A stretch of DNA of 64,000 nucleotides, taken from the NCBI GenBank assembly GCA_013151865.1, contig JAADHN010000121.1, forward strand, positions 1 to 64,000, read 5' to 3'. How positions within the stretch are numbered: position 1 is the first letter of the stretch; each line of letters starts with the position of its first letter. Both the position numbers and the translations under genes were made by a program. This document shows positions 1 to 64,000 of the stretch, in pieces. The DNA is from Kiritimatiellota bacterium (GTDB taxonomy: Bacteria > Verrucomicrobiota > Lentisphaeria > Oligosphaerales > JAADHN01). The notes beneath the pieces are model-generated. The model ran no database searches. It saw only the letters and a list, made by a program, of their open reading frames with translations, and was not told the origin of the DNA.

Positions 1-13
1 GGAGGCTTGAAGA

Positions 14-2155
14 ATGAAGGCGTACAGGCGAGTGTTGGGAAGAGTGGTCGGTGTCGTTGCAATTGTTTTTGGCCTGTCGGTGCGGGCGACCGGGGAACGG
101 GTCATCGCCTGTCCGGTTTCGGCTCAAGATGTCGAGACTTACGCCCTGGACGGCCTGGGTATCGTTCCCTCCCCGGGTCTGCTGTCGGTGGGGCTTGGCG
201 AATCGATCCATCTGGAGGCCCAGGTGGCGGCGGACGACGTGGTGACCGCGCCTGTGGTCTGGACGCTGACCGAGCGTCCTGCCGGGTCTGCGGCGGTGAT
301 CCAGGCTTCGGTGCTTCCCGCCGATGTGCCCATTTACGATCCGGCGGATGCCCAGACGATGCAGATCGCGGGCCGGGCCCTGCTCGTTCCGGACGTGGAA
401 GGTCTCTACTTCATCACCGCCACGATCACGACTGCGGCGGGTGGGTCTGTGGACGTGGAGGTCGTCGCTTCCGGCGGCAACTATGTGGGCGTGGGCGATC
501 ACGATGCATTGCTGGGCTCTCCGCTCACGCCTCACTGCGCGGAATGTCACACGTTGGACAAGCGGGTTCAGGCCTGGAAGGAGACCAAGCATGCCAGCAT
601 GTTCCAACGGAAGATCTCGGGTGAGAGCACGCCGGGCGAGGAGTACGAACTCGAGTGTATCCAATGTCATACCGTTGGCTACAACCCGACGCCGGGGGCC
701 GTCAACGGGGGGTTCGACGACGTGGCGACAGAGCTGGGCTGGACATTTCCGGGGAGTTTGGATCCGTCGAATTGGGATACTATGCCGGACGCGTTGAAAA
801 TGGTTTCGAACATCCAGTGCGAGAACTGTCATGGCGCCGGGAGCGCGCATTCGGGGGATGCTCGTGCGATTTCGGTCAGCTATAACGTTGGCGACTGCGC
901 GATCTGCCACGATATTCGTGCGCCGGAATGGAAAACATCTCCGCATGCGCGCGTTCCTTACCGTGTGGGAGGTTCCTGCGCTCCCTGCCACAATGGGGAT
1001 GGCTTCATCGCGGCCACGGAGGGCGATTCGATTCGTCCGGGAATGGAGCACACCATCGGTTGCGCGGCCTGTCACGACCCGCATAGCGCGGCCAACGAAC
1101 ATCAGGTCCGGACCACCGAAGACGTGACTCTGTCCAATGGGGAGATCGCCACCGAAGGGGGCAACGGCAAACTCTGCATGCACTGCCACATTTCTCGTCG
1201 CAATTCGGCAGAGTACGTGCTCGAGAACCACAGCCACTACGGGCCGCATCACGGTCCGCAGACGGACATGCTGCTGGGCACCAACGCGATCCAGTACGGG
1301 AACTACATTCCGTCGGCGTCCGCTCACCTGTTGACTGTCGACCAGGCCTGCGTGGGGTGCCACATGCAGGAACTCGAGTCCGACAATCCGGCCCTGGACG
1401 GCGAGATCAGCCACGCCGGGAGCCACACCTTCGAGATGGTGTGGGACGGGGGCACGCCGGACGATCCGAGCGACGATGTCGACCAGACCGGGGTCTGCGC
1501 GACCTGCCACGGGGAGCAGGACGACTTCGACGTGCTGACTCTCAAGGACTATGACGGGGACGGGGTCGCCGAGGGCGTCCAGACGGAGATCGACGACCTG
1601 ATGGAGACCCTGGCCAAACTGCTTCCGCCGCTCCAACTGAACCAAGTGGACGACCCGACCGACGCCTATACGCAGGCCCAGCGCTCCGCCGTTTACAATT
1701 ACCGCTTTGTCCTGGAGGACGGCAGCCACGGGGTGCATAACGCGCCGTATGCCTCGGGGATCCTCAAGGCTTCGATCGCCGACCTCCAGGGGGCGGGTAC
1801 GGAGGTTGGTCCCCTGGGAGGGACGCCCGACGGCAGCGGCTGGATTTACTCCGACTGGTTCGGCTGGTACTCGCCGATCTTCGACGGCAAGTGGATATTC
1901 CATCAGTACCACGGCCCCCTGTATGTAGTGGCCGGGACCGGGGATATGATCAACCTCTGGGACCCGGTCATCAACGACTGGCTGCTCACGTCCCCCGACC
2001 TGTACCCCACCATGCTCATGTGGGGCCGGCAGAAGTGGGTGACGTTCACGCCCGGGACGGGCGGCACGCGCGTGTTCACGGACACGACCACCGGGGAAAT
2101 CCTGACCTATCCCGGCTTCAGCTTTGAACCGCCGAACATCGCTCCGGGGAACTGA
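14..2155 (+). CDS. secreted nine-heme cytochrome c
   Basis: 713 residues. GGAGG at positions 1-5 lies 8 bases before the ATG, which fixes the start. Residues about 8-26 form a signal peptide. Residues about 45-160 resemble an Ig/PKD-like domain (a PAGSAAVI stretch followed by GLYFITATI). Nine CxxCH motifs follow between residues about 174 and 500 (CAECH, CIQCH, CENCH, CAICH, CAPCH, CAACH, CMHCH, CVGCH, CATCH). The last 200 residues are heme-free and rich in Gly/Trp/Tyr. The product should be exported and matured by the periplasmic heme lyase. The electron partner is not identifiable; the quinol-linked cytochromes downstream are candidates. The number and placement of hemes are seen directly; the role in periplasmic or surface electron transfer is inference. 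Confidence 0.88.
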   Translation: MKAYRRVLGRVVGVVAIVFGLSVRATGERVIACPVSAQDVETYALDGLGIVPSPGLLSVGLGESIHLEAQVAADDVVTAPVVWTLTERPAGSAAVIQASVLPADVPIYDPADAQTMQIAGRALLVPDVEGLYFITATITTAAGGSVDVEVVASGGNYVGVGDHDALLGSPLTPHCAECHTLDKRVQAWKETKHASMFQRKISGESTPGEEYELECIQCHTVGYNPTPGAVNGGFDDVATELGWTFPGSLDPSNWDTMPDALKMVSNIQCENCHGAGSAHSGDARAISVSYNVGDCAICHDIRAPEWKTSPHARVPYRVGGSCAPCHNGDGFIAATEGDSIRPGMEHTIGCAACHDPHSAANEHQVRTTEDVTLSNGEIATEGGNGKLCMHCHISRRNSAEYVLENHSHYGPHHGPQTDMLLGTNAIQYGNYIPSASAHLLTVDQACVGCHMQELESDNPALDGEISHAGSHTFEMVWDGGTPDDPSDDVDQTGVCATCHGEQDDFDVLTLKDYDGDGVAEGVQTEIDDLMETLAKLLPPLQLNQVDDPTDAYTQAQRSAVYNYRFVLEDGSHGVHNAPYASGILKASIADLQGAGTEVGPLGGTPDGSGWIYSDWFGWYSPIFDGKWIFHQYHGPLYVVAGTGDMINLWDPVINDWLLTSPDLYPTMLMWGRQKWVTFTPGTGGTRVFTDTTTGEILTYPGFSFEPPNIAPGN

Positions 2156-2957
2156 GCCCGATGAATTCATGAACTCCGTCGCGAGAGGCCGCAGCTTATA
2201 CGGACTCAATTCATTGCGTCGAACGCCGGCCGCGTCCGGCGTTGAAACACCGCCTCGGTCGGTGAACGGCGGCAATGTTCTGAAGATGTGCGAGATGCGT
2301 GATCGCAGCAGATGGGTCATGCATTGTTCAGGGCAGGGGGCGCTGATGGCGTACTCTCGAAGGGGGTCCGTGCCCGGCAATCGTCCGCGGTGTCCCTCCG
2401 TTTCCCGCTCCCTGACTTCTCTCCCCGCAGTCAGGCTGCCCGAGGGAATGAAGAGGTCCTAAGCAGGGGAAGGGCGCGGTCGTCTGACGCCGGGGGACCT
2501 TCGGCACGCTGGTTTGACCCCGTGGAGTTGCTCTCGAGGTTGATTCGGAGCTGTCTCACGGACCATTACCGGCAACAAGGCGGCAAGAATTATTTCAAAA
2601 ACCAATTGCTCTCCTCAAGTTATCGAGATAGACTATTTCGACTTGGTCATTTTAGTGTGGATGGGATGTGTCGGGTGATCGCGATGCACGTTCTTGCGGC
2701 CACTGCAGGCATATCCGGGGCGGATCTGTCGGGGATTGTCGCGGAAAGTGCGGAGCGAGACATCGGAGCAGGCCGCTGCGTTCAAAGTGACCAAGTGGAA
2801 TTGCGTTCGGTTGTTGCTCGGGATGTTCTGTGTGGAAAGAACAATCATGGGCATCCCGCGGCGTTTCTCTCCCCCCCCCGGTGTCTGGCGAGGCTTCCGG
2901 GCGCAGGCGGGCACATTTGACCCACACAGGGTGTAAAGGCGCGAAGGAATCAGGGGA
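2156..2957. other. 800-bp intergenic region with repeat copy A
   Basis: No convincing gene. The first 175 bases carry copy A of the dispersed repeat (separate entry). The remainder shows only overlapping low-quality open frames on both strands and a long C tract near 2872-2880. The promoter of the following cytochrome gene should lie here, but I see no clear -35/-10 pair. Confidence 0.6.
2161..2330 (+). repeat. dispersed repeat, copy A
   Basis: Begins five bases after the preceding stop codon with the perfect palindrome ATGAATTCAT (2161-2170). It aligns base for base, with scattered substitutions and short indels, to copy C at 54731-54899 over its whole length, and to copy B at 28485-28536 over the first 50 bases. 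A short frame starting at ATG 2169 encodes a peptide with the motif ARGRS-x-YG followed by SLRR, shared with the other copies. See findings. Confidence 0.75.
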
Positions 2958-5900
2958 TTGACGATTACAAACACGCGCACGGCAGAAAACCATCATCATA
3001 AGACCGGACCGAAGAAGAAGGCGGAGGCTGGGCTGGGCGCCGCTATTCTGGCGGTTCTCGCCTTGCTGGGGCCGCTGGCAGCGGCGGCGCAGACGAACTC
3101 CGACTGCATGGACTGCCACGACGACCGAACTCTGACCGCCATGATCGGTGGACGGAAGGTCTCGGCGTACATCAATATCAAAGCGTACCGGAGTTCGGTG
3201 CACGGCGATCTGGAGTGCGTCACCTGTCACTCGGACCTCGAGGGGACGGACTTCCCGCATAAAGAGGACCTTCAACCGGTAAAGTGCGCCCAGTGCCACG
3301 AGGACGAGGCAAAAGACCTGCAAAACGGTCCCCACGGGAAGTGGAAGAAGGTGCCGGGACAGCCTGCGGCCAGTTGTATCGTGTGCCACGGCACGCATGA
3401 CGTTCTGGGGCCGAACAACGCGAAGTCGACGGTGAGCCCGGTCAGCGTGGGCAAGCTCTGCGGGCGTTGCCACAGCAAGGAAAAGAAAGTCTACGGACAC
3501 AGCATCCACTCCGCATCCACCGGGGCGAAACCCAACGCGGCCTGCACAGACTGCCATCGCGGTCACGGTATGGTGCAGCCGAAGATAGAAAAGATCGAAC
3601 TCCAAACGTGTGGGGAGTGTCATCCCGAGGAGGCGAAGCGACAAGCGAGGAGCGTCCATGCCCGCGCCGCTTTGAAGGGAGACCCTCTCGCCCCGAGCTG
3701 TATTACCTGCCATAATCACCACGATATTCTCCCGAGTTCCGACCCGAAGTCTGCAACGGCCAAACTCAACACGCCCGTACTTTGCGGGCGTTGCCACCAC
3801 GAAGGTTCGAGGGTCTCCCTGGAGCGGAATATTCCTCAAAAGAATATTCTCCAGAACTACTCACTCAGTATCCACGGCCAGGGACTTCTCAAGATGGGGC
3901 TGCGAGTGACGGCGGTGTGCACCTCGTGTCACAACTCGCACCTCATTCTTGAGCCCGACAACCCGGACGCCAGCATCAATCCGGAGAACGTGGCGAAGAC
4001 CTGCATGAAATGCCATTCCAGGATCGAGCAGGTTCACGTCAAAGTCATTTCTGGAAAGCTGTGGGAGCAGGCGCCGCACGAGATTCCTTCATGTGCGGAT
4101 TGCCATCCGCCTCATAAGATCCGGCGGACCCCCGCCAACCTGAAGAACGTCGCAAACAAAGAGTGCGTGGGGTGTCACGCGAACAGGAACCTCTCAATGG
4201 AACGCGACGGCAAAAAGCTGTCGCTTTTCGTCGACGAGAAGGCCTTCAAGGCGTCAAGGCACAGCTCCGTCGCTTGCGCCCAGTGCCACAACGAAGTCAG
4301 CACGGTGCTCAAGCGGCCTTGCGCGGCGATCAAGCATAAAGTCGACTGCAGCATCTGTCACGCCGAGACCGTTCAAAAATATCAGACGGGGATCCACGGT
4401 AAGAGGGCGGCGGCCGGCGATCCCAACGCCCCAACCTGTCTTACGTGCCACAGTGCCCACACCGCGCAGAGTCATCTTAGTCCGACATCGCCCACCTTTG
4501 CCATGAACGTCCCAAAACTCTGTGGAGAATGTCATACCCAGGGGAAGCCTGTGGCCGAGGTTATCGCAAACAGAATTCCTCAGGCGAAGAACATCGTCAA
4601 CAGCTACATCGACAGCGTTCACGGTCAGGGCTTGCTCAAAGCCGGGCTTGTGGTTGCGGCCAACTGCGCATCGTGCCACACGGCCCATCATGAACTCCCC
4701 AAAAGCGACCCCGATTCGTCAGTCAATCCGGCTCACCTGGCAGACACCTGCGGGGCCTGCCACAAGGGAATCGAGCGGCAATTCAAGACGAGTGTCCACT
4801 GGCCGGGGCGTGGGAAGACGAAGGAAAAGCTCCCGGTCTGCGAGGATTGTCACACCTCGCACACGATCAGTCGCGTCACTGCAAAGGGCTTCCGAACGCG
4901 GATGATGAACCAGTGTGGCAAGTGTCATCAAACCGAGGCCAAGAGTTACTTCAATACGTTCCATGGCAAGTCGTCCCGTCTCGGTTACGAGGGCGCCGCC
5001 AAATGCTATGATTGCCACGGCGTCCATAATATTCTACCACCGGACGACCCACGGTCGACACTGAGCTACAGGAACGCTGTTTACACGTGCAAGAAGTGTC
5101 ATCCCGGCGCTCACAGGAAGTTTGCCGGCTACCTGACACACGCAACGCACCACAACCCGAAGAAGTATCCGTACCTGTACTACACCTACATTTTCATGAC
5201 GACGCTTTTGGTCGGCACGCTCACATTCTTTCTGCTGCACACTTTGTTCTGGTTGTTGCGCCTGTGGAAGGAGCGCGCAAGCTGGCGCCCGGTCAAGAAC
5301 CGGACGCATGATCGCTTTTACATCCGATTTAGCCTGAGACAGCGCATCATGCACCTCATACTGCTCCTCTGCTTCTTTACGCTCGGGATCACGGGCATGA
5401 CGCTGAAGTTTTCCTACATGGGTTGGGCGGTGCTTATTTCACGCGTTTTCGGTGGTTTTGCGGTGACCGGCGTATTGCATCGGATGGCCGCTACGATGCT
5501 GATAGGGGTCTTTATCGTCCACCTCTGGCATGTCGCCAAGCTCAGGCGAGCGACCGGGCGGAGTTGGCTGAAGTTCATATTCGGCAAGAACTCTCTGATG
5601 TTCAACCTGAACGATATCAAGGAATTCTGGCAACATTTGAAATGGTTTTTCGGCGCGGGAGAACGGCCGAAGTTCGGACGTTTCACCTACTGGGAAAAGT
5701 TTGATTATTTCGCCGTTTTCTGGGGGGTCTGCATTATTGGCACCAGCGGGTTGATGCTTTGGTTCCCGACGTTTTTCACCCGCTTCTTGCCGGGGCGGAT
5801 CATTAACATCGCAACGATTATCCATAGTGACGAGGCATTGCTTGCGGTCGCTTTTATCTTTACGATCCACTTCTTCAACACGCACTTCCGTCCGGACAAG

Positions 5901-6134
5901 TTCCCGATGGATCCGGTGATCTTCACGGGCAGAGTATCTGTTGAGGAACTCAAGCACGACAAGCCGGGAGAGTACGAGCAGTTGACGGCGATGGCAGACC
6001 CCGAGAAACGGCTCACAGGACCGATGTCGCGCGCCAAGCTCCACTGGATTCGGGCCTTCGGATTCGTGGCTCTCGGTGTCGGCTTAACCTTGATCTTCCT
6101 GATTCTGTACGCGATGCTCTTCGGGTACAAATGA
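2958..6134 (+). CDS. 23-heme cytochrome c fused to a membrane cytochrome b domain (CbcL-like)
   Basis: 1058 residues. The start is TTG 2958, with AAGGA at 2944-2948 nine bases upstream. A signal or anchor helix lies at residues about 25-44. I count 23 CxxCH motifs between residues 49 and 715. An internal duplication is evident: a block containing HGQGLLK, two CxxCH and a Cys-His-rich tail occurs near residues 305 and 552. From about residue 743 there are about six transmembrane helices with paired histidines (for example IVHLWHV and IHFFNTH) and the FPMDPVIFTGRV segment typical of cytochrome b/formate dehydrogenase gamma-type domains. Geobacter CbcL has the same layout with fewer c hemes and acts as a quinol oxidase in the inner membrane. 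A quinol-to-periplasm electron exit is therefore the likely role, by analogy. Confidence 0.85.
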   Translation: MTITNTRTAENHHHKTGPKKKAEAGLGAAILAVLALLGPLAAAAQTNSDCMDCHDDRTLTAMIGGRKVSAYINIKAYRSSVHGDLECVTCHSDLEGTDFPHKEDLQPVKCAQCHEDEAKDLQNGPHGKWKKVPGQPAASCIVCHGTHDVLGPNNAKSTVSPVSVGKLCGRCHSKEKKVYGHSIHSASTGAKPNAACTDCHRGHGMVQPKIEKIELQTCGECHPEEAKRQARSVHARAALKGDPLAPSCITCHNHHDILPSSDPKSATAKLNTPVLCGRCHHEGSRVSLERNIPQKNILQNYSLSIHGQGLLKMGLRVTAVCTSCHNSHLILEPDNPDASINPENVAKTCMKCHSRIEQVHVKVISGKLWEQAPHEIPSCADCHPPHKIRRTPANLKNVANKECVGCHANRNLSMERDGKKLSLFVDEKAFKASRHSSVACAQCHNEVSTVLKRPCAAIKHKVDCSICHAETVQKYQTGIHGKRAAAGDPNAPTCLTCHSAHTAQSHLSPTSPTFAMNVPKLCGECHTQGKPVAEVIANRIPQAKNIVNSYIDSVHGQGLLKAGLVVAANCASCHTAHHELPKSDPDSSVNPAHLADTCGACHKGIERQFKTSVHWPGRGKTKEKLPVCEDCHTSHTISRVTAKGFRTRMMNQCGKCHQTEAKSYFNTFHGKSSRLGYEGAAKCYDCHGVHNILPPDDPRSTLSYRNAVYTCKKCHPGAHRKFAGYLTHATHHNPKKYPYLYYTYIFMTTLLVGTLTFFLLHTLFWLLRLWKERASWRPVKNRTHDRFYIRFSLRQRIMHLILLLCFFTLGITGMTLKFSYMGWAVLISRVFGGFAVTGVLHRMAATMLIGVFIVHLWHVAKLRRATGRSWLKFIFGKNSLMFNLNDIKEFWQHLKWFFGAGERPKFGRFTYWEKFDYFAVFWGVCIIGTSGLMLWFPTFFTRFLPGRIINIATIIHSDEALLAVAFIFTIHFFNTHFRPDKFPMDPVIFTGRVSVEELKHDKPGEYEQLTAMADPEKRLTGPMSRAKLHWIRAFGFVALGVGLTLIFLILYAMLFGYK

Positions 6135-6394
6135 GGCGGAAGAGGCCGAGTAGTTCCACGGTTCTACGGCTGTCGCCATTGTTCGTTCCGCGCTTCCCAT
6201 AAGGTCTATCGTCCGACCGTTGCCCAACGGGTCGGTGCCTCCGGTCGATCCCAACGCGATCCCAACGGGTACGGCGGGCCGTTGACGGGAAATGCGTGAG
6301 CGTCGCATCTGGCCCATCTCTTTGCCTGGAGGATTGGGTCTATGTTCTTCGGTGACCGCGAGTGGGTTGCGGTAGCGAACCGGAGAACAACAGG

Positions 6395-6622
6395 ATGGCA
6401 AACGAGACGCGAGCAGCGAAGCGGGCGCATCGGGAGAGGGTGTTGGCTGTTTGGCGGGAGAGCAGTTCGAGCTAAGCGGCCTTCTGCCGGGAGAACGGGG
6501 ACTCTCCCTGGCAGTTCCAGTACTGGTTCAAGCGCCTGAACGAAGTCGCGCCCGGTCCGAGTCCGGCGTTTGCTCCGGTGCAGTGCGGCGGCGGCAGCGG
6601 GGTGCGCGTCCGGTTGCCGTCG
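6395..6622 (+). pseudogene. IS66 tnpA remnant, N-terminal part
   Basis: Reading from ATG 6395 gives an IS66 accessory TnpA N-terminus (ETRAAKRAHRERVLAVW, then AAFCRENG, QFQYWFKRL). It is interrupted by an in-frame TAA at codon 27 and ends at VRVRLPS followed by TGA. Known TnpA proteins continue from that point with a GLAVEVEADFDP-like tail, which is absent here. The gene is therefore dead and truncated. It faces the opposite way to the second IS66 remnant at 6701-7490. Confidence 0.7.
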
Positions 6623-6675
6623 TGACACGAAGCGTCTTTGGAGTGCGGTGGAGCGAGTCCGTCCCTAAGCGCCTG

Positions 6676-6773
6676 TTGCCTCGGCGCCACCGCTGGGGAT
6701 TCAATACGAGGCAAAGCCGGACTGCGCCAAGCGCCAGGACAGACCGGGCTTGGTCTGAGTCCTGTCTGCCGAG
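6676..6773. repeat. two adjacent imperfect hairpins
   Basis: TTGCCTCG at 6676-6683 pairs with CGAGGCAA at 6707-6714. A second stem begins CAGGACAGACC at 6735 and returns as GGTCTGAGTCCTG from 6752. They lie between the two IS66 remnants and resemble the palindrome cluster at 28.3 kb. Confidence 0.4.
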
Positions 6774-7354
6774 GCGGCGCGCATTTTTCGTCGCGGGACG
6801 ATACAGGCGTGGCGCTTGTACGAAAGGTCTGCCGGGTGGAGTGAGGGCTCGGGCGTGGGCGGATCGAGGTTGGGTTCGGCAGTAGTACCCGGCCGCGGGC
6901 GTCCAGTTGTGAGAAAGCAGTTCGTCGAGGCGATTGGCGGGGGGCGCCCCTCGATCCGGCGCAACACGTCGTCAAGGTACCGGAACGGCTCGATGCCGAG
7001 CGCGCGGCAGGACTGGACGATGGACAGGCGGTAACACGGGTTCGGTTTCAGCGGAACCACCCCCTCGAGAAGAAGGGCCAGTTGGCAGCGGTCCAGTTCT
7101 ATGCGCCCGTCCCGGACCGGCGGAACGGCAAAACAGCCTTTCTCCAGTCGCTTGTACCAAAGCGCAAGACCGTCGCCGTCCCAATAGAAAATCTTCACAT
7201 GTGTGCGGCGGCGATTCACGAACACGTAATACACCCCCGACTCCGGACCGCCGCGGTACCGATACACCAGGGCGCTCGATCCCCGAAACGATTTGTGCAT
7301 GTCGGTCGGAGCGGTGTACAATAGAATACGATCGCCGCCCCCGATGCTCAGCAT
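6701..7354 (-). pseudogene. IS66 tnpB fused to the tnpC C-terminus by internal deletion
   Basis: The ATG at 7354 opens a typical IS66 TnpB (YTAPTDMHKSF, VFVNRRR, WDGDGLALWYKRLE). After about 105 residues the frame passes directly into the C-terminal end of the IS66 TnpC transposase (VQSCRALGIEPFRYLDDVLRRI). The DDE catalytic core of TnpC is missing. The remaining 70 residues to the stop at 6701 match nothing I recognise. The ATG overlaps the tnpA stop (ATGCTGA), as in intact IS66 elements. The element cannot transpose on its own. Confidence 0.75.
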
Positions 7355-7490
7355 GACGCCGCCGTTCGCAGGAGCCGCACCAGCACGGCCGGATCGAAAT
7401 CCGCCTCCACTTCCACGGCCAAGCCCGACGGCAACCGGATGCGCACCCTTTGGAAGTCGGGACCGACGCTCGCGTCCGCCTGCGATCAGC
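7349..7490 (-). pseudogene. IS66 tnpA remnant, C-terminal part
   Basis: Minus-strand frame ending in TGA at 7349-7351 encodes QRVRIRLPSGLAVEVEADF followed by DPAVLVRLLRTAAS, the conserved C-terminus of IS66 TnpA. An in-frame stop lies upstream near 7492, and no N-terminal half is present on this strand. It overlaps the start of the tnpB remnant in the usual IS66 way. Confidence 0.65.
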
Positions 7491-8538
7491 CCGGTTGTTG
7501 AAACAGTCCGGGGCTTCCCGTCGGTAAAACACCGGAGCCTCGCCCATAGCACCACTGCCGCCGAGAGGCCGGCGCATCGTTCCAATCCTCCTGGCCGGCG
7601 GCTTTGTCGGGCGGCCGAGAATTTCCGGGTTTTCGGCTTGCCGAGGCGGGGCGAGACGCGCCTCGTGGACTGGTCAGGTGAGACACCTCGTGCAGGTTGG
7701 AAGCGTACGGCGAATCGGCCCCGTACCTCGTACTCGAGCGAGCTGTACTCCGGCTCGCGTCGATTCCACCTTCCCCGCCGACGATCCTCCTTGCAGGTGT
7801 GGCACAAATAAATCCAGTGGGCGACTGGGAAAAAAACGCTTTTGCGGTAGATTTCCGCTCGATTCAGTCAAGAATCGGACGAAAGATTGGAAGCAATGCA
7901 CGGGCGTGCCACAGGATCAATCGCCAATACGAGAAACGGCCGATCCTGCAAACTCGCGGTCGGGAGAATCCGATAATCTCAAGCTCAAGGCGGAGCCAAA
8001 ACAACCGTTTTGAGAGAGAACCAGGGCGGCAGTGTGTCGGTCGTATTACCCACGACCTTTGCCGCGCACATCGCGGGCGATCCTGAGGCCACTTGGAACG
8101 AGGACTGCCTTGCCTGCCGTGAGACGGTCAGTCCGGCGAAGTGCGTGCGCTCCATTCACGACAAAGCCCGGACGGGAAAAGGGCTGATGAACGCGGCCGC
8201 GCATACCGACAGACAGTCACGGTTTCCATGGTTTGACTTCCAGAACTCGGTAGTCCTGCAAAGTTGAACGCCCTCCTTCTTATCCCTGAGATATCGCCAG
8301 TGCGGGCGGCAACTTTGCTGAATATGCGTTCCCAAGTCCAAATCCGGCTGTCTGCCGAAAATGGCGTTGAACTTTACAGACCGCCAAGCCTCTGGTATGC
8401 AGTGACTGACCTGAAAACAAACACTTGCAGGCTCAGCCGGCCCTCCACCTGTTGGAAATGCCCCATGGCTGGATCATCCGGATGCGAGCTGATGCAAGCA
8501 AGTATTCTGAGGTCTACCCGACGAAGGACCCATTCGCC
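7491..8538. other. degenerate intergenic region
   Basis: No intact gene is visible over about 1 kb between the IS66 remnants and the NapC-type gene. Open frames on both strands are short, low-complexity or mutually overlapping. The only suggestive content is a possible decayed cytochrome segment at 8078-8212 (separate entry). Confidence 0.5.
8078..8212 (+). pseudogene. possible decayed multiheme cytochrome fragment
   Basis: The frame reads GDPEATWNEDCLACRE, then SIHDKARTGKGLMNAA. Spacing and flanking residues resemble a CxxCH-TV-x-SIHGK block of the large cytochromes in this window, but the heme histidine is Arg and a second CxxCH is absent. It may be a remnant of a gene once adjacent to the NapC-type gene, or chance. 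Confidence 0.22.
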
Positions 8539-10029
8539 ATGACAAAACCAAGACGTTTCTCCCGCTTGTTTTATAACAGAATCACCTACATGGGTGTGAT
8601 AATATTTTTGATTTTTACGGTCGTAGAAATATGCCTGTTTATCCTCGATTTTCTGGAAAAAGGAAAAAACCTCTATCTAGGGCTCGTCATGTACGCGCTT
8701 TTGCCAGGGGTGATTTTCTTTGGTATCCTTCTGATTCCGGCCGGAGTTTTTTGGAAAAAACGCCGTATCAGACGGGAGTTTCCGGACGTAGAGTTAGGTC
8801 GTTTTCGTATCGACTTATCGCTACCGCATCACCGTAATGCCTTGCTGGTTTTTATCATCGCCTTTTCTGTCCTGATATTTATATCTTTGGTTGGATCCTA
8901 TAAGGCGTTCCAGTATTCTGAATCGGTGAAATTCTGCGGGGCTCTTTGCCACGAAGTCATGAATCCAGAATATACCGCCTACCGCCAGTCGCCGCACGGT
9001 AAAGTCAAGTGCGTTGACTGCCATATCGGCCCGGGCGCGGAGTGGTATGTGCGCTCAAAGCTATCCGGGATGAGGCAGGTGTTCAGAACGCTGACCCGCA
9101 CCTATGATCGGCCGATCCAAACGCCAGTTAAGAACCTCAGGCCCGCCGAAGCCACCTGCAAACAGTGTCATTGGCCCGGTAAGTATTTTTCTACCATGGA
9201 CTTCAGTAGGAGCTATTTTTCGGGTGACGACTCGTGGCCGCCGTGGCACATTCGCTTGCTCCTGAGGGTCGGGAGCGGCAAGGACCAGAGTTATGGCGTT
9301 CATGCGCACATGAACATCCAGAACGCCATCACCTACGCGGCGGAGGACAAGAAACGGCAGAATATTACCTGGGTCAAATCGGTGGCTGAGGATGGGAAAG
9401 AAACGATCTATGTTTCTCCGGATTCCATTTGGAAAGACAAAACGCCCCCGGCTGACCGCCTTCGTACGATGGATTGTATTGATTGCCACAATCGACCAAC
9501 CCACCAGTTTTTAGCGCCATATCGTTTGATAAATAAGGCGATGCAGCTTGGCGACATCGATCCGTCGATCCCGATGATAAAGGAAAAGGCCATGGAGGCG
9601 ATGTCAAAGGAATATAAGACCGCCAAGGAGGCGACCGCGTCGATCAAGAAGGATTTGGAAGAGTATTACAGGACGAAACAGGCCACCTATTATGCTGCCA
9701 ATCCCGAGAAAGTGGAAAAGGCGATCCAAACGGTGGTCGGTTTGTTCTCGACCAACATGTTTCCCGACATGAAGGTGCGTTGGGATACTCACCCGGATAA
9801 TATCGGGCACATGGTATCCAAAGGGTGTTTTCGCTGTCACGACGGCGAACACAAGTCGCGCGACGGTAAGGTGATCACTCATAGTTGCAATGCCTGCCAC
9901 CTGATTGTGGAGCAGGGCCCGGAAGGCCAACTCGAGAAGAATATCGACGGACTCGACTTCAAGCATCCCGACGGCGACGATGCGTGGAAAGAAATGAGCT
10001 GTACCGACTGCCATACCGGTGGCGCTTGA
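8539..10029 (+). CDS. NapC/NirT-type membrane multiheme cytochrome
   Basis: 496 residues from ATG 8539, with AAGGA at 8524-8528 as ribosome site. The open frame extends to TTG 8425, but that stretch has no membrane or heme features. Three transmembrane helices lie at residues about 15-37, 48-70 and 95-118. The heme part starts with FCGALCHEVM, a C-x3-CH site, then SPHGKVKCVDCHIGPGAEW and SKLSGMRQ, both hallmarks of the NapC/NirT family. Further CxxCH motifs (CKQCH, CIDCH, CFRCH, CNACH, CTDCH) give seven heme sites. Family members oxidise menaquinol and feed periplasmic partners. Convergent with the Hdr operon end at 10129. Confidence 0.88.
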   Translation: MTKPRRFSRLFYNRITYMGVIIFLIFTVVEICLFILDFLEKGKNLYLGLVMYALLPGVIFFGILLIPAGVFWKKRRIRREFPDVELGRFRIDLSLPHHRNALLVFIIAFSVLIFISLVGSYKAFQYSESVKFCGALCHEVMNPEYTAYRQSPHGKVKCVDCHIGPGAEWYVRSKLSGMRQVFRTLTRTYDRPIQTPVKNLRPAEATCKQCHWPGKYFSTMDFSRSYFSGDDSWPPWHIRLLLRVGSGKDQSYGVHAHMNIQNAITYAAEDKKRQNITWVKSVAEDGKETIYVSPDSIWKDKTPPADRLRTMDCIDCHNRPTHQFLAPYRLINKAMQLGDIDPSIPMIKEKAMEAMSKEYKTAKEATASIKKDLEEYYRTKQATYYAANPEKVEKAIQTVVGLFSTNMFPDMKVRWDTHPDNIGHMVSKGCFRCHDGEHKSRDGKVITHSCNACHLIVEQGPEGQLEKNIDGLDFKHPDGDDAWKEMSCTDCHTGGA

Positions 10030-10066
10030 CGCCCGGAAACAGTACGATTGGAAGGTTTGTCCTGCC

Positions 10067-10086
10067 GCGGACATTTATTTGTCCGC
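10067..10086. terminator. hairpin between convergent genes
   Basis: GCGGACA (10067-10073), loop TTTATT, TGTCCGC (10080-10086): a perfect 7-bp stem between two convergent transcription units. There is no clear T run on either side, so it may be a weak bidirectional terminator or only an RNA end-stabilising hairpin. Confidence 0.35.
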
Positions 10087-10128
10087 CGTGTACCACGATT
10101 TGTCGGCATCTGGAGCCTTGTTCGTGGC

Positions 10129-10605
10129 TCAACAGGGCTGGATCCTGTTCGTCACGACGCCATTTCGAGTATCGAATCGCAGCGTCTTACCATTCTCGGT
10201 ATGCTCATACACAAAATTGACCTGTGGATGGCTCTCGACGAGCGTCGATAGAGTCTTCAGCATGTCCCCAATGGGCCGACAGTCCGGATGGTTCCGCTGA
10301 AAGGTCGCCTTGACCCAAGTCCCCTTGCCCACGGCTGATCGTATCTCGATGCCGCCACCGCTTTCCCGAGCCGATTGTGCGAGCATGGGCAATCCCAAGC
10401 CCACTCTCCGCGTTTTCTTGGTCGTGTAGAATGGGTCGAGGGCTCGCCGGGCAGTGGCCTCGTCCATCCCGCGACCGTCGTCTTCTATCTCGACGGTGAT
10501 CACATTGCGCTGTGCGTCGTCCACAATCCTAATGGACACGGTCCGTGCTTGCGCAGAGAGCGAGTTCTCAACCACATCAAGAACATGTAAGGAAATGTCT
10601 TCCAA
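10129..10605 (-). CDS. stand-alone GHKL (HATPase_c) ATP-binding protein
   Basis: 158 residues. All ATP-site boxes are present: N box (VVENSLSAQ), G1 box (IEDDGRGMD) and G2 box (RVGLGLPML). There is no histidine-phosphotransfer or membrane domain, so it resembles an anti-sigma-type kinase or an orphan sensor-kinase ATPase domain. The start is TTG 10605, three bases after the stop of the PHP gene, so translational coupling is likely. It is the last gene of the 15-gene minus-strand operon. Homologous small ATPases occur beside trimeric [FeFe]-hydrogenase genes together with PHP and DRTGG proteins; their role there is not established. The family call is firm; the regulatory role is inference. Confidence 0.8.
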   Translation of the reverse strand: MEDISLHVLDVVENSLSAQARTVSIRIVDDAQRNVITVEIEDDGRGMDEATARRALDPFYTTKKTRRVGLGLPMLAQSARESGGGIEIRSAVGKGTWVKATFQRNHPDCRPIGDMLKTLSTLVESHPQVNFVYEHTENGKTLRFDTRNGVVTNRIQPC

Positions 10606-10608
10606 GGT

Positions 10609-11346
10609 TCAACCCATCAGGATATTTCGTCCCTTCCCGGCATTCAATGCTTTTCGCAGCTCATTGACAGTTGCCGCATTGACGGTGAAGCTCGTGCAGC
10701 ATTTGCCTACATCGCCGATGTAATGTGCGTCTGAGGCCGTAATCAACGGGAATCCGAATTTGCGATAGTCATCCCTCCGGTCGCCCGGAACGGCAGCCGA
10801 CAGTTCGAGCGCATCCAATTTCAGTCCGGCCGGTATGAAGCCCAATTGTCCGATGATTCCGAAGGCTTCCCGGTCAACATGGGCGGCAACCGCCATTCCT
10901 CCCAGCTCGGCCACGGCATCCACGATACGATTAATCGAGAGGTCTGTAGCCCCGATCAACAGCCGCCCGTCGGTTCCGACGACATACCCTTCTTCATCGA
11001 CAACCCACTGGTATCCAAACGTGTCCGTATTGTTCTTTCCCGACAAGTGTTGATCGATCAGTTCCGCGAGTGCTCCCAGAGTTCGATCGTCATCGAACAG
11101 AGCGAGGACATGGACCTCTTCCCGGGACGTCACTTCCACGCCGCCGAGCACGGTCAAGGACAGGCCTTCCGCAGCCTTCCTGACGGCGCTCACGTTGGCC
11201 ACGGCATTGTGGTCGCAGATGCCGATAAAACCCAAATTTCGCTCCAGGGCGGCCGCCACAATTGCCCCGGGCAACATGGCACTGCTTGCACAAGGCGACA
11301 GACACGTGTGGACATGCAGGTCGCCTTTCAGACGCCTCAGCATCAC
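10609..11346 (-). CDS. PHP-domain metal-dependent phosphoesterase-like protein
   Basis: 245 residues. The PHP metal-site motifs appear in order: GDLHVHTCLSPCA near the N-terminus, ICDHNA, GVEVTS, AAHVDRE and ASDAHY near the C-terminus. The fold is a TIM-like metal hydrolase. The substrate is unknown; PHP proteins cleave phosphate mono- or diesters. It overlaps the upstream DRTGG gene by four bases (ATGA). In clostridial and Thermotoga-type hydrogenase loci the same PHP family sits beside DRTGG and HATPase genes, which matches the arrangement here. Confidence 0.85.
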   Translation of the reverse strand: MMLRRLKGDLHVHTCLSPCASSAMLPGAIVAAALERNLGFIGICDHNAVANVSAVRKAAEGLSLTVLGGVEVTSREEVHVLALFDDDRTLGALAELIDQHLSGKNNTDTFGYQWVVDEEGYVVGTDGRLLIGATDLSINRIVDAVAELGGMAVAAHVDREAFGIIGQLGFIPAGLKLDALELSAAVPGDRRDDYRKFGFPLITASDAHYIGDVGKCCTSFTVNAATVNELRKALNAGKGRNILMG

Positions 11347-11687
11347 CGCTTCCCGCCAATTCCCAGGCGATGCAGTTCTCCCGCCAGTCCGAAGGCGGAC
11401 AGATTGCTCAGCATAATAGGTATATTCTCCTGTGCGGCTCTCTCAGTGGTTTTCTCTTCCGGGACTCGACCGTTTATGATGATAATCCCAGCAAGCCCCT
11501 TCATGGCCGCAACGGCCACCGTGTTTTCGTGAAGCTGAAGTGTAATCCATACATCGCCCTGGTGCGCATTGGCAATCACATCGCTCAAAAGGTCGCTGAT
11601 ATAGGCGCCGTTTACCTCCTGGTCCAGGTTTCTCGGCGCACACCTAACTTCCAGTCCGAGTTCGTCAACGATCCTTCTTAGTTTCAT
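11343..11687 (-). CDS. DRTGG-domain protein (first of two)
   Basis: 114 residues with the alpha/beta pattern of DRTGG domains (GAYISDLLSDVIANAHQGDVWIT, ending SAFGLAGELHRLGI). These domains occur alone beside hydrogenase-type operons or fused to CBS domains. No catalytic residues are evident, so a ligand- or partner-binding role is more likely than an enzyme. It overlaps the CBS-HATPase gene by 23 bases and the PHP gene by 4 bases. The paralogue at 12631-12981 shares the same pattern (LRACACDLLSDVLRCV, then SYEASGQLCRLGL). Confidence 0.78.
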   Translation of the reverse strand: MKLRRIVDELGLEVRCAPRNLDQEVNGAYISDLLSDVIANAHQGDVWITLQLHENTVAVAAMKGLAGIIIINGRVPEEKTTERAAQENIPIMLSNLSAFGLAGELHRLGIGGKR

Positions 11688-12618
11688 ATTTGACTCTCTC
11701 TTTATTTATCGCAATGGTGATCTCCAGATGGATGCCTTTGCCCACGGTTGAGGTGATGTTCATTTCGTCGGCGCAGTTCTGTATGTTGCCCAATCCCATG
11801 CCGGCGCCAAAGCCCAAATTCCTCACCCAGTCCGGAGCGGTCGAAAAGCCCGGCTTCAATGCTGCCGCGATATCAGGGATACCAGGACCGAAATCCTCGA
11901 TTTCCACCCGGATCTGATTCGTGTCAACCTTGGCTATCAGTTCGCCTGTCCGAGCATAAATCACGGTGTTCATTTCCGCTTCGTAGGTGGCAATCGCCAC
12001 TCTGCGTACGATATCGGGATGAATGCCAAGACGCTGCAATGTCTTTTTCAACCCGCTGGAACTGCTTCCTGCCTTCTCAAAATCCTGGCCTATTATGTAG
12101 TAATGGAAGAGCAGCGCGCTCTTGTCGGCGACGATGTCTTCGAAGATATGGCTCGCCCGATAGTGGCGTATCCCTTCCTCGTGATAGTCAATCTCGAGTC
12201 TCTTGAGCAGGCACTGGATGACATCTTCGCGCGTGACCACTCCCACTACTTCGCCAGAGTCCCGGTCAAGCACCGGAAAATGGAAGAAACCGAACTTTCT
12301 GAATTCATTGATCGCATGCACCAGAGTTTCATCGGCGTACAGGGCTCGGGGCGATCGGGTCATCCTTTCCGCGACCGGGCATGCGACGGCACCGTCGGTA
12401 ATCCAGTTGACCATGTCCTCGACGCTGATGACCCCAACCAGTTTCCCGTCATCCATCACGGGGATTCCAGCAATACGGTGGGCGCGGAGGGTCGGCCTCA
12501 GTTCGCTCATGGGCGTACGGGAGCTGATCGTGACGACCCGCCGATTCATGGCGTCCCGGATTCTCAGTTCCTGCCCGAGCAGTTGCACCACGCCCGGATC
12601 ACCGTGGTTGGCATTCAT
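11665..12618 (-). CDS. CBS-pair protein with GHKL ATPase domain
   Basis: 317 residues. Residues about 15-135 are two CBS motifs (AMNRRVVTISSRTPMSELR, then RMTRSPRALYADETLVHAI) that normally bind adenosine nucleotides. Residues about 175-310 form a HATPase_c domain of the RsbW/anti-sigma type with an N box (ATYEAEMN), G1 (IEDFGPGIPD) and G2 (GAGMGLGNIQ). This is a candidate energy-charge sensor in which AMP/ATP binding by CBS controls the kinase-like domain. No histidine kinase dimerisation domain is present. It lies 12 bases after the upstream DRTGG gene. Confidence 0.82.
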   Translation of the reverse strand: MNANHGDPGVVQLLGQELRIRDAMNRRVVTISSRTPMSELRPTLRAHRIAGIPVMDDGKLVGVISVEDMVNWITDGAVACPVAERMTRSPRALYADETLVHAINEFRKFGFFHFPVLDRDSGEVVGVVTREDVIQCLLKRLEIDYHEEGIRHYRASHIFEDIVADKSALLFHYYIIGQDFEKAGSSSSGLKKTLQRLGIHPDIVRRVAIATYEAEMNTVIYARTGELIAKVDTNQIRVEIEDFGPGIPDIAAALKPGFSTAPDWVRNLGFGAGMGLGNIQNCADEMNITSTVGKGIHLEITIAINKERVKYETKKDR

Positions 12619-12630
12619 CCGAAACCTTCC

Positions 12631-12981
12631 TCAGTCATGCTCGCAGCCGCTCAAACCGAGTCGGCAGAGCTGGCCGGAAGCTTCATAGGAGGTCATCTTG
12701 GTGGTGAGAAGCACCATGCCCTTCTCTTCAGCCAATCGGATGACATCGTCCCCAGGTCTCTTTCCGCGCATGTAACAGACTGCGGCGGCGTCGACCATTT
12801 CGGCGACGCGCACCGTCTGCAGGTGAGTCAGATTGGTCAGCAGGATGGCCTTTTCCCGGGTGACGCACCTGAGCACATCGCTGAGCAGATCGCAGGCACA
12901 GGCTCTCAGCACCACGGTTTCGGGGTCGCCCGCACCAATGATCTCCGCGTCAAGGGCAGCCTTCACGTCTGCAACGGTCAT
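12631..12981 (-). CDS. DRTGG-domain protein (second of two)
   Basis: 116 residues from ATG 12981, chosen because GGAGG lies 8 bases upstream; the longer open frame has no such site. The sequence has the DRTGG fold pattern (ACACDLLSDVLRCVTREKAILLT, VAEMVDAAAVCYMRG, LTTKMTSYEASGQLCRLGL). A 262-base gap separates it from flxA, the largest gap in the operon, so a secondary promoter could lie there. It heads the five-gene regulatory cassette at the operon end. Confidence 0.75.
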   Translation of the reverse strand: MTVADVKAALDAEIIGAGDPETVVLRACACDLLSDVLRCVTREKAILLTNLTHLQTVRVAEMVDAAAVCYMRGKRPGDDVIRLAEEKGMVLLTTKMTSYEASGQLCRLGLSGCEHD

Positions 12982-13243
12982 CCGACCCACCTCCCTTCGG
13001 CCTGCGTGCGGGTATTCGTGTGCCCCGCAGGGCCGCGACGTGTCAGCAATTGGGAACATTGACCGTCACCGCCCAGCGGGAGGTTCGAGGGCGCGCTCTC
13101 CACGTTTTCGCTCCAGCCTTGTTCATTGCGTTTCGAAACAATCCGGAGCGCAGGCGAACTCACTGCCGCCGCTGAACCGGCCAGACTATTCTGAGACGGT
13201 CCGCAGTTCACTGATGCTCACCGTTAACTCGGCCGCAGCGGCA

Positions 13244-14122
13244 TTAGAATTCCGGCGGCAATTCTTCGAGCTGGCTGCAGCGAAAAACAGGCCCGTCTTT
13301 GCAGACATACAGGTTGCCGACGTTGCAACGGCCGCACTTGCCAATGCCGCATTTCATACGGTTCTCGAGCGTGGTAAAAACATTCTCTTTGGAAAGGCCG
13401 TGAGTGGCGGTGAGGACGGGCAGCGAGAACTTGATCATAATCGGTGGACCGCAGAGCACACACACGGTGTTCTCCGCGGGAATGTCGGCCTCGCCGAGCA
13501 CGGTGGGAACGAACCCGACCTGACCGGTCCAGTCCGGGGTCTCTCCGCCCGGATCGACGGTGAAGATCGTTTTGACGTCGTCACGGGCGTCCCATTGCTT
13601 GAGTTCGTCCTTGTAAACGAGGTCTGCGACTGTTCGGGCCCCGTAGCAGATGGTGATGTCGCCAAACTCCTCACGCCGGTCGAGGACGTTCCAGATGACG
13701 CTCCGCACCGGGGCCAGCCCGATGCCGCCGCCGACAAAGACCACATTCTTACCCTTCATCTCTTCAACGGGGAAGCAGTTGCCGTAGGGCCCGCGGAAGC
13801 CCACGATGTCGCCTTCATTGAGCTGATGGAATGCCTGAGTCACGCGACCGGCGCACTTGATGCTACATTCGATGTAGCCCTTGCGCGTTGGGGACGAGGC
13901 AACGCAGAAGGTGGCCTCCCCGTAGCCGAAGATCGAGTAGAGCCCGAACTGGCCGGCCTTGAATGTGAAAGCCTCGCCCTGCTCTTCATTCTCGAAGACG
14001 AGCTTAAAGGTCTTCACGTCCGGGGTCTCGGCGGTGACTTTGTCGATCCGCATACGATAGGGAACGTAATCAACGTCCATGAGGGCATCTTCCGCTGCAG
14101 TTGCCGTATTGCAGGTACACAT
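13244..14122 (-). CDS. flxA: FAD/NAD(P)-binding oxidoreductase, FlxA-like
   Basis: Up to 292 residues. The ATG at 14122 lacks a good ribosome site; ATG 14080 has GGAAG eight bases upstream and may be the true start. A ferredoxin-reductase fold is visible: GQFGLYSIFGYGEATFCVA for FAD, VFVGGGIGLAPVRSVIW for NAD(P), and a C-terminal cysteine cluster (KCGIGKCGRCNVG, then CKDGP) as in sulfhydrogenase gamma and FlxA, which hold a [2Fe-2S] centre. It would pass a hydride-derived electron pair from NAD(P)H into the Fe-S subunits FlxB and FlxC encoded just upstream. Confidence 0.85.
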   Translation of the reverse strand: MCTCNTATAAEDALMDVDYVPYRMRIDKVTAETPDVKTFKLVFENEEQGEAFTFKAGQFGLYSIFGYGEATFCVASSPTRKGYIECSIKCAGRVTQAFHQLNEGDIVGFRGPYGNCFPVEEMKGKNVVFVGGGIGLAPVRSVIWNVLDRREEFGDITICYGARTVADLVYKDELKQWDARDDVKTIFTVDPGGETPDWTGQVGFVPTVLGEADIPAENTVCVLCGPPIMIKFSLPVLTATHGLSKENVFTTLENRMKCGIGKCGRCNVGNLYVCKDGPVFRCSQLEELPPEF

Positions 14123-14262
14123 GTCTGGCTATCCGTTCTGTGCTGAGAAGTCCGATTCACTCGAGTTGCTGCATCGTGCAAACCGATCCGGGCTCGCCGC
14201 AGGGGACGTCGGCGCCTCTCCGGCGAGATGTACTGCCGAGCCAAGCCTGTTCCGGGCACGAT

Positions 14263-15306
14263 TCAAGAAGCCGCGGTTGTGATTTCCGCCAGGATATCGA
14301 CGAGATCCTGGCCGGCGCCGCAGACGCGGATACAGCGGCCGCAGCCGACACATGCTTTGCGGCCGAACCGGTCGATAAAATACTTGAACTTGTGCATGAT
14401 TCGGTTGCGACAGCGGCTATGCTGCTCGGGACGCGGATTGTGACCGGACGCATGCTTGGTGAATTGTGCGAAGGAGCAGCAGTCCCAGTTGCGCCGACGC
14501 TGGCCCTTGCGCCAGTCGGACTCGTCGACAATGTCGAAACAGTGACAGGTCGGGCAGAGATAGCTGCAGGCGCCGCACCCCAGGCATTTCAGCGACATGT
14601 CGGTCCAAAAGTCGTCGTCAAAATGCGTATCAAGCCACTCCTTGACCTTTTCCGTATCGAATGGACCGGCACCCACTTGGGCAGGGGGCACCAATTCTTC
14701 GGTGCCGACTGCAGGCGCGGCGCCGTCGAGACGCTTGGCGAGCGCAGCCCCACGTTCGTTCATGACTTCGAGCACTGCCCCGCCGTCCGGCATTGGGCGG
14801 ACGAACAGATCGCTGCCTTCGTTGTCGTCCGCGCGGCCGCCCATGCCGGTGCAGAAGCAGGCCTCGTCGGAGCGTGTACAGGCAACTCCAACAAACGTGG
14901 TTGCCGCCCGCCGTTCAGCATAGAGTTTGTCGCGATAGTCCCAGTTGAAGACAGTGTCGAGCACGTCCAGTGCGTTCAGGTCGCAGGGCCGCGCACCCAG
15001 CACGACGGTCGGGACGGCCTCGTTGTCGGCGGCAGTGAATTGAACGTCCTCGCCCGGCCGGCGCTCGAACTCGACGAGCGCTTCCGTGCGGGGAAACAGC
15101 ACGGCTTTGACCGGGGTGCGTGTATTGATCCACTCGGTGGCCATTTCTGCTGCTGCGCTGATTTCGCGGAACTCGGCGGTTCCTTCGGTCAGCACGGGCG
15201 CCAGGACTCTGACGTTGTCGCCATGCAAGGCGTCTACCAGCTTTTCCTGCCAGCCAGCGCCCACTACAAGTTTCTCCCGGGGATCGGTCATTGCATTCGC
15301 CTTCAT
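14263..15306 (-). CDS. flxB: iron-sulfur subunit, FlxB-like (sulfhydrogenase beta family)
   Basis: 347 residues. The N-terminal 200 residues match the sulfhydrogenase-beta/FlxB fold (VVLGARPCDLNALDVLD, GVACTRSDEACFCTGMGG). The C-terminal half has two [4Fe-4S] motifs: CLGCGACSYLCPTCHC near residue 240 and CVGCGRCIRVCGAG near residue 325, separated by HASGHNP-PEQHSRCR. It relays electrons between FlxA and the Hdr modules. It sits 20 bases after flxC. The cysteine pattern is complete. Confidence 0.85.
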   Translation of the reverse strand: MKANAMTDPREKLVVGAGWQEKLVDALHGDNVRVLAPVLTEGTAEFREISAAAEMATEWINTRTPVKAVLFPRTEALVEFERRPGEDVQFTAADNEAVPTVVLGARPCDLNALDVLDTVFNWDYRDKLYAERRAATTFVGVACTRSDEACFCTGMGGRADDNEGSDLFVRPMPDGGAVLEVMNERGAALAKRLDGAAPAVGTEELVPPAQVGAGPFDTEKVKEWLDTHFDDDFWTDMSLKCLGCGACSYLCPTCHCFDIVDESDWRKGQRRRNWDCCSFAQFTKHASGHNPRPEQHSRCRNRIMHKFKYFIDRFGRKACVGCGRCIRVCGAGQDLVDILAEITTAAS

Positions 15307-15326
15307 CTGGGCAAGCAGTCGAGAAA

Positions 15327-16178
15327 TCAGAGAATGCCGTCGTCGGTATCCAAACCGAGATCAAATGTGCTGAAGGGGCCCTTCTCGTCGGCACTCATAC
15401 CGGAGGTGAACTCGAACTTGTCTTTGACTTGCTGGATCAACTTTTGGTTGAGCAGGCCGAGCGGAATGCCTACCGGGCAGACCCGCTCACACTCGCCGCA
15501 ACCGATGCAGCGTCCGGTCAAGTGGAAGGCGCGCATCACGTTCCACATCACATTCCCACGCAGATGGGAACTGGTTTCAACCCACTGCGGGATGTTTTTT
15601 TCGACCACACACTGCTTGCAGTAGCATAAGGGGCACACTTGACGGCACGCATAACAGCGTATGCAGTCTTTGAGCTTTTCCTTCCAAAAGTTCCACCGCG
15701 CGTCAATGTCCTTGGTTTCGAACGCCTCGACCGCTGCGAATTCGCCCTCTTCCGGTTCGATATCGACCGGGTCCCCCAACACGGTGTCGCAGTCCGGCGG
15801 ATTGTGTACCGTGCAAAAACGACACTTCTGCATTTTCGGATCGCCGACACCTTCGCAAGTGATCCCGATGATGTGCAGATCTTCGCGCGCAATTTGGTTT
15901 TCGCGTATCAGCACATTGATGGCGCGTCGATCGCAGCCTTTGACGACAATGGCACACCTGCCGAGCTTCCGCACTTCCGGCTTGTTTAGGTAGACGGCCA
16001 GGTTTCGGTAGCATTCGCCGTCGAGGGCAAGCTGCGACACCTGCTGCGGAGTACGCGCAAACACGGCGGTCATGTCGCCCCTGCTGCCGGTATGTCCATA
16101 GCCGATGACAACCCCGACGGCTTTCCGTTTGAGCAGGTCTTCGGCAGTCTCGCGCAGCAGTTGGGTCAGATCCTGCAT
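15327..16178 (-). CDS. flxC: iron-sulfur subunit, FlxC-like
   Basis: 283 residues. An N-terminal FrhB-like region (VGVVIGYG near residue 22; GRCAIVVKGCDRRAINVLI; IGITCEGVGDP) is followed by two [4Fe-4S] motifs, CIRCYACRQVCPLCYCKQC near residue 172 and CIGCGECERVCPVGIP near residue 232. In Desulfovibrio FlxABCD this subunit connects the NAD(H) module with HdrABC. The stop is 20 bases before flxB and the start 6 bases after mvhD/flxD, so the four flx genes form a tight block. Confidence 0.83.
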   Translation of the reverse strand: MQDLTQLLRETAEDLLKRKAVGVVIGYGHTGSRGDMTAVFARTPQQVSQLALDGECYRNLAVYLNKPEVRKLGRCAIVVKGCDRRAINVLIRENQIAREDLHIIGITCEGVGDPKMQKCRFCTVHNPPDCDTVLGDPVDIEPEEGEFAAVEAFETKDIDARWNFWKEKLKDCIRCYACRQVCPLCYCKQCVVEKNIPQWVETSSHLRGNVMWNVMRAFHLTGRCIGCGECERVCPVGIPLGLLNQKLIQQVKDKFEFTSGMSADEKGPFSTFDLGLDTDDGIL

Positions 16179-16184
16179 GGGGGA

Positions 16185-16658
16185 TTAATTCCTGTTGTCC
16201 CGTATCCGTTCAAAGTACTCGAAGGGGCCAAGCTCGGTGGCCAGCGCCGTGATGTCGGCAACGACCTGCGACCACTTTCCGCCTTGTGCAGCCGACACCC
16301 AGGACATCTGGAATCGCCGGGGGTCGATGCCCATGAATTCAAGGAGCGAGCGAAAGGTGGGAAGCTTGCGCCGGGCGTGGTAGTTGCCGCTCGTGTAATG
16401 GCAGTCGCCCGGATGACAGCCGCTCACCAGCACCATGTCGGCGCCGCGTTCGAATGCTTTCAAAATGAAGAGCGGGTCGACTCTGCCGGTACAGGGGAGT
16501 TTCACGATTCTGATATTGGGAGGGTAGCCGAGGCGACTCGTCCCCGCCAAATCGGCGCCGGCGTAAGAGCACCAGTTGCACAGGAAGGCCACGATCCTGG
16601 GCTCGAAGGTGGTCTGTTCGTCGTCGTCGGCAGTTGAGGTTGTCTGAATCGCTTCCAT
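16185..16658 (-). CDS. flxD: MvhD/FlxD hydrogenase iron-sulfur subunit family
   Basis: 157 residues. It contains the MvhD signature: FLCNWCSYAGADLAG, VKLPCTGRVDP and VSGCHPGDCHYTSGNYHA. MvhD carries a [2Fe-2S] centre and passes electrons into HdrA. Here the neighbours are FlxC downstream and the NuoG/HdrA C-half fusion upstream (128-base gap), which is the expected interface. Residues 1-20 are acidic and probably disordered. Confidence 0.88.
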   Translation of the reverse strand: MEAIQTTSTADDDEQTTFEPRIVAFLCNWCSYAGADLAGTSRLGYPPNIRIVKLPCTGRVDPLFILKAFERGADMVLVSGCHPGDCHYTSGNYHARRKLPTFRSLLEFMGIDPRRFQMSWVSAAQGGKWSQVVADITALATELGPFEYFERIRDNRN

Positions 16659-16786
16659 GGTTCTCCAGCGCTTTCTTGGTATCTTTCTTTAATAGCACTA
16701 CTTGCCTGACGCCTGTCCCAGGATCGGAGGAGGGGGTTGCGACGGAGTCTCGCGCCCCAGATTCCACGGTTACAGCGCACGGGACC

Positions 16787-18604
16787 TCAGGGCACCAGTG
16801 CGTCTATTTCCGCATACAACTCGGCGTCCGTGAAGCCTTCCACCTCAATGCTGTTCGAACGACAGGTCACCGCACAGGCGCCGCACCCCTGACAAAGCCC
16901 CGGGTTGACCTCGGCCACGATCTTGACGAGGTTCCCTTTGCGGTCACGTATTTCTTTCTCACCGATGGCGCCGTAGGCGCAGACCGGCTCACAGTTGAAA
17001 CAGGCATTGCAGGTGTTCTCATCGACACAAGCAACGATGGGTTCGCGCTCGTATTCGTCCCGGACGACCAGTCCCAACGCCTTGGCGGCTGCGCCGCTGG
17101 CCTGGGCGACCGTTTCGGGGATATCCCGAGGGGCTTGGCAAGCGCCCGCGAGGAAGATCCCGGCGGTATTGGTCTCAACCGGACGCAACTTCGGGTGCGC
17201 TTCGTTGAAGAACTCATGCTCGTCGTATCCGATGCGGAGTTTCTGGGCGAGGTCGACGGCCCCGCTGCTCGGCACGACGGCCGCCGCCAGTACGACCAGG
17301 TCCGCGTCGATTTCGACCTGATTGCCGGAGAGTGTGTCGGCGCCCCAGACAACCATCTTCCCATTGCGCGGAAAAATCTTGGCCACGCGCCCGCGGATGT
17401 AAGTGGCCGTCTTTTCTTTCGCGACACGCCGGACGAACTGCTCGTAGTTCTTGCCCGGGGCGCGAACGTCCATGTAGAAGACAAAGGCTTGGCCGTCATG
17501 CACCTTGTGTTCATAGAGCATGGTGTGCTTGGCAGTGTACATGCAGCAGATGTTGGAGCAGTACGGCTTGTGCTTGACCTCTTCGCGGGAGCCCACGCAT
17601 TTGACGAATACGCAGACCATCGGTTTTTCGCCGCCGACGATCTTGCCGTCGTCGTCATACTCGAACGTGGACGGCCGATAAACATTGCCGCCGGTCGGAC
17701 CGCTGGCGCTGACCATGCGTTCAAACTCCAGACTGGTTACCACGTCCGGATACCTGCCGTAACCGTACTCTTCGTAAGCGGCGGGATTGTAGAGCTGGTA
17801 GCCGGTTGTGACCACGATGGCGCCGACCTTCTCTTCCGTGAATTCGTCTTCAGCCTCGTAGTCGATGGCGCCCGCCGGGCAGATCTGCGCACAGGCGCCG
17901 CAACCGCCGGTCCTGAAGTGGATGCAATTCTCGCGGTCGATGACCGGCTTGTTGGGCACAGCCTGCGGGAAAGGCACGTAAATCGATCGCCGCGAGTCGA
18001 AGCCGCAATTGAACTCGTTGGGAATGCGTTCCAGCAGCTTATCCCTGAATTCGGCCGGATCGATGCAACCGGTCGGGCAGACTACGGCACACGCTCCGCA
18101 GCCGATGCAGACGTCGCTGAGTTCCTTGTAAGGCGTGACCACTTCGCGGGTCTGGCCGCGGCCCGAAAAGCAGACGGCGCCGACGCCGATGACCTGGTTG
18201 CAGACGCGCACACAGAGCCCGCACATGATGCATTTTTGATTTCGGTTTTCGGTTTTGAACCGTGGTGTGTCAACCCCCAGTTCCCGGGCCATTTCCTGAA
18301 TCCTCTCGCTCTCGGGGCACCGGGCCAGGAGCAACTCGAGGGTCATCTTGCGCGAACGTTTGATCCGCTCGCTTTCGGTCTGCACAACGAGGCCTTCCTC
18401 CGCCGGGTACGCACAGGAGGCGATCAGCCGTGTCCTCCCTCTGGACGTCGCTTCCACGACGCATATGCGGCAAGCGCCTGCGCTGGGGACCCCGCGGTGG
18501 TGGCAAAGGGTTGGGATTTCCAGGCCGCAAGCTTTGGCCGCGTCCAGCACGGTTGCGCCGTCCGCAACCTCAATCTCCTGGCGGTTGACAGTGAGTGTCG
18601 GCAT
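16787..18604 (-). CDS. NuoG-type N-domain fused to the C-terminal half of HdrA
   Basis: 605 residues. Residues 1-75 are a plant-type [2Fe-2S] domain (CHHRGVPSAGACRICVV) like NuoG and HydA N-termini. Residues about 115-210 hold two [4Fe-4S] motifs (CIMCGLCVRVC, CIGCGACAVVCPTGC). From about residue 220 the sequence is HdrA: PNEFNCGFDSRRSIYVPFPQ, CGACAQICPAGAIDY, VKCVGSRE, YCSNICCMYTAKH, AGIFLAGACQAPRDIPETVA, then a C-terminal double [4Fe-4S] domain (CNACFNCEPVC, CQGCGACAVTC). The N-terminal half of HdrA, with its GxGxxG FAD motif, is encoded separately at 20829-22184. No H-cluster or molybdopterin domain follows the NuoG part, so this is not a hydrogenase or formate dehydrogenase. Confidence 0.87.
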   Translation of the reverse strand: MPTLTVNRQEIEVADGATVLDAAKACGLEIPTLCHHRGVPSAGACRICVVEATSRGRTRLIASCAYPAEEGLVVQTESERIKRSRKMTLELLLARCPESERIQEMARELGVDTPRFKTENRNQKCIMCGLCVRVCNQVIGVGAVCFSGRGQTREVVTPYKELSDVCIGCGACAVVCPTGCIDPAEFRDKLLERIPNEFNCGFDSRRSIYVPFPQAVPNKPVIDRENCIHFRTGGCGACAQICPAGAIDYEAEDEFTEEKVGAIVVTTGYQLYNPAAYEEYGYGRYPDVVTSLEFERMVSASGPTGGNVYRPSTFEYDDDGKIVGGEKPMVCVFVKCVGSREEVKHKPYCSNICCMYTAKHTMLYEHKVHDGQAFVFYMDVRAPGKNYEQFVRRVAKEKTATYIRGRVAKIFPRNGKMVVWGADTLSGNQVEIDADLVVLAAAVVPSSGAVDLAQKLRIGYDEHEFFNEAHPKLRPVETNTAGIFLAGACQAPRDIPETVAQASGAAAKALGLVVRDEYEREPIVACVDENTCNACFNCEPVCAYGAIGEKEIRDRKGNLVKIVAEVNPGLCQGCGACAVTCRSNSIEVEGFTDAELYAEIDALVP

Positions 18605-18629
18605 TGTCGGTATCCCAAAACAGGTTCAT

Positions 18630-20453
18630 CTATTCCACGAGCACGGCATCGAAAGAGCAGGATTCGTAGCACGCGCCGCACTTGATGCACTTGCTCCGGT
18701 CGAGCGTGTGCGGCTGTTTTTTGGCGCCGGTGATGGCGCCTACCGGGCATACTCTGGCGCATTTGGTGCAGCCCTTGCAGGCGTCCGCGCTGATGCTGTA
18801 TTGGATCAGTGCCTTGCAGACGCCGGCTGGGCATTTGCCGTCCGCAATGTGGGCCGTATACTCGTCACGGAAGTATTTCAAGGTTGACAGGACCGGGTTC
18901 GGCGCGGTGCCGCCGAGGGCGCACAGCGATGAGTCTTTCACGTATTCCGCCAATTCGATCAGCATTTCGATATCGTCGTCTCGGCCCTGGCCCGCGCAAA
19001 TGCGCTCAAGAATGCCGTGCATCTGGGCGACACCTTCCCGGCACGGCGTGCATTTGCCGCAGGATTCATCCACGAGGAATTCCAGGAAGTACCGTGCGAC
19101 GTCGACCATGCACGTTCTTTCGTCCATGACGATCAGCCCGCCGGACCCCATGATGGAGCCGACTTCGCCGAGTCTTTCATAGTCGATGGTCAGGTCCAGG
19201 AGCGATGCCGGGATGCAGCCGCCGGAAGGTCCTCCGGTCTGAACCGCTTTGAACTTTCGGCCGTTGGGGATGCCGCCGCCGATGCCGAATACGATTTCGC
19301 GCAGAGTAGTGCCCATCGGCACTTCCACCAGCCCGGTATTGTTTACGTTGCCGACCACGGAGAAAACCTTGGTGCCCTTCGATGTGTCCGTGCCGATCGA
19401 CGAGAACCATTCGGCGCCGCGCCTCATGATTACCGGAACGTTGGCCCAGGTTTCAACATTGTTGATGTTGGTGGGCATGTTCCACACGCCTGATTGCGCG
19501 GGAAATGGCGGTCGCACGCGGGGTTCCGGCATGCGTCCTTCAAGGGAGGAAATCAGCGAGGTTTCCTCACCGCAGACAAAGGCGCCCGCACCCCGGAAAA
19601 CGCTGATGTCGAAATTGAGACCGCAACCGAAGATGTCCTCGCCGAGAAGTCCGTATTCGCGCGCCTGATCAATCGCAATATGGAGTCGTTCCATGGCCAG
19701 CGGGTACTCCTCGCGGATGTAGACGTACCCATGAGATGCGCCGATCGCGTAAGCGCCGATCGCCATGCCTTCGAGTACCGAGAACGGGTCCGACTCGATG
19801 ATGCTGCGGTCCATAAACGCGCCGGGGTCGCCCTCATCGGCGTTGCAGATGATGCACTTGTCATCTCCGGGCGCCTTTCGCGTGAACCCCCATTTCACCC
19901 CGGTAGGGAAGCCCGCGCCGCCGCGGCCGCGCAGGCCGGAGCGAGTCATTTCGTCGATCACCTCTTCCGGAGTCATGGACGCGAGGACTTTGGCCAAGGC
20001 TTGGTAGCCCTCGCGCCCGATGTATTCGTCAATCTTTTCAGGATCGATGAGGCCCCGATTGCGCAGCACGATCAGGCGCTGCTTGTTGAAAAAGTCGATG
20101 TCGCTCAGTTTGGGAATCGGCGGCTCGCCTGCCGACGGTACATACATGAACTTCTCGACCGGGCGCCCCTTGATCAGATGTTCTTCGACGAGTAGCGGCA
20201 CGTCCTCCGGCTTGAGTTTTTGGTAAAAGATCCCGTCAGGCTGGAAGATCATGATGGGGCCCTGCGCGCAGAAGCCCTGGCATCCCGTGGCGACGATCTT
20301 GACCTCATCCTTGAGGCCGCGCTTGTCGATTTCCTCAAGCAGCGCCTCGCGGACCTTGAGGGAGCGGCCGGACACACATCCAGTGCCCGCACAGACAAGC
20401 AACTGCGCGCGTCCGACGTGGTGTGCTGTGGGAGGCGAAGTTTGTTCGGCCAT
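18630..20453 (-). CDS. NADH-binding subunit, NuoF/HndC-like
   Basis: 607 residues. An N-terminal thioredoxin-like [2Fe-2S] domain (CAGTGCVSGR, VATGCQGFCAQGP) is followed by the NuoF core with the FMN/NADH motifs GRGGAGFPTGVKWGF and CNADEGDPGAFMDRS, the N3-type [4Fe-4S] motif ESCGKCTPCREG, and a C-terminal pair of ferredoxin motifs (CKGCTKCARVCPVG, CIKCGACYESC). Length and domain order match HndC/HydB of bifurcating complexes rather than respiratory complex I NuoF, which lacks the end domains. It oxidises NADH or reduces NAD. It abuts the HndB-like gene with a one-base overlap. Confidence 0.9.
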   Translation of the reverse strand: MAEQTSPPTAHHVGRAQLLVCAGTGCVSGRSLKVREALLEEIDKRGLKDEVKIVATGCQGFCAQGPIMIFQPDGIFYQKLKPEDVPLLVEEHLIKGRPVEKFMYVPSAGEPPIPKLSDIDFFNKQRLIVLRNRGLIDPEKIDEYIGREGYQALAKVLASMTPEEVIDEMTRSGLRGRGGAGFPTGVKWGFTRKAPGDDKCIICNADEGDPGAFMDRSIIESDPFSVLEGMAIGAYAIGASHGYVYIREEYPLAMERLHIAIDQAREYGLLGEDIFGCGLNFDISVFRGAGAFVCGEETSLISSLEGRMPEPRVRPPFPAQSGVWNMPTNINNVETWANVPVIMRRGAEWFSSIGTDTSKGTKVFSVVGNVNNTGLVEVPMGTTLREIVFGIGGGIPNGRKFKAVQTGGPSGGCIPASLLDLTIDYERLGEVGSIMGSGGLIVMDERTCMVDVARYFLEFLVDESCGKCTPCREGVAQMHGILERICAGQGRDDDIEMLIELAEYVKDSSLCALGGTAPNPVLSTLKYFRDEYTAHIADGKCPAGVCKALIQYSISADACKGCTKCARVCPVGAITGAKKQPHTLDRSKCIKCGACYESCSFDAVLVE

Positions 20454-20836
20454 CAGGCTACCCTTTCACTGCCCACACCCAAGGCGTAATCCGCAACGAT
20501 GTTGCCGCCCAAGACGTGTTCGGTGAAGATCACACGCGTCTTATTTTCATCAAGATTGACATACTTCACGGGCGCCTCGCCCTGGATCTCGACCGTCATC
20601 ATCGGCTCGCGACTGCAGAGCCCGGCGCAGCCCGACGTCGTCAGAGTGACGTCGTCGACCCCCTGCTCCTCCATCGCGCTCATAAGTGCAGTCATGATCT
20701 TCCTGGCGCCGGCGGCAATGCCGCATGTGCCCATGTGGACGGTCACCCGGGCGCGGGCCGTCCCGTCCCGCAACTTCGCCTGACGTCGCATCCGCATCGC
20801 GATCGCTTCGAGATCTTCCGGTCTGATCTTAGGCAT
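20453..20836 (-). CDS. thioredoxin-like [2Fe-2S] protein, HndB-like
   Basis: 127 residues. Four cysteines sit in the thioredoxin-like ferredoxin pattern: one in MGTCGIAAGA, two in TTSGCAGLCSREP, but the usual second N-terminal cysteine is replaced (only one Cys in the first loop). This spacing matches HndB proteins of NADP-reducing hydrogenases. It overlaps the HdrA/NuoE gene by 8 bases and nuoF by 1 base, so its translation is coupled to both. Role: small electron carrier or structural subunit of the NuoEF module. Confidence 0.8.
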   Translation of the reverse strand: MPKIRPEDLEAIAMRMRRQAKLRDGTARARVTVHMGTCGIAAGARKIMTALMSAMEEQGVDDVTLTTSGCAGLCSREPMMTVEIQGEAPVKYVNLDENKTRVIFTEHVLGGNIVADYALGVGSERVA

Positions 20837-22184
20837 CGACTGTCTCTCCCGCCATGACGTCCGACGGGGCGGTCTGATCCGTCCCCCCCGGCGTGACTGC
20901 TGCCGGAGCCTGTTTCCGGTAACGTTCGAGAATCTTTGGGAGCTTGGCCTGGGTTACGGCGCCATATAAATCGTCGTTGATGGTCATGACCGGCGCCAGC
21001 CCGCAGCAACCGAGGCAGCGCACCGGTTCGAGGGTGAAGTCCCCGTCTTCCGTGGTCTCCCCGGCTTTCACGTCGAGCAACCGTTCCAACGCCTGCAGAA
21101 TGAGCCCCGCGCCCTTCACGTGACAGGCCGTTCCCATGCAGACGCGGACGAGGTTCTTCCCGCGCGGCGTCAAACTGAACGAGTTGTAGAAACGGGCCAG
21201 CCCATAGGTCCGACTCAACGGGACATTGAGCCGTTCGCTTGTATAGCGCAACGCATCTGGCGGCAGGTAGTTGTATTTCTTCTGGATATCCTGAAGCACG
21301 CTGATCAACATGCCGTGCTCGCCGGTTGCCGGTTCGAGAATGACGTCCAGGGTGTTTTTCATCTCCTGGTCCATTGATTCCGCGACACTCACCCTCTCGG
21401 GCACGGAAATCTTGTTGCGAGACATGCAGTTGTTGAAGCAGTCGCCGCACCCGGTGCACTTGTCCACATCAACGCTGCGCGCTTTCTTTCTGACCTTGAC
21501 GTTGAAATTGCCGATGTAGCCGTCGACCGACTCGACTTCCGCATACGTATAAAGCTTGATCTTGTCGCTCTGCATGATGTCGACCATGCGCGGCGTGAGG
21601 ATACACTGCGAGCAATCGAGCGTGGGGAATGTCTCGTCAAGTTGTGCCATGTGTCCGCCGATGGACGGTTTGCGTTCGACCAGCACCACTTCGTAGCCCG
21701 CAGCCGCCACGTCGAGCGCGACCTGGATTCCGGCGATACCCGCGCCGACGACCATGACCCGCTGGGTGACCGGAACGACGATGGGGGCGAGTGGGCGGTT
21801 GCGGCGCAACTTCTCGACCATCAGTCGGACCAAATCCTTTGCCTTGGCCGTGGCCTTCTCCCGATCCGTGTGCACCCAGGAGCAGTGCTCGCGAATGTTG
21901 GCCATTTCAAGCATATACGGGTTCAAGCCAACGGTGGCCGCGGTTTTCCGGAAAGTGGCTTCGTGCATGCGCGGCGAACAGGATGCGACCAACACACCGG
22001 TCAGGCCGTACTCTCGAATCGCATCGGTGATCATCCGTTGCCCCGGCTCCGAACAGGTGTAGCGGTAGTCGCGGGCCACCACAACGCTTGGAAGCGTTCT
22101 TGCGTAGGCCGCAACCGCAGGAGAATCAACCGTTTCCGCGATGTTGCTGCCGCACCAGCAGACAAATACGCCTATTCGCGCCAT
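20829..22184 (-). CDS. N-terminal half of HdrA fused to NuoE
   Basis: 451 residues. Residues 1-285 match the HdrA N-half: GVFVCWCGSNI, VASCSPRMHE, the FAD motif VVGAGIAGIQVAL, GGHMAQLDETFPTLDCSQC, TYAEVESVDGYIGNF and one ferredoxin motif CTGCGDCFNNC. The HdrA similarity then stops. Residues about 295-430 are a NuoE/HndA domain with the [2Fe-2S] pattern CMGTACHVKGA and CLGCCGLAPV. The last 20 residues are low-complexity. The HdrA continuation (PNEFN, QAVP and so on) is found in the gene at 16787-18604. The split falls at a natural linker, so both halves probably assemble into one HdrA unit. Confidence 0.87.
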   Translation of the reverse strand: MARIGVFVCWCGSNIAETVDSPAVAAYARTLPSVVVARDYRYTCSEPGQRMITDAIREYGLTGVLVASCSPRMHEATFRKTAATVGLNPYMLEMANIREHCSWVHTDREKATAKAKDLVRLMVEKLRRNRPLAPIVVPVTQRVMVVGAGIAGIQVALDVAAAGYEVVLVERKPSIGGHMAQLDETFPTLDCSQCILTPRMVDIMQSDKIKLYTYAEVESVDGYIGNFNVKVRKKARSVDVDKCTGCGDCFNNCMSRNKISVPERVSVAESMDQEMKNTLDVILEPATGEHGMLISVLQDIQKKYNYLPPDALRYTSERLNVPLSRTYGLARFYNSFSLTPRGKNLVRVCMGTACHVKGAGLILQALERLLDVKAGETTEDGDFTLEPVRCLGCCGLAPVMTINDDLYGAVTQAKLPKILERYRKQAPAAVTPGGTDQTAPSDVMAGETVDA

Positions 22185-22235
22185 TTTAGATCAGTTCCTC
22201 TGTCGGTGTCGCTCTCTGACTGTTAATGGCCGGGC

Positions 22236-23126
22236 TCATAGATAAACACCGGTCTCGATCAGGCCGCGGTCGGCCAGTACCGGTAGGGGATCGACGATTC
22301 CCTTATTCAAACACTGCGCGTCGGCTGCAAGGTCAAAGGCTACTGCCAGCAACTGAGTGAAGTAAAGCACGGGGATGCCCAACTGCCGACCCAACTTGCT
22401 CTCAGAATCGGATTGATACATGTCCAGATTGGCTTGGCACAATGGGCAGGCCACGGCCAAAATGTCTGCGCCGCAGTCTTTGGCCATTTCCACAACGCTG
22501 CCGCTGAGGCGGACCACGGTCTCGCCCCGAGCCAACGTGAGCGCCGCACCGCAGCATTCGGTCTTGAACGGCCAGTCCACCGGTTCGGCGCCCGCAGCCC
22601 GCATCAGGTCATCCATGAGGGTCGGGTATTCCAGGCTGTCAATGCGCAATGGTTCGGGCATGCGCGTCAGCAGGCACCCATAATAGCAGGCGACCTTGAG
22701 TCCCGTAAGCGGCTTCCGTACCCGGCGTTGGATAGCCTGCAGGCCGATCCGTCGGACCAGAACCTCTGCGAGATGCAGGATCGCGACGCCGCCGTGATAG
22801 TCTTCCTCGACAATCTCATTTATCTGCGCGAGCAGGGCCGGGTCATTCTGCATGTCGTGGTTGCCCTGTTTCAGGCGGCTGAAGCAGGCGGCACAGCAGG
22901 TGAGTATTGTTTCCAACCCCTGCTTTTCAGCGGCCGCGCAGGCGATGGCCGAAAGCGCCACGGGCAACAGGTGGCTGGTGGCATGGGCCGGCGTCGCTCC
23001 ACAGCAGACCCAATCGTCCACTTCTTCCAGTTCAACACCCAGTGCCGCCAACACTGCCTCGGCGGAATGCGCGTATTCCGCGCCGCTGCCTTCCAGTGAA
23101 CATCCGGGGTAGTAGCCGAATTTCAT
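22236..23126 (-). CDS. hdrB: heterodisulfide reductase subunit B-like
   Basis: 296 residues with two CCG domains: WVCCGATPAH and TCCAACFSRLK in the first half, CYYGCLLTR, TECCGAALT and ACPLCQANLD in the second. In methanogen HdrB these cysteines hold two non-cubane [4Fe-4S] clusters that reduce a disulfide. The bacterial substrate is unknown; a cytoplasmic disulfide or a downstream redox protein is possible. It overlaps hdrC by four bases and lies 51 bases upstream of the HdrA/NuoE gene. Confidence 0.9.
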   Translation of the reverse strand: MKFGYYPGCSLEGSGAEYAHSAEAVLAALGVELEEVDDWVCCGATPAHATSHLLPVALSAIACAAAEKQGLETILTCCAACFSRLKQGNHDMQNDPALLAQINEIVEEDYHGGVAILHLAEVLVRRIGLQAIQRRVRKPLTGLKVACYYGCLLTRMPEPLRIDSLEYPTLMDDLMRAAGAEPVDWPFKTECCGAALTLARGETVVRLSGSVVEMAKDCGADILAVACPLCQANLDMYQSDSESKLGRQLGIPVLYFTQLLAVAFDLAADAQCLNKGIVDPLPVLADRGLIETGVYL

Positions 23127-23692
23127 GAGCCTTCAATCTCCTCGATGCGCCGGAAAACACGTTTGAGTCGGTCCGTGCGCTTGATCTTGTGCGGAATGAT
23201 GCCCACCTTGCCTTTGAGGAGAAACCAGGGCGCCTTGACGACATTGGTCATTATCCGGCCCGAATTGATGTTGTAGCTTCCCATGAGCGCGACCTCGCTG
23301 AGACGTCCGAATTCACGTACGCTGTCAAGGAAAGCTTGGAAGAAGGTGAAGACGCGTGCCCCGTCGGGCGGCATGGGAACGCCGTCGTGTGTGGCCATCT
23401 GGCGCAATGTGTCCATCATTCGGGCCAAGTCGATGCCGATCGGGCAGCGGCAGGTGCACGCCGAACACCCGGCGCAGCACCAGATCATTTCGTTTTTCAG
23501 CGCGTCTTCTTTCAGGCCCAATTGAACCATGCGGATGACACGATTCGGGGCAATCGCCATATCCTCGAAGACCGGGCAGCCGGCCGAGCATTTGCCGCAC
23601 TGGTAGCAGGCACTGATCTCCTGTTCGCAATGTTTCTCAACGGCGGCCAGGAATTCGCTGTGAAACGCTTTGCCCGCAAGCTGATGTTTCAT
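23123..23692 (-). CDS. hdrC: heterodisulfide reductase subunit C-like
   Basis: 189 residues from ATG 23692. A GTG at 23713 overlaps the stop of the upstream cytochrome gene and would add seven residues. Two [4Fe-4S] motifs are present: CYQCGKCSAGCPV near residue 30 and CCAGCSACTCRCPIGI near residue 75. The C-terminal 100 residues are basic and amphipathic. HdrC links HdrA to HdrB. Unlike membrane HdrE systems, the gene next to it encodes a polytopic protein with a fused 12-heme domain. Confidence 0.88.
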   Translation of the reverse strand: MKHQLAGKAFHSEFLAAVEKHCEQEISACYQCGKCSAGCPVFEDMAIAPNRVIRMVQLGLKEDALKNEMIWCCAGCSACTCRCPIGIDLARMMDTLRQMATHDGVPMPPDGARVFTFFQAFLDSVREFGRLSEVALMGSYNINSGRIMTNVVKAPWFLLKGKVGIIPHKIKRTDRLKRVFRRIEEIEGS

Positions 23693-23712
23693 GGTTCGAC
23701 TCTCGATTCCCA

Positions 23713-26700
23713 CTACTTTCTGCTCGTGCCGTCGAGGATCGTTTGACAGGCTTTGAGGCGTTCCTCGGCCCGATCCAGGATCGTGGTGATCAGCATGTTG
23801 TTGTGGGCGCCGTAACTGCCGTCGGTGACCACGTATGAGATCATGGTTCCCGCGTCGGCAAGCATCCGCTTGATCGCAGCGGCGTCATTTCCCGTTGCGG
23901 CAACCTTGGCGGCTCGCCCCCGGACAGCTTCGAGTGCGGTCTGCAGTTTCGCGACCCGTGCCTTGGTTTCTCCCTGCCATTCGCCGAGCATTTCTCCGTA
24001 AGCTTCGTCGCCGTGACAGGCGGTGCACTCCGCCGCGCTGGCCGTGCGCGTGCGGCGTTCGGTGTGCCCCACCGTGAGAACCGTGTCCCCCGCGTGGCAG
24101 CCGTCGCAGGAGACGCCGGCTTCGTACATGACGTCCGGTGAGGTTTCGAGTTCGGGCAGCACCGTCCCCGCGTAGATACGTGCCTGCAGCGAGTGCTGCT
24201 CACTGCCGTGGCAGTTCGCGCAGTTGCGCGTGGTCAATGACTGTTCTTCCATGGACTGCGTGCCGTGTTTGATCTCGTCGTGGCACTCCAAACAGTCAAA
24301 GTGCCCTTTGGACACGTGGATCAGGTGGAACTTTCGCTGGTCGGTGATTTTCTCCCTACGCTGAAAGTGACAATTTCGGCAGCGCGTCGGAGAAACGTGC
24401 CCGTCCCCTTCGGTGACATTGCTGTGGCAATCCCAACAGCGGACGTCCGTGTTGTCATCGATGAAATCCTTGTGGTTGAACTCCTGCCCGTTGTGGACGA
24501 CCGCCTTGTCGGGCAAGATGTGACAAAGCAGGCAATCGCCGATGGCAGTCGGCTTCTTGCCGCGCCCGTAGAAATGACACGTGATGCAGGTGGTCTCGGT
24601 CACGCCGATGTGCTGGCCTTCGACCGTCTGGCCGTGACAACTGACGCAGTTGAGTTCTTTCCCGCGTGGACGCGCGCTGAGATGCTTTTCGTGACGGAAC
24701 CGGATTTTGCCCCGGAAGACCAGCGTCTCCTTGTCGTGGTCCATGCCGGCATGGCAGGCCGGGCGCATGCACGCCGCGTTGTTGATTCTCGCGTGCGGCA
24801 TACCGGAAACTGAGTGGGTGAGGAACTTTGTGAGTTGCACCATGGCCGCCAGCTTCCCCTTTACAACGGCCTCGACCCCGGGATCGTAGTGACATTCCAC
24901 GCAGGCCACATCTTTGTGTGACGAATGCTGCCATGAGTTGTAAAAGGTGTCCATATTGTGACAGATCATGCAAAACTTTGGATACGCCGTTATCTCAAGT
25001 GAATACGCGGCAACCGCCAGCGCCGCAATCGCCAGAACCGGAATGGCTGCCAGCGCGGCGCCTTGGCGGGTAAAGATGGAAAACAGCGGGAGCAGGTTCA
25101 GCCTGTCCACACCGCGGCGGAGATAGGGCAGTGCGAAGAAAACGCCGAGAACGCCTATGCCGGCGACCAGATAGAAGAGAAGGTCCTGGGTGAAATGCGA
25201 CGTGCTCAGTCTGATCCAGTCATAGGCCATCAGCGAGAGGGACAACGTCAGAAGATAGGCGAAAATGGACCGATGCAGCAGCAACAGTAGCGCCGCGAAT
25301 GCCGCGCCCACCACGAGAAACACCCCCCACGACCCGGACGCCGCCGGACTTACGACACTCAGCCCGCCTGCTACGAGTGCCACCATGGTTGCGCACACAA
25401 AAAGTGCCGTTTCCCAAGACAGCGCCTGGCGTCGCCGGGCTGCGTATCCCGCGCCGACCCACAGCAGGGAGAGCACGGCGAACGGCATCAGTTGTTCGCG
25501 ATACACCGTGTTTCGAGATACCGCGAGCGCGAGCAGGATGGCAATACTCGCCCAGAGCAGCGCCCCGACTCTGAAGTCCGTCTCGTTCCGGCGCGGGAAA
25601 GCGACGTGGATAGCGGCGTAAGCGACTACCACCCACGGCACAAGGGCGGACGTTCCGGTCCAAGTCAGCACTAATGCGGCAACGGCCATGACGATGCTGC
25701 TGGCGTGACCGGCGACCAGCGCGCTTTCGGCAAACAATGGATTCTTCCGCGATGCCGTAGTCAGGCAGAAGAACATGAAGACCGTGGCGGCCCCGGCGGT
25801 CAACCGCGCGACCGGTTCCGACAGCCCTCCAAAAATGACCAGCAGCAAACCCAGCGCCAGCAGCGCATTCCCGGCTCGCGCGTACCAGGCGCGTCCGCCG
25901 ATTGTCCAGCCGGCCAGATAGGCCAGCGCGAGTGTCAGTATGCATGCTCCGGACATCACAGAGGGCATACCCCTGAGCGGGCCCAGGCAGAGGGTCGCCA
26001 ACGTGCCCGCGACGGCGACGATCCCGACAAGCCGGTCGAGCGCATCGGGCTTTTTCGCCCCATTGCGGCAGCCTGCCATGAGAATGGCAGCAAAAGCGAT
26101 GGCGGTCGCGGAGTAGAGTGCCGGGATTGCCCCGGCTCGAGCGCCAAGCACGGAACTGGCGACACTGATGATCAGCCATGCTGTGCCGATAGCGGTGCGC
26201 ACCACCGTTCGGCGGTCTCTCGAATCGGCCCACATATAGCACGCGCCGGCCACGACGGCGCCCACAGTGCAGACAGCCCACCCCACGTCCCTGCCGACGA
26301 ACAGTTGCGTGACTATCACAAAAGCGCCCGCGCAGACGGGACCGAGGGCGGCCAGGACCCATCGGTTCTTGAATGCTTTGGCCATCACCAGCAAACCGAT
26401 GATGACCGGACCGATCGTGACGAGCGCCAACGACGGTTCGAGGTAGAGCAAGGCCACGTACCAGCCGAAAAAGGCCGGGGCCATTGCAGCGCGTGCAAGA
26501 TCATTCTCGAATGCACTCCCGGGCGCCGCCGCGAGGACGTTGCGAGCGTAAGCCAATCCCGTCAACAGGAGGACGGGGATGAGCAGGAGCCAGCCGGTCG
26601 CCCCTCCTCCGCCGAATTGGATCCCAACGCCCGTGAACGCTGCCGCCAGGAACGTACTCGCCATCAGGGTGTACACTGCACGTCCTGCACCCTCTTCATG

Positions 26701-27708
26701 GCGTCGCCACCAGACGATCCACCAGTACATGCACGCCATGACCAATGCTGCGAGAGTAATGCTCGGTGTCGCCGGTGCGATGAAAACTGCGGGGACCACC
26801 GGCAAACTCAGCCCCAATGCGCCAAGGAAAAAGCACTTGGCCGCGGCACGTTCGGCCGTGGTTGCGCGAGCGACGGTGGGAACGGCAACAGTCAGCCACA
26901 TGTAGCCTGTCCAGAGGACGAGAGCCGCCAGCGACAAGCACAGCACCAGCGATGTCCAGTGCGAGAGGGAAAGAAGCAGGGCCACGACTGTCGCCATGCA
27001 TGCGCAAAGATATGCGTGCCGGGACCAACGGTAGCCGCGCCGCGGATGGTTTTCAGTCCCCACCTGCAGGATAGCCACTGCCGCCAATAGTGTCGGCTCC
27101 CAACTGGCTTGGAACGACAGCAGTGCGGTGCCCAGCATGCCCCCCGCTCCCGTCAGAAAACCGGAGAACAAATAAACGTAGCCGATGGGCGCGCCTTTGA
27201 GGGAATGCCCCAGGTAGATCACTGCATAGCCGAGAAACGCGAGTCCCGCGATGCGAGAGCCCAGTTGCGTGCCGAGATCCAGGAGTGGTGTCTGGACCAA
27301 AGCCCATACCGAAAACACAGCCACGGTGATGTTCATGGCCCGAAAAACCGTGAGCGGATATGCTCCGTGATGAGCGGGTAAACGCGTCTCAAGCTGTCGA
27401 CCCACCAGCCAGAGGGCCGCAACCAGTGGAACCGAGAGGGCCGGAAAGAGCGCGGCGGGTGCGCCAAGTGCGTAACACAACACGAAATACGAAACCGCCC
27501 CGAGTAGCATCGCGGCATAGAGGAAGTGGGCTTTTCGGGCCAGAATGGCCGCGGCAAGGAACGGCAGCGTAAACAGAAAAATAACGCCGGAACTCAGGGC
27601 CGGAGCATTGGCTATGAAGTCCTTTGCCGCGACGAGCAGCAACAGAGCGATAAGCAGACTGAGGTGCTGGAGCACCTCAGCGGGCAGTCGTGCAAGCTTC
27701 TCTCTCAC
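23713..27708 (-). CDS. giant polytopic membrane protein fused to a 12-heme cytochrome
   Basis: 1331 residues from GTG 27708, which has a GAGGGAG ribosome site eight bases upstream; the open frame reaches GTG 27783, but the added 25 residues are hydrophilic. Residues about 15-895 are an almost continuous run of more than twenty hydrophobic helices with no recognised transporter or quinone-site motif. A last helix near residue 890 leads to hemes: CMICH, CVECH, a C-x4-CH site (CMRPACH), CVSCH, CITCH, CLLCH, CWDCH, CRNCH, CLECH, CANCH, CDGCH and CTACH, in residues about 913-1230. The tail is alpha-helical. It is the first gene of the Hdr operon. The function is unknown; an electron exit from Hdr to the periplasm, or a membrane ion-coupling unit, would fit. 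Confidence 0.85.
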   Translation of the reverse strand: MREKLARLPAEVLQHLSLLIALLLLVAAKDFIANAPALSSGVIFLFTLPFLAAAILARKAHFLYAAMLLGAVSYFVLCYALGAPAALFPALSVPLVAALWLVGRQLETRLPAHHGAYPLTVFRAMNITVAVFSVWALVQTPLLDLGTQLGSRIAGLAFLGYAVIYLGHSLKGAPIGYVYLFSGFLTGAGGMLGTALLSFQASWEPTLLAAVAILQVGTENHPRRGYRWSRHAYLCACMATVVALLLSLSHWTSLVLCLSLAALVLWTGYMWLTVAVPTVARATTAERAAAKCFFLGALGLSLPVVPAVFIAPATPSITLAALVMACMYWWIVWWRRHEEGAGRAVYTLMASTFLAAAFTGVGIQFGGGGATGWLLLIPVLLLTGLAYARNVLAAAPGSAFENDLARAAMAPAFFGWYVALLYLEPSLALVTIGPVIIGLLVMAKAFKNRWVLAALGPVCAGAFVIVTQLFVGRDVGWAVCTVGAVVAGACYMWADSRDRRTVVRTAIGTAWLIISVASSVLGARAGAIPALYSATAIAFAAILMAGCRNGAKKPDALDRLVGIVAVAGTLATLCLGPLRGMPSVMSGACILTLALAYLAGWTIGGRAWYARAGNALLALGLLLVIFGGLSEPVARLTAGAATVFMFFCLTTASRKNPLFAESALVAGHASSIVMAVAALVLTWTGTSALVPWVVVAYAAIHVAFPRRNETDFRVGALLWASIAILLALAVSRNTVYREQLMPFAVLSLLWVGAGYAARRRQALSWETALFVCATMVALVAGGLSVVSPAASGSWGVFLVVGAAFAALLLLLHRSIFAYLLTLSLSLMAYDWIRLSTSHFTQDLLFYLVAGIGVLGVFFALPYLRRGVDRLNLLPLFSIFTRQGAALAAIPVLAIAALAVAAYSLEITAYPKFCMICHNMDTFYNSWQHSSHKDVACVECHYDPGVEAVVKGKLAAMVQLTKFLTHSVSGMPHARINNAACMRPACHAGMDHDKETLVFRGKIRFRHEKHLSARPRGKELNCVSCHGQTVEGQHIGVTETTCITCHFYGRGKKPTAIGDCLLCHILPDKAVVHNGQEFNHKDFIDDNTDVRCWDCHSNVTEGDGHVSPTRCRNCHFQRREKITDQRKFHLIHVSKGHFDCLECHDEIKHGTQSMEEQSLTTRNCANCHGSEQHSLQARIYAGTVLPELETSPDVMYEAGVSCDGCHAGDTVLTVGHTERRTRTASAAECTACHGDEAYGEMLGEWQGETKARVAKLQTALEAVRGRAAKVAATGNDAAAIKRMLADAGTMISYVVTDGSYGAHNNMLITTILDRAEERLKACQTILDGTSRK

Positions 27709-27849
27709 CGAGGGTTCTCCCTCTCGCCCGTGATGCCGCCCCGAACCGCATCCCAAGGGGGAATCAGTCGAGATGCGTACCACATTGTGGTAGTTTTAAG
27801 GCCTTCCAATTGATGAGGTTCAGTGTAAAAAACCCTCACACCGAGAGAG

Positions 27850-27877
27850 AGCATAACCCATGATTCCGGCGTGTCAA
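27850..27877 (-). promoter_or_regulatory. sigma-70-like promoter of the Hdr-Flx operon
   Basis: On the minus strand a perfect TTGACA (27877-27872) is followed after 16 bases by TATGCT (27855-27850). Predicted transcription start is near 27843, giving a leader of about 135 bases before the GTG at 27708. The leader contains a short stem (TGAGG pairing with CCTCA) that could influence translation. This is the only good promoter seen upstream of the 15-gene unit. Confidence 0.6.
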
Positions 27878-28266
27878 TCGCTTGCGGAAACGTTTTCTTG
27901 TCGCCAATATGATTGGATGCGGAAACAGTCGCAGCCCCCCCCACAGACAGCACAGCTTGGCCGCGGAGAACCATTGCATCAGCGATTTGATCGTTTCGTT
28001 CAAGAGGCGCCGGACTGAGGAGATCAGGTCCGGGTGATGGGATCAAGTTGAACGCTTTCCGAGGGGGCTTGTGACCCAGTGTGGGCGACTATTCGTAAGC
28101 CTCGCAACGAGCCCATCTTGCCGCCGGCCGCTGTCGTGAAGTACGATTCCGGGAAAGGCCGGATTGCGTCACGCGTCGAGGGGGGCTGCCCCTCCGTCCG
28201 AGTGAACCCGTCGTTTTATCCGGTTCACGGTCCGCTTTAGCCTGAGTCGGGCCAAAATGCGTGCTT

Positions 28267-28428
28267 GACCGCGCGCGAGCGCGGTCTTGGGTGAGATGTC
28301 GGTCCCGCCGAGCAGGACCCGGCCTGTCTGCGTGCCCCGCACAGGCAGGCGATGCTGCCCTCAGCGGTAATCCCGCTTGGCGGGAGAGACGGGTCCGCCT
28401 CACGCGGACAGCGATTCGCCCTGGCGAA
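28267..28428. repeat. cluster of five small hairpins
   Basis: Five consecutive palindromes: GACCGCGC/GCGCGGTC (28267-28286), GCCTGTCTG-type arms (28322-28350, with G-T pairs), TCCCGC/GCGGGA (28371-28385), GTCCGC/GCGGAC (28393-28409) and TTCGC/GCGAA (28415-28428). The loops are 3-5 bases. The stems differ in sequence, so this is not one repeated unit. It precedes repeat copy B. Confidence 0.55.
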
Positions 28429-28484
28429 GAGCGACAACTTCCGCGGCTCACGCCCTCTTTGTAAACGGGCCCCAGCCTGAAGCC

Positions 28485-28536
28485 TGATGAATTCATGAAG
28501 TTCGTCACGAGAGGGCGTAGCTCACACGGATTCGGG
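28485..28536 (+). repeat. dispersed repeat, copy B (partial)
   Basis: Contains the same ATGAATTCAT palindrome as copy A (28487-28496), then about 40 aligned bases encoding RGRS-x-HGFG from ATG 28495. The similarity ends near 28536. It is preceded by a tandem AGCCTGA AGCCTGA. Confidence 0.6.
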
Positions 28537-28651
28537 TTAGGCGGTCCCCCGATGCGTGGATTGCGAATTCGAGGTTGGAAGGCAAGCGGCCTCGCGACCC
28601 GATTCCCGTACGAGCCGGCGCGTCTTGCAATGACCTCGATTGCCGTGACTG

Positions 28652-29500
28652 CTACTTGGCAGCAGGGGCCGCGGCGGCTTTCCCCTCACACGCTTTCTTG
28701 CCCTCGAGCGCGGCGACATTGGTGGGATCGAGCGCGAGCGCCTGGTCGAATGCTTTGATAGCGTCGGAATTGTTTCCCTGGGCGGCAAGGATTTGCCCGA
28801 GCAAGACGTATGCGGCGGCCCGCGTCGAGTCCTTCTTGATGCTCTTTTTCACGCTTTTGAGCGCTGCGCTGTATTTCCCGGCTTTGTAATACCTTTTCGC
28901 CAGCATGAAACGGGGCCGCGCGGCGGCCGCACTGTCGCCTTGGGGGACGGCGGCTGGAGGGTTGAGCGCCTTGGCCAGTTCAGCATCGTCGATCTCTTTC
29001 AGCAAGTGACGGATGCGGGCCCGGACGACCTCTGAGTAGTTCAGCTTGGTGTAAAATTGATAGGCGACAAGTTTATGATTCTTGCCGGTGATGCCCACTA
29101 CGGGCAGAAGCACCACGCCGAGCTTGCTGTTGAGTGCGTCCCCGACGTCGATCAGCACGGGCATCGCGATCCCGCTTTCTTTCACCGCGGCTTCAGCGTC
29201 GGCCTTGGGGACGCGGTCGGAGACGATGGCAGCCCAATGCACGGACTTACCGGCCGTTTCTTTCTCGATGGCGGCGAGCTGCTTCAATGCGTCCCGGGAG
29301 TGTTCCTGCCCGGGTCTGAAGAAAACGAAGACGTTGACGTCGGCATCCGTGAGCAGGTGGTGTTTGCCGCCGTCCAGCGTCGGCATTTCGATATTCTCAA
29401 TCACGCTGCCGACTTGGGCGTGTGCGAAGCCCCAGGCCATCGGCCACAACGAGACACAGGCAAAAAGCACCGCCGCGGAGACCGTAGGTTGAAGTGGCAT
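28652..29500 (-). CDS. secreted redoxin-fold protein with TPR domain, no active-site cysteines
   Basis: 282 residues with a signal peptide (residues 1-28, ending FAHAQ). Residues about 35-160 have the AhpC/TlpA-like pattern (IEMPTLDGGKHHLL, VFVFFRPGQEHSRDALKQL, VLIDVGDALNSKLGVVLLPVV), but the position of the CxxC or peroxidatic Cys reads RPGQEHS. Residues about 195-275 hold two or three TPR units (AKRYYKAGKYSAALKSVKK, LGQILAAQGNNSDAIKAFDQAL). It lies in the periplasm, 8 bases after the ten-heme gene and last in the cytochrome cluster. A scaffold or chaperone role in cytochrome assembly is inference. Confidence 0.75.
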   Translation of the reverse strand: MPLQPTVSAAVLFACVSLWPMAWGFAHAQVGSVIENIEMPTLDGGKHHLLTDADVNVFVFFRPGQEHSRDALKQLAAIEKETAGKSVHWAAIVSDRVPKADAEAAVKESGIAMPVLIDVGDALNSKLGVVLLPVVGITGKNHKLVAYQFYTKLNYSEVVRARIRHLLKEIDDAELAKALNPPAAVPQGDSAAAARPRFMLAKRYYKAGKYSAALKSVKKSIKKDSTRAAAYVLLGQILAAQGNNSDAIKAFDQALALDPTNVAALEGKKACEGKAAAAPAAK

Positions 29501-29508
29501 GGCTGTCC

Positions 29509-30600
29509 TCAGTTTTTCTTCGCCGCGCCAGGGCCGTTTTTTGCCAGACCGGTGTCGCGGTTGTTATAGGTTTTTTTGCCGTGACAAGTTTTCGCGCAGG
29601 AACCGCCAGTGGCGGTCTTGGTATAGTGGAGCTTGAGTATCCAGCCCGTCGAACCGTAGGGGACGCCGTCGCGGATTTGATGATCCTGCTTGGATGCGTG
29701 TACTTCGTGGCAGGCACGGCAGGTGCGGCCGCGCACCGGTTTGTTCACGTGTAAATAGTGGAGATTGCGGTTGCCGTCGCGGAATCCCGTCAGGGTGGTG
29801 GTTACCGGCTCGGCAACGATGTCGGGATCGTGACATTCGAAGCACAGAGCATACAACTTCGGATCGTAGGCGGAATAGAACGTGCGGGGGTATTTGTGGT
29901 TAAGAAGGCGGAAGTTTTTGTAGCCATGAGGGTTGTGGCAGACAGTGCAATCCTGGGCCGCGACCGGGCCGTGCCACTGCGGGTTCTCGTCCAACAGCTT
30001 CTTCATATTGGTGAGCTTTTTTCCGTCATGGTCCAGGACACCGTCTTTGCCGTGGCAGCTGAGGCAGAGGTTGAACGGTAGCTGGATGAGCAGGTGTTCG
30101 ACGCTGGCGCCATGTGGATTGTGGCAGTTCAGGCAGCTCGCGCCGGTCGTCAGCGCGTCGTGCTTGACGGCCGACTGCGTGGCTATGGTCCTGATTGCCT
30201 CGTGGCAACTCATGCAAAGGCCGGGGACTTTCTCGACAAGCAAGAACTTGCGTTTCGCGTTATGCGGGTTGTGGCAGTTGACGCAGCTCTTCTGGGCGGC
30301 CACGTGGACCGATTTGCGGGCCAACACCTGCCGCATGTCATCGTGACAATCAAAACATAAATCATTGACCGGCTTGGTGATCGGGCCGGGGGCTTTCGGG
30401 TCGGCGCTCTTGTGGCAGAGGTCGCACTCGCCGGACTCGAACGGCGCGTGGGTGACAGGCGGATTCCCGGCGGCGGGCAGCGGGGTGAGGTCGTTCTTGC
30501 GCGTCTTGGGCACGGGGGTGGGGGCGGCCGCGGCGGCCCAGGCGGTCGTTCCGGCCAGGAGACCGAGCAAAAGAGTCATACGGGCGGTCTTCGTATTCAT
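29509..30600 (-). CDS. secreted ten-heme cytochrome c
   Basis: 363 residues from ATG 30600 (AGGAG upstream); the open frame extends further, but only this start gives a signal peptide (residues 8-26). Nine CxxCH and one C-x3-CH: CDLCH, CFDCH, CVNCHNPH, CMSCH, CLNCHNPHG, CLSCH, CTVCHNPHG, CFECH, CRACH and CAKTCHGK. The repeated CxNCHNPH and CxxCH pairs are the doubled CxxCH type. Distal histidines are frequent. It lies directly downstream of the five-heme gene (16-base gap). Confidence 0.88.
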   Translation of the reverse strand: MNTKTARMTLLLGLLAGTTAWAAAAAPTPVPKTRKNDLTPLPAAGNPPVTHAPFESGECDLCHKSADPKAPGPITKPVNDLCFDCHDDMRQVLARKSVHVAAQKSCVNCHNPHNAKRKFLLVEKVPGLCMSCHEAIRTIATQSAVKHDALTTGASCLNCHNPHGASVEHLLIQLPFNLCLSCHGKDGVLDHDGKKLTNMKKLLDENPQWHGPVAAQDCTVCHNPHGYKNFRLLNHKYPRTFYSAYDPKLYALCFECHDPDIVAEPVTTTLTGFRDGNRNLHYLHVNKPVRGRTCRACHEVHASKQDHQIRDGVPYGSTGWILKLHYTKTATGGSCAKTCHGKKTYNNRDTGLAKNGPGAAKKN

Positions 30601-30616
30601 GATGGGGCTCCTTGTT

Positions 30617-31237
30617 TCATTTGGCGTGGCAATGCAGGCAGAGCGCGGACTGAGATACCGTTTTGCGGAGCAGCTTCGTGCCGGGAACGCCGTTGTTGTG
30701 GGGCTCGTGGCACGTGGCGCACTCGACTTTCCCATCGAAGAAGGGCAACACAGAGGCGAACCCCCAGGGATGCATCTGGTGGCAGTTTTGGCAGTTGAGC
30801 GGGCCGTCATGGTAGAAGGTCATGCCGATGGGATGATCGTCGGCCAAGTCCGTGCCGATCAGCCTGTCGCCGGAGACGTACTCCCCGCCGGTCATGCCGC
30901 CGAAGCTGTCTATGGCTACTGTCCCGTCGTGGCAGGAGAGGCAGAGCCTGGACTGCACGCCCGGTTGGCCCGGGATGCTGTTCAGCGTCGGGCTGCTGTA
31001 GAGCGTGTAGGCTGCGGTGCTGAGCGTGTGATTCCAGAGCGGGTCAACCGTTGGATCGGCGTGGTGCGGCGTGTGGCAGACGATGCAGATCTTGCCGCCC
31101 GACCAGATACGCCCGGAGAAATCGTGAACGCTGCCCTGAATCCCGCCGCGAGTCGCGTCCATGCCCAGCAAAGCCGCGAACGCTGCCGCGACGCAGACCG
31201 TCGCCGACCGGGCCGGACGTTTGGCGATCAGATTCAT
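30617..31237 (-). CDS. secreted five-heme cytochrome c
   Basis: 206 residues from ATG 31237; AAGGAG lies 7 bases upstream, and an adjacent ATG at 31240 is only 4 bases away from it. The signal peptide ends near residue 28. Heme sites are CIVCHTPHHA, CLSCHDGTVAI, CQNCHQMH, CATCHEPH and CLHCH at the extreme C-terminus. Blocks shared with the cytochromes at 31454-33136 and 38049-38651 (CHTPH, PLWN, CLSCHDGTVA, TDLADDHPI) show that the three are paralogues. Confidence 0.88.
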   Translation of the reverse strand: MNLIAKRPARSATVCVAAAFAALLGMDATRGGIQGSVHDFSGRIWSGGKICIVCHTPHHADPTVDPLWNHTLSTAAYTLYSSPTLNSIPGQPGVQSRLCLSCHDGTVAIDSFGGMTGGEYVSGDRLIGTDLADDHPIGMTFYHDGPLNCQNCHQMHPWGFASVLPFFDGKVECATCHEPHNNGVPGTKLLRKTVSQSALCLHCHAK

Positions 31238-31453
31238 CATCCATCTCCTTGCCGGGGCGCACATTCGACCGACCCAATACGGTTCCGTCTGCCGGGCAGG
31301 TAATTCCAGCGCATGGACCACTCGTTCTGCCAAGCAGACATACCGCCCTCGTGGAGACCATGTTGTGCCGAGATGAGGACAGTCAAGTGCATACCCCCAC
31401 ATTTCCTTGTGCGGTCAGCAGACCCGTGTCTGCCTGCTGTCAGTCGGCAAGTA

Positions 31454-33136
31454 TCAATACTGGTACTTGGAATTGATGCTGCCCGTGTGGTTCTCGCCAT
31501 GACACGAGAGATCGCATCTGCCGTGGCGCGTTCCCAGGTCGACAAACTCCAGCTTGCCCGTGGTCGGAGACGCTTCGACAGTCGGGGTTCGAAAGTTGAT
31601 CAAATGGGTCTGGCTGGCGACTCCGTGCGGATCATGACAGGAAAGACAGTTAATGCGTCTTCTGCGGGTGTGCAGGTAATGGAACGGGAAACTGGCGTTG
31701 GATTCGATGTTACTCTGACTGTGGCACCCGAAGCACAGAGCAAACTGACTGGATTGCCAGCCGGGCATAACCCTCTCACTGAACGACATTTGTCTGATCA
31801 GCAAGCCGTCATAGTCCGAGCCGTGCGGCCCGCGCGGACCACCGGTGTCGTTGTTGTTGTGGCAGTCGGTGCAGTACATCCTGCTGGCGGCGGTCCACGG
31901 GGAGATCAGGCTCGGCATGTCCGGATTCTTTCCGATGGCGGCGACGGGGTGATAGGACGCATTGGAACTCTGAAACTCCAGACGGGTGTTGATCTCCGCA
32001 ATGTGGCGGCTCACCTTGGCAGGGCCTTTGGCAGTGTCGCCGTGGCAGCGGAAACAGATTTCGTATTCCCGGGTGACGGGCTGAACTTCCGTGCCGTTGA
32101 GGAGGACCCCCCTGACTCCCGCCAGTTTGCCCGAAGCGTCAGGGGCGCTGGCCGTCCCGGAATTCGAAGCGTGAGGGTTGTGGCAATCCACGCACGTCAC
32201 GTGTCGTCCGGTTCCGCTGGGTACCAGTACGTTCTCGGTTGGGTCGTGCACGCCGGTGGTGGCGGAAACGGGATGGTTGCTGTACTTGTTGAACACGGCG
32301 TCAACGTTCTTTGCTGCGACGTTTCCATTATGACAGACGTTGCAGGTGAGTTCTTCGTCGGCCTGCGTCAGCAAGCGCTGTTTGGTTCCGGCGGTGTGCG
32401 GGGTATGGCAGTTTTCGCACCCGTTGTCGGCCACGCCGCTTCGGTCGGAATTGGGCCAGGGATCGGGCAGTGTGCCGTTCCATGTGCGCGTCGACGTACG
32501 ATGGGAACAGCCGGCCCAATAGGTCCGGTCGTGACAGGCGGTGCAGAGGGCGGCGGCGCTGTTGTTGACCACGAGGAACTTGCCGTACTTGTTGTCGTGC
32601 GGGTTATGGCACGCCGTACATTGCACCTGTCCGTCCTTGTCCAGGCGCACCGGCCCAATGAGCGTTGCCGGATCGCGGAGTTGACCGTCAGCGGAAACCA
32701 GCGACGAATCATAGTAGAATGAGATGGGATGGTCGTCCGCCAAATCTGTGCTCAGCCTCGTTTCGCCGGCGGGCAGTACGCTGGTGCCCTGCATCTGAAT
32801 GGTCGTGGACCGGCTGCGCACCAAACCGAGCGCGACGGTTCCATCGTGGCAACTGAGGCACAGCTTCGATGCGCCTGTGGGCTGGCCGACGGCGGCCTTG
32901 ACCGTGCTGCTGCTGTATGGGATGTAAACCGCGCCGGACGCGTAGCGATTCCACAGGGGCGCGTCCTTCGTCCCGCGGTGGGGCGTATGGCAGAAAACGC
33001 AAATCTCGGTTTCCGTCGTCGCCTTAACCGTTCCGGGACCGGTCACCGAGAGATTATGCTTCGTGTCGACGATGCTGCCCGCCTGCGCCGCGCCGACGGT
33101 CACGCCCATCACCAATATGCAGGCTTTTCTCCTCAT
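31454..33136 (-). CDS. secreted 12-heme cytochrome c
   Basis: 560 residues from ATG 33136, overlapping the stop of the NHL gene (ATGA). The signal peptide covers residues 1-19. Eleven CxxCH and one C-terminal C-x3-CH (CDLSCHGENH): CVFCHTPHRG, CLSCHDGTVAL, CTACHNPHDN, CTACH, CENCHTPH, CNVCH, CVDCHNPHAS, CFRCH, CTDCH, CFGCH, CLSCHDPHG. The N-terminal 180 residues equal the whole fold of the smaller paralogues; the rest is an added array of doubled motifs. It is a candidate surface or filament-forming cytochrome by context. Confidence 0.88.
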   Translation of the reverse strand: MRRKACILVMGVTVGAAQAGSIVDTKHNLSVTGPGTVKATTETEICVFCHTPHRGTKDAPLWNRYASGAVYIPYSSSTVKAAVGQPTGASKLCLSCHDGTVALGLVRSRSTTIQMQGTSVLPAGETRLSTDLADDHPISFYYDSSLVSADGQLRDPATLIGPVRLDKDGQVQCTACHNPHDNKYGKFLVVNNSAAALCTACHDRTYWAGCSHRTSTRTWNGTLPDPWPNSDRSGVADNGCENCHTPHTAGTKQRLLTQADEELTCNVCHNGNVAAKNVDAVFNKYSNHPVSATTGVHDPTENVLVPSGTGRHVTCVDCHNPHASNSGTASAPDASGKLAGVRGVLLNGTEVQPVTREYEICFRCHGDTAKGPAKVSRHIAEINTRLEFQSSNASYHPVAAIGKNPDMPSLISPWTAASRMYCTDCHNNNDTGGPRGPHGSDYDGLLIRQMSFSERVMPGWQSSQFALCFGCHSQSNIESNASFPFHYLHTRRRRINCLSCHDPHGVASQTHLINFRTPTVEASPTTGKLEFVDLGTRHGRCDLSCHGENHTGSINSKYQY

Positions 33137-34179
33137 TTCTTCTCCAAGTACCGCAGTATCTGCACCCGACGGTTGTATGAATCCGCCACGTAAATAAAGT
33201 CGTCGCGCCCGACGGCCACCCCGGCCGGCATCCAAAACTCCCCGGCCGACTGCCCGGCGGAGCCCACGTCCAGCAGGAACCTACCCTGTGAGTCAAACAC
33301 TTGCAGGTTGTCGAACAGCGCGTCCGTCACGTACACGTGGCCGAAGTGGTCCACCGCCACTCCCTTGGGACGGCTGAAATGGCCCGAGCCGTCGCCGAGA
33401 CCACCGATCAGGCCCTGAAATTTTCCCTCGGCGTCAAACACCTGTACCCGTGCGTTCAACGAGTCGGTCACGTAGATCCGACCCGCGGCATCTGCGGAGA
33501 CATGCGTCGGGAAATTGAACTCGCCGTTGCCCACGCCGCGCCGGCCAAATTTGAACAGCAACTCGCCGTCGAGGCCGAAGACGGCAACACAATGTGTGCC
33601 TGCGTCGGCCACGTACAGTCGCTCGCCCGCGATGGCCAAGCCCGTCGGCCGCTGCACACCGTGCTCGATCATGAAACGCAAGTCGCCCTCCATGCCGAAG
33701 ACAAGCACCTTCCCCAAGCCGGAATCGGCCACATAAAACAAGCCGTGCTTCTTCGCCACGGCGACCGGCGAGACAAAGCCGAACGGCCCCACCTTCCCCC
33801 AACGCCGGAAACGCATCCGCCTGCGATCGAAGAACCAGACGGCAGGGGCGCCCGTGTCGGTCACGCACAAGTTGTTGTCCTCATCGAGGCAGAGGCCAAA
33901 CGGCTTGACAAAGCCTTCGTGGATGCGGCCGCCGCCGGAAATGACACCCAGCAATCTGCCCCACAGCGAAAGGCGCATACCCAGATCGGCGGGTACGCCG
34001 ACGCTGCGCACATACGTCACGCGGGCCGCCGCCGGCGGCGGCGGCCAGACCGGTGTGGGTTGTTGCGCATTGGGGTCCGACAGCGGTGGCGTCGTCACGC
34101 ATCCCGCGGTGATCGCCGCGGCGAGACTCAGCGTCAAGCGGCCAAGCGCTCGGCCATCGATGGACCAATCCATTCTCAT
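33133..34179 (-). CDS. NHL six-bladed propeller lipoprotein
   Basis: 348 residues with a lipobox (AAAITAGC) near residue 26. Six NHL blades are visible, each with a (P)xGxAV-x-IYVxD core, for example FNFPTHVSADAAGRIYVTD, FSRPKGVAVDHFGHVYVTD and FWMPAGVAVGRDDFIYVAD at the end. There are no heme motifs. Such propellers are binding scaffolds. It starts inside the stop of the beta-barrel gene (TGATG) and ends inside the start of the 12-heme gene, so the three are translationally coupled. Confidence 0.87.
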   Translation of the reverse strand: MRMDWSIDGRALGRLTLSLAAAITAGCVTTPPLSDPNAQQPTPVWPPPPAAARVTYVRSVGVPADLGMRLSLWGRLLGVISGGGRIHEGFVKPFGLCLDEDNNLCVTDTGAPAVWFFDRRRMRFRRWGKVGPFGFVSPVAVAKKHGLFYVADSGLGKVLVFGMEGDLRFMIEHGVQRPTGLAIAGERLYVADAGTHCVAVFGLDGELLFKFGRRGVGNGEFNFPTHVSADAAGRIYVTDSLNARVQVFDAEGKFQGLIGGLGDGSGHFSRPKGVAVDHFGHVYVTDALFDNLQVFDSQGRFLLDVGSAGQSAGEFWMPAGVAVGRDDFIYVADSYNRRVQILRYLEKK

Positions 34180-36160
34180 CAGAAGTTCCGTTTCACACGC
34201 AGAAAAAGAAAGTGACGGATGCGTTTTTCCCCGTACAATGTTTCGTTGGCGAACTCATAGCCGAAATTGACGGCGAGTTGGGCGTAAGTGAGGTCGAAGG
34301 CGAAACGGGCGGTGGTGACATCCTGGTCGAACCCCTCGCCGCGCTCAATGCTTTTGCCGCCTTCGATGTTGCCCGTGAAGCACGCGCTGAAGCGTTGCCG
34401 GTACCGGCCGATGAAGCCGTAGGTGATTTGGTCGCGGTCGGGGTACATGGTTCGGGTCTGCGTCAGATCGAGACCCAGCGCAGAACGAGAACTCGGCGCG
34501 AAGGCGAACGACTCGTACAGCCGTAGCGAGCGATAGGGGACAAGGTCGGAGTCGTGGTCGATGAGTTCGGCGCCGGCGCGCAACCAGGACCAGTCGGTGT
34601 CCACACCGATGACCGTCTCGGTTGTCTCTGAGTCGACAAGCAGATGTGTATCGCCGAAAGTGTCGGTCAGGTTGACGCGGCCGTATAGACCGAGCCGCCG
34701 TTCCCAGAAGTCGATTCGGAGGTTCGCACCGGTGATCATCGTGTCGTACGCGGCGGACGCCTGGGCGGCGGCGGTGTAATCCACAAGCACGGCGCCGCCG
34801 TTGGGAATCGTACCGCCGGGGATGCGGCGAAGTTCGGTGAACGTCCCGCGCGAGACCAAGTAGTAGTCGAGGCCCTGCCGGTAGTGGAAGGTGCCGCTGG
34901 AGTCTGTGACGGCGGTGACGGCGACGACCTCGGGTTGGGCAAGGAAGGTGGGCACGTCGTCGCGGAGAGTGTGGCGTTCGTCCACAATGAAAAGCTCCCC
35001 ACCACTGCTGTCGCGCTTTTCGCTGTCTAGCTGGAAGCCGCAATTGAAAGTAAGCAGTCCCCAACCGCCGAGATGCCGCGTGTACGCCTCGTTGACGCGG
35101 CCCCCGAAACGTGCGGTCGCAAGGCGGGAACCCGGCCCGATGGCGCGGACGTTGTCGGCGTGGAGATCGGCCGTGGATTGGAGGTTGTCGTAAAGCTGGT
35201 GGCGCACGCCGAGACGGCCGCTGTGGGTGGTGGTGTTGGCCAGCCCCGTCGTGTTGGCGCTGAAGCTGTAATCGTAGAATGTGGCAAAACTCGGCGTGTG
35301 TTCAAGGTCGAGGCGTTCGGTGACGTGCAAGCTTTCTGTGCGAAAGCTCGACGGCGCGGTGGACAGCCGCGACCAAAGCAGTGTCGAGATCAGTCTCTTT
35401 TCCTGGGCGGAGTCGAAGTACTCGACATCGCTGAGGGAAGCGTCGTGGTTGACGCCGTTTTGAACGTAGTCGGGCTCGTCTTGCGCATACTGCTCCCAAC
35501 GGTAGCTGACTTCGGTGTGGCCGCGGTCGCGCTTGTTGCTGGCGGTGACAGTGAATACGTCCTGAACGCGCTGCGACAGGCGTGTCAGACCGGTGACCTG
35601 TTCCTCCAGGTGGGAGCCGCTGAACGTGATCGGCACAGGGCCGGCACGGTAACCGGTGGTCATTCCGAAGCGTTGACTGTTCACCTCACCGCGATGGAAG
35701 AAATCGGATTGGCGGAAGCTGACATCTTTATCTGCCGACAGGAAAGTGGCATACGGTTTTTTCCGCAACAAAGTCAGGGTGGCATGGTAACGCTGGAGAA
35801 AACCGGTTGAATCGTAGGCTTGGTCTGCAGAGTCAAGCGCCAGATGCTCTCGGTCCGCGCCGAGTTCGAGTGCCATGCCGAAGCCGAGTAGGTTGGGATG
35901 ATACACCGAACCGCGCGCGTCCAGTCCGAGCCGCGGCACGAGCAACCAGCGCTCGCGCGTGACCGACCGCAACGACTTCGCCAAGGTGCGCTCTTCGTTT
36001 TCGGCCTCGAAATCCATGGCCACGTAGCTCTCCTTCAGCTCAAGTCGCAACGGGCGGAAGTCGTACGGATCGACCGCGGTCTGCGCCTGCCCCGCGCCTG
36101 CCGCGACCAAAAAAAAACTGCGCAGGCGAAATCGAGAGTGTCCGCCTGTTGTCGGTTCAT
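34179..36160 (-). CDS. outer-membrane beta-barrel protein with N-terminal frameshift
   Basis: About 660 residues. From the alanine-rich segment FFLVAAGAGQAQT onward the protein is a series of amphipathic strands with aromatic ends and a C-terminal Phe (LRVKRNF), the signature of outer-membrane barrels. No heme or plug motif is seen. The only start with context is ATG 36160, overlapping the stop of the five-heme gene (ATGA), but that frame leaves the barrel frame at a run of nine T (plus-strand A9, 36109-36117). One additional T would give MNRQQADTLDFACAVFF followed by LVAAGAGQAQT, a sensible signal peptide. Sequencing error, slippage or phase variation are all possible. Confidence 0.72.
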
Positions 36161-36759
36161 TGGGTCGCTCCGGCCGTGCCGTTTCTGAGGTAGTAGGAGC
36201 GCTCTCCGCCGTGCGGGTTGTGACAACTCTGGCAGGCTGTGTTGCCAATGGCGGCGTGGGCTTTGACCGACGCGGTGTCATCCGGATCGTGACATTCAGC
36301 GCAAACTGCCTGGCCGGCACGGCGGAGCAAGTTCGGGTATTTCGCGTCGTGCGGCTCGTGACACAGCAGGCAAGCGCCCGCTTCGACCGGTGCGTGCGCA
36401 AATCGAGGCGTCTTCTGGAAACGGTTGTGGCAACTGAAACAAAGTTCCGGGACCGGCTCGTTGAGTTTCTGTGAGAATCCGGATGCATGACAAGCCCGAC
36501 ACTTACGTTCGCCGTACGGCTCATGCGTGACGATCACCGGTTTGGTCGACTCAACCCGCGACGTGTCATCCGGCGCCGCTACGACAGGCTGAGCGGCGCG
36601 GGCGGCCGCGGCTTCGGAACGCAGCGGCGGTACGCCCTCGAAGAAGACCGTCAGCCACTGGTGTCTGGTTTCCGTGGAGCAACCCGTCAACAGCCCTCCC
36701 CCCACTATTACCGCGGCCCTGCACGCACAAACTGCGCCCGCTTTCAGCCTCGGTTTCAT
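36157..36759 (-). CDS. five-heme cytochrome lipoprotein
   Basis: 200 residues with a lipobox (GGGLLTGC, residues 20-27). A WLTVFFEGVPPL segment near residue 40 is typical of this cytochrome family. Five CxxCH: CRACH, CFSCH, CLLCHEPHDA, CAECH and CQSCHNPHG. It probably sits on the periplasmic face of the outer membrane. It is coupled to the NHL gene upstream and the beta-barrel gene downstream by four-base overlaps, which is the arrangement expected for a porin-cytochrome pair. Confidence 0.87.
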   Translation of the reverse strand: MKPRLKAGAVCACRAAVIVGGGLLTGCSTETRHQWLTVFFEGVPPLRSEAAAARAAQPVVAAPDDTSRVESTKPVIVTHEPYGERKCRACHASGFSQKLNEPVPELCFSCHNRFQKTPRFAHAPVEAGACLLCHEPHDAKYPNLLRRAGQAVCAECHDPDDTASVKAHAAIGNTACQSCHNPHGGERSYYLRNGTAGATQ

Positions 36760-37910
36760 CGCTTGCGTACAAACCCGTACACATCGACTTTGCGCGAACC
36801 GTACTGGTTGGTGACCAGCACGAGATACTCTATCTCGTAACCGGGCGCGACCTGTTTTTCGAAGTATCGCACATTGTCGTAATCGAGGACGACTTTGGCA
36901 GGCAGGTTCAGCGCGAGCTCGCTGCCCGGCTCGCCAAAGAACAGCAGCAACTTACCGTCGGCATCGAAAATCTGTACAACCTGCGCGGCAGCATCCACCA
37001 CGTACAATCGATCCTGGCGGTCCACACCCACGCCCTTGGGACGAGCGAATTCACCGGGCCGATCCCCGATCGCCCCGAAACGGCGCAAAAACTTGCCGTC
37101 GGGGTCGTATTGCTGAACACAGAAGCGTCCGATGTCGGAGACGTAGACGCGTCCTTGTGAATCGACCGCCAGATTGGTCGGCATGAACAGCTTGCCGTCC
37201 TCGTCGGTGGGGTCCTTCGGGATGGTGAACAATGGCTCGCGGGTCTCTTTATCGTACACGCGCACGACCTTGCCGTTGAAATCGACGACGTAGAGACGGT
37301 TGCCCACCACCGCCACGTCGGTCGGTTTCAAGCCGGCGGCCGCAGCTTTGGGTTTCTTCCTTTGAGGCGCAAGCCCCCGAGACGCCGCCATGTGGCCTCT
37401 CCGGACAGGGGCGCTGCTCCGCTTGCCGATCGCCCCGCGAAAAGTGCCGTCCGAACCGAAGATCAATACTTGCCCGCGGCCTGTATCGGCAATGTAGCGC
37501 GTGCCGTCGTGGTCGATGGCGATGTTGATGGGCGTCACCAGGCGACCGTCGTTGCTGGGGGCGAAGTAGCGCATCTGTCGCGTTTCCAAGTCAAGAATAT
37601 CGACCGCGCTGATCGCCGTGTCGCACACATAGAGCTTGCCTTGGTGCAGCGCGACGCCGTACGGCTTCCCGATCTCGCGTTGCGGGGGCGATTTGCCGGC
37701 GATGAACTGGGCAAACGGACTCGGCCCGCCTCCCAGATCGCCTTCGGTGGAATAGCTTTGAAGAAACTGCAGACGCGGCTTCTGGGGGGGGCGCGGGAAG
37801 AATATGGGGCCCTGCGCCTGTTCTTTCGGGGACGTCGCGCATCCGGCGACGAGCAACAAAACAAGGCCCGCGGCGCACGACCGAATCATCGCTCTTGTGT
37901 CTTGACCCAC
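36756..37910 (-). CDS. NHL propeller lipoprotein
   Basis: 384 residues from GTG 37910 (GGGGAG six bases upstream). The lipobox LLLVAGC lies near residue 25. Five clear NHL blades and a weaker sixth are visible (KPYGVALHQGKLYVCD, TPINIAIDHDGTRYIAD, KPTDVAVVGNRLYVVD, MPTNLAVDSQGRVYVSD, RPKGVGVDRQDRLYVVD). The basic insert near residues 165-185 (RKKPKAAA) is unusual. Its partner propeller lies four genes downstream at 33133-34179. Confidence 0.87.
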   Translation of the reverse strand: MGQDTRAMIRSCAAGLVLLLVAGCATSPKEQAQGPIFFPRPPQKPRLQFLQSYSTEGDLGGGPSPFAQFIAGKSPPQREIGKPYGVALHQGKLYVCDTAISAVDILDLETRQMRYFAPSNDGRLVTPINIAIDHDGTRYIADTGRGQVLIFGSDGTFRGAIGKRSSAPVRRGHMAASRGLAPQRKKPKAAAAGLKPTDVAVVGNRLYVVDFNGKVVRVYDKETREPLFTIPKDPTDEDGKLFMPTNLAVDSQGRVYVSDIGRFCVQQYDPDGKFLRRFGAIGDRPGEFARPKGVGVDRQDRLYVVDAAAQVVQIFDADGKLLLFFGEPGSELALNLPAKVVLDYDNVRYFEKQVAPGYEIEYLVLVTNQYGSRKVDVYGFVRKR

Positions 37911-37945
37911 GTGACTCTCCCCTCAAGAATTGTGAGGAAGGCGAC

Positions 37946-37980
37946 CCGATGCATCCCCCTGCGCGAGGGGGATGCATCGG
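37946..37980. other. perfect 15-bp hairpin inside the cytochrome operon
   Basis: CCGATGCATCCCCCT (37946-37960), loop GCGCG, AGGGGGATGCATCGG (37966-37980). The stem is perfect. It lies between the four-heme gene (stop at 38049) and the NHL gene start at 37910, with no T run after it on the minus strand. It looks like an mRNA processing or stability element, or an attenuator that lowers expression of downstream genes relative to the four-heme protein. Confidence 0.6.
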
Positions 37981-38048
37981 CCGCAGTTGCCGGAAGTTGC
38001 CAGCGCGAAGCTGACTGACTTCCTGTTAACTAACCACTCGTCGCGGTG

Positions 38049-38651
38049 CTACTTCTGGTGACAAGTCAGACACAACGCGCTCCCGCTGTTGCTCTTGCGC
38101 AGGAACGGGTCGTTCGTGTTGTCGTGGACGTCGTGGCATGAGGCGCATTCCAAGCTCGCACTGAACAGAGGAAGCGTCCCATCCACCGTACTCGCGCTCG
38201 TCGGCGTCACCAGTTCACCGTCGGCCGAGGCCAGGGCCGAGTCGTAGGTTATCGCGATCGGATGATCGTTCGCCAAGTCCGTACCCAACAGCGCGTCGCC
38301 ACTCATGTTCGTGCTGCCGGTATGGTTGGCGTAGGAGTCGATCGCGACCGTTCCATCATGACAACTCAGACACGCCTTCGACGCGCCGGTCGGCTGGCCC
38401 GGCGTCGAGTCCAACGTGTCGCTGCTGTACAGTGTGAACGTAGTGGTGGTCGACGTGTGATTCCACAACGGAACGAGTTGATCCGTTTTCGCATTGTGCG
38501 GGGTATGGCAGTAGATGCAAATCTGATCAGTACCGCCCCCCGAAAGACCGGAGAGGTCGTGGTCCGTGCCGGCAATGCCGGCTCGGGCGGTAATGCCGCC
38601 GAGCGTCACTGTCAGCACCACGGCTGTTGCGATTACAATGAATCGTTTCAT
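38049..38651 (-). CDS. secreted four-heme cytochrome c
   Basis: 200 residues from ATG 38651, with a strong AGGAGGTG ribosome site seven bases upstream. The signal peptide covers residues 1-23. Heme sites are CIYCHTPHNA, CLSCHDGTVAI, CASCHDVHDN and CLTCHQK at the C-terminus. Shares CHTPH, PLWNHT, YSS-TL, GQPTGAS and GTDLANDHPI blocks with the cytochromes at 30617 and 31454. It is the first gene of the conduit cluster and probably the most strongly translated, judging by its ribosome site and the hairpin that follows it. Confidence 0.88.
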   Translation of the reverse strand: MKRFIVIATAVVLTVTLGGITARAGIAGTDHDLSGLSGGGTDQICIYCHTPHNAKTDQLVPLWNHTSTTTTFTLYSSDTLDSTPGQPTGASKACLSCHDGTVAIDSYANHTGSTNMSGDALLGTDLANDHPIAITYDSALASADGELVTPTSASTVDGTLPLFSASLECASCHDVHDNTNDPFLRKSNSGSALCLTCHQK

Positions 38652-38844
38652 CTCAAGACACCTCCTCATCGTTGCTTGGTTGCAGATTGAGTCCCGTCGC
38701 TCGACAATCGTCAGTATCAGACGAATCGTTTCCGGCAATCACCTCCTTTCGTGCTCTGTCTCGTGATTCGGCGCCACATCCTGTGGACACTGCCCCCCTC
38801 AACTCCACCAAATCATGACTCGACCGCCACAAAATGCCGGGAGC

Positions 38845-38927
38845 CGTTAAATACTTAACGAGTAGCGGAGCTACCACGACTCCCTAACTCCTACAATGTA
38901 GTTTAACGTTCGCCCACGGAAATGCAA
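38845..38927 (-). promoter_or_regulatory. putative promoter and operator-like repeats of the conduit operon
   Basis: Minus strand TTGCAT (38927-38922), 16 bases, TAAACT (38905-38900) is a modest promoter match. In the leader two adjacent inverted repeats occur: CGTTAA-ATAC-TTAACG (38845-38860) and GTAGC-GGA-GCTAC (38862-38874). They could be an operator or leader hairpins. Confidence 0.3.
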
Positions 38928-39368
38928 GGGGTTTCGCGAATTTTTTTTGTCTCCCAAGCTCAGAGCGCCCCCGAAAGCAGCCGAGATCGCCTGTTTTCGG
39001 GGCGCTGGGAGCGGCGCGGGCAACAAAAGTGGCTGTTACTTGTGTTAAAAGTAATACAACAGTATAGACGAAAAGGCGGGCGAAAGGGCCAGGATGCTCC
39101 CGGTGAGACAAAGGCGGTTTCGAATCCTCGGATGAACCGAGCCGGCAGCTCGGACATTCCGGGCGTTCGCCGGCGGGGCAGCGTATTCGAAAGAGGAGGC
39201 GACTTTGTCATGGGAACATGCATCCACGGCGCCGAGGCGGGGGCCACCGGCGCACTTTCGGCGGAAAGGGGCCACTCCGAACAGCTCGCGAACACGTTCA
39301 TGCTCCAGGCCACTCCGGAAGGTTCCGTAATCGGTGGGCGGTGCGCCGGTAAGGCCCATGAACAGGAA

Positions 39369-39400
39369 ACGGCCCCGGCGCGATCACACGTCGGGGCCGT
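39369..39400 (-). terminator. terminator-like hairpin after the coiled-coil gene
   Basis: Stem arms 39369-39380 and 39389-39400 (ACGGCCCCGGCG with CGTCGGGGCCGT, one mismatch), 32 bases past the stop on the minus strand, followed by TTTCCTGTT. Stable stem, weak T tract. Confidence 0.5.
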
Positions 39401-39431
39401 CGGTGTTATGCTCCATGAAAGGCTGGGGTAC

Positions 39432-39806
39432 TCAGTCGTTCTTGGGCTTTTGGACGCCGTGCATCCCTTGACTCCGAACCTGCCTGAATATCGTTTGTAT
39501 CTCGTCCATTTTCTTGTACAGGGCGGCCAGGCCGGGGTCTGCCTCCGCGAGTTTGTCTTTGCGCTGCTTCTGGAGTTCCCTGATTTGTTTGTCGATGTCT
39601 GAGATTGCTGCTCTCAGATCGGGATTCTGCTGCAGAAGCTGGTTTTCTTTTTGGCGGATCCCCGTCACGGTCTGGTGGTACTGCTTCCAAATTCCGTGGG
39701 CACGTGCTTTGCGGTCGCGCTTCGGACCGGCTTCCTGCGCCATCACGGTTGTCACGCCCAAAAATACCGCCACAGTCCCGACGACCAACCAACGTGTCAG
39801 TCTCAT
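39432..39806 (-). CDS. secreted coiled-coil protein of unknown function
   Basis: 124 residues from ATG 39806 (GGGAG seven bases upstream). The signal peptide (residues 1-23, ending TTVMAQ) is followed by a charged, helical region (QKENQLLQQNPDLRAAI, KQIRELQKQRKDKLAEAD) with heptad spacing, so a periplasmic coiled coil is likely. No family is recognised. It could be a Spy- or Skp-like chaperone by shape only. It is flanked by its own terminator-like hairpin. Confidence 0.65.
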   Translation of the reverse strand: MRLTRWLVVGTVAVFLGVTTVMAQEAGPKRDRKARAHGIWKQYHQTVTGIRQKENQLLQQNPDLRAAISDIDKQIRELQKQRKDKLAEADPGLAALYKKMDEIQTIFRQVRSQGMHGVQKPKND

Positions 39807-40206
39807 GCTACGACTCCCTCTTTCGTTGCCGGTCCCTGCCCAAGACGTTTTTCTTGTGACCCAAACCCGCGCCCGTGCGAGTTTGGAAATTGTTCCGGGA
39901 ACGGGCCGGCACGAATTCTTGTTGCTTTCGGAGCGTCGTTGGGGAAAGCGAGGGCACGGGTCATCTGTTGTGTCCCCGGCATCCTCTTCCCCGACCCCTT
40001 GAGGCGCACGCCCGAAGTCCAGGCGCGGCCGCCGGTCGAGTTTGGTCTGTCCACTGCATTCCGCTGAAAGCACTCCTGCCTGCGTTCTCGGTTGGGCAAC
40101 CGACTAATGTCCGAATAGACACGCGATTCTCCGAAAAGTCAACCGGTCGTCCCACGAAAGCAGCGTCTCTTTCGAAACGTATTACAAGCACTCCTTCCCC
40201 CGCATG
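39807..40206. other. 400-bp intergenic region
   Basis: Between two minus-strand genes; no gene, repeat or clear promoter recognised. A CCCCC/GGGGG hairpin (about 40197-40214) overlaps the stop of the next gene. Confidence 0.5.
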
Positions 40207-43200
40207 TCAGGGGGGTGCGGGCTCGATGACAATGTCGTCCACGTAGAAAGCGGTTTCGCGTCTGCCGTTCGCCACGAACCCGACCCAGTCGAGGGACCGG
40301 AATCCCTTCTGGCAAGACAGGGACGGGAAAACACGGGGCGTTTTTTCGCCGGGGAGAACCACGCTCAATTGCCATCCGGTCGCCGCCGCATCGCCGAGGG
40401 AACAGACAACATCGAATCGGACCCAGGCCCGGAGCGGCAAATCGATCAGGGGCTTGCCGTCCAGCACGAGTTCTCCTCCCGGTCGCACTTGAATCGTTGG
40501 GCCGCAGCGATACCGTCCCCGGTCGTAGTCGCGCCACTGGTACAGGAACGTCGTGTTCTCGTCCAGCCACAACGCGAACCGGCCGCGCACGATCTCGTCG
40601 TGGAAACCGAGTCGGAAGAAAACGTGCGGATTGAACGGGTGCTTCTGGCCAGGCCCGTCCACGAACTTGAGACTGCGTCGCCCGCCGGCTGCCTGTTCGT
40701 CGCTGACGCGGGCCGTCCGGCGGTTGTCCTCTTCCATGGTTGTTGCGCCGGGGGCCGGTGCACCGAGCGGCACGCGCTCGAAATCCAGGCGGATCGACGC
40801 AGGCGGGGCCGTAAAGCGCTCGAACGCGCCGGTGAGATCGGTGGCCTCGGCCAGGAAGGCGCGGGCCCGGACGACGGCCGGTTTGTCCAAACGGAACGGC
40901 GCCGTGTAAAGAGGTGATCGCCGGGTCGGGGCCGAGTCGTCCAGCGTGTAGTGGACCTCCGCGCCGGGTGCATCGCACGTGATGCGGACCATAACCGGTT
41001 TGCGGAGTTCGCACCCCGCGGGTGCGATACGGCAATGAATTCGACGACCCACGTACTCTTCCCGCCACGGAGACTCGAGGCCGCAGAAAGCAAGTCCCAG
41101 AGGTCGAATGCCGAGTCCGGGCCCCGGGGAATCGGGTCGGAACTCGAACGCCCCGCTGTCCGGATCGACAAAGCGCGGGTCCGCGACAAGGCTGTGCGTT
41201 TCGATACCCGCCGCGCGTGCTTTCGTCAGATGTTCTTTCCCCCATTGCGGATCTTCCGTACAGAAATAGAGGTTGAAATCTGCGTCGGTCTCCCGCAGCC
41301 GTGGGGCCGATCCGCCCCTTCGTCCCCGCCCCTCGAAGTAGAGCGCCTGATCTCTGCGGCACGAATAGAGAATGTTCCGCTGGATCACCGCGCCCTTGAT
41401 CGAACCGTACGGAAAGACGATATACCCGCGGTGGCGTGTATCGGGCCGCAGGTCCGCAATGACGTTGTTGAGGATGTCGTTGTCCCCCTTGCTGATGATT
41501 CCCTCGCCCGCGCCGCGGTTGCGCCAGATGAGGTTTCCCTCGATACGCGTGCGGTACTGGTCGTCGTCGCAGCGAATGCCGGCATTCATGTGCAGGCCGC
41601 GGCAGTCGTGACAGAAGTTCTTGCGGACTACGTTGTCGGCCCCGGCGCCGCTGACGTAGATGCAGTTGCCGTCCCCGAGCACTTCCATGACATTGTGGAT
41701 GTCATTGTACTCGATGATGTTCCGGCGGGCATGCAGGAAAGGTTCCCGGCGTTTCCACGACCAGCGCGGTCGCTTTTGGGTTGGATCGAGTCCCAGTTCG
41801 CGCCAGCGGACGGTACGCGAACACTCGCCCCGGCCCTGCGGGTCCCAGGCAATCCGGCCGCTAACCACGATGCCGGTGTATGGGACGTGATGGATGTGAT
41901 TGTGCGCGATGCGGTTCTCGCCGCTTTGCCACACGAAAACGGCGGGCGAGCCCCAGTACAGTTGGCCGATGTCATGGATATAATTGTTTGCGATTTCATT
42001 GCGGGTGTTCACGTCCTTCGTGCCCGGACCGTAGCCTGCCAGAAGGATGCCCACGCCGCCCATGTGTTGGATGTGGTTGCCGACGATCCGGTTCTGCTCG
42101 CAGGTCAGGTCCAGGCGCACGGCGGCGTGTCCGGAATGCATGAAACGGCAGTGTTCGATTGCGCAGTTCGCAGCTCCCCGGAATCGAACCAGTGCAGTGG
42201 GCCGGTCGAACATTTCCCAGTCGTGCTGGAGGCCCCAGCCGCTCCGGCCGTGCCACGGGAAGCGGTCGCCGCCGGTGAAGGTGAGTCCGCGGAAGACAAG
42301 GCCGCTCACGGGCGTATCCGCCGGTCCGTCCGTTTCGATGCGGCCCTCGACCCGAAAGAGTTCCGTGAGCAGCGGGGCGGCGACACCGTCGTCCGGCGGC
42401 GCGTTTTCCGGCCAATAGTAGAGTTTCGCGTTGGGGGCGTCGAGCACCCATTCTCCCGGACGGTCCAAGACCTCGGTGACGTTTTCGATCCAGGCGACGG
42501 GCCGGTCCGTCATGCCGTTCCGGCCCATGGGATAGGTGGCGGGCGCCGCGGTGCGCAGAATGCGGGCTTTTGCGTCCACCGAGTCCAGGGGCAGTATATT
42601 CATGGTCCAGAAGTAACAGGGAATCACGACCAGCTCGCCGTTCCGAAAGTCCGGCCAGTTCTCGACCGTCCCTTCCGGAAAGTGAAGCGCCCGGTGGTCC
42701 CAGGCCCGTGCGCGCGGGGTCGTGTTCGTGGGTGAGAACCCGGGCCCGCGCGCCCGGGGCAATCGTCGCCCGCGGTGGTACAAGACACGGAAAGGCCACG
42801 CCGGTGCGGAGTCCGCACCCTGTGCGGCCCGCTCCCGCGCCGCCCGGATTGCGGACACGTCCGCCACCCACACGTGGCCTCTGGCCGCGACGGGCAGGCC
42901 GCGGGGCAGTGGATCGGCTCTCCGCCACCCGCGAATCGGCGCGGCCGACGTGAAGATCGGTGTTTCCCCGGGAAACGCAGCGTAAACGATCGTGTGTCCG
43001 GCCGGTGCAGAGTCCGCGGGCGAGAACACCACGGTACGACGCAGGCGGTATGTGCCCCCGCGAATCCAGACGCTGATATTCCGGGAGGGCGTTTGCTCTT
43101 TCAACGCCCGCACGGCATTTCGGGCCCGTTCGATGGTGGCGAAAGGGCCGTCGGCCCTCTCGGTGTCCGCTTCGGACCGGCGGCCCGACCATGCATCGTT

Positions 43201-43383
43201 TCCGTTCAGTGCAACGTAGAAATCGGCAGATCCATTCATGGCGCCACACACCTCATCAACCCGACATAAATAGGCGACGAACCCAAGAGCGACCGCCGCC
43301 GGAAAGAGCCGCGCCGCGTTGCGTAATCGTGCAATTCTGTGTTGGATGTTCCGTCCACTTTCAGTATGGAACCCTCGGTTCAA
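40207..43383 (-). CDS. secreted right-handed beta-helix protein, GH141-like
   Basis: About 1058 residues; the start is uncertain. TTG 43383 precedes a signal-like segment (LFPAAVALGFVAYLC), ATG 43239 follows it, and the open frame reaches 43551. The N-terminus has FYVALNGNDAWSGR, DGPFATIERARNAVRALK and VWIRGGTYRL, the opening seen in GH141 and related beta-helix glycosidases. Helix coils with N-x-I-x-N ladders run through residues about 400-700 (GNHIQHM, NNYIHDIG, HNHIHHV). A chitobiase C-terminal type domain (VHYTLDDSAPTRRSPLYTAP) and a jelly-roll-like end follow. GH141 members include alpha-L-fucosidase and xylanase; a fucosidase fits the nearby GH29 gene. The substrate is inference. Confidence 0.65.
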   Translation of the reverse strand: MNRGFHTESGRNIQHRIARLRNAARLFPAAVALGFVAYLCRVDEVCGAMNGSADFYVALNGNDAWSGRRSEADTERADGPFATIERARNAVRALKEQTPSRNISVWIRGGTYRLRRTVVFSPADSAPAGHTIVYAAFPGETPIFTSAAPIRGWRRADPLPRGLPVAARGHVWVADVSAIRAARERAAQGADSAPAWPFRVLYHRGRRLPRARGPGFSPTNTTPRARAWDHRALHFPEGTVENWPDFRNGELVVIPCYFWTMNILPLDSVDAKARILRTAAPATYPMGRNGMTDRPVAWIENVTEVLDRPGEWVLDAPNAKLYYWPENAPPDDGVAAPLLTELFRVEGRIETDGPADTPVSGLVFRGLTFTGGDRFPWHGRSGWGLQHDWEMFDRPTALVRFRGAANCAIEHCRFMHSGHAAVRLDLTCEQNRIVGNHIQHMGGVGILLAGYGPGTKDVNTRNEIANNYIHDIGQLYWGSPAVFVWQSGENRIAHNHIHHVPYTGIVVSGRIAWDPQGRGECSRTVRWRELGLDPTQKRPRWSWKRREPFLHARRNIIEYNDIHNVMEVLGDGNCIYVSGAGADNVVRKNFCHDCRGLHMNAGIRCDDDQYRTRIEGNLIWRNRGAGEGIISKGDNDILNNVIADLRPDTRHRGYIVFPYGSIKGAVIQRNILYSCRRDQALYFEGRGRRGGSAPRLRETDADFNLYFCTEDPQWGKEHLTKARAAGIETHSLVADPRFVDPDSGAFEFRPDSPGPGLGIRPLGLAFCGLESPWREEYVGRRIHCRIAPAGCELRKPVMVRITCDAPGAEVHYTLDDSAPTRRSPLYTAPFRLDKPAVVRARAFLAEATDLTGAFERFTAPPASIRLDFERVPLGAPAPGATTMEEDNRRTARVSDEQAAGGRRSLKFVDGPGQKHPFNPHVFFRLGFHDEIVRGRFALWLDENTTFLYQWRDYDRGRYRCGPTIQVRPGGELVLDGKPLIDLPLRAWVRFDVVCSLGDAAATGWQLSVVLPGEKTPRVFPSLSCQKGFRSLDWVGFVANGRRETAFYVDDIVIEPAPP

Positions 43384-43572
43384 AACCGCGGGCTTGCGGA
43401 GAGATTTCGAGCCATGCCTCGCGAGCAGTCGCCTCGAAGCCACCGCGGCGCCCCGACCGTGCGCAATGCAGGCCGACGATGTGGATCCATGTGCAGTGTT
43501 TCTTGGCATCAGGACCTGTCCGCACAAGAGGCGCGGCCGGCGCCGCCGCATTACGCCTTGCGGCCGCGGGAG

Positions 43573-46482
43573 TCAATCCGCTGTCCGGTCGCGCCGGCGG
43601 GCCTTTCGCCGTCTCCTCGCTTTGGTGGGTTTGGGCGACGGGAGGACCGTACGGAGGTACTGCCCGGTATAGGATTCGGGTACGGCGGCCACGGCCTCCG
43701 GCGACCCGGCGGCCACGACGCGTCCGCCCTCGTCGCCGCCCTCGGGTCCGAGGTCAATGAGGTGGTCGGCGACTTTGATGACATCGATGTTGTGCTCGAT
43801 AACCAACACCGTATTGCCCTGGTCGCGTAGGGATTGCAGGACCTGCAGCAATTTCTCCACGTCGGCTGCGTGCAGTCCTGTTGTAGGTTCATCCAGGATG
43901 TACAGCGTGTGTCCGCGGGGCCGTCGGGCCAGCTCGGCGGCAAGCTTGACCCGCTGGGCTTCGCCGCCGGAGAGGGTCGGCGCGGGTTGGCCGAGATGGA
44001 GGTAGCCGAGTCCGACCGCATCGAGCGTGGCGAGCTTGCGCTGCAATCGGGGGTGGTGCTTGAAGAACTCGAGGGCCTGCTCGATGGTCATATCCAGTAC
44101 ATCGGCAATACTCCGGCCTCGGTAATGAATACGGAGCGTCTCGCGGTTGTAGCGCCGCCCCTTGCAGGCTTCGCACTGGACGTAGACGTCCGGCAGGAAT
44201 TGCATCTCGATTTTCTTCATACCGTCGCCACGGCACTCTTCGCAGCGCCCGCCCTTGACGTTGAAACTGAACCGGCCCGGCTTGTACCCCCGGACCCGGG
44301 CGTCGGGCACTTTGGCGAAGAGCTGTCGGATCAGGGTGAAGGCGTCCGTGTACGTGGCAGGGTTGGATCTGGGCGTGCGCCCGATGGGGCTCTGATCGAT
44401 GACGATCAGTTTGTCCACGTGCTCGGTCCCCTCGATTCGTTCATGGGCGCCCGGAGGTTCGCCTTTGAGCCCAAGCGCCCGTCGGATGGCCCGTTTCAGT
44501 ATATCGTCTACCAGCGTGCTTTTGCCGGAGCCCGACACGCCGGTCACGCATGTGAACGTGCCGAGCGGGACGTCCGTGTCGATGTGTTTGAGGTTGTGTT
44601 GAGCGGCCCCCACGATCCGCAATCGCCGGCCGTTTCCCGGGTTGCGTTCGGTTGGGACGGGGATGCTGCGGTCGCCGCGGAGGAAGCCCCCCGTAATCGA
44701 GTCGGGACAGGCCGCGATTTGGTCCGGGGTTCCGGCGCACACGACGCGGCCGCCGTTCCGGCCGGCCCCGGGGCCGAGGTCGACCACGTAGTCCGCGCGC
44801 CGGATCGTCTCGAGATCGTGTTCGACCACGATGACCGTGTTTCCCTGGTCTCGGAGTTGCTCGAGCGTTTCGAGCAGGCGTGCATTGTCCCGCTGGTGCA
44901 AGCCGATGGTGGGTTCGTCGAGCACGTAGGCCACGCCCACCAGGCCGCTGCCGACCTGAGTCGCCAAGCGGATGCGCTGCGCTTCGCCACCGGACAATGT
45001 GCCGCTTTCGCGGTCCAGAGTGAGGTATCCCAAGCCGACAGACAGCAGGAAACCGAGCCGCCCGCGCACTTCCTTGACAATTTCTCCCGCAATGGCTCGT
45101 TCCGACTCGGACAGGGACTGCTCGAGCCGGTTCGCGAAGACGGCCGCCTCTTCGATGCTCATGCCGCAGAGTTCGTGAATGTTGACGTTGCGGACCGTGA
45201 CGGCCAGGCTTTCGGGCCGCAAGCGCGCTCCCCGGCAGTCGGGACAGAGTTCCCGGCCCATGGCTTTGTGCAGGCGTTCCCGGACGGCCTCACTCTCGGT
45301 TTCGCCGAATCGCCGCATCAAATTCGGAATGATGCCCTCGAACGGCCGCACCATTCGGTGTCGCCGTCCTCCTCGCCAGAAATCGAAGACGATTTCCTCG
45401 TCGCCGCTGCCGTACAACAAGGTCTGCCGCACTTTTTCCGGCAGGTCCTCCCACGGCGTGGTCAAGGCGAACCCGTAATGTTCGGCGAGACACCGCAAGA
45501 GGTGGTTGTAATAAATGATCAGACGTCGCGGACCGCGGCGCCAGAGGGGGATGGCCCCGCGCCGGATGGACAGGGTTGGGTCCGGAACCACCTGTTCGGG
45601 GAGAAATACCAAGCGGTTTCCCAGCCCGTGACACGTGGGGCAGGCGCCGTACGGGCTGTTGAACGAGAAATTCCGGGGCAGCAGTTCCCCGAAGCTGATG
45701 TCGCAATGCGTGCAGGCCAAGTGTTCGCTAAGTATTTCCTCCCGCCATCCGTTCTTGGCGTGTTCGTCCTCGATCATGGCGACCAGCACGCCCTCGCCGA
45801 CGCGCAGGGCCAGCTCGACAGAGTCCGTCAGCCGTGCCGCGGACGTGCGCCCCGTGACCAATCGGTCCACCACCGCCTCGATGGTGTGGCGTTTGTTGCG
45901 GTCCAGCTCGATTTCTTCGTCCAGCGCGCGGATTTCTCCGTCCACTCGGGCGCGAACGAACCCGTCGCGCTGGAGTTCCGCCAGCACTTCGCGGTGTTCC
46001 CCTTTCCGACCGCGGATGCGCGGGGCCAGGATCACCAGGCGTCGCCCTTCGGGTTGGGCGGCGAGCGCGTCCGTGATGCGTTGGGCGCTTTGCCCGAAAA
46101 CCGGCTGGCCGCACCGGGGACAATGGGGTTCGCCGATGTGGGCGAACAGGAGCCGGAGGTAATCATAGATTTCCGTGGTTGTGGCGACCAGGGATCGTGG
46201 ATTGCTGCCCGCGGAACGTTGCTCGATGGCAATGGCGGGCGACAGGCCGTCGATGCGCTCGACGTCCGGTTTCTGGAGTCGGTCCAGGAACTGCCGGGCA
46301 TACGCGGACAGACTCTCAACGTACCGCCGCTGACCTTCCGCATAAATGGTGTCGAAGGCCAGTGAGGACTTCCCGGACCCGCTCAGGCCGGTGATGACCA
46401 CCAGCGCGTCGCGAGGAATGGCCACGTCGATGTTCTTAAGGTTGTGCTGGCGGGCCCCCCAGACTTTAATTTCCGTGGGCAT
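43573..46482 (-). CDS. uvrA: excinuclease ABC subunit A
   Basis: 969 residues from ATG 46482. Two ABC cassettes are seen (Walker [15 protein letters not shown] and [13 protein letters not shown]; signatures [12 protein letters not shown] and [12 protein letters not shown]). Zinc-binding cysteines occur at [22 protein letters not shown] and [16 protein letters not shown]. It recognises bulky DNA lesions and loads UvrB. About 25 residues longer than the common form because of a basic C-terminal tail ([13 protein letters not shown]). A housekeeping gene unrelated to its neighbours; the longer open frame up to 46656 is not needed. Confidence 0.96.
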
Positions 46483-46990
46483 ACCGAGGTCGACTCCTGG
46501 AGGCACGTTGCAAGGGACCGCAGGACGTTCCCGGCGCCGGCGCCCTGTAATCGGGACGGTCGGTGCACGAAAAAGGCGGAGACCCTCGAGGTCCAAGGGC
46601 TTCGAGTAAACACTACCGGGCGTCTTCAATCTACTGCCCGCTTCGCCGCCCTGCAACGGGGCAGGGCCGGTCCGCAGCGTTGCGGAATCCTTACTGCGGT
46701 GTCGAGTGTCGGGTCCCGGTCCGACAGGCCGAAACAGCTTCCCCCCGGACGCACTCCATCGCGGTTGGAGTCCGATATCGTTCTGGGCATCCCCCCCGGC
46801 GGGGCGGTCCGTTTTTCGTCTCGAGACAATTCAGAGTGTGGGCCAACTCCCTGCCTCTGCAACGCCGCTTCGCATGCATTATTCTGCGCTGCCTGCAATT
46901 GGCGTCTCGGACTGATTCGCGGCCGAACTTTCAGCGTTGCGGATCGCAGAGACCCCACCACAAATCATCGGCGAGCCGCTTGCGCCGCCT
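46483..46990. other. 500-bp intergenic region
   Basis: Upstream of uvrA and downstream of the CehA-type gene, both on the minus strand. No gene or clear LexA-type box is seen; several short frames overlap without family features. Confidence 0.5.
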
Positions 46991-47878
46991 TCACACGCCC
47001 GGCGGAATAGTGATCGGGTTCGACCAGGCCCGCCGACCTTGAGCGTCGACCACCTCGACCCTCAGGTAACCGGTCCCGGGCGACACGGCGATCTCGGCCT
47101 CGGTGAGGGGGACGCCGCCGTCGCTGTAGAAGCTCCGCCCGCGGGAACGCCGGCACATGAAGTGAATCTCGCTGGCCGGGGAACAGGCGACCCTGGCCCT
47201 GCCGTCGGCGACGCGCAGGTCGTGAATCATCGGTCCGCTGCTGCTGTAGCCCGCACCGGTTCGGAGAGCTTCGAGGATCCCCGCGACCGAACGTTCGCGT
47301 ACCCGCAGCATGGTCCAGCCCATGAAGATGTCGCGGCCACCGTGGGTGTCGTCGACCGCTACGGCGGGCAACCACCGCCCGGCATCGAGGAGATAATCCC
47401 AGATTACGGAACTGCACCCTTTGCCGATCTTGGTGCACGTGGCGTTGTAGACTTCGACCGCCGCCAAACCCTCGACCGCCATGATCTGGTCCGGCGTGTG
47501 GCCGCACCAATATGGATGGGCGAAGACCACTTCCCCCCCGCGTTCCCGCACGGATCGGACCAAGGCATTGGGGCCGGCACTTTCGTCATACGGGAAATCG
47601 GCCGGGACGTTCAGCGCCACCAAGTGGTAGAGATCTCCACCCGGGCAGGCGGGGTGCATTTCGATCCCTTGGATCACCAAAAACCCATCCAGGGCCCTTT
47701 TCCGTACTGGGGTGACGACCCGATGATCGGTGATGGCCAGGGCGTCGTAGCCGGCTTCTCGGTACTCAGCAATACGCTCCTCGAGTGAATGGGTCCCGTC
47801 GGACGCCGTCGTATGAGTGTGGAGGTTCACTTTGAGCCAGACGCCGTCGGATGCTTCGAACGGGTTTGCGCAGGTCAT
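46991..47878 (-). CDS. CehA/McbA-type PHP metallohydrolase
   Basis: 295 residues. PHP motifs: KVNLHTHTTASDGTHS at the N-terminus, ALAITDH, IEMHPA, VFAHPYW and VDDTHGGRD. It has no signal peptide and is probably cytoplasmic. The CehA/McbA group includes hydrolases of phosphodiesters and carbamates, but most are uncharacterised. The C-terminal 70 residues form a beta-rich domain (GGVPLTEAEIAVSPG) that family members share. Divergent from the YtfJ-like gene. Confidence 0.82.
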   Translation of the reverse strand: MTCANPFEASDGVWLKVNLHTHTTASDGTHSLEERIAEYREAGYDALAITDHRVVTPVRKRALDGFLVIQGIEMHPACPGGDLYHLVALNVPADFPYDESAGPNALVRSVRERGGEVVFAHPYWCGHTPDQIMAVEGLAAVEVYNATCTKIGKGCSSVIWDYLLDAGRWLPAVAVDDTHGGRDIFMGWTMLRVRERSVAGILEALRTGAGYSSSGPMIHDLRVADGRARVACSPASEIHFMCRRSRGRSFYSDGGVPLTEAEIAVSPGTGYLRVEVVDAQGRRAWSNPITIPPGV

Positions 47879-48141
47879 CGCCGGTTTCTCCTGCCGTCAG
47901 CCAGAGGGGGATTGCCGCGGACCGGAGAATGTAGCGTGTCCCGTGGGCCGAACAAGCCGCAACCGGAGGGCGAGACTCCATCGAGCCGTTGACCGCATCC
48001 GGCGTCGAATGACGCAACGGGCCCTGGCCGGTCCGGACGATGGCGCTTTTTTTTGACGGCGGACTGCTTGCAACCGGCGAAACCGGAACGACAATATGCG
48101 AGAATCCGGGTCTCCCGCCCTCGAACATATGGAGTTTCGAA

Positions 48142-48810
48142 ATGCTCGGCAGTCAGTGGTGGTACAGCCGGAAGCGTCCCCTGCGGGGGTATCGGTCCCG
48201 GACCGGGGGCAGAGATTGGGGCCCGGGACCGTGTCGCAGTCGTGTCGCGTCGGTACTGGTTCTGGTTCTTTTGTGCTTGTGCGGCGCGAGTTGTTGGGCC
48301 GGGGGCCTGGAAGTCGGCGCCCCGGCGCCCCGGGTCGCCCTGTCCGGCGCGGCCGGCGGGCGTTTGAACGGGGCGCCCTGGAGCAGCAGCGAACTGCGGG
48401 GCCGGGTCCATGTGCTTTTTTACGTCGATCCGGACGAGAAGGACCTGAACGAGCACGTTGCCCAAGCCATCAAGCGCGAGAAGTTTCCGGATACGGAATT
48501 CGGCTCCGTGGCCGTCATCAACATGGCGGCGACCTGGAAACCCAATTGGTTGATCGCAGTCATTCTCAAGCGAAAACAGGCCCGATACCCTCGGACGGTT
48601 TACGTCCGGGACAACAAGAAAGTCCTGGTTCGGAAATGGGGTCTGGCCGACGATTCTTATGTCATCACCGTGTTCGACCGCGACGGCCGAGTGCGGTTTT
48701 CTCGCGCGGGGAAATTCACAGACCGGCAGACGCGGCAGTTGATCGACCTGCTGCGCGAGGAAATCGGCCGGAAACCCATGGCCCCGCGGCAAGCGGCCGC
48801 GGGAAACTGA
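48142..48810 (+). CDS. YtfJ-like secreted thioredoxin-fold protein
   Basis: 222 residues from ATG 48142 (GGAG seven bases upstream). A long n-region precedes a hydrophobic stretch (VLVLVLLCLCGASC), so it is exported or lipidated. The mature part follows the YtfJ pattern: GAPAPRVAL, GGRLNGAPWSSSELRGRVHVLFYVDPDEKDLNEHVAQ, VAVINMAATWKPNWLI and TVYVRDNKKVLVRKWGL. No CxxC is present. The function of YtfJ is unknown. It is followed on the same strand by the GH29 gene after 112 bases. Confidence 0.75.
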   Translation: MLGSQWWYSRKRPLRGYRSRTGGRDWGPGPCRSRVASVLVLVLLCLCGASCWAGGLEVGAPAPRVALSGAAGGRLNGAPWSSSELRGRVHVLFYVDPDEKDLNEHVAQAIKREKFPDTEFGSVAVINMAATWKPNWLIAVILKRKQARYPRTVYVRDNKKVLVRKWGLADDSYVITVFDRDGRVRFSRAGKFTDRQTRQLIDLLREEIGRKPMAPRQAAAGN

Positions 48811-48922
48811 TCGTTTCGAAACAGTCATCGCAGCCTTGTTCCGGCAGTTCTTGCACGTTCCGCAAACGGATCGTTCGCACGGCCGGGACCCGACCCCCGA
48901 GCAACAGGGAGGACTCGATCCA

Positions 48923-50200
48923 ATGACCGTCCCGACACCCGCACCGACGCCCGGCGACACCTCCTGGTTCATGCATGACCGCTTCGGCATGTTCATTCAC
49001 TGGGGGACGTACGCCCTGGCCGCCCGGCACGAATGGGTCAAGAACCGGGAACAGATCCCGGATGATGTGTACCGAAAGTACTTCGAGTACTTCGACCCCG
49101 ACCTGTACGACCCCCGGGAGTGGGCCCGCACGGCCCGCGAAGCCGGTATGAAGTACGTGGTCATCACGAGCAAGCACCACGAGGGCTTCTGCCTGTGGGA
49201 CAGCCAATACACCGATTACAAGGCCACGAACACCCCGTGCGGCAAAGACCTGCTGCGGCCGTTTGTCGAGGCGTTCCGGGCCGAGGGTTTGCGGGTGGGG
49301 TTTTATTACTCCCTGATCGACTGGCACCACCCCGAGTTCCCCATCGACGGCATCCATCCGATGCGCAATCACCCCGACGCCCTCAAGTGGAACGAAACCC
49401 GCGATGTCCGCAAATACGCCGAGTACATGCGGAACCAAGTGCGGGAACTGCTCACCGGGTACGGCAAGATCAGCATCATGTGGTTCGACTTTTCTTACCC
49501 CACCAACGAGTATCGGGGCATGAAGGGCAAGGGCCGCGATGACTGGGAGAGCGAGAAACTGCTGAAGATGGTCCGAGAGCTGCAGCCCGGGATCATCGTG
49601 GACAACCGCCTCGATCTGCCGTCCGAGATGGCCGACATCCAGACCCCGGAGCAGTTCCAACCGCGAGAGGGCGTCAAGATCGACGGCAAACCCGTGGTTT
49701 GGGAAGCTTGCCAGACCTTCAGCGGTTCCTGGGGGTACTACCGGGACGAGTACACCTGGAAAAGCCCGGAGCAACTCATCCAGATGCTGATCAACACGGT
49801 TTCCTGCGGCGGAAACTTGCTCATGAACGTGGGGCCCACTGCTCGGGGCACGTTCGATGACCGGGCCCTCGACGCCCTGGATGTGTACGCCCAGTGGATG
49901 CGGCTCCACAGTCGTTCGATCTACGGATGCACGCAGAGCGAATTCCAGGCGCCCCGGGACTGCCGGTTCACCCAGAACGGCAAGCGGCTGTATCTGCACG
50001 TCTTCGCGTGGCCGTTCCGTCACTTGCACATCGACGGTCTGGCGGGGAAGGTCGAATATGCACAATTGCTCAATGACGCTTCCGAAATTCGGATGACCAC
50101 GCCCCGCGAAGGGGAGGCGAACCGTGAGACCCTTACGCTCGAGCTGCCGGTGCGCAAGCCCGATACGGTCGTCCCGGTCATCGAGCTTTTTCTCGCGTGA
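48923..50200 (+). CDS. alpha-L-fucosidase, GH29
   Basis: 425 residues from ATG 48923 (AGGGAGG ten bases upstream). GH29 hallmarks: RFGMFIHWGTYALAARHEWV near residue 20, MKYVVITSKHHEGFCLWDS near residue 76, and ISIMWFDFSYP near residue 185 with the expected Asp nucleophile; QTPEQFQP and SPEQLIQMLINTVSCGGNLLMNVGP follow. There is no signal peptide, so it is cytoplasmic, or exported in another way. It hydrolyses alpha-L-fucosyl residues by a retaining mechanism. It is convergent with a second glycosidase-like gene. Confidence 0.9.
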   Translation: MTVPTPAPTPGDTSWFMHDRFGMFIHWGTYALAARHEWVKNREQIPDDVYRKYFEYFDPDLYDPREWARTAREAGMKYVVITSKHHEGFCLWDSQYTDYKATNTPCGKDLLRPFVEAFRAEGLRVGFYYSLIDWHHPEFPIDGIHPMRNHPDALKWNETRDVRKYAEYMRNQVRELLTGYGKISIMWFDFSYPTNEYRGMKGKGRDDWESEKLLKMVRELQPGIIVDNRLDLPSEMADIQTPEQFQPREGVKIDGKPVVWEACQTFSGSWGYYRDEYTWKSPEQLIQMLINTVSCGGNLLMNVGPTARGTFDDRALDALDVYAQWMRLHSRSIYGCTQSEFQAPRDCRFTQNGKRLYLHVFAWPFRHLHIDGLAGKVEYAQLLNDASEIRMTTPREGEANRETLTLELPVRKPDTVVPVIELFLA

Positions 50201-50342
50201 TTCTCTTGTCGAAACGCGTCTGCGGACGTTGCCGCGCGATGCAGGCTGGCGTGGTCGCGGAGCCAGTGCCCACGCGGACGTCCACTCGATTCTTCAACTT
50301 CCCAACTCACGCCGTCGCAGTGCCCGCGCGGGTGCGCAGACC

Positions 50343-52328
50343 TCACTGCTCGAACACGAGCAGCGCGTGCCCGACCGTTTCGGGGACCGTGACGACCGCG
50401 TAGCCTGCCTCGATCCGGAACGGCAATTCCTCTTCGCTCGGCGCCAAGACCACCCGGCCCGGGGGCGTTCCATCCAGTCGCAGGCGCACCTCGAGGTCAT
50501 GGAGGGCGATGGGTTCCTCGATCATGTTCGTTCCGGCTCCCCGTTGCTCGGGAACGTACGCCAGGATGTGCACCATGCGTCGGCCGGGTTGGGCGGTAAC
50601 GGTCAGTCGCGCGAAGGACGGGGCGTTCGGCGCCCGGAGCAGGGGGCGCGGCAGGAGCCTGTCTAAAAGATGTTCGAGGACCTGGCGGACCGGAATTGGT
50701 GCGTAGTTGTAATACGTGGTGAAAAGCGGATGGGAAACGTGGGCCACCCGTCCGTTGAGCGTCACTGCGGGACGCCCGGTCGGCTTGTCCGGCGGCAGAT
50801 AGACAAACCCGTGTTCGCCGTCCCAATGCCGGTTGTAATAGGGGGCCGCGATCTCGGCCAGGACTTCAGCGCCGTCGTTTGTGGAGACCGCGATGCCGCG
50901 GTCGTAAAGCGTGATCGGCATGTCGGGCAACCCCGGCAGCATTCCGGGCCGGGCCTGGAGATAGGCCGGGTCGAACGGATCGTCGCCCTCGTATTCGAGG
51001 CCCCACTCCGGAAACACGAACCCCTGTCGCTTTCGGTCGAGTCCGGACCAGCCGGTGCTCAGGACGGCGCCGCCGCGGTCGAGGTGCGCACGGACCCGGG
51101 CGCGGGCCTCTCCGTCCAGGAAGACGAAGTCCGGCAATACCAGCAATTCGTACTGGTCCCACGGTGCGGCCAGCGACGGGATGTCGAATTGGTGTTTCAG
51201 TTCGCAGAGGACCCGTGTGGCGGCCTTGATCGCATTGAACTGCCGCCCGTACTCGGCGGCTCGGCCCGGGGTCCGGTGTTTGTAGCCCGGATAGGGCATC
51301 AGCATGGGGACGGCGGCGTCCACGACCGGCCGGGCGCCGTCGATCCAAGGCTCGAGTTTCTGCAGTCGTTTGTACAGGCGGGTGTCGAGGTCGACCACCG
51401 CCCGATTCAAGTCTCCGCGCGGGTGAAAGTGGTCCCCGATCGTGGTCCGCAGACCGTTGGCGATTCCTTTGACGATGTCGTATTCGAGGCCCGCTTCGGT
51501 GCGGATGCCGCCGAAGTCGCCCCAGGATCGGTGGAACCTGGCGGTCATGTTCAGTACCGGCTTGCCGAGCGTGCGCAGATAACGCGCCCCGACCGGCAGC
51601 ATTTCGTACCCCCAACCGCCCGTGGGCAGGCACTCGAACTCGAGGTACGTGCCGAAGTCGGCCTGGGCCTCGAATCCCACGCCGTTGCAAAACAGCAGCA
51701 GGTCCGACTTGACCTTTTTCGCCGCTTCACAGATCCGCTGCGCCATGCCGACGACTTTGCGATAATTGAAGGCGTGCAACTGCTCCGTGTCTTGCCAGTC
51801 GACGCCCTCGGCCTTCATTTTCCGCATGCATTCGTAGCCGATGCACGGCGCTGTGGCCATGCAGTCGAGGAACAAGCCGTCGACGTCGCATTTCTCGATG
51901 CACTCGCAGGCCATGGCGGTCACGTGGTCGCCGTAGCCGGTGTTGTAGCACATCTGCCGGAAGAAATGGTTGAGCCGGTCCTTGCCGTACGTTTCGCCGC
52001 TTTGGGGAAGCACGAGCCAATCCCGATTACGCAGGCCCTCTTCGTGGCTGAGGCCCACGTTGATGTAGGCCGAAAGGGCGATCCCCCGCCGGTGGCAGGC
52101 CCGGGTCAATTCTCCCAGTAGGTCGTACTTGAGGGCCGGGTGACGAATGCCGATTTCGGTGTCGTAATACGCCGTGCCCAAGTTGCAGCGAGCCGGGAAG
52201 ACCACGTAGTCCACCCCGGCCTCGACGAACCAGTCGGCGATGGCCTCGAAATCGAACCCCTTTCCCACGTCCGGGTTCGCCGGCATGGTGTGAAAGTCGA
52301 AAAACAGACACCATTTGGGGTCGTGCAT
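50343..52328 (-). CDS. GH151-like alpha-L-fucosidase candidate
   Basis: 661 residues from ATG 52328 (AAAGGA upstream). The N-terminus FFDFHTMPANPDVG and VDYVVFPARCNLGTAYYDT resembles GH151 and related TIM-barrel glycosidases. The order TIM barrel (1-380), flavodoxin-like beta-galactosidase trimerisation domain (380-560: LLVLPDFVFLDGEARARV) and beta-sandwich end agrees with that family. There is no signal peptide. The substrate is not proven: GH42-like beta-galactosidases share the middle domain. Next to GH29 and GH141-like genes, alpha-L-fucosidase is the best guess. Confidence 0.6.
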   Translation of the reverse strand: MHDPKWCLFFDFHTMPANPDVGKGFDFEAIADWFVEAGVDYVVFPARCNLGTAYYDTEIGIRHPALKYDLLGELTRACHRRGIALSAYINVGLSHEEGLRNRDWLVLPQSGETYGKDRLNHFFRQMCYNTGYGDHVTAMACECIEKCDVDGLFLDCMATAPCIGYECMRKMKAEGVDWQDTEQLHAFNYRKVVGMAQRICEAAKKVKSDLLLFCNGVGFEAQADFGTYLEFECLPTGGWGYEMLPVGARYLRTLGKPVLNMTARFHRSWGDFGGIRTEAGLEYDIVKGIANGLRTTIGDHFHPRGDLNRAVVDLDTRLYKRLQKLEPWIDGARPVVDAAVPMLMPYPGYKHRTPGRAAEYGRQFNAIKAATRVLCELKHQFDIPSLAAPWDQYELLVLPDFVFLDGEARARVRAHLDRGGAVLSTGWSGLDRKRQGFVFPEWGLEYEGDDPFDPAYLQARPGMLPGLPDMPITLYDRGIAVSTNDGAEVLAEIAAPYYNRHWDGEHGFVYLPPDKPTGRPAVTLNGRVAHVSHPLFTTYYNYAPIPVRQVLEHLLDRLLPRPLLRAPNAPSFARLTVTAQPGRRMVHILAYVPEQRGAGTNMIEEPIALHDLEVRLRLDGTPPGRVVLAPSEEELPFRIEAGYAVVTVPETVGHALLVFEQ

Positions 52329-52708
52329 GATGGAGTCCTTTCTCGTTGTCTCGCATTTCGGCGACAGGGCCGGCCGGGCGGAGCGGTCCCATCGGACGAA
52401 TCAAGCAGATCAAGCGGACCGGTGAGACCGGCGGGTCCTGCTGCGGGTTCGCGCCCGTTGTGAACCGTCCGCAACATAGCCCGCATAGGGGCTGCTGTCA
52501 GCCGGGATGGGGTCCGAAGCACGGGGCCGTAAACTCAGTCCGCATGAAGGAAGCCCGATCATCGGTTGCGGGCTGTTGTCGTCCACTGCTTCAGCGTGTT
52601 GCCCAGTACGGACCTTCGCGGCCAAGTGCGTGCATTGACACCGGGCAGGAGAACAGGCACAAAAAGAACGGGCCGACCGGCAGATCCCGGTCGGCCCGTT
52701 GGGTTGTC
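52329..52708. other. intergenic region with tRNA terminator
   Basis: Carries the upstream region of the GH151-like gene and the tRNA terminator at its right end. Nothing else is recognised. Confidence 0.5.
52661..52700 (-). terminator. Rho-independent terminator of the tRNA gene
   Basis: A 14-bp stem with arms 52667-52680 and 52687-52700, a 6-base loop and TTTTT on the minus strand at 52665-52661. It lies 9 bases downstream of the tRNA 3-prime end. The best terminator in the window. Confidence 0.85.
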
Positions 52709-52785
52709 TGGTGGAGCTGAGGGGAGTCGAACCCCTGACCTGTTGATTGCGAACCAACCGCTCTAGCCAACTGAGCTACAGCCCC
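52709..52785 (-). tRNA. tRNA-Ala (anticodon CGC)
   Basis: 77 bases including an encoded CCA. The acceptor stem GGGGCTG/CAGCTCC has the G3:U70 pair that defines alanine tRNAs. D arm GCTC/GAGC, anticodon stem GTTGG/TCAAC with loop TTCGCAA (anticodon CGC for codon GCG), T arm AGGGG/CCCCT with TTCGACT loop, discriminator A. All arms pair fully apart from one G-T. Confidence 0.95.
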
Positions 52786-53275
52786 GAAACACCGGGCAGC
52801 CGCAAAGCGGCAATCGGTCTATAAGCTAATCGCCCGGTCCGGCAAGTCAAGCAGGTTTGGGCGGTGAAATCGCCCCGAGCCTTGGGCTTGTTCCGTGGCG
52901 CCGCGAAGGGGCCGCCTCCGCCGCGGCCGGCTCGGCGCGCAATTGCCCGTTGCCTCGGATGCTTGGGCAGAACCGGTCACTTACGGGCAGGACGGCTCGA
53001 GACCGATACCACGTCGAAAGCGGAATCGGGCGCAACCACGGTTGCCATAACTGCACCGATGCCGTTTCAGCGCCCACGAGACCGAGGGGGCGCCCCTTGC
53101 GCCGGCCCCGGCTGTTGCAAACAGCGAGTTCGGGCGGCACATTACGGGTCGTCTCGCAATGACCTCGAGCACCGGCAAGCCCGCGGGCCTTGCAGGGCCC
53201 TGTCTCTGCCTGCGGAGCAGCGCTCCGGACCGCACCCCTGAAGGATCCCGTTTGACCGAACAAAGGAGGCTCTCG
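52786..53275. other. 490-bp intergenic region with small palindromes
   Basis: Holds the tRNA promoter and, near its right end, small hairpins (GGGCC/GGCCC at 53185-53200 and GGAGC/GCTCC at 53214-53226). A 20-base string at 53150-53169 is almost the same as 28621-28640. No gene is supported. Confidence 0.45.
52818..52845 (-). promoter_or_regulatory. promoter of tRNA-Ala
   Basis: Minus strand TTGCCG (52845-52840), 16-base spacer, TATAGA (52823-52818). Predicted start near 52811, about 25 bases before the tRNA. The leader forms a GCCGC-AAA-GCGGC hairpin (52799-52811) likely removed by processing. Confidence 0.55.
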
Positions 53276-54028
53276 ATGGCGGAACAGAAAAAACTCGGCT
53301 ACGACGACACTCCCATGCTCCCGGACGTGCCGTGGCACGTCCACGACGGCAATCGACCCCAACCCCGGGTTGTGACCCCCGGAACGTTCGCCACCCAGGA
53401 TGCACCCGGACTCCCCCCGTCCGATGCGATCATTCTCTTCAACGGCGAAAACCTGGACGGCTGGAAGGGCAAGAACGACACGCCGGCGCCCTGGAAAGTG
53501 GAAAACGGCTACATGGAAGTTGTCCCCAAGACGGGCGACATCGTTTCCAGAGAAGAATTCGGGGATTGCCAGCTCCACGTCGAGTGGGCCGCGCCGGTCG
53601 AAGTGAGCGGCGATGGGCAGGGCCGGGGCAACAGCGGTGTGTTCCTCATGAGTCGGTACGAGATCCAGGTCTTGGACTGCTTCGAGAATCCGACGTACCC
53701 GGACGGCACCACCGGCGGCATCTACGGGCAATGCCCGCCCCTGGTCAATGCCTGCCGCAGACCGGGGCAGTGGCAGGTTTACGACATCGTTTGGCTGGCG
53801 CCGCGGTTCGCGGCCGACAAGCTGGTCAGTCCGGGGCGGGTGACCGTGTTCTTCAACGGCGTGGTCATTCATCATTTTCGCGAGGTGTGGGGGCCGACGA
53901 CGCACCGCAAACTTCCCACGGTGACGCCCCATCCGCCGGTCGGTCCACTTCGACTCCAGGACCACAACAACCCCGTGCGTTTCCGGAACATCTGGTACCG
54001 TCCGCTCAAAGGGTACGACGTGAATTGA
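53276..54028 (+). CDS. DUF1080 (3-keto-disaccharide hydrolase-like) protein
   Basis: 250 residues from ATG 53276 with AAAGGAGG six bases upstream. The concanavalin-like DUF1080 fold is shown by AIILFNGENLDGWKGK, WKVENGYMEVVPKTGDIVS, LHVEWAAP, GNSGVFLMSRYEIQVLD, TGGIYGQCPPLVNACR and VTVFFNGVVIHH. There is no signal peptide. DUF1080 domains bind or cleave glycans, and some are 3-keto-glycoside hydrolases; they are abundant in Planctomycetes and Verrucomicrobia. Found near fucosidase genes, so a carbohydrate role fits. Confidence 0.88.
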   Translation: MAEQKKLGYDDTPMLPDVPWHVHDGNRPQPRVVTPGTFATQDAPGLPPSDAIILFNGENLDGWKGKNDTPAPWKVENGYMEVVPKTGDIVSREEFGDCQLHVEWAAPVEVSGDGQGRGNSGVFLMSRYEIQVLDCFENPTYPDGTTGGIYGQCPPLVNACRRPGQWQVYDIVWLAPRFAADKLVSPGRVTVFFNGVVIHHFREVWGPTTHRKLPTVTPHPPVGPLRLQDHNNPVRFRNIWYRPLKGYDVN

Positions 54029-54120
54029 CGGTCTGCGGTTCCGGAGTCCGCCGCAGTCCCTCGGCCGACCGCCCACCGGCGGCGTCCGGAGAGTCGTCCC
54101 CCACCGGAGGATTCGTGTGC

Positions 54121-54648
54121 ATGCCGGGACTTTCCCGAGGCTTCGTCCAAGTGTACACCGGCGACGGCAAGGGCAAGACCACGGCCGCCTTCGGCCTTGC
54201 CCTCCGGGCCGTCGGCGCCGGTCTGCGTGTCTACGTGGCCCAGTTCGTCAAAGGAATGCATTACAGCGAACTGGACGCCGTGAAACGGTTCGCGGACCGA
54301 CTCACCGTGCGCCAATTCGGACGCTCCTGTTTCATCGACCGGACCCCGGCCCCGGAGGATATTGCCGTGGCGCGGCGAGGGCTGGCCGCCGCCCGCCGGG
54401 CGCTCGAGAGCGGCGAGTACGACGTGGTGATCCTGGACGAAGCGAACATCGCCACGTATTTCGGGCTCTTCAGCGTCGACGAGCTGCTGGAATTGCTCCG
54501 GAATCGGCCGCTCCGGGTCGAGCTGATCATCACGGGACGCCGGGCCGACCCGCGTCTCCTTGCGGCTGCTGATCTGGTCACGGAAATGCGCGAAATCAAG
54601 CATTATTTTCGACAGGGCGTGCAGGCGCGCCGCGGGATCGAGAGTTGA
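54121..54648 (+). CDS. cob(I)alamin adenosyltransferase, BtuR/CobO family
   Basis: 175 residues from ATG 54121; a GTG six bases earlier is an alternative, as GGAGG at 54106-54110 is 10 or 4 bases away. The P-loop is YTGDGKGKTTAAFGLALRA; VAQFVKGMHYSELD, YDVVILDEANIATYFGL and the C-terminal DLVTEMREIKHYFRQGV complete the BtuR/CobO pattern. It adenosylates corrinoids to make adenosylcobalamin. No other cobalamin genes are nearby. Confidence 0.9.
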   Translation: MPGLSRGFVQVYTGDGKGKTTAAFGLALRAVGAGLRVYVAQFVKGMHYSELDAVKRFADRLTVRQFGRSCFIDRTPAPEDIAVARRGLAAARRALESGEYDVVILDEANIATYFGLFSVDELLELLRNRPLRVELIITGRRADPRLLAAADLVTEMREIKHYFRQGVQARRGIES

Positions 54649-54730
54649 TCGACTCCTCTTTCCCTGATTGTCGAAGCCACTTTCTGCCGATATGGTACGG
54701 GTCCGCCCGTTGGTGCGGCGAATCATTGGC

Positions 54731-54899
54731 CTGATTCGTGCATGAACTTCGCGGCCAGGGGGCGCAGCTACGGATTCAAGTCATTGCGTCGAGCGCCGGC
54801 CAAGGCCGTGTTGAAACACCGCCTCGGCCGGTGAGCGGCGGCAGTGTTTTGAAGATGTGGGAGATGCGTCATCGCGGCAGATGACTCATGCATTATTCG
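54731..54899 (+). repeat. dispersed repeat, copy C
   Basis: Aligns with copy A over about 170 bases. ATG 54742 opens a 30-codon frame ending in TGA at 54832-54834; it reads MNFAARGRS, then YGFKSLRRAP, then VLKHRLGR. Copy A encodes the same ends with a one-base shift in the middle. It lies just before the sugar kinase fusion. Confidence 0.7.
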
Positions 54900-54944
54900 G
54901 TTTAAGGCCCATGCTTCAACCGAGGGCTGCGGAGTCCGCAAGAC

Positions 54945-56882
54945 GTGAAAGCCAGCACAGAACTGTTCGTTCCAGGTCGGGTGTGCCTATTCGGGGAACA
55001 CTCGGACTGGGCCGGGAGTTACCGGCGTTTCAATTCGGCGTTGACGCCGGGGCGCGTGGTGATTTCCGGGACGAATCAGGGCGTTTACGCCCGGGTCGGT
55101 CCCCGGGGCGACGCGCTGGTGGTGCGTTCGACGCTCCCCGACGGAACGACTCGGGGGCCCGTGCGCATCCCGATGACGTCCCAGGCGTTGCTCGAGTGTG
55201 CGGAAAGCGGGGATTTTTTCAGTTATGCGGCCGGCGTGGCATACACTATGCTCACGTTCTACAATGTGGACGGCCTGGAGATCGACAATTACCGGACCGA
55301 CCTGCCGGTACAAAAGGGCTTGAGTTCCTCGGCGGCATTCTGCGTGCTCGTGGCTCGGGCGTTCAATCGGGTTTACGATCTGAAACTAACTGTCCGCGCC
55401 GAGATGGAAGCCGCCTACCAGGGCGAAATCCTGACCCCCTCGCGTTGCGGCCGCATGGATCAGGGCTGCGCCTACGGTCGGGCCCCGGTGCTCATGGTGT
55501 TCGACGGGGACCTTCTCACGGCGGAGCGGCTGCCGGTCGGCAGCCCCATGCACCTGCTGGTGGCCGATTTGAACGGCAGCAAGGACACCATTCGCATTCT
55601 GGCGGAGCTGAACCGGGCCTATCCTTTTGCGGAGGACGAGCCCGGACGCCGGGTGCAGGAATACCTCGGCCCGGTCAATGCCGGGATCGTGGACGAGGCG
55701 GTCGCGGCGATCCGCGCCGGAGACGCGCGGCGCTTGGGGCGGCTGATGAATGAGGCCCAGGCCGCTTTCGACGAGGCCATGATACCGGCCTGCCCCAGCG
55801 AACTCGAAGCCCCGAGACTGCACGCCGTGCTGGCCGACCCGACAGTGCGGCGTCTGGTCTGGGGGGGGAAAGGCGTCGGCTCCCAAGGGGACGGCTGCGT
55901 GCAGTTCGTCGCCCGCGGTCCCGAGGCCCGGGCCGAATTGGCGGCGTATCTGAAGACGGCGCACGGGCTCGAGTGTTTCGAACTCGACCTGGCCCCCGCC
56001 GCGCGGGTCCGGAAAGCCGTGGTGCCGGTGGCGGGATTCGGGACGCGACTGTTTCCGGCCTCAAAAGCGGTCAAGAAGGAACTTTTCCCGGTGGTCACGC
56101 CGGACGGTGTCGCCAAACCGGTGCTGTTGGTGATCGTCGAGGAGGCGCTGGCCGCCGGGATCGAGGAAATTGCCCTGATCGTCCGCGAAGGAGACGGGCC
56201 GTTTTTCGAGGAGTTCTTCTCCGGCCGATTGCCGCCGGCGTACGGTAATCACCTGTCGGAAAAGCAGAGGATATACGCAGAGCGACTTCGGGAGATAGGT
56301 CGGCGGATCACCTGCATCGCTCAGTCGACCCAAGAAGGGTTCGGACACGCGGTTTACTGTGCACGAGAATGGGTTGGCGACACGCCTTTTCTCCTGATGC
56401 TGGGCGATCACGTCTACCGGTCGGACACGGAGACGCCCTGCGCCCGGCAGCTTCTGGACGCTTTCAAGCGGACGGGCGGGCGGAGCGTCGTGGGTGTCTA
56501 CCCGGCCCCGTTGCGCGACGTGGTCCATTACGGGACGGTGGCGGGCGAGTGGGTGGATTCGGAGCAGCGGCTGTTGCAGATCGGCGAGTTGGCCGAGAAG
56601 CCGAGCGAAGACTATGCGTCCAACAACCTGGTGACGCCCGGGGTCGACTCGGGCCACATTCTGTGCATTTCCGGCCAGTATGTTTTGACCCCCGAGATTT
56701 TCGAGTTGCTCGGGCGGGAGATCGACGCGGACGCCCGGGAAGCGGGCGAGATTCAATTGACCACCGCCCTTGAGTCTTTGCGGAAAACGTCGGGAGTGTT
56801 CGGGTATCGAATTGCCGGCCGGCATTTTGATATCGGCCTGCCGGAGGCCTACGTGGAGACCGTGGCCGCCTTTCGGCGCTGA
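54945..56882 (+). CDS. GHMP sugar kinase fused to a UTP-sugar nucleotidyltransferase
   Basis: 645 residues from GTG 54945 (GGAG ten bases upstream). Residues 1-345 are a GHMP kinase: CLFGEHSDWAG near residue 15, LPVQKGLSSSAAFCVLVA near residue 123, and GGKGVGSQGDGCVQFV near residue 308. Residues about 353-640 are a GalU-type nucleotidyltransferase: VPVAGFGTRLFPASKAVKKE, LGDHVYRS, ASNNLVTPG. The two steps (sugar to sugar-1-phosphate, then NDP-sugar) form a salvage route. Bifunctional FKP has the same logic in reverse order and makes GDP-fucose; the GalU domain here suggests a UDP- or dTDP-linked product instead. The sugar is not known. Confidence 0.82.
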   Translation: MKASTELFVPGRVCLFGEHSDWAGSYRRFNSALTPGRVVISGTNQGVYARVGPRGDALVVRSTLPDGTTRGPVRIPMTSQALLECAESGDFFSYAAGVAYTMLTFYNVDGLEIDNYRTDLPVQKGLSSSAAFCVLVARAFNRVYDLKLTVRAEMEAAYQGEILTPSRCGRMDQGCAYGRAPVLMVFDGDLLTAERLPVGSPMHLLVADLNGSKDTIRILAELNRAYPFAEDEPGRRVQEYLGPVNAGIVDEAVAAIRAGDARRLGRLMNEAQAAFDEAMIPACPSELEAPRLHAVLADPTVRRLVWGGKGVGSQGDGCVQFVARGPEARAELAAYLKTAHGLECFELDLAPAARVRKAVVPVAGFGTRLFPASKAVKKELFPVVTPDGVAKPVLLVIVEEALAAGIEEIALIVREGDGPFFEEFFSGRLPPAYGNHLSEKQRIYAERLREIGRRITCIAQSTQEGFGHAVYCAREWVGDTPFLLMLGDHVYRSDTETPCARQLLDAFKRTGGRSVVGVYPAPLRDVVHYGTVAGEWVDSEQRLLQIGELAEKPSEDYASNNLVTPGVDSGHILCISGQYVLTPEIFELLGREIDADAREAGEIQLTTALESLRKTSGVFGYRIAGRHFDIGLPEAYVETVAAFRR

Positions 56883-57094
56883 CAACTGCCCCGACCCCCC
56901 TTGGCGGTCGCACCTTTGGTCCGTACAAATCGGCCGCTGGAGTCGAGAGCGCCCGGGAACGCACATTTTCAATTCCAATGCGTGCTCAGTCGGCCCTGGA
57001 TGTCATCGAGCGCGACCGGTGGACGGTGGCGTGCGGCGGGTCGACTCGGAACAGATATTGAGAATGCGAGTGAGAAAAAGACTATGGATCACGC

Positions 57095-58264
57095 ATGAAA
57101 GCACTTGTCACAGGCGGCGGCGGCTTTCTAGGTCGCCACATTGTCGCGGCGGTCCTTCGCCGGGGCTGGAAAGTTCGCGTTTTCGGACGACACCGATACC
57201 CGGACCTCGAGCAAAAGGGCGTGGAATGCGTCGTGGGGGACATCTGTTCCGCAGAAGCCGTCGAGGCGGCCTGCCGCGGGATGGACGTGGTTTTTCACGT
57301 TGCGGGGATTACCGGCATCTGGGGTTCGAAGGAACTCTTTTTCGAAGTGAATTCCCATGGCACGGAGCACGTGATTTTCGGTTGTCTTTGGAACGGCGTC
57401 CGTCGCTTGGTGTACACCAGTTCGCCGAGCGTGGTGTTTACCGGGCGCGATATTCACGGGGGGAACGAATCCCTTCCTTACCCGGACCGGTATCTGGCGC
57501 ACTACCCGGCCTCGAAGGCCAAGGCGGAAAAAATGGTCCTCGGCCTGAACGAGAAGGAAACGGGGCCGCCGGCCCTCGAAAACCGCGAACGGATCCTCAC
57601 CTGTGCCATTCGTCCTCACCTGTTGTGGGGACCGGGCGACCGCAACCTGATTCCGCGGGTCATCCGATTGGCACGCGAGGGTCGATTGCGGCGGATCGGT
57701 CCGGGTCGGAATCGGGTGGATCTGACCTATGTCGAGAACGCGGCGGAGGCGCATGTCCAGGCCGCGGAACGTTTGGTTCCGGGCAGCCCGGTGGCCGGCA
57801 GAGCGTTTTTCATCGGCGACCATGAACCGGTTGTTCTGTGGGAGTGGATCAACGATTTCTTGGTCCGTGTGGGTGTGCCGCCGGTGAGAAAAGCGCTTCC
57901 GTATCCCCTGGCTTGGGGCACCGGCGCCCTCCTGGAGACCGCCCACCGACTGATGCCGGGCCTGGGAGAACCCGTGTTGACCCGGTTCCTGGCGGCGCAA
58001 CTCGGGACGTCCCACTATTTCGATCATTCTCAGGCCGCAGAACTGCTGGCGTATGAACCAACCGTGGACAATGAGACGGGGCTCGAGCGACTCGTGGCCT
58101 GGGTTCGTGAGACGGGGCTCGTGCCGTGCCCGAGCCGAAAGCGTCCGAGTGAGGTGGATCTCCCGACACGCGCCGAGAGCACCCGCAACGCCTGTCGGGT
58201 TTGGGGCGGTCGAGGTGCGGACGGGGGAGGTCAAGTCGACCCAGGGGCGAGACGGCCGTCGTGA
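57095..58264 (+). CDS. SDR-family NAD-dependent epimerase/dehydrogenase (3-beta-HSD-like)
   Basis: 389 residues. The N-terminal VTGGGGFLGRHIV binds NAD(P); catalytic YPASK lies near residue 136-140 (Tyr, Lys), with YTSSPSVVFTG before it. Arrangement and length match the extended SDR 3-beta-HSD/NSDHL-like group that acts on sterol-like or sugar substrates. The last 40 residues are low-complexity and the frame runs 34 bases into the end of lolD on the other strand. The substrate is unknown. Confidence 0.85.
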   Translation: MKALVTGGGGFLGRHIVAAVLRRGWKVRVFGRHRYPDLEQKGVECVVGDICSAEAVEAACRGMDVVFHVAGITGIWGSKELFFEVNSHGTEHVIFGCLWNGVRRLVYTSSPSVVFTGRDIHGGNESLPYPDRYLAHYPASKAKAEKMVLGLNEKETGPPALENRERILTCAIRPHLLWGPGDRNLIPRVIRLAREGRLRRIGPGRNRVDLTYVENAAEAHVQAAERLVPGSPVAGRAFFIGDHEPVVLWEWINDFLVRVGVPPVRKALPYPLAWGTGALLETAHRLMPGLGEPVLTRFLAAQLGTSHYFDHSQAAELLAYEPTVDNETGLERLVAWVRETGLVPCPSRKRPSEVDLPTRAESTRNACRVWGGRGADGGGQVDPGARRPS

Positions 58265-58935
58265 ATGCGCAGAATGCGGTCGCCTTCTGCTGCCAGACCA
58301 TGGTCGTGAGTGACCATGACAATGGTCTTTCCGGACTGATGGAGCCGGCGGAAGATCTCGACGATCATTTGGCCCGCCACGGCGTCCAGGTTGCCCGTCG
58401 GCTCATCGGCGAGAATGATGCGGGGATCGTTCACCAGTGCCCGGGCCAGGGCCACGCGCTGTTGCTCGCCGCCGGACAATTCCAGGGGGCGGTGCCGAAG
58501 GCGGTCCCCGAGTCCGAATTCTTCCAGGATGCTTTTCGCCCTTTTGACCACGACCCTCTTGTCCCGGCCCCGGTGCAGTCCGGGCAGCATCACGTTTTCC
58601 CAGGCGTTTAATTCGGGGAAGAGGTGGTAAGCCTGGAAGACCATGCCGAGGGTGTCCCGGCGCAGTCGGGCGCGCCGGCCGGCCCCCATGTCTCGGTAGA
58701 CTTTCCCGAAGCAGGCCACCCACCCCCGGCTGGGAGCGTCCAGCGCGGCGAGCAGGTGGAGGAGCGTTGTCTTGCCGCTGCCGGACGGCCCCACCAGCGC
58801 CAGCCACTCGCCCGGAGCCACGCGGAGATCCACTCCCTTCAGCACGGTGATCGTGTGACCTTCGAGCCGGAAGTCCTTGTGCAGGTCGACCGCCTCGAGG
58901 GCAGGTGCACGCTCTTGTTGGCCGGAAAATGCCAT
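58231..58935 (-). CDS. lolD: LolD-type ABC transporter ATP-binding protein
   Basis: 234 residues with Walker A ([14 protein letters not shown]), Q loop ([19 protein letters not shown]), signature ([15 protein letters not shown]), Walker B ([13 protein letters not shown]) and H loop (MVTHDHGLA). It lies four bases after the permease gene and matches the LolCDE/MacB-type ATPases that extract lipoproteins from the inner membrane. This fits the several lipoproteins encoded in the window. Confidence 0.9.
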
Positions 58936-58939
58936 CGAG

Positions 58940-60226
58940 TCAGTTGTCCTCGTGCAGGGCGGCGGCGGGTGACAGAAACGAGGCGTATAGGGCCGGAACC
59001 AAAGCGCCGAGAATGCAGATCCCCACCGCCAGCAGGGCGATTCGGCCCAAGTCCGACGGGACGACCCGGGCCGGAATACTCGTTAAGTGGTAGAGTTCCT
59101 TGGGGAAGACCTCGACGCCCATCACGGTCGACAGCAACTCCGCGATTCGGTCTCGGAAACGAATGACCAGAAGGCCGGTCGCGATGCCGAGTGTCGTGCC
59201 CGCAACGCCGATGACGGCTCCCTCGACGACAAAGATCCGCGCCACGGTTCCGGCGGTCATGCCCACGGCCTTCAGAATACCGATTTCCCGCGTTTTCTGA
59301 ACCACTACCGTGATGAGCGTACCGGAAATGCCGAACGCCGCGACCACGACAATGAAGAACAGCAGGAACGACATCAGGTTCTTCTCGACGCGGAGGGCCC
59401 CGAACAGGCGGCGATTGGCCTCCTGCCAGGAGAGGACCCGATAGCGGGGAAACGCCTTGCGCAGCGCTGACTCGATCCCCTCGAGATGAAATGGGTCCGG
59501 CGTTCGCGCCTGGACGGAAGTCGCCGCACCCCAGTCGTACCCGAACAGTTCGGCCGCCTGGTCGAGGTTCAGGATGACGATGGACGAATCGTACTCGTAG
59601 AGGCCCATCGAAAAAATGCCGGCCACGGTGACTTCCTCGGGCAGATACACTTCCTCGGTTCGGCGGACCTTGACCCGGCCGTCGGCGGTCCACTGAATGC
59701 CGCGCGTCAATCGGGCAGGCGCATGAATCAGCAGATGGTCGCCGATCGTCAGGCCGAGCTGCGCCGCCATTTCCTCACCGATAAGGGCTTCCCCTTCCCG
59801 GATGGCGAAACGGCCGCGGACGGCTCCGGACAGGTTGGACACGGTTTTCTCGAGTTTCGGTACAATGCCCTTCACATACTTGGCCACGACCTGTTGTTTC
59901 CACTGCAAAAGGATGGGACCCTCTATGACCGGCGCGCCGTGGGCCCCCAGTTTGCGCAGCTCTTTCAGGATGGGGTCCGGGTCTTCGATGACCGCCGCAC
60001 TGCCGGTATCGAGTCCCCGCGGCGGAAAGACGTGCAGGTGGGCCTGCATTCCGAGGATGCGTTCCCGGATGTCCCGGTCGAAGCCGGACATGACGGCCGT
60101 GACAATGACCAGGAGGGCGACCCCCAGTACCGGGCCCATGACCGACAGGAGCGTGATGACGGAGATCAAGGTGCGTTTGGGCCGCAGATAACGGAACGCC
60201 AGGAAGATGTCGGCATTTGGATACAT
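58940..60226 (-). CDS. LolC/LolE-type ABC permease
   Basis: 428 residues. An N-terminal helix (LISVITLLSVMGPVLGVALLVIV), a long periplasmic MacB-like domain (about 50-270) and three C-terminal helices (LMSFLLFFIVVVAAFGISGTL, TVARIFVVEGAVIGVAGTTLG, LGRIALLAVGICILGALVP) agree with FtsX-fold lipoprotein exporters. Only one permease is present, so it may form a homodimer, unlike E. coli LolC with LolE. Confidence 0.9.
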   Translation of the reverse strand: MYPNADIFLAFRYLRPKRTLISVITLLSVMGPVLGVALLVIVTAVMSGFDRDIRERILGMQAHLHVFPPRGLDTGSAAVIEDPDPILKELRKLGAHGAPVIEGPILLQWKQQVVAKYVKGIVPKLEKTVSNLSGAVRGRFAIREGEALIGEEMAAQLGLTIGDHLLIHAPARLTRGIQWTADGRVKVRRTEEVYLPEEVTVAGIFSMGLYEYDSSIVILNLDQAAELFGYDWGAATSVQARTPDPFHLEGIESALRKAFPRYRVLSWQEANRRLFGALRVEKNLMSFLLFFIVVVAAFGISGTLITVVVQKTREIGILKAVGMTAGTVARIFVVEGAVIGVAGTTLGIATGLLVIRFRDRIAELLSTVMGVEVFPKELYHLTSIPARVVPSDLGRIALLAVGICILGALVPALYASFLSPAAALHEDN

Positions 60227-60274
60227 CGGGCGACCTGTCCGGGTCCTTGGGCGGCGGCGGGGAGCGCGGGAAGG

Positions 60275-60529
60275 CTACCGGCGGCGAAACCTGCTGAAGG
60301 GGAGGGCCGGCAGCGAGAGCAGCGCGGCGATTACGCCGCAGCCCAGGGAGCGCAGAAGCACGTCCGGCCAAGCCGTCCATTCCCCACTGGTGATTTGAAA
60401 CAGCACGAACCCGCACGCCCCGACCCCGATGAGGACGACCACCAGATTGGCGGCCAGTCGGACCAGCCCCACGGAGATCATCATCCCGACGGCCACCAGA
60501 AGACACCCGACGATCGCTTGGACCCACAT
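60275..60529 (-). CDS. small membrane protein of unknown function
   Basis: 84 residues, nearly all hydrophobic, with three probable helices (VGCLLVAVGMMISVGLVRL, VVVLIGVGACGFVLFQI, RSLGCGVIAALLSLPALP) and a basic end (RFRRR). GGAGG lies upstream of ATG 60529. It is located between the MoxR gene and the Lol genes on the same strand. No family is recognised. Confidence 0.6.
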   Translation of the reverse strand: MWVQAIVGCLLVAVGMMISVGLVRLAANLVVVLIGVGACGFVLFQITSGEWTAWPDVLLRSLGCGVIAALLSLPALPFSRFRRR

Positions 60530-60635
60530 GGTCGGTCATCCCTCCGAAGCAAACATGGCCAGAGCGTTCGTTCCCCGACGGTACGGGGCCCGGCCTTCTC
60601 GCCGTACGGGAAAGCGGCGCGTGGCCGGCAACATG

Positions 60636-62063
60636 TCAATAATCGCGCTGGTCGGGCTCGGGCACTGCGATCAGCAGTTGCCGGACCAGGTCGTCGGGCG
60701 TAATGCCTTCCGAATCAGCGGTGAAGTTGGTGAAAATCCGGTGACGGAACACGGGCAGGGCCAACTCGCGCACGTCCTCGCAACTCACGTTGAGACGACC
60801 GTGAATGACCGCCCGTGCTTTTGCCCCGAGGATGAGAAACTGGGCCGCCCGCGGTCCGGCCCCGCAGAAAACGTGGTCCTGTATGAATTGCGGCACGTTT
60901 TCGCTCTTCGGTCGCGTGGCGCGGGTGATGCGGGTGGCGTATTTGACCACGTGCGGGCTCACCGGCAGTTCGCGAACGGTATCCTGCAGGCGCAGCAGAT
61001 CCTGGGCCGTGAGAACTTCCTGGATGTCCACGTCCTGCTTGCCCGTGGTGGTGGCGACGATTTCTTCCTCCTCGTCGGCTTCCGGGTAATCGACCACGAT
61101 GTTGAACATGAACCGGTCCAACTGGGCTTCGGGCAACGGGTACGTCCCCTCCTGCTCAAGAGGATTCTGCGTGGCTAAAACGAAGAAGGGCGGCGGCAGG
61201 GGGAACACATGATTCGCCACCGTGACCTGCCGTTCCTGCATGCTTTCGAGCAGGGCGGCCTGAGTCTTGGGCGGAGTTCGGTTGATCTCGTCGGCCAGCA
61301 GCATGTTGGTGAAGATCGGGCCTTTGATGAAGCGAAAGCTCTTTTCCCCCGTCGTTTCGTTGACCTCGAGTACATCCGTGCCGATGATATCCGACGGCAT
61401 CAGGTCGGGGGTGAACTGGATCCTTTTGAACTTCAATCGGAGGATGCGGGCCAACGTGCTGATCATGAGGGTCTTGGCTAATCCAGGCAGTCCCACCATC
61501 AGGCAATGGCCCCCCGCCGCAATGGCGATCAACAGTTGTTCGAGCACGGCGCGCTGGCCGATGATCATTTGCCCGAATTCCTTCTCGATCATCGGGTAGA
61601 CTTCGGACATTTCCCGGATATCGCGAATCGTGCCCTCCGAGGGCATTTCACCTGAAACGGTCGCCGGGGCCGAGGTCTTGTCGACCGGCGCCGTGACGCC
61701 GACGACCGTGGGGATGGCGGGGCCCTCGGGGGGTGTTTCGGCGGCGGCGGCCGTCACCGACAGGTCGGTCTCCGAAAGGTCCGCATCGAACGAGATCGGA
61801 ACGCTGCCCAGTTGAAATCGAGTCTTGTGGGTCAGTTCCGCTTTCTGGACCCGTTTGCTGTCGACGAACACCCCGTTTTGGCTTCCGAGGTCTTCGATCC
61901 GCCAGATGCCGTCCACGAACTCGATCGCCGCGTGGTGCCGGGAGATGCTGCTCTCCGTCAAACGGATGTCGCAGTCATGGCCCCGGCCCAAGACGAGGCG
62001 ACCGTTGTCGATCTGAAACTTCTGACCCGCGTCAGGTCCATCCAGGATTTCCAGGCTCGCCAT
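60636..62063 (-). CDS. FHA domain fused to a MoxR-type AAA ATPase
   Basis: 475 residues from ATG 62063 (GGAGA nine bases upstream); the open frame extends further without features. Residues 5-95 are an FHA domain (LVLGRGHDCDIRL, SSISRHHAAIEF, DLGSQNGVFVD), which binds phosphothreonine. A Pro/Ala linker leads to the MoxR ATPase from residue about 155: LMVGLPGLAKTLMI (P-loop variant), MLLADEINRTPPKTQAAL (Walker B) and FVLATQNPLEQEGTYPLPEAQLDRF. MoxR proteins act as chaperones for metal-enzyme or membrane complexes. No VWA partner gene is visible in the window. Confidence 0.9.
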   Translation of the reverse strand: MASLEILDGPDAGQKFQIDNGRLVLGRGHDCDIRLTESSISRHHAAIEFVDGIWRIEDLGSQNGVFVDSKRVQKAELTHKTRFQLGSVPISFDADLSETDLSVTAAAAETPPEGPAIPTVVGVTAPVDKTSAPATVSGEMPSEGTIRDIREMSEVYPMIEKEFGQMIIGQRAVLEQLLIAIAAGGHCLMVGLPGLAKTLMISTLARILRLKFKRIQFTPDLMPSDIIGTDVLEVNETTGEKSFRFIKGPIFTNMLLADEINRTPPKTQAALLESMQERQVTVANHVFPLPPPFFVLATQNPLEQEGTYPLPEAQLDRFMFNIVVDYPEADEEEEIVATTTGKQDVDIQEVLTAQDLLRLQDTVRELPVSPHVVKYATRITRATRPKSENVPQFIQDHVFCGAGPRAAQFLILGAKARAVIHGRLNVSCEDVRELALPVFRHRIFTNFTADSEGITPDDLVRQLLIAVPEPDQRDY

Positions 62064-62376
62064 CCGGTGTGTTCTCCATCTGGGGCGGCATGTTCGCGAC
62101 CCGCCGGCTAAGCGGCGGTATGAAGCGCCGGACCCCGGCGCCCTCGGGGCAACTCCGTACAGTAGCACGCGTGCCCCGGTATTCCACGTTTGCCAGCGAA
62201 CCCCGGCTGTTTCACTCTCCCGCCCCCAACACATTTCCCGGGATGCGCCGTGGAGCAGCAGCTCGGGTCGCAGTGCCTCTCCGCCGGGGATCGTCCGAGC
62301 CACTTTCGGTGTCCGCGGACGTGGGAATGGAAAAGTCCCGGCGAAACCCCGTTGACGGTTTTTCGGTATCCAGCCG
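62064..62376. other. 313-bp intergenic region
   Basis: Between two minus-strand genes. It contains the ribosome site of the MoxR gene at its left end. No further feature is recognised. Confidence 0.5.
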
Positions 62377-63207
62377 TCAATCTCTGGGGCCGGCTATGCC
62401 GTAACCGGGGAGTTCGATGGGGCCGACGGCTTTCGTGCGCAAACCGACGCGCAGGCCGCAAAGTTCAGATAACTGCTTATGCAAAAAGAAGTTGCGGCTT
62501 GGCAACTCGTCCCGATAAAGCTGTTGCCGAGTCACCACTTGCCAGCCGACCCCCTCGACCTTGGCGCGTTCGACCCAGCAGATGTCGATACTGTGGATGC
62601 AGCCTTTGAGAACTTCCCCGCTTTCGGCAAAGGCCTTGCCCAAACGCATCTGTTGTACGAGCACGGCGCCCCGCACACCGTCGGTCTCGAACCGCTCGAA
62701 TTCCTTCGAGTCGAAGAATGCTTCCCAGCCGCCGATGCGATCTTTGGTCCGGCCCAGGCTGGCTTTCACTTCAGCGAAGAACTTGTCCGTGGCGGCCTCC
62801 GGGTTGCTTTCCCGCAACATGCGAATCCCCTCGTAGAATTGCATGGTTTCCGGACAGATGACCACCAGGTCGTAGTAGTCGGGAGGCAGATGGGGGAAGA
62901 CCGCCAACTTTCCGTTCTCGCGCATTTCAGCTTTGTAGGGCTTGAATTTTTCGCGGCTCACTTCCGTGGTGCCGGCCCGATCCTTGCGGTCTTTTCGGTA
63001 CCGCCGTCCATAGGCCACCACCACTTTGGGACCGGGGCGGGTGAACCGGACTTCGAGGCGGCCTTTCCATTTCTCCTTGTCAGGTGCGTTCGAGTACAGG
63101 TACTTGCCGGCTTTCTTCTGGGGCGCGCCCGCGACCCAAAGCGCGGCCACGGCGGCCGCGACGACCGGAACGCGGGACCATCGATGCGGAGTTCGCAACG
63201 TCTTCAT
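62377..63207 (-). CDS. secreted protein of unknown function
   Basis: 276 residues from ATG 63207, overlapping the stop of the upstream TPR gene (ATGA). A signal peptide is likely (VPVVAAAVAALWVAGA). The mature part mixes basic beta segments (LEVRFTRPGPKVVVAYGRRY) and helical acidic segments (ESNPEAATDKFFAEVK). Three cysteines are spread without a motif. No family is recognised. It is coupled to the TPR gene, so the two probably act together. Confidence 0.65.
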   Translation of the reverse strand: MKTLRTPHRWSRVPVVAAAVAALWVAGAPQKKAGKYLYSNAPDKEKWKGRLEVRFTRPGPKVVVAYGRRYRKDRKDRAGTTEVSREKFKPYKAEMRENGKLAVFPHLPPDYYDLVVICPETMQFYEGIRMLRESNPEAATDKFFAEVKASLGRTKDRIGGWEAFFDSKEFERFETDGVRGAVLVQQMRLGKAFAESGEVLKGCIHSIDICWVERAKVEGVGWQVVTRQQLYRDELPSRNFFLHKQLSELCGLRVGLRTKAVGPIELPGYGIAGPRD

Positions 63208-64000
63208 CGCAGCCACCTCGATGCTTCTTTCGCCGCGGGATGGTTCGGGTATTGCTTGCGGATTCGGCGGAGGATTTCCTGGGCTTTGTTCGAGTCCCCG
63301 GCCTTAAGGCAGATCTTGGCTCGTTCGAGTTCGACGTCGGGCAGGTTCGGCAGTAGGGAGTTCATGGAAATAGCGCCGTCCAGTTCGGCGAGGGCCCCGT
63401 CGTACCAGCCCACGGCTTCGAACCACCGGGCCCGTGCCAGGCTGAGCGAGCCGTCGGTCCAGCCTTCCGACGAGATGTCTTCCAGGTCGTGAAGGACTTT
63501 CCGGGCGTCGAGCAGGAACCCGCGTTCGAGCAACTCGTAGAAGCGTTCCCGGAGGGCGTTGCTTTTGACGGCATTATATCGCTGGTTCCGGCTGAATTCC
63601 CGCCGGGCGAGGAGCCGATCGAGCCATTTCTTGGCGTCGTCGGTCTTGCCGCGCTGTATGGCGATCTGTACATGGAACATCTGGATGAGCTTTTCCGGCA
63701 CGGCCCGCCCGAGATGTTCCGCGAGTTTTGCTGCGGCGTCCGGGTCCCGCTTGCGGAAGAGCAGGAACTCCATGTACTCCCGGGCGTCCCGGGCCTTGGA
63801 GGCCCCGCCGGCGCTTTCCCGAATAAGTCGAGCGTAAGCACGTTCGGCTTTGTCGGGAAAGTTCCGGGCCGCAGCCCGGGCGAGGCCGCGCAAGGCCTCG
63901 CGGCACTCAGGACTGTTGGCGCGCGCCTTGCCGGCAATGGCCTCGTAAACGGGCAAGGCCGCCTCGTTCATCTCCCGATAGCTGAAGAACGTGATATACC
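63204..64000 (-). CDS. TPR-repeat protein, 5-prime end beyond the window
   Basis: At least 265 residues; the reading frame is open to the window edge (TFFSYREMNEAALP), so ATG 63971 is not necessarily the start. TPR-like helical pairs are visible (ALRGLARAAARNFPDKAERAYARL, RARWFEAVGWYDGALAELDGA, RAKICLKAGDSNKAQEILRRI, then YPNHPAAKEASRWL). A protein-interaction role is likely. Translationally coupled to the secreted protein downstream. Confidence 0.7.
   Translation of the reverse strand, partial: YITFFSYREMNEAALPVYEAIAGKARANSPECREALRGLARAAARNFPDKAERAYARLIRESAGGASKARDAREYMEFLLFRKRDPDAAAKLAEHLGRAVPEKLIQMFHVQIAIQRGKTDDAKKWLDRLLARREFSRNQRYNAVKSNALRERFYELLERGFLLDARKVLHDLEDISSEGWTDGSLSLARARWFEAVGWYDGALAELDGAISMNSLLPNLPDVELERAKICLKAGDSNKAQEILRRIRKQYPNHPAAKEASRWLR

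Follow-up and report, generated by a model that had tools for sequence, protein, structure and literature searches.

A Bfu-type cassette predicted to have split hdrA into two fusion proteins in an operon of an uncultured Kiritimatiellota bacterium

Background

Four families of bifurcating flavoenzymes are known, HdrA and Bfu among them. The FlxABCD-HdrABC complex (Flox/Hdr; Hdr-IFO-like) is an NADH dehydrogenase/heterodisulfide reductase of anaerobic bacteria (PMC4287179). The Bfu family includes, according to a survey, HydABC/HndABCD, NiFe-Bfu, Nfn-Bfu/StnABC and Wor-Bfu (PMC9304861). StnABC, the Sporomusa-type Nfn, was described as a merger of two bifurcating machineries; its StnC carries both NuoG and an NfnB-like domain whose flavin lost bifurcation (PMC10482914). 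Bam, the class II benzoyl-CoA reductase complex (BamDEF plus BamGHI), is presented in the same survey as containing BfuABC and HdrA modules; its bifurcation reaction could not be shown (PMC9304861). Bam and StnC provide published precedent for tying HdrA-like or NfnB-like modules to Bfu modules. In the HdrA of ANME-1, an NfnB-like domain interrupts the inserted ferredoxin domain (PMC9012536).

We analyzed a locus in a 64,000-nucleotide stretch (hereafter the window) of the Kiritimatiellota bacterium contig JAADHN010000121.1. Like FlxABCD-HdrABC (PMC4287179), the window possesses hdrC, hdrB, hdrA and mvhD/flxD, followed by three genes for Fe-S/flavin proteins, making the hdrABC plus flxABCD gene set complete. 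It differs from that system in its hdrA, where a Bfu cassette separates two parts that each belong to a fusion protein. Like the Bfu enzymes of the survey (PMC9304861), the window has a short NuoG together with a NuoE and a NuoF that carry the B1-B5 and C1 ligands, and the third-substrate domain resides on BfuA, closest to the "Type 1" logic of the survey. In contrast to those enzymes, BfuA bears one half of HdrA and BfuC the other; no mention of an HdrA-fused Bfu member was found in the survey text searched.

As in StnABC, the NuoG domain is joined to a flavin domain from another bifurcating family. The StnABC partner is GltD/NfnB-like and lies on one chain, whereas the window NuoG lacks such a domain, is fused to the C-terminal part of HdrA, and has a partner distributed over two chains. 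Bam unites an HdrA module and a BfuABC module in one complex, as is predicted for the window, but as described in the survey its modules are separate subunits; its tungsten benzoyl-CoA reductase was not found among the window operon proteins scanned. The ANME-1 HdrA has the same insertion place, the inserted ferredoxin domain, but it represents a domain insertion in a single chain, whereas in the window whole genes are inserted and HdrA lies in two proteins. At locus L060, the insertion point of a GltD-like segment is about 40 residues beyond this place. We found no published description of this arrangement in the open-access papers searched; an earlier account elsewhere is possible.

Results and discussion

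The two parts of HdrA

An ORF check confirmed two minus-strand ORFs encoding HdrA parts (Table 1). In profile searches, residues 3-255 of the 451-aa protein match positions 1-255 of the HdrA2 model (E-value = 3e-107), and residues 283-423 match 2Fe-2S_thioredx/NuoE (E-value = 1e-47). Residues 1-190 of the 605-aa protein correspond to Fer2_4 and NuoG/HoxU/HydA-type Fe-S domains, and residues 193-603 to positions 256-640 of the HdrA2 model (E-value = 2e-121). The two HdrA parts thus abut at model position 255/256 with neither gap nor overlap, and the downstream mvhD gene completes the coverage of the model. The same split is seen in alignments with the HdrA structure 5odc_A (residues 5-257 versus 245-649), where the overlap of about 12 residues reflects the last NuoG ferredoxin motif replacing the homologous HdrA motif. 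By both references, a complete HdrA (N-terminal, FAD, inserted and C-terminal ferredoxin domains) is obtained only by combining the two proteins; it is not a single polypeptide, since hndB and nuoF lie between its two ORFs. No unsplit HdrA of this type was found elsewhere in the genome, which has just one further large HdrA, a tandem protein with a GltD-like stretch interrupting it.

Table 1. Genes of the window operon, with the evidence for each assignment
Feature	Position	Strand	Evidence or content
Membrane protein, first gene in the row	23713..27783	-	Pfam Cytochrome_C7/CIII; segment and heme counts
HdrC	23123..23713	-	TIGR03290 (under equivalog cut-off), Fer4_8/Fer4_17
HdrB	22236..23126	-	TIGR03288, E-value 1e-45, under cut-off
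HdrA N-half + NuoE/BfuC fusion	20829..22184	-	451 aa; HdrA 1-255: N-terminal domain, FAD Rossmann part, first inserted-ferredoxin motif; NuoE/BfuC about 270-425
HndB-like [2Fe-2S] thioredoxin-fold protein	20453..20836	-	Profile search
NuoF/BfuB	18630..20453	-	N-terminal [2Fe-2S], FMN/NADH domain, B1, B2, C-terminal 2[4Fe-4S]
NuoG/BfuA N-terminal module + HdrA C-part fusion	16787..18604	-	605 aa; 1-190: [2Fe-2S] + 2[4Fe-4S] (NuoG/BfuA); 193-603: second inserted-ferredoxin motif, remaining FAD domain, C-terminal ferredoxin
MvhD/FlxD	16185..16658	-	PF02662, E-value 4e-51; HdrA2 model 641-774
FlxC-like protein, two [4Fe-4S] motifs	15327..16178	-	Profile and motif search
FlxB-like (sulfhydrogenase beta/AsrA-like) Fe-S protein	14263..15306	-	NF040833, TIGR02910, under cut-off
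FlxA-like FAD/NAD(P) protein (sulfhydrogenase gamma/AsrB-like)	13244..14122	-	PRK08345, E-value 2e-78; NAD_binding_1, DHODB_Fe-S_bind

AF2 models of the single chains agree with these assignments. The HdrA-N-NuoE chain (mean pLDDT 82.6) matches 5odh/5odc HdrA and NfnC/HydC chains, and the NuoG-HdrA-C chain (mean pLDDT 84.2) matches 5odc_A and 9mqx_A/8a6t_A; the latter model is poor at the junction, residues 196-203 and 208-216 scoring under 50.

The inserted ferredoxin domain is cut behind its first motif, past the fourth cysteine. Motif 1 keeps its four cysteines in 18/18 fused loci and motif 2 its four in 17/17; the eight NuoG cysteines are likewise intact (17/17). Besides these eight inserted-ferredoxin cysteines, the equivalent of Cys197, the second-subunit ligand of the N-terminal cluster, is present. 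Since neither side has lost any of its four cysteines in any fused locus compared, we infer that the two chains share two [4Fe-4S] clusters; their cross-ligation is argued by analogy with the classical 2[4Fe-4S] fold. As the cut divides an FAD domain as well as a ferredoxin domain, both fusion proteins must assemble to form a working HdrA. These data bear out the main claims of an initial annotation made from the sequence: two complementary HdrA halves, with the break in the linker that follows the first ferredoxin motif, fused to NuoE and to a NuoG-type domain, which physically ties an NADH module to an Hdr core.

The inserted module is of the bifurcating type

The bifurcating type of this module, not recognized in that annotation, is indicated by its NuoF, which matches the structures 7q4v_B (E-value = 4e-250) and 7t2r_B (E-value = 6e-249). 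All five B2 ligands are found (C438, C476, H525, C531 and C536 in 7t2r_B numbering), and their His-Cys-Cys part occurs in 17/17 fused loci. According to the survey, the B2 histidine is present in virtually all bifurcating BfuB and absent from non-bifurcating homologs (PMC9304861). Motifs for B5 (the BfuB N-terminal [2Fe-2S]), B3 and B4 (the C-terminal 2[4Fe-4S]) and the BfuC C1 [2Fe-2S] were also identified in the window NuoF/NuoE; the NuoF N-terminus of some fused loci is divergent and unmatched by the motif used. Judged by its ligands, the module belongs to the Bfu (HydABC-type) bifurcating type.

Other genes of the operon

The protein encoded by the first gene has about 22 hydrophobic segments and a C-terminal domain with 11 CXXCH heme motifs. 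Its stop codon shares 1 nt with the start of hdrC, and homologs (40-49%) lie upstream of hdrC in five split loci. HdrB exhibits two full CCG motifs (C-x(30-40)-CC-x(30-42)-CxxC), the predicted sites of non-cubane clusters. In the window, as in some type II loci, hndB is a free-standing gene, and the FlxC-like gene keeps the same position in nearly all related loci. Downstream regulators (HATPase, DRTGG, PHP, CBS) were not found near the related loci compared and were rejected as a conserved part of the operon.

Recurrence and origin

The same split arrangement is found on eight other contigs; one further genome shares the N-terminal fusion part. More than 60 related loci have an intact hdrA in the same operon, ordered hdrC-hdrB-hdrA-mvhD-flxCBA. 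The split form is this operon with nuoE-(hndB)-nuoF-nuoG(N) inside hdrA, both ends fused in frame and the gene order collinear. The initial annotation had likened this reciprocal arrangement to a domain swap. We reject that view, since comparison with the unsplit operons shows a collinear insertion, and interpret the locus as a nuoE-(hndB)-nuoF-nuoG cassette inserted into hdrA, one insertion accounting for both fusions. That annotation had also allowed that a full HdrA might be the normal form and the split an assembly rearrangement. Full HdrA is the common form; the split form, recurring with its nine type I HdrA sequences in one clade (SH-aLRT 99), is by this phylogeny a real inherited variant.

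The same HdrA site, as had gone unnoticed, is interrupted in tandem HdrA proteins too. The trees place type I HdrA with the single proteins and type II with the tandem ones. Constraining all split HdrA to one clade costs 347 log-likelihood units, and the corresponding AU value (0.0504) looks unstable at that difference. A single clade is rejected for type II HdrA (p = 0.002) and for all fused NuoF (p = 0.0003). A single origin of all fused loci is thus unsupported, and the trees favour separate events for the interruptions in tandem and single HdrA. Gene exchange between type I and type II could have contributed. The nuoE 3' end, hndB and nuoF of the window resemble the tandem type, which makes the window operon a mosaic, a feature also missed earlier.

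A predicted HdrA-Bfu complex

In view of this recurrent architecture, with its collinear insertion, conserved cysteines and Bfu-type ligands, we consider it probable that a cassette inserted in hdrA left a split HdrA which reassembles around one FAD and is wired to the NuoEF core. A BfuCB(A) cassette (nuoE, optional hndB, nuoF and the N-terminal part of nuoG) would have entered the hdrA of an hdrCBA-mvhD-flxCBA operon between the halves of the inserted ferredoxin domain, both ends becoming in-frame fusions. This domain would re-form from both chains around two [4Fe-4S] clusters, each ligated by both, placing the low-potential exit of HdrA directly on the NuoG Fe-S chain. HdrA would then swap electrons with the NAD/ferredoxin-bifurcating NuoEF core, not solely with free ferredoxin. 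In the predicted complex, NAD(P)(H) would have a site on each of FlxA and NuoF, and ferredoxin one on NuoF. The FAD of HdrA and the FMN of NuoF would be its two flavin bifurcation centres, and HdrB its high-potential outlet; the direction of electron flow may be reversible. More tentatively, it may be a double bifurcating enzyme, the HdrA FAD and the Bfu FMN-FeS core being permanently wired via the two-chain inserted ferredoxin domain with its cross-chain [4Fe-4S] clusters, a joint that would have arisen more than once since this domain is a natural socket of HdrA.

The HdrA FAD may instead have lost bifurcation, as did the NfnB-like flavin of StnC (PMC10482914). NuoEFG would then be a plain input: NADH (and reduced ferredoxin) would be oxidised at NuoF, mid-potential electrons would pass from NuoF through NuoG to HdrA, and the FAD would be a non-bifurcating relay to HdrBC. 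Besides the Stn precedent, a review regards some Hdr complexes of non-methanogens as probably non-bifurcating (PMC5861303). We nevertheless find this unlikely. HdrA retains Cys197, all eight cysteines of the inserted ferredoxin and the C-terminal ferredoxin domain, and the operon its MvhD and Flx genes; the usual FAD input and low-potential exit therefore look intact.

Rather less likely is the direction proposed for Bam in the survey (PMC9304861). Electrons of NADH and reduced ferredoxin would be confurcated by NuoEF, pass to NuoG and be bifurcated again by HdrA to very low- and high-potential branches. Bam has the same module set, but a scan of the operon proteins revealed neither a BamB-type tungsten enzyme or benzoyl-CoA reductase-type gene (Pfam) nor any other gene for a very-low-potential acceptor. 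Moreover, NuoG sits at the normal low-potential exit of HdrA, and an extra exit would be needed.

It is highly improbable that neutral operon scrambling merely left two independently working enzymes with a shared operon and fused ends. HdrA and Bfu modules do occur alone in many genomes, and free-standing short-NuoG modules exist beside Hdr genes (locus L209). Against this, the cut makes both fusion proteins necessary for one HdrA, the split is retained with all ligands in 17-18 fused loci, and a second HdrA class uses the same site. Although every example of the split arrangement comes from an environmental assembly, chance or an assembly or binning error is excluded for practical purposes by identical junctions in independent projects and contigs, the eight other contigs included, within one clade of substantial divergence.

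Conclusion

The HdrA and Bfu families are known; what appears new, from the gene sequences, is a Bfu cassette that splits hdrA into two fusion proteins. A whole-gene cassette inside another gene, fused at both ends, is an unusual route to a protein complex. The gene fusion fixes the contact point of the HdrA inserted ferredoxin domain with NuoG and NuoE, and thereby predicts an HdrA-Bfu interface open to structural test. In this group of uncultured bacteria, two unrelated electron-splitting machines are predicted to form one wired complex.

Results

The initial annotation had described HdrA here as two complementary halves, each joined to a complex I-type module and cut after the first ferredoxin cluster. 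The HdrA2 profile model bears out both the halves and the cut point, being tiled by hdrA-N/nuoE (model residues 1-255), nuoG/hdrA-C (256-640) and MvhD (641-774). In an alignment to the solved HdrA (5odc), the first half ends just past the fourth cysteine of motif 1, the first of two cysteine motifs in the inserted ferredoxin domain, and the second half restarts at the sequence PNEF; the place of motif 1 in the second fusion is taken by the last NuoG ferredoxin motif. From the cytochrome gene through nuoG/hdrA-C, adjacent genes overlap or lie at most 51 nt apart; the widest intervals beyond are 128 and 140 nt.

Genes of the operon, in transcriptional order, and neighbouring genes
Feature	Position	Strand	Remarks
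membrane multiheme cytochrome	27783-23713	minus	large; 11 CXXCH motifs
hdrC		minus	
hdrB		minus	
hdrA-N/nuoE	22184-20829	minus	451 aa
hndB		minus	
nuoF		minus	
nuoG/hdrA-C	18604-16787	minus	605 aa
mvhD		minus	
three Flx-type genes	last ends at 13244	minus	
small regulatory-type genes, downstream	10129-13059	minus	HATPase, PHP, DRTGG, CBS+HATPase, fifth DRTGG-like without Pfam match
multiheme cytochromes c, flanking	14-2152	plus	Cytochrome_C7, Paired_CXXCH and MtrC/MtrF-like domains among the three
	2961-6131	plus	
	29509-30810	minus	
ORFs, apparently CXXCH-rich	8425-10029		
	31454-33235		

The membrane cytochrome gene immediately adjoins hdrC on its upstream side. Homologs lie upstream of hdrC in five split loci, with weaker ones near L059-L061, which suggests that such a cytochrome is linked with the Hdr complex. 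The downstream regulatory cluster was found near none of the related split or unsplit loci compared.

Over 590 residues the NuoF aligns with A. woodii HydB and with the B subunit of NiFe-HydABCSL. The His-Cys-Cys part of its B2 cluster ligands is conserved in each of the 17 fused loci checked. The NuoG part retains two [4Fe-4S] motifs besides the [2Fe-2S] region, eight of its cysteines being kept in 17/17 fused loci; the His/Cys [4Fe-4S] domain known from complex I NuoG had no Pfam match in it.

In fused loci motifs 1 and 2 of HdrA lie on separate proteins, each with all four cysteines retained (18/18 and 17/17 loci, respectively). Classical 2[4Fe-4S] domains bind each cluster through three cysteines of one motif plus a single cysteine of the other. 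Given this ligation, both [4Fe-4S] clusters of the inserted domain would be shared between the two chains. Each single-chain AF2 model matches HdrA in one portion and Bfu/complex I subunits in the remainder. The low-confidence stretches, residues 178-192 and 255-259 of the N-part and residues 196-203 and 208-216 of the C-part, coincide exactly with the expected position of the missing half.

Among 80 relatives compared from a genome scan, eight carry the split arrangement (hdrA-N/nuoE, nuoF, nuoG/hdrA-C); nearly all others have a full-length hdrA in an hdrC-hdrB-hdrA-mvhD-flxCBA operon or are truncated by a contig end. What sets the split form apart from that operon is thus a nuoE-nuoF-nuoG block lying within hdrA. 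All nine split HdrAs, ours included, fall in one clade (SH-aLRT 99), and the hdrA-N/nuoE fusion recurs in one more genome, G457, at the edge of a contig (L204). Overall the split form is rare, occurring in 4 of 294 genomes sampled from the phylum of G292 (titled Planctomycetota), in none of 193 from that of G298 (titled Omnitrophota), and, among 41 relatives in its own order, in the present genome only.

The same block also lies within the first unit of tandem HdrAs (type II: L132-L136, L205, L206, L229), both in genomes with the single-HdrA form (type I) and in others. The layout is HdrA(143-253)-NuoE, NuoF, NuoG-HdrA-C(to about 310)-second HdrA; MvhD comes next if the contig extends beyond this point. 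In a tree built from the HdrA portion common to both types, type I falls among single and type II among tandem HdrAs; the split L229, for instance, pairs with L223, an unsplit tandem HdrA from the order of our genome (support 99). A single type II clade is rejected (AU p 0.002), as is one of all fused NuoFs (p 0.0003). We read these sequences as one HdrA site probably used repeatedly, plus exchange between copies.

The operon in the window is itself a mosaic. Its HdrA parts and NuoG are nearest to L051 (type I), and its NuoF, hndB and nuoE 3' part to L135 (type II), the two NuoFs being 81% identical (clade support 97); monophyly of type I NuoF is rejected (p 0.0008). By window-wise identity, one breakpoint falls near residue 320 of HdrA-N/NuoE and the other where nuoF meets nuoG. 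Together with the divided affinities, these breakpoints indicate that the cassette was exchanged from one operon to another, its fused flanks remaining in place.

Longer GltD-like inserts occur near the same HdrA point in L060, L143 and the present genome's own tandem HdrA; for ANME-1 HdrA, an NfnB-like insertion into the inserted ferredoxin domain has been published (PMC9012536). The tandem HdrA of the present genome (L140/L141, contig C34:60500-80193) is an 1829-aa open frame interrupted by a stretch of about 500 aa with pyridine nucleotide-disulphide reductase (GltD-like) matches. In L205 and L130 the HdrA frame is broken near residue 193-194, the position of Cys197. For L205 (G338) the search output lists a single TGA in frame, which is what selenocysteine at the inter-subunit cluster ligand would give; other HdrA matches from that search likewise have one TGA. 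L209 (G290, contig C132), with an unfused nuoE (response-regulator-like N-terminus), nuoF and short nuoG adjoining Hdr genes, is a possible unfused precursor.

Discussion

The individual modules are already known, as is the idea of combining them; the HdrA split and its location are, as far as can be seen, new. Neither an HdrA-NuoE nor a NuoG-HdrA fusion was found described in the open-access full texts searched, subscription papers, above all Appel et al. 2021, being outside this scope.

The cassette lies inside the HdrA inserted ferredoxin domain, through which low-potential electrons have been proposed to leave for ferredoxin (PMC9012536). The StnC precedent cautions that, where two flavin centres are joined, one may no longer bifurcate (PMC10482914). 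On the simplest reading of the sequences, the low-potential branch of HdrA would be hard-wired to NuoG, and hence to the NAD/ferredoxin-bifurcating NuoEF core, with MvhD/Flx feeding electrons to the HdrA FAD and HdrBC taking the high-potential ones.

Follow-up and report, generated by a model that had tools for sequence, protein, structure and literature searches.

A 32-helix membrane domain fused to a 12-heme cytochrome c, a candidate membrane arm of a Flx-Hdr-type operon in a Kiritimatiellota bacterium

In anaerobes that export electrons, the question of how these leave soluble flavin-based bifurcating complexes for the periplasm and the cell surface has yet to be answered. We analyzed a window of 64,000 nucleotides from a Kiritimatiellota bacterium (contig JAADHN010000121.1, positions 1 to 64,000), for which a preliminary description had reported a gene at 23713-27708, first in an Hdr operon, that joins more than twenty membrane helices to a cytochrome with 12 heme sites including a C-x4-CH. 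An open frame with these coordinates is indeed present, though on the minus strand, running from 27708 to 23713 and encoding a protein of 1331 aa, referred to here as the giant. Translation would start at a GTG at 27708 and end at a TAG at 23715-23713; the frame contains no internal stops and its codon-position G+C pattern is steady throughout. Directly upstream of the GTG is a purine-rich stretch, GGGCGAGAGGGAGAACC, preceded by a promoter-like TTGACA-16-TATGCT element which is a consensus match only, with 0.2 such matches expected by chance in shuffled sequence. A second in-frame GTG is located upstream at 27783, but similarity to the other giants starts from the GTG at 27708. The features discussed below are collected in Table 1.

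Table 1. Positions in the window of the giant gene, its parts and the genes that follow it.
Feature	Position	Strand	Basis or remark
Promoter-like TTGACA-16-TATGCT	27850..27877	-	10/12 consensus matches; precedes the giant gene
Giant fusion gene, 1331 aa, polytopic membrane domain and 12-heme cytochrome c	23713..27708	-	Stop-free frame; full-length homologues
Membrane domain, residues 1-882, 32 predicted helices with short loops	25063..27708	-	Hydropathy and topology; no known family
Residues 829-842, YDWIRLSTSHFTQD	25183..25224	-	Y829, D830, W831, T836, F839, T840, Q841 and D842 invariant in 4/4 giants
Anchor helix, NapC-type, residues 883-901, before heme 1	25006..25062	-	Alignment to standalone relatives and NrfH
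Twelve heme sites, residues 910-1235	24004..24981	-	Begins NapC/NrfH-like, continues cytochrome c7/c3-like
Atypical heme site C-x4-CH (CMRPACH), residues 980-986, third of 12	24751..24771	-	Kept in all giants and most standalone relatives
hdrC, two 4Fe-4S motifs	23123..23713	-	65% identical to the same-place gene in L106
hdrB, CCG domains	22236..23126	-	HdrB and MFR SdhE match about equally well
HdrA N-terminal half fused to NuoE	20829..22184	-	73% identical in L106
Thioredoxin-like 2Fe-2S protein	20453..20836	-	Just under Pfam cut-off; 50% identical in L077
NuoF-like NADH/FMN subunit with C-terminal ferredoxin	18630..20453	-	67% identical in L106
NuoG-like 2Fe-2S N-terminus fused to HdrA C-terminal half	16787..18604	-	73.5% identical in L106
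Flx-like genes, whole run	13244..16658	-	Order shared with Ignavibacteriae L078, 37-63% identity
MvhD/FlxD	16185-16658	-	Flx-like run
4Fe-4S protein	15327-16178	-	Flx-like run
FlxB-like	14263-15306	-	Flx-like run
FlxA-like, NAD(P)H/FAD	13244-14122	-	Flx-like run

Since the cytochrome half alone matches standalone proteins, the two halves could in principle be two genes merged by a mistake in assembly or reading frame. This explanation has a negligible probability: full-length homologues occur in two Planctomycetota genomes (45-46% identity, E=0), and a third, L108, retains the second half including the junction before being cut off by the end of its contig, so that a continuous fusion or its junction is seen in three other genomes at 45-53% identity. 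The frame is free of stops, and a search of the junction for a convincing start codon found none. By comparison with its homologues, the giant is a genuine single-gene fusion. Two findings that would speak against the preliminary description, homology of the membrane part to a known, unrelated family and halves joined by a missed stop, were both looked for and neither was found.

Four giants are known, one of them the truncated protein of L108, and their placing in Verrucomicrobiota and Planctomycetota follows named records of the same phylum (L044, L012). A profile of the membrane half run over 392 Planctomycetota genomes recovered only the three giants, which come from 3 of the 9 genomes of the class concerned, and a fragment in one of those genomes (G555:C561) that matches membrane positions 315-389 and is a short remnant or a misassembly. 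Frames of more than 1000 aa considered as further giants were rejected, as those in G473 and G622 have no helix-rich domain before the cytochrome and G500 contained none. Searches found no standalone copy of the membrane half, no paralogue in the source genome, no homologue in the 198 other genomes searched of its own class, and no relatives in viral contigs or plasmids. In a tree of the cytochrome halves a long stem leads to a single clade of the four giants (support 100/100), which fits a single origin of the fusion.

The cytochrome half contains 11 CXXCH sites and one CX4CH between residues 913 and 1232, in agreement with the original count, and the same twelve sites, C-x4-CH included, are present in the three homologous giants. 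Pfam detects cytochrome c7/c3 domains in this half. Scores for the NapC/NirT family (PF03264, 22.0 bits against a curated cut-off of 24.1) and the NCBIfam NrfH model (TIGR03153, 1.8e-11, 44.2 against an equivalog cut-off of 134.2) fall below threshold. Sequence features of NapC/NirT proteins are present: an anchor helix, a CxxCHxM heme 1 site (C913-H917-M919), and a lysine, K952, that aligns with a Lys of NrfH. In NrfH this lysine binds quinol. Among PDB sequences, NrfH (2j7a) matches residues about 891-986 (E 7e-4) and 6i5b, which we take to be OcwA of Thermincola, matches residues about 1099-1327 (E 5e-11); the similarity to both is partial and distant, and both lack a membrane domain. Taken by itself, a half of this NapC/NrfH-like kind may simply oxidise quinol.

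In a scan of GTDB genomes, 50 loci were recovered; the majority carry the 12-heme unit on its own, in a protein with a single helix, and come from Elusimicrobia, Planctomycetes, Ignavibacteria, Acidobacteria, Riflebacteria, Wallbacteria, Deltaproteobacteria and others. These unnamed NapC-like proteins (L004-L046) are mostly 31-36% identical to the giant over residues about 890-1320, a stretch of ~420 residues in which the heme sites are in register and the Cys and His columns conserved. Like the giant they have an anchor helix and are periplasmic, and in most the third site is C-x4-CH; the 32-helix domain is absent from all of them, and several have extra hemes after the common part. By inspection, they adjoin b-type, Rieske-like or NrfD-like membrane partners. 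The alignments thus place the giant's cytochrome half as a member of a widespread, otherwise standalone NapC/NrfH-like 12-heme family. Because homology starts near the beginning of the standalone proteins, the membrane part is an addition at the cytochrome N-terminus.

That membrane part had been said to resemble no nameable family, and the profile searches bear this out. Neither Pfam, NCBIfam nor PDB sequences gave a credible match to the membrane half of any member, and no similarity was found to the complex-I antiporter, NrfD or Rnf families or to any b-type family. An NrfD-like identity was ruled out (hhalign probability 0.4%, no Pfam match), the weak match to zinc-finger PF23118 at 648-672 (E 0.009), which is below cut-off and overlaps membrane helices 24-25, was rejected, and PF05754, PF16212 and similar weak matches were attributed to chance. 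Structure prediction, proposed earlier as a check, returned models of low confidence, with an AlphaFold pLDDT of 43 for residues 1-905 as a single sequence and of 53 (pTM 0.42) with four homologues; a PDB fold search with the low-confidence model gave nothing below E 0.37 and uniformly low TM-scores, and carries no meaning. Self-alignment of the membrane profile by hhalign produced off-diagonal matches at an offset of ~153 residues (best E 0.016), a hint only of an internal repeat. By these profile comparisons, the domain is a family not described before and absent from Pfam and NCBIfam. In the titles and abstracts of the open-access literature, no fusion of Hdr and multiheme parts with this architecture was described.

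Hydropathy averaged over the homologues resolves the hydrophobic part, originally placed at residues about 15-895, into 32 segments between residues about 10 and 861; the anchor at 883-901 brings the total to 33 predicted transmembrane helices. Lysine and arginine in alternate loops, counted with four flanking residues, number 47 on the predicted cytoplasmic side and 9 on the periplasmic side, and this very clean positive-inside pattern places the N-terminus inside and the C-terminus with its hemes in the periplasm, as the preliminary description had supposed. Among the three full-length giants, a small sample for a residue-conservation test, 27.5% of residues 1-880 are invariant, with peaks of conservation at both ends (1-160, 760-880) and a minimum around 361-400. 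Tryptophan is strongly over-conserved (17 of 26 invariant, P 5e-5) and leucine slightly so. In contrast, none of the residues expected of heme-b ligation or charge transfer exceeds the 27.5% average: His is invariant at 4 of 13 positions (P=0.5 against the average rate in these three sequences), Asp at 3 of 12, Glu at 1 of 15 and Lys at 0 of 10, and there is thus no sign of conserved heme-b ligand pairs or of a charge chain. The invariant Asp and Glu sit in loops or helix ends, and the invariant histidines (15, 61, 168 and 668) are all predicted close to the cytoplasmic face. The YDW...FTQD motif at 829-842 is predicted to be periplasmic, between helices 31 and 32 and near the anchor of heme 1, and it may shape a quinol site.

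The giant is the first gene of an hdrC-hdrB-hdrA/nuoE operon that continues into flxDCBA-like genes. Its link to the Hdr genes has held up, as hdrC directly follows the giant in 4 of 4 cases across two phyla. The overlap with hdrC claimed earlier amounts to one base (TAGTG) if hdrC starts at GTG 23713 and vanishes if it starts at ATG 23692; in the relatives it is one base in L106 (TAATG) and four in L108 (ATGA), and hdrC and the giant are translationally coupled or nearly so. The contigs of the Planctomycetota giants are 5-12 kb long and the rest of the operon is visible in L106 only, where the order giant-hdrC-hdrB-hdrA/nuoE-nuoF-nuoG/hdrA is that of the window, lacking the separate 2Fe-2S gene, and the soluble subunits are 65-74% identical. 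The MFR SdhE that HdrB resembles is a subunit of a quinol:fumarate reductase. A Marinimicrobia operon has similar accessory genes (an HdrA-piece/NuoE fusion, a 2Fe-2S protein, nuoF and a NuoG-like 2Fe-2S-domain gene), and its membrane arm is an HdrC fused to a NarI-type b subunit; this arm holds the place of the giant, which supports the giant as the occupant of the membrane-arm position. In Planctomycetota L079, a related NuoE/NuoF gene set adjoins Rnf. Within its own class, no HdrB similar to that of the giant operon was found outside the source genome, which suggests acquisition by transfer.

Several named systems share part of this arrangement. ImcH of Geobacter and relatives is likewise a NapC-like cytochrome of the inner membrane that has additional helices ahead of its anchor and is linked to electron export, but it has 3 helices, a CX3CH and 5-9 CX2CH sites (PMC6295460), and the giant, with 33 helices, C-x4-CH and 11 CXXCH, falls outside its definition. 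CbcL, MtrH and MtoC also fuse a multiheme cytochrome to a polytopic membrane domain; in CbcL the cytochrome comes first and is followed by a 6-helix b-type domain (PMC6295460), whereas the giant has the reverse order, 32 helices and no b-type domain. The window also holds a CbcL-type gene (2958-6134), an ImcH-type gene (8425-10029), a barrel-like ORF, NHL repeats and further multiheme cytochromes. The soluble Flx and Hdr subunits of the operon are those of the FlxABCD-HdrABC complex of D. vulgaris and others, with flxABCD and hdrABC genes together in one operon, but here HdrA comes in two parts, one joined to NuoE and the other to NuoG. QmoC and HdrC-NarI arms are associated with HdrC as the giant is; where known systems have a b-type subunit or none, the membrane arm here would be a cytochrome c giant. 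The giant is an addition to this set; the Flx-Hdr operon of L078 lacks it.

The reading we favor, to which we assign a probability of about 0.5, is that the giant serves as membrane arm to a cytoplasmic, flavin-based complex of the NADH/Flx-Hdr kind and feeds its own periplasmic 12-heme wire, probably by way of quinol. The NuoEF-like and FlxA subunits would oxidise NAD(P)H, the split HdrA flavin would divide the electrons, and HdrC and HdrB would pass those of higher potential to the membrane. There the Flx-Hdr complex would dock on the Arg-rich cytoplasmic face of the 32-helix domain. On the periplasmic side, the domain would offer quinone or a different carrier to the NapC-type heme 1, and the twelve hemes would relay the electrons to cytochromes of the periplasm and outer membrane whose genes lie nearby. 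The membrane-arm reading is favored by the hdrC linkage and gene order, the NapC/NrfH-like heme 1 with Lys952, the periplasmic hemes, the single giant clade, the HdrC-NarI arm of Marinimicrobia, the SdhE-like HdrB and the neighboring cytochromes. Against it, conservation singles out no cofactor ligands within the membrane domain, the structure models are of low confidence, and the family numbers four, one of which is truncated. We infer contact of the giant with HdrBC from the gene order, which is no proof of it, and likewise infer the use of quinone and the direction of flow; transfer through quinone is preferred because the NrfH-aligned Lys and the CxxCHxM are kept and a heme-b or charge chain finds no support. 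Alternatively, HdrB may act on a soluble disulfide such as DsrC rather than feed the membrane, as in the Flx-Hdr complex of D. vulgaris (titles cited in PMC10553843).

It is also possible, though on balance unlikely, that the giant is a NapC-type quinol dehydrogenase working on the common quinol pool and merely co-expressed with the Hdr genes, the membrane domain stabilising it or widening quinone access. The NrfH-like features of the cytochrome half would suit such an enzyme, as would the standalone one-helix relatives beside b-type or NrfD-type partners in many phyla and a membrane domain that over-conserves Trp and Leu rather than redox or charged residues. However, the linkage to hdrC recurs in four genomes of two phyla, and a fused domain of 880 residues kept at 42% identity would be superfluous for this purpose. 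A bolder reading, which we consider rather improbable, makes the 32-helix domain a novel type of membrane redox module that receives electrons directly from the cytoplasmic Hdr complex and, within one polypeptide, delivers them to c-type hemes across the membrane, bypassing the quinone pool.

The preliminary description had proposed that the polypeptide might itself conduct electrons through the membrane or couple their transfer to ion movement. Direct conduction from HdrC to heme 1 through b-type hemes held in the membrane domain, bypassing quinone, is possible but very unlikely: the four invariant histidines do lie near the cytoplasmic face, where HdrC would dock, but they are conserved at the average rate, all lie on one face far from heme 1, and accompany no b-type family match. 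An ion-translocating module coupled to Hdr-to-cytochrome electron transfer seems just as doubtful. While so large a polytopic domain in a redox operon, and the presence of Rnf, an ion pump, beside the related gene set in L079, might point that way, of the Lys, Glu and Asp among the 880 residues only one Glu and three Asp are invariant, all in loops or at helix ends, and the domain resembles none of the complex-I antiporter, NrfD or Rnf families.

Taken together, these data point to the giant fusion as a probable new type of electron outlet in the membrane. It establishes a family of membrane proteins in the Verrucomicrobiota and Planctomycetota, both little studied, and, with a periplasmic multiheme wire joined to a membrane domain that has so far always been found adjacent to hdrC, offers a concrete, testable candidate for the link between soluble flavin-based bifurcating complexes and the periplasm.

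HdrA is divided between two genes in the window, with its N-terminal half joined to NuoE and its C-terminal half joined to a NuoG-like 2Fe-2S N-terminus. An identical split was found in L106, a Planctomycetota locus with a homologous giant membrane-cytochrome fusion. Within the membrane domain of the window's own giant fusion, residues 379-784 give a weak internal-repeat signal with a period of ~153 residues (about six helices).

Related redox genes were also observed at other loci. A second HdrB-like stretch (46% identity) lies elsewhere in the window's genome, in a cluster of its own (L057, G000:C34, about 9993-10793). Frames resembling glutamate synthase and HdrA are close by, and this cluster showed no membrane cytochrome. 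In the Planctomycetota locus L079 (G409:C44), a NuoE-like gene, a 2Fe-2S protein, and a NuoF fusion, in which NuoF is joined to pyridine nucleotide oxidoreductase, immediately adjoin an Rnf operon.

Downstream of the Flx genes lies a set of small genes, among them CBS-ATPase and PHP-like ones, that the Marinimicrobia operon L077 shares; they look like accessory genes for NADH-dependent bifurcating enzymes. Two further cytochromes, one CbcL-type and one ImcH-type, are encoded in the window (see table). It also contains a cluster of several multiheme cytochromes that includes a barrel-like ORF and a protein with NHL-like repeats, and this cluster has the appearance of an outer-membrane electron conduit.

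Features of the window
Feature	Position	Strand	Remarks
CbcL-type protein	2958-6134	plus	23 CXXCH sites; six-helix formate-dehydrogenase-gamma-like domain
ImcH-type protein	8425-10029	plus	three helices, CX3CH, then six CXXCH
CBS-ATPase, PHP-like, other small genes	10129-13059	minus	downstream of Flx genes
Split HdrA	16787-22184	minus	
Weak repeat signal in membrane domain of giant fusion	25357-26574	minus	
Multiheme cytochrome cluster	28652-38738	minus	
Barrel-like ORF	34179-36524	minus	no Pfam match
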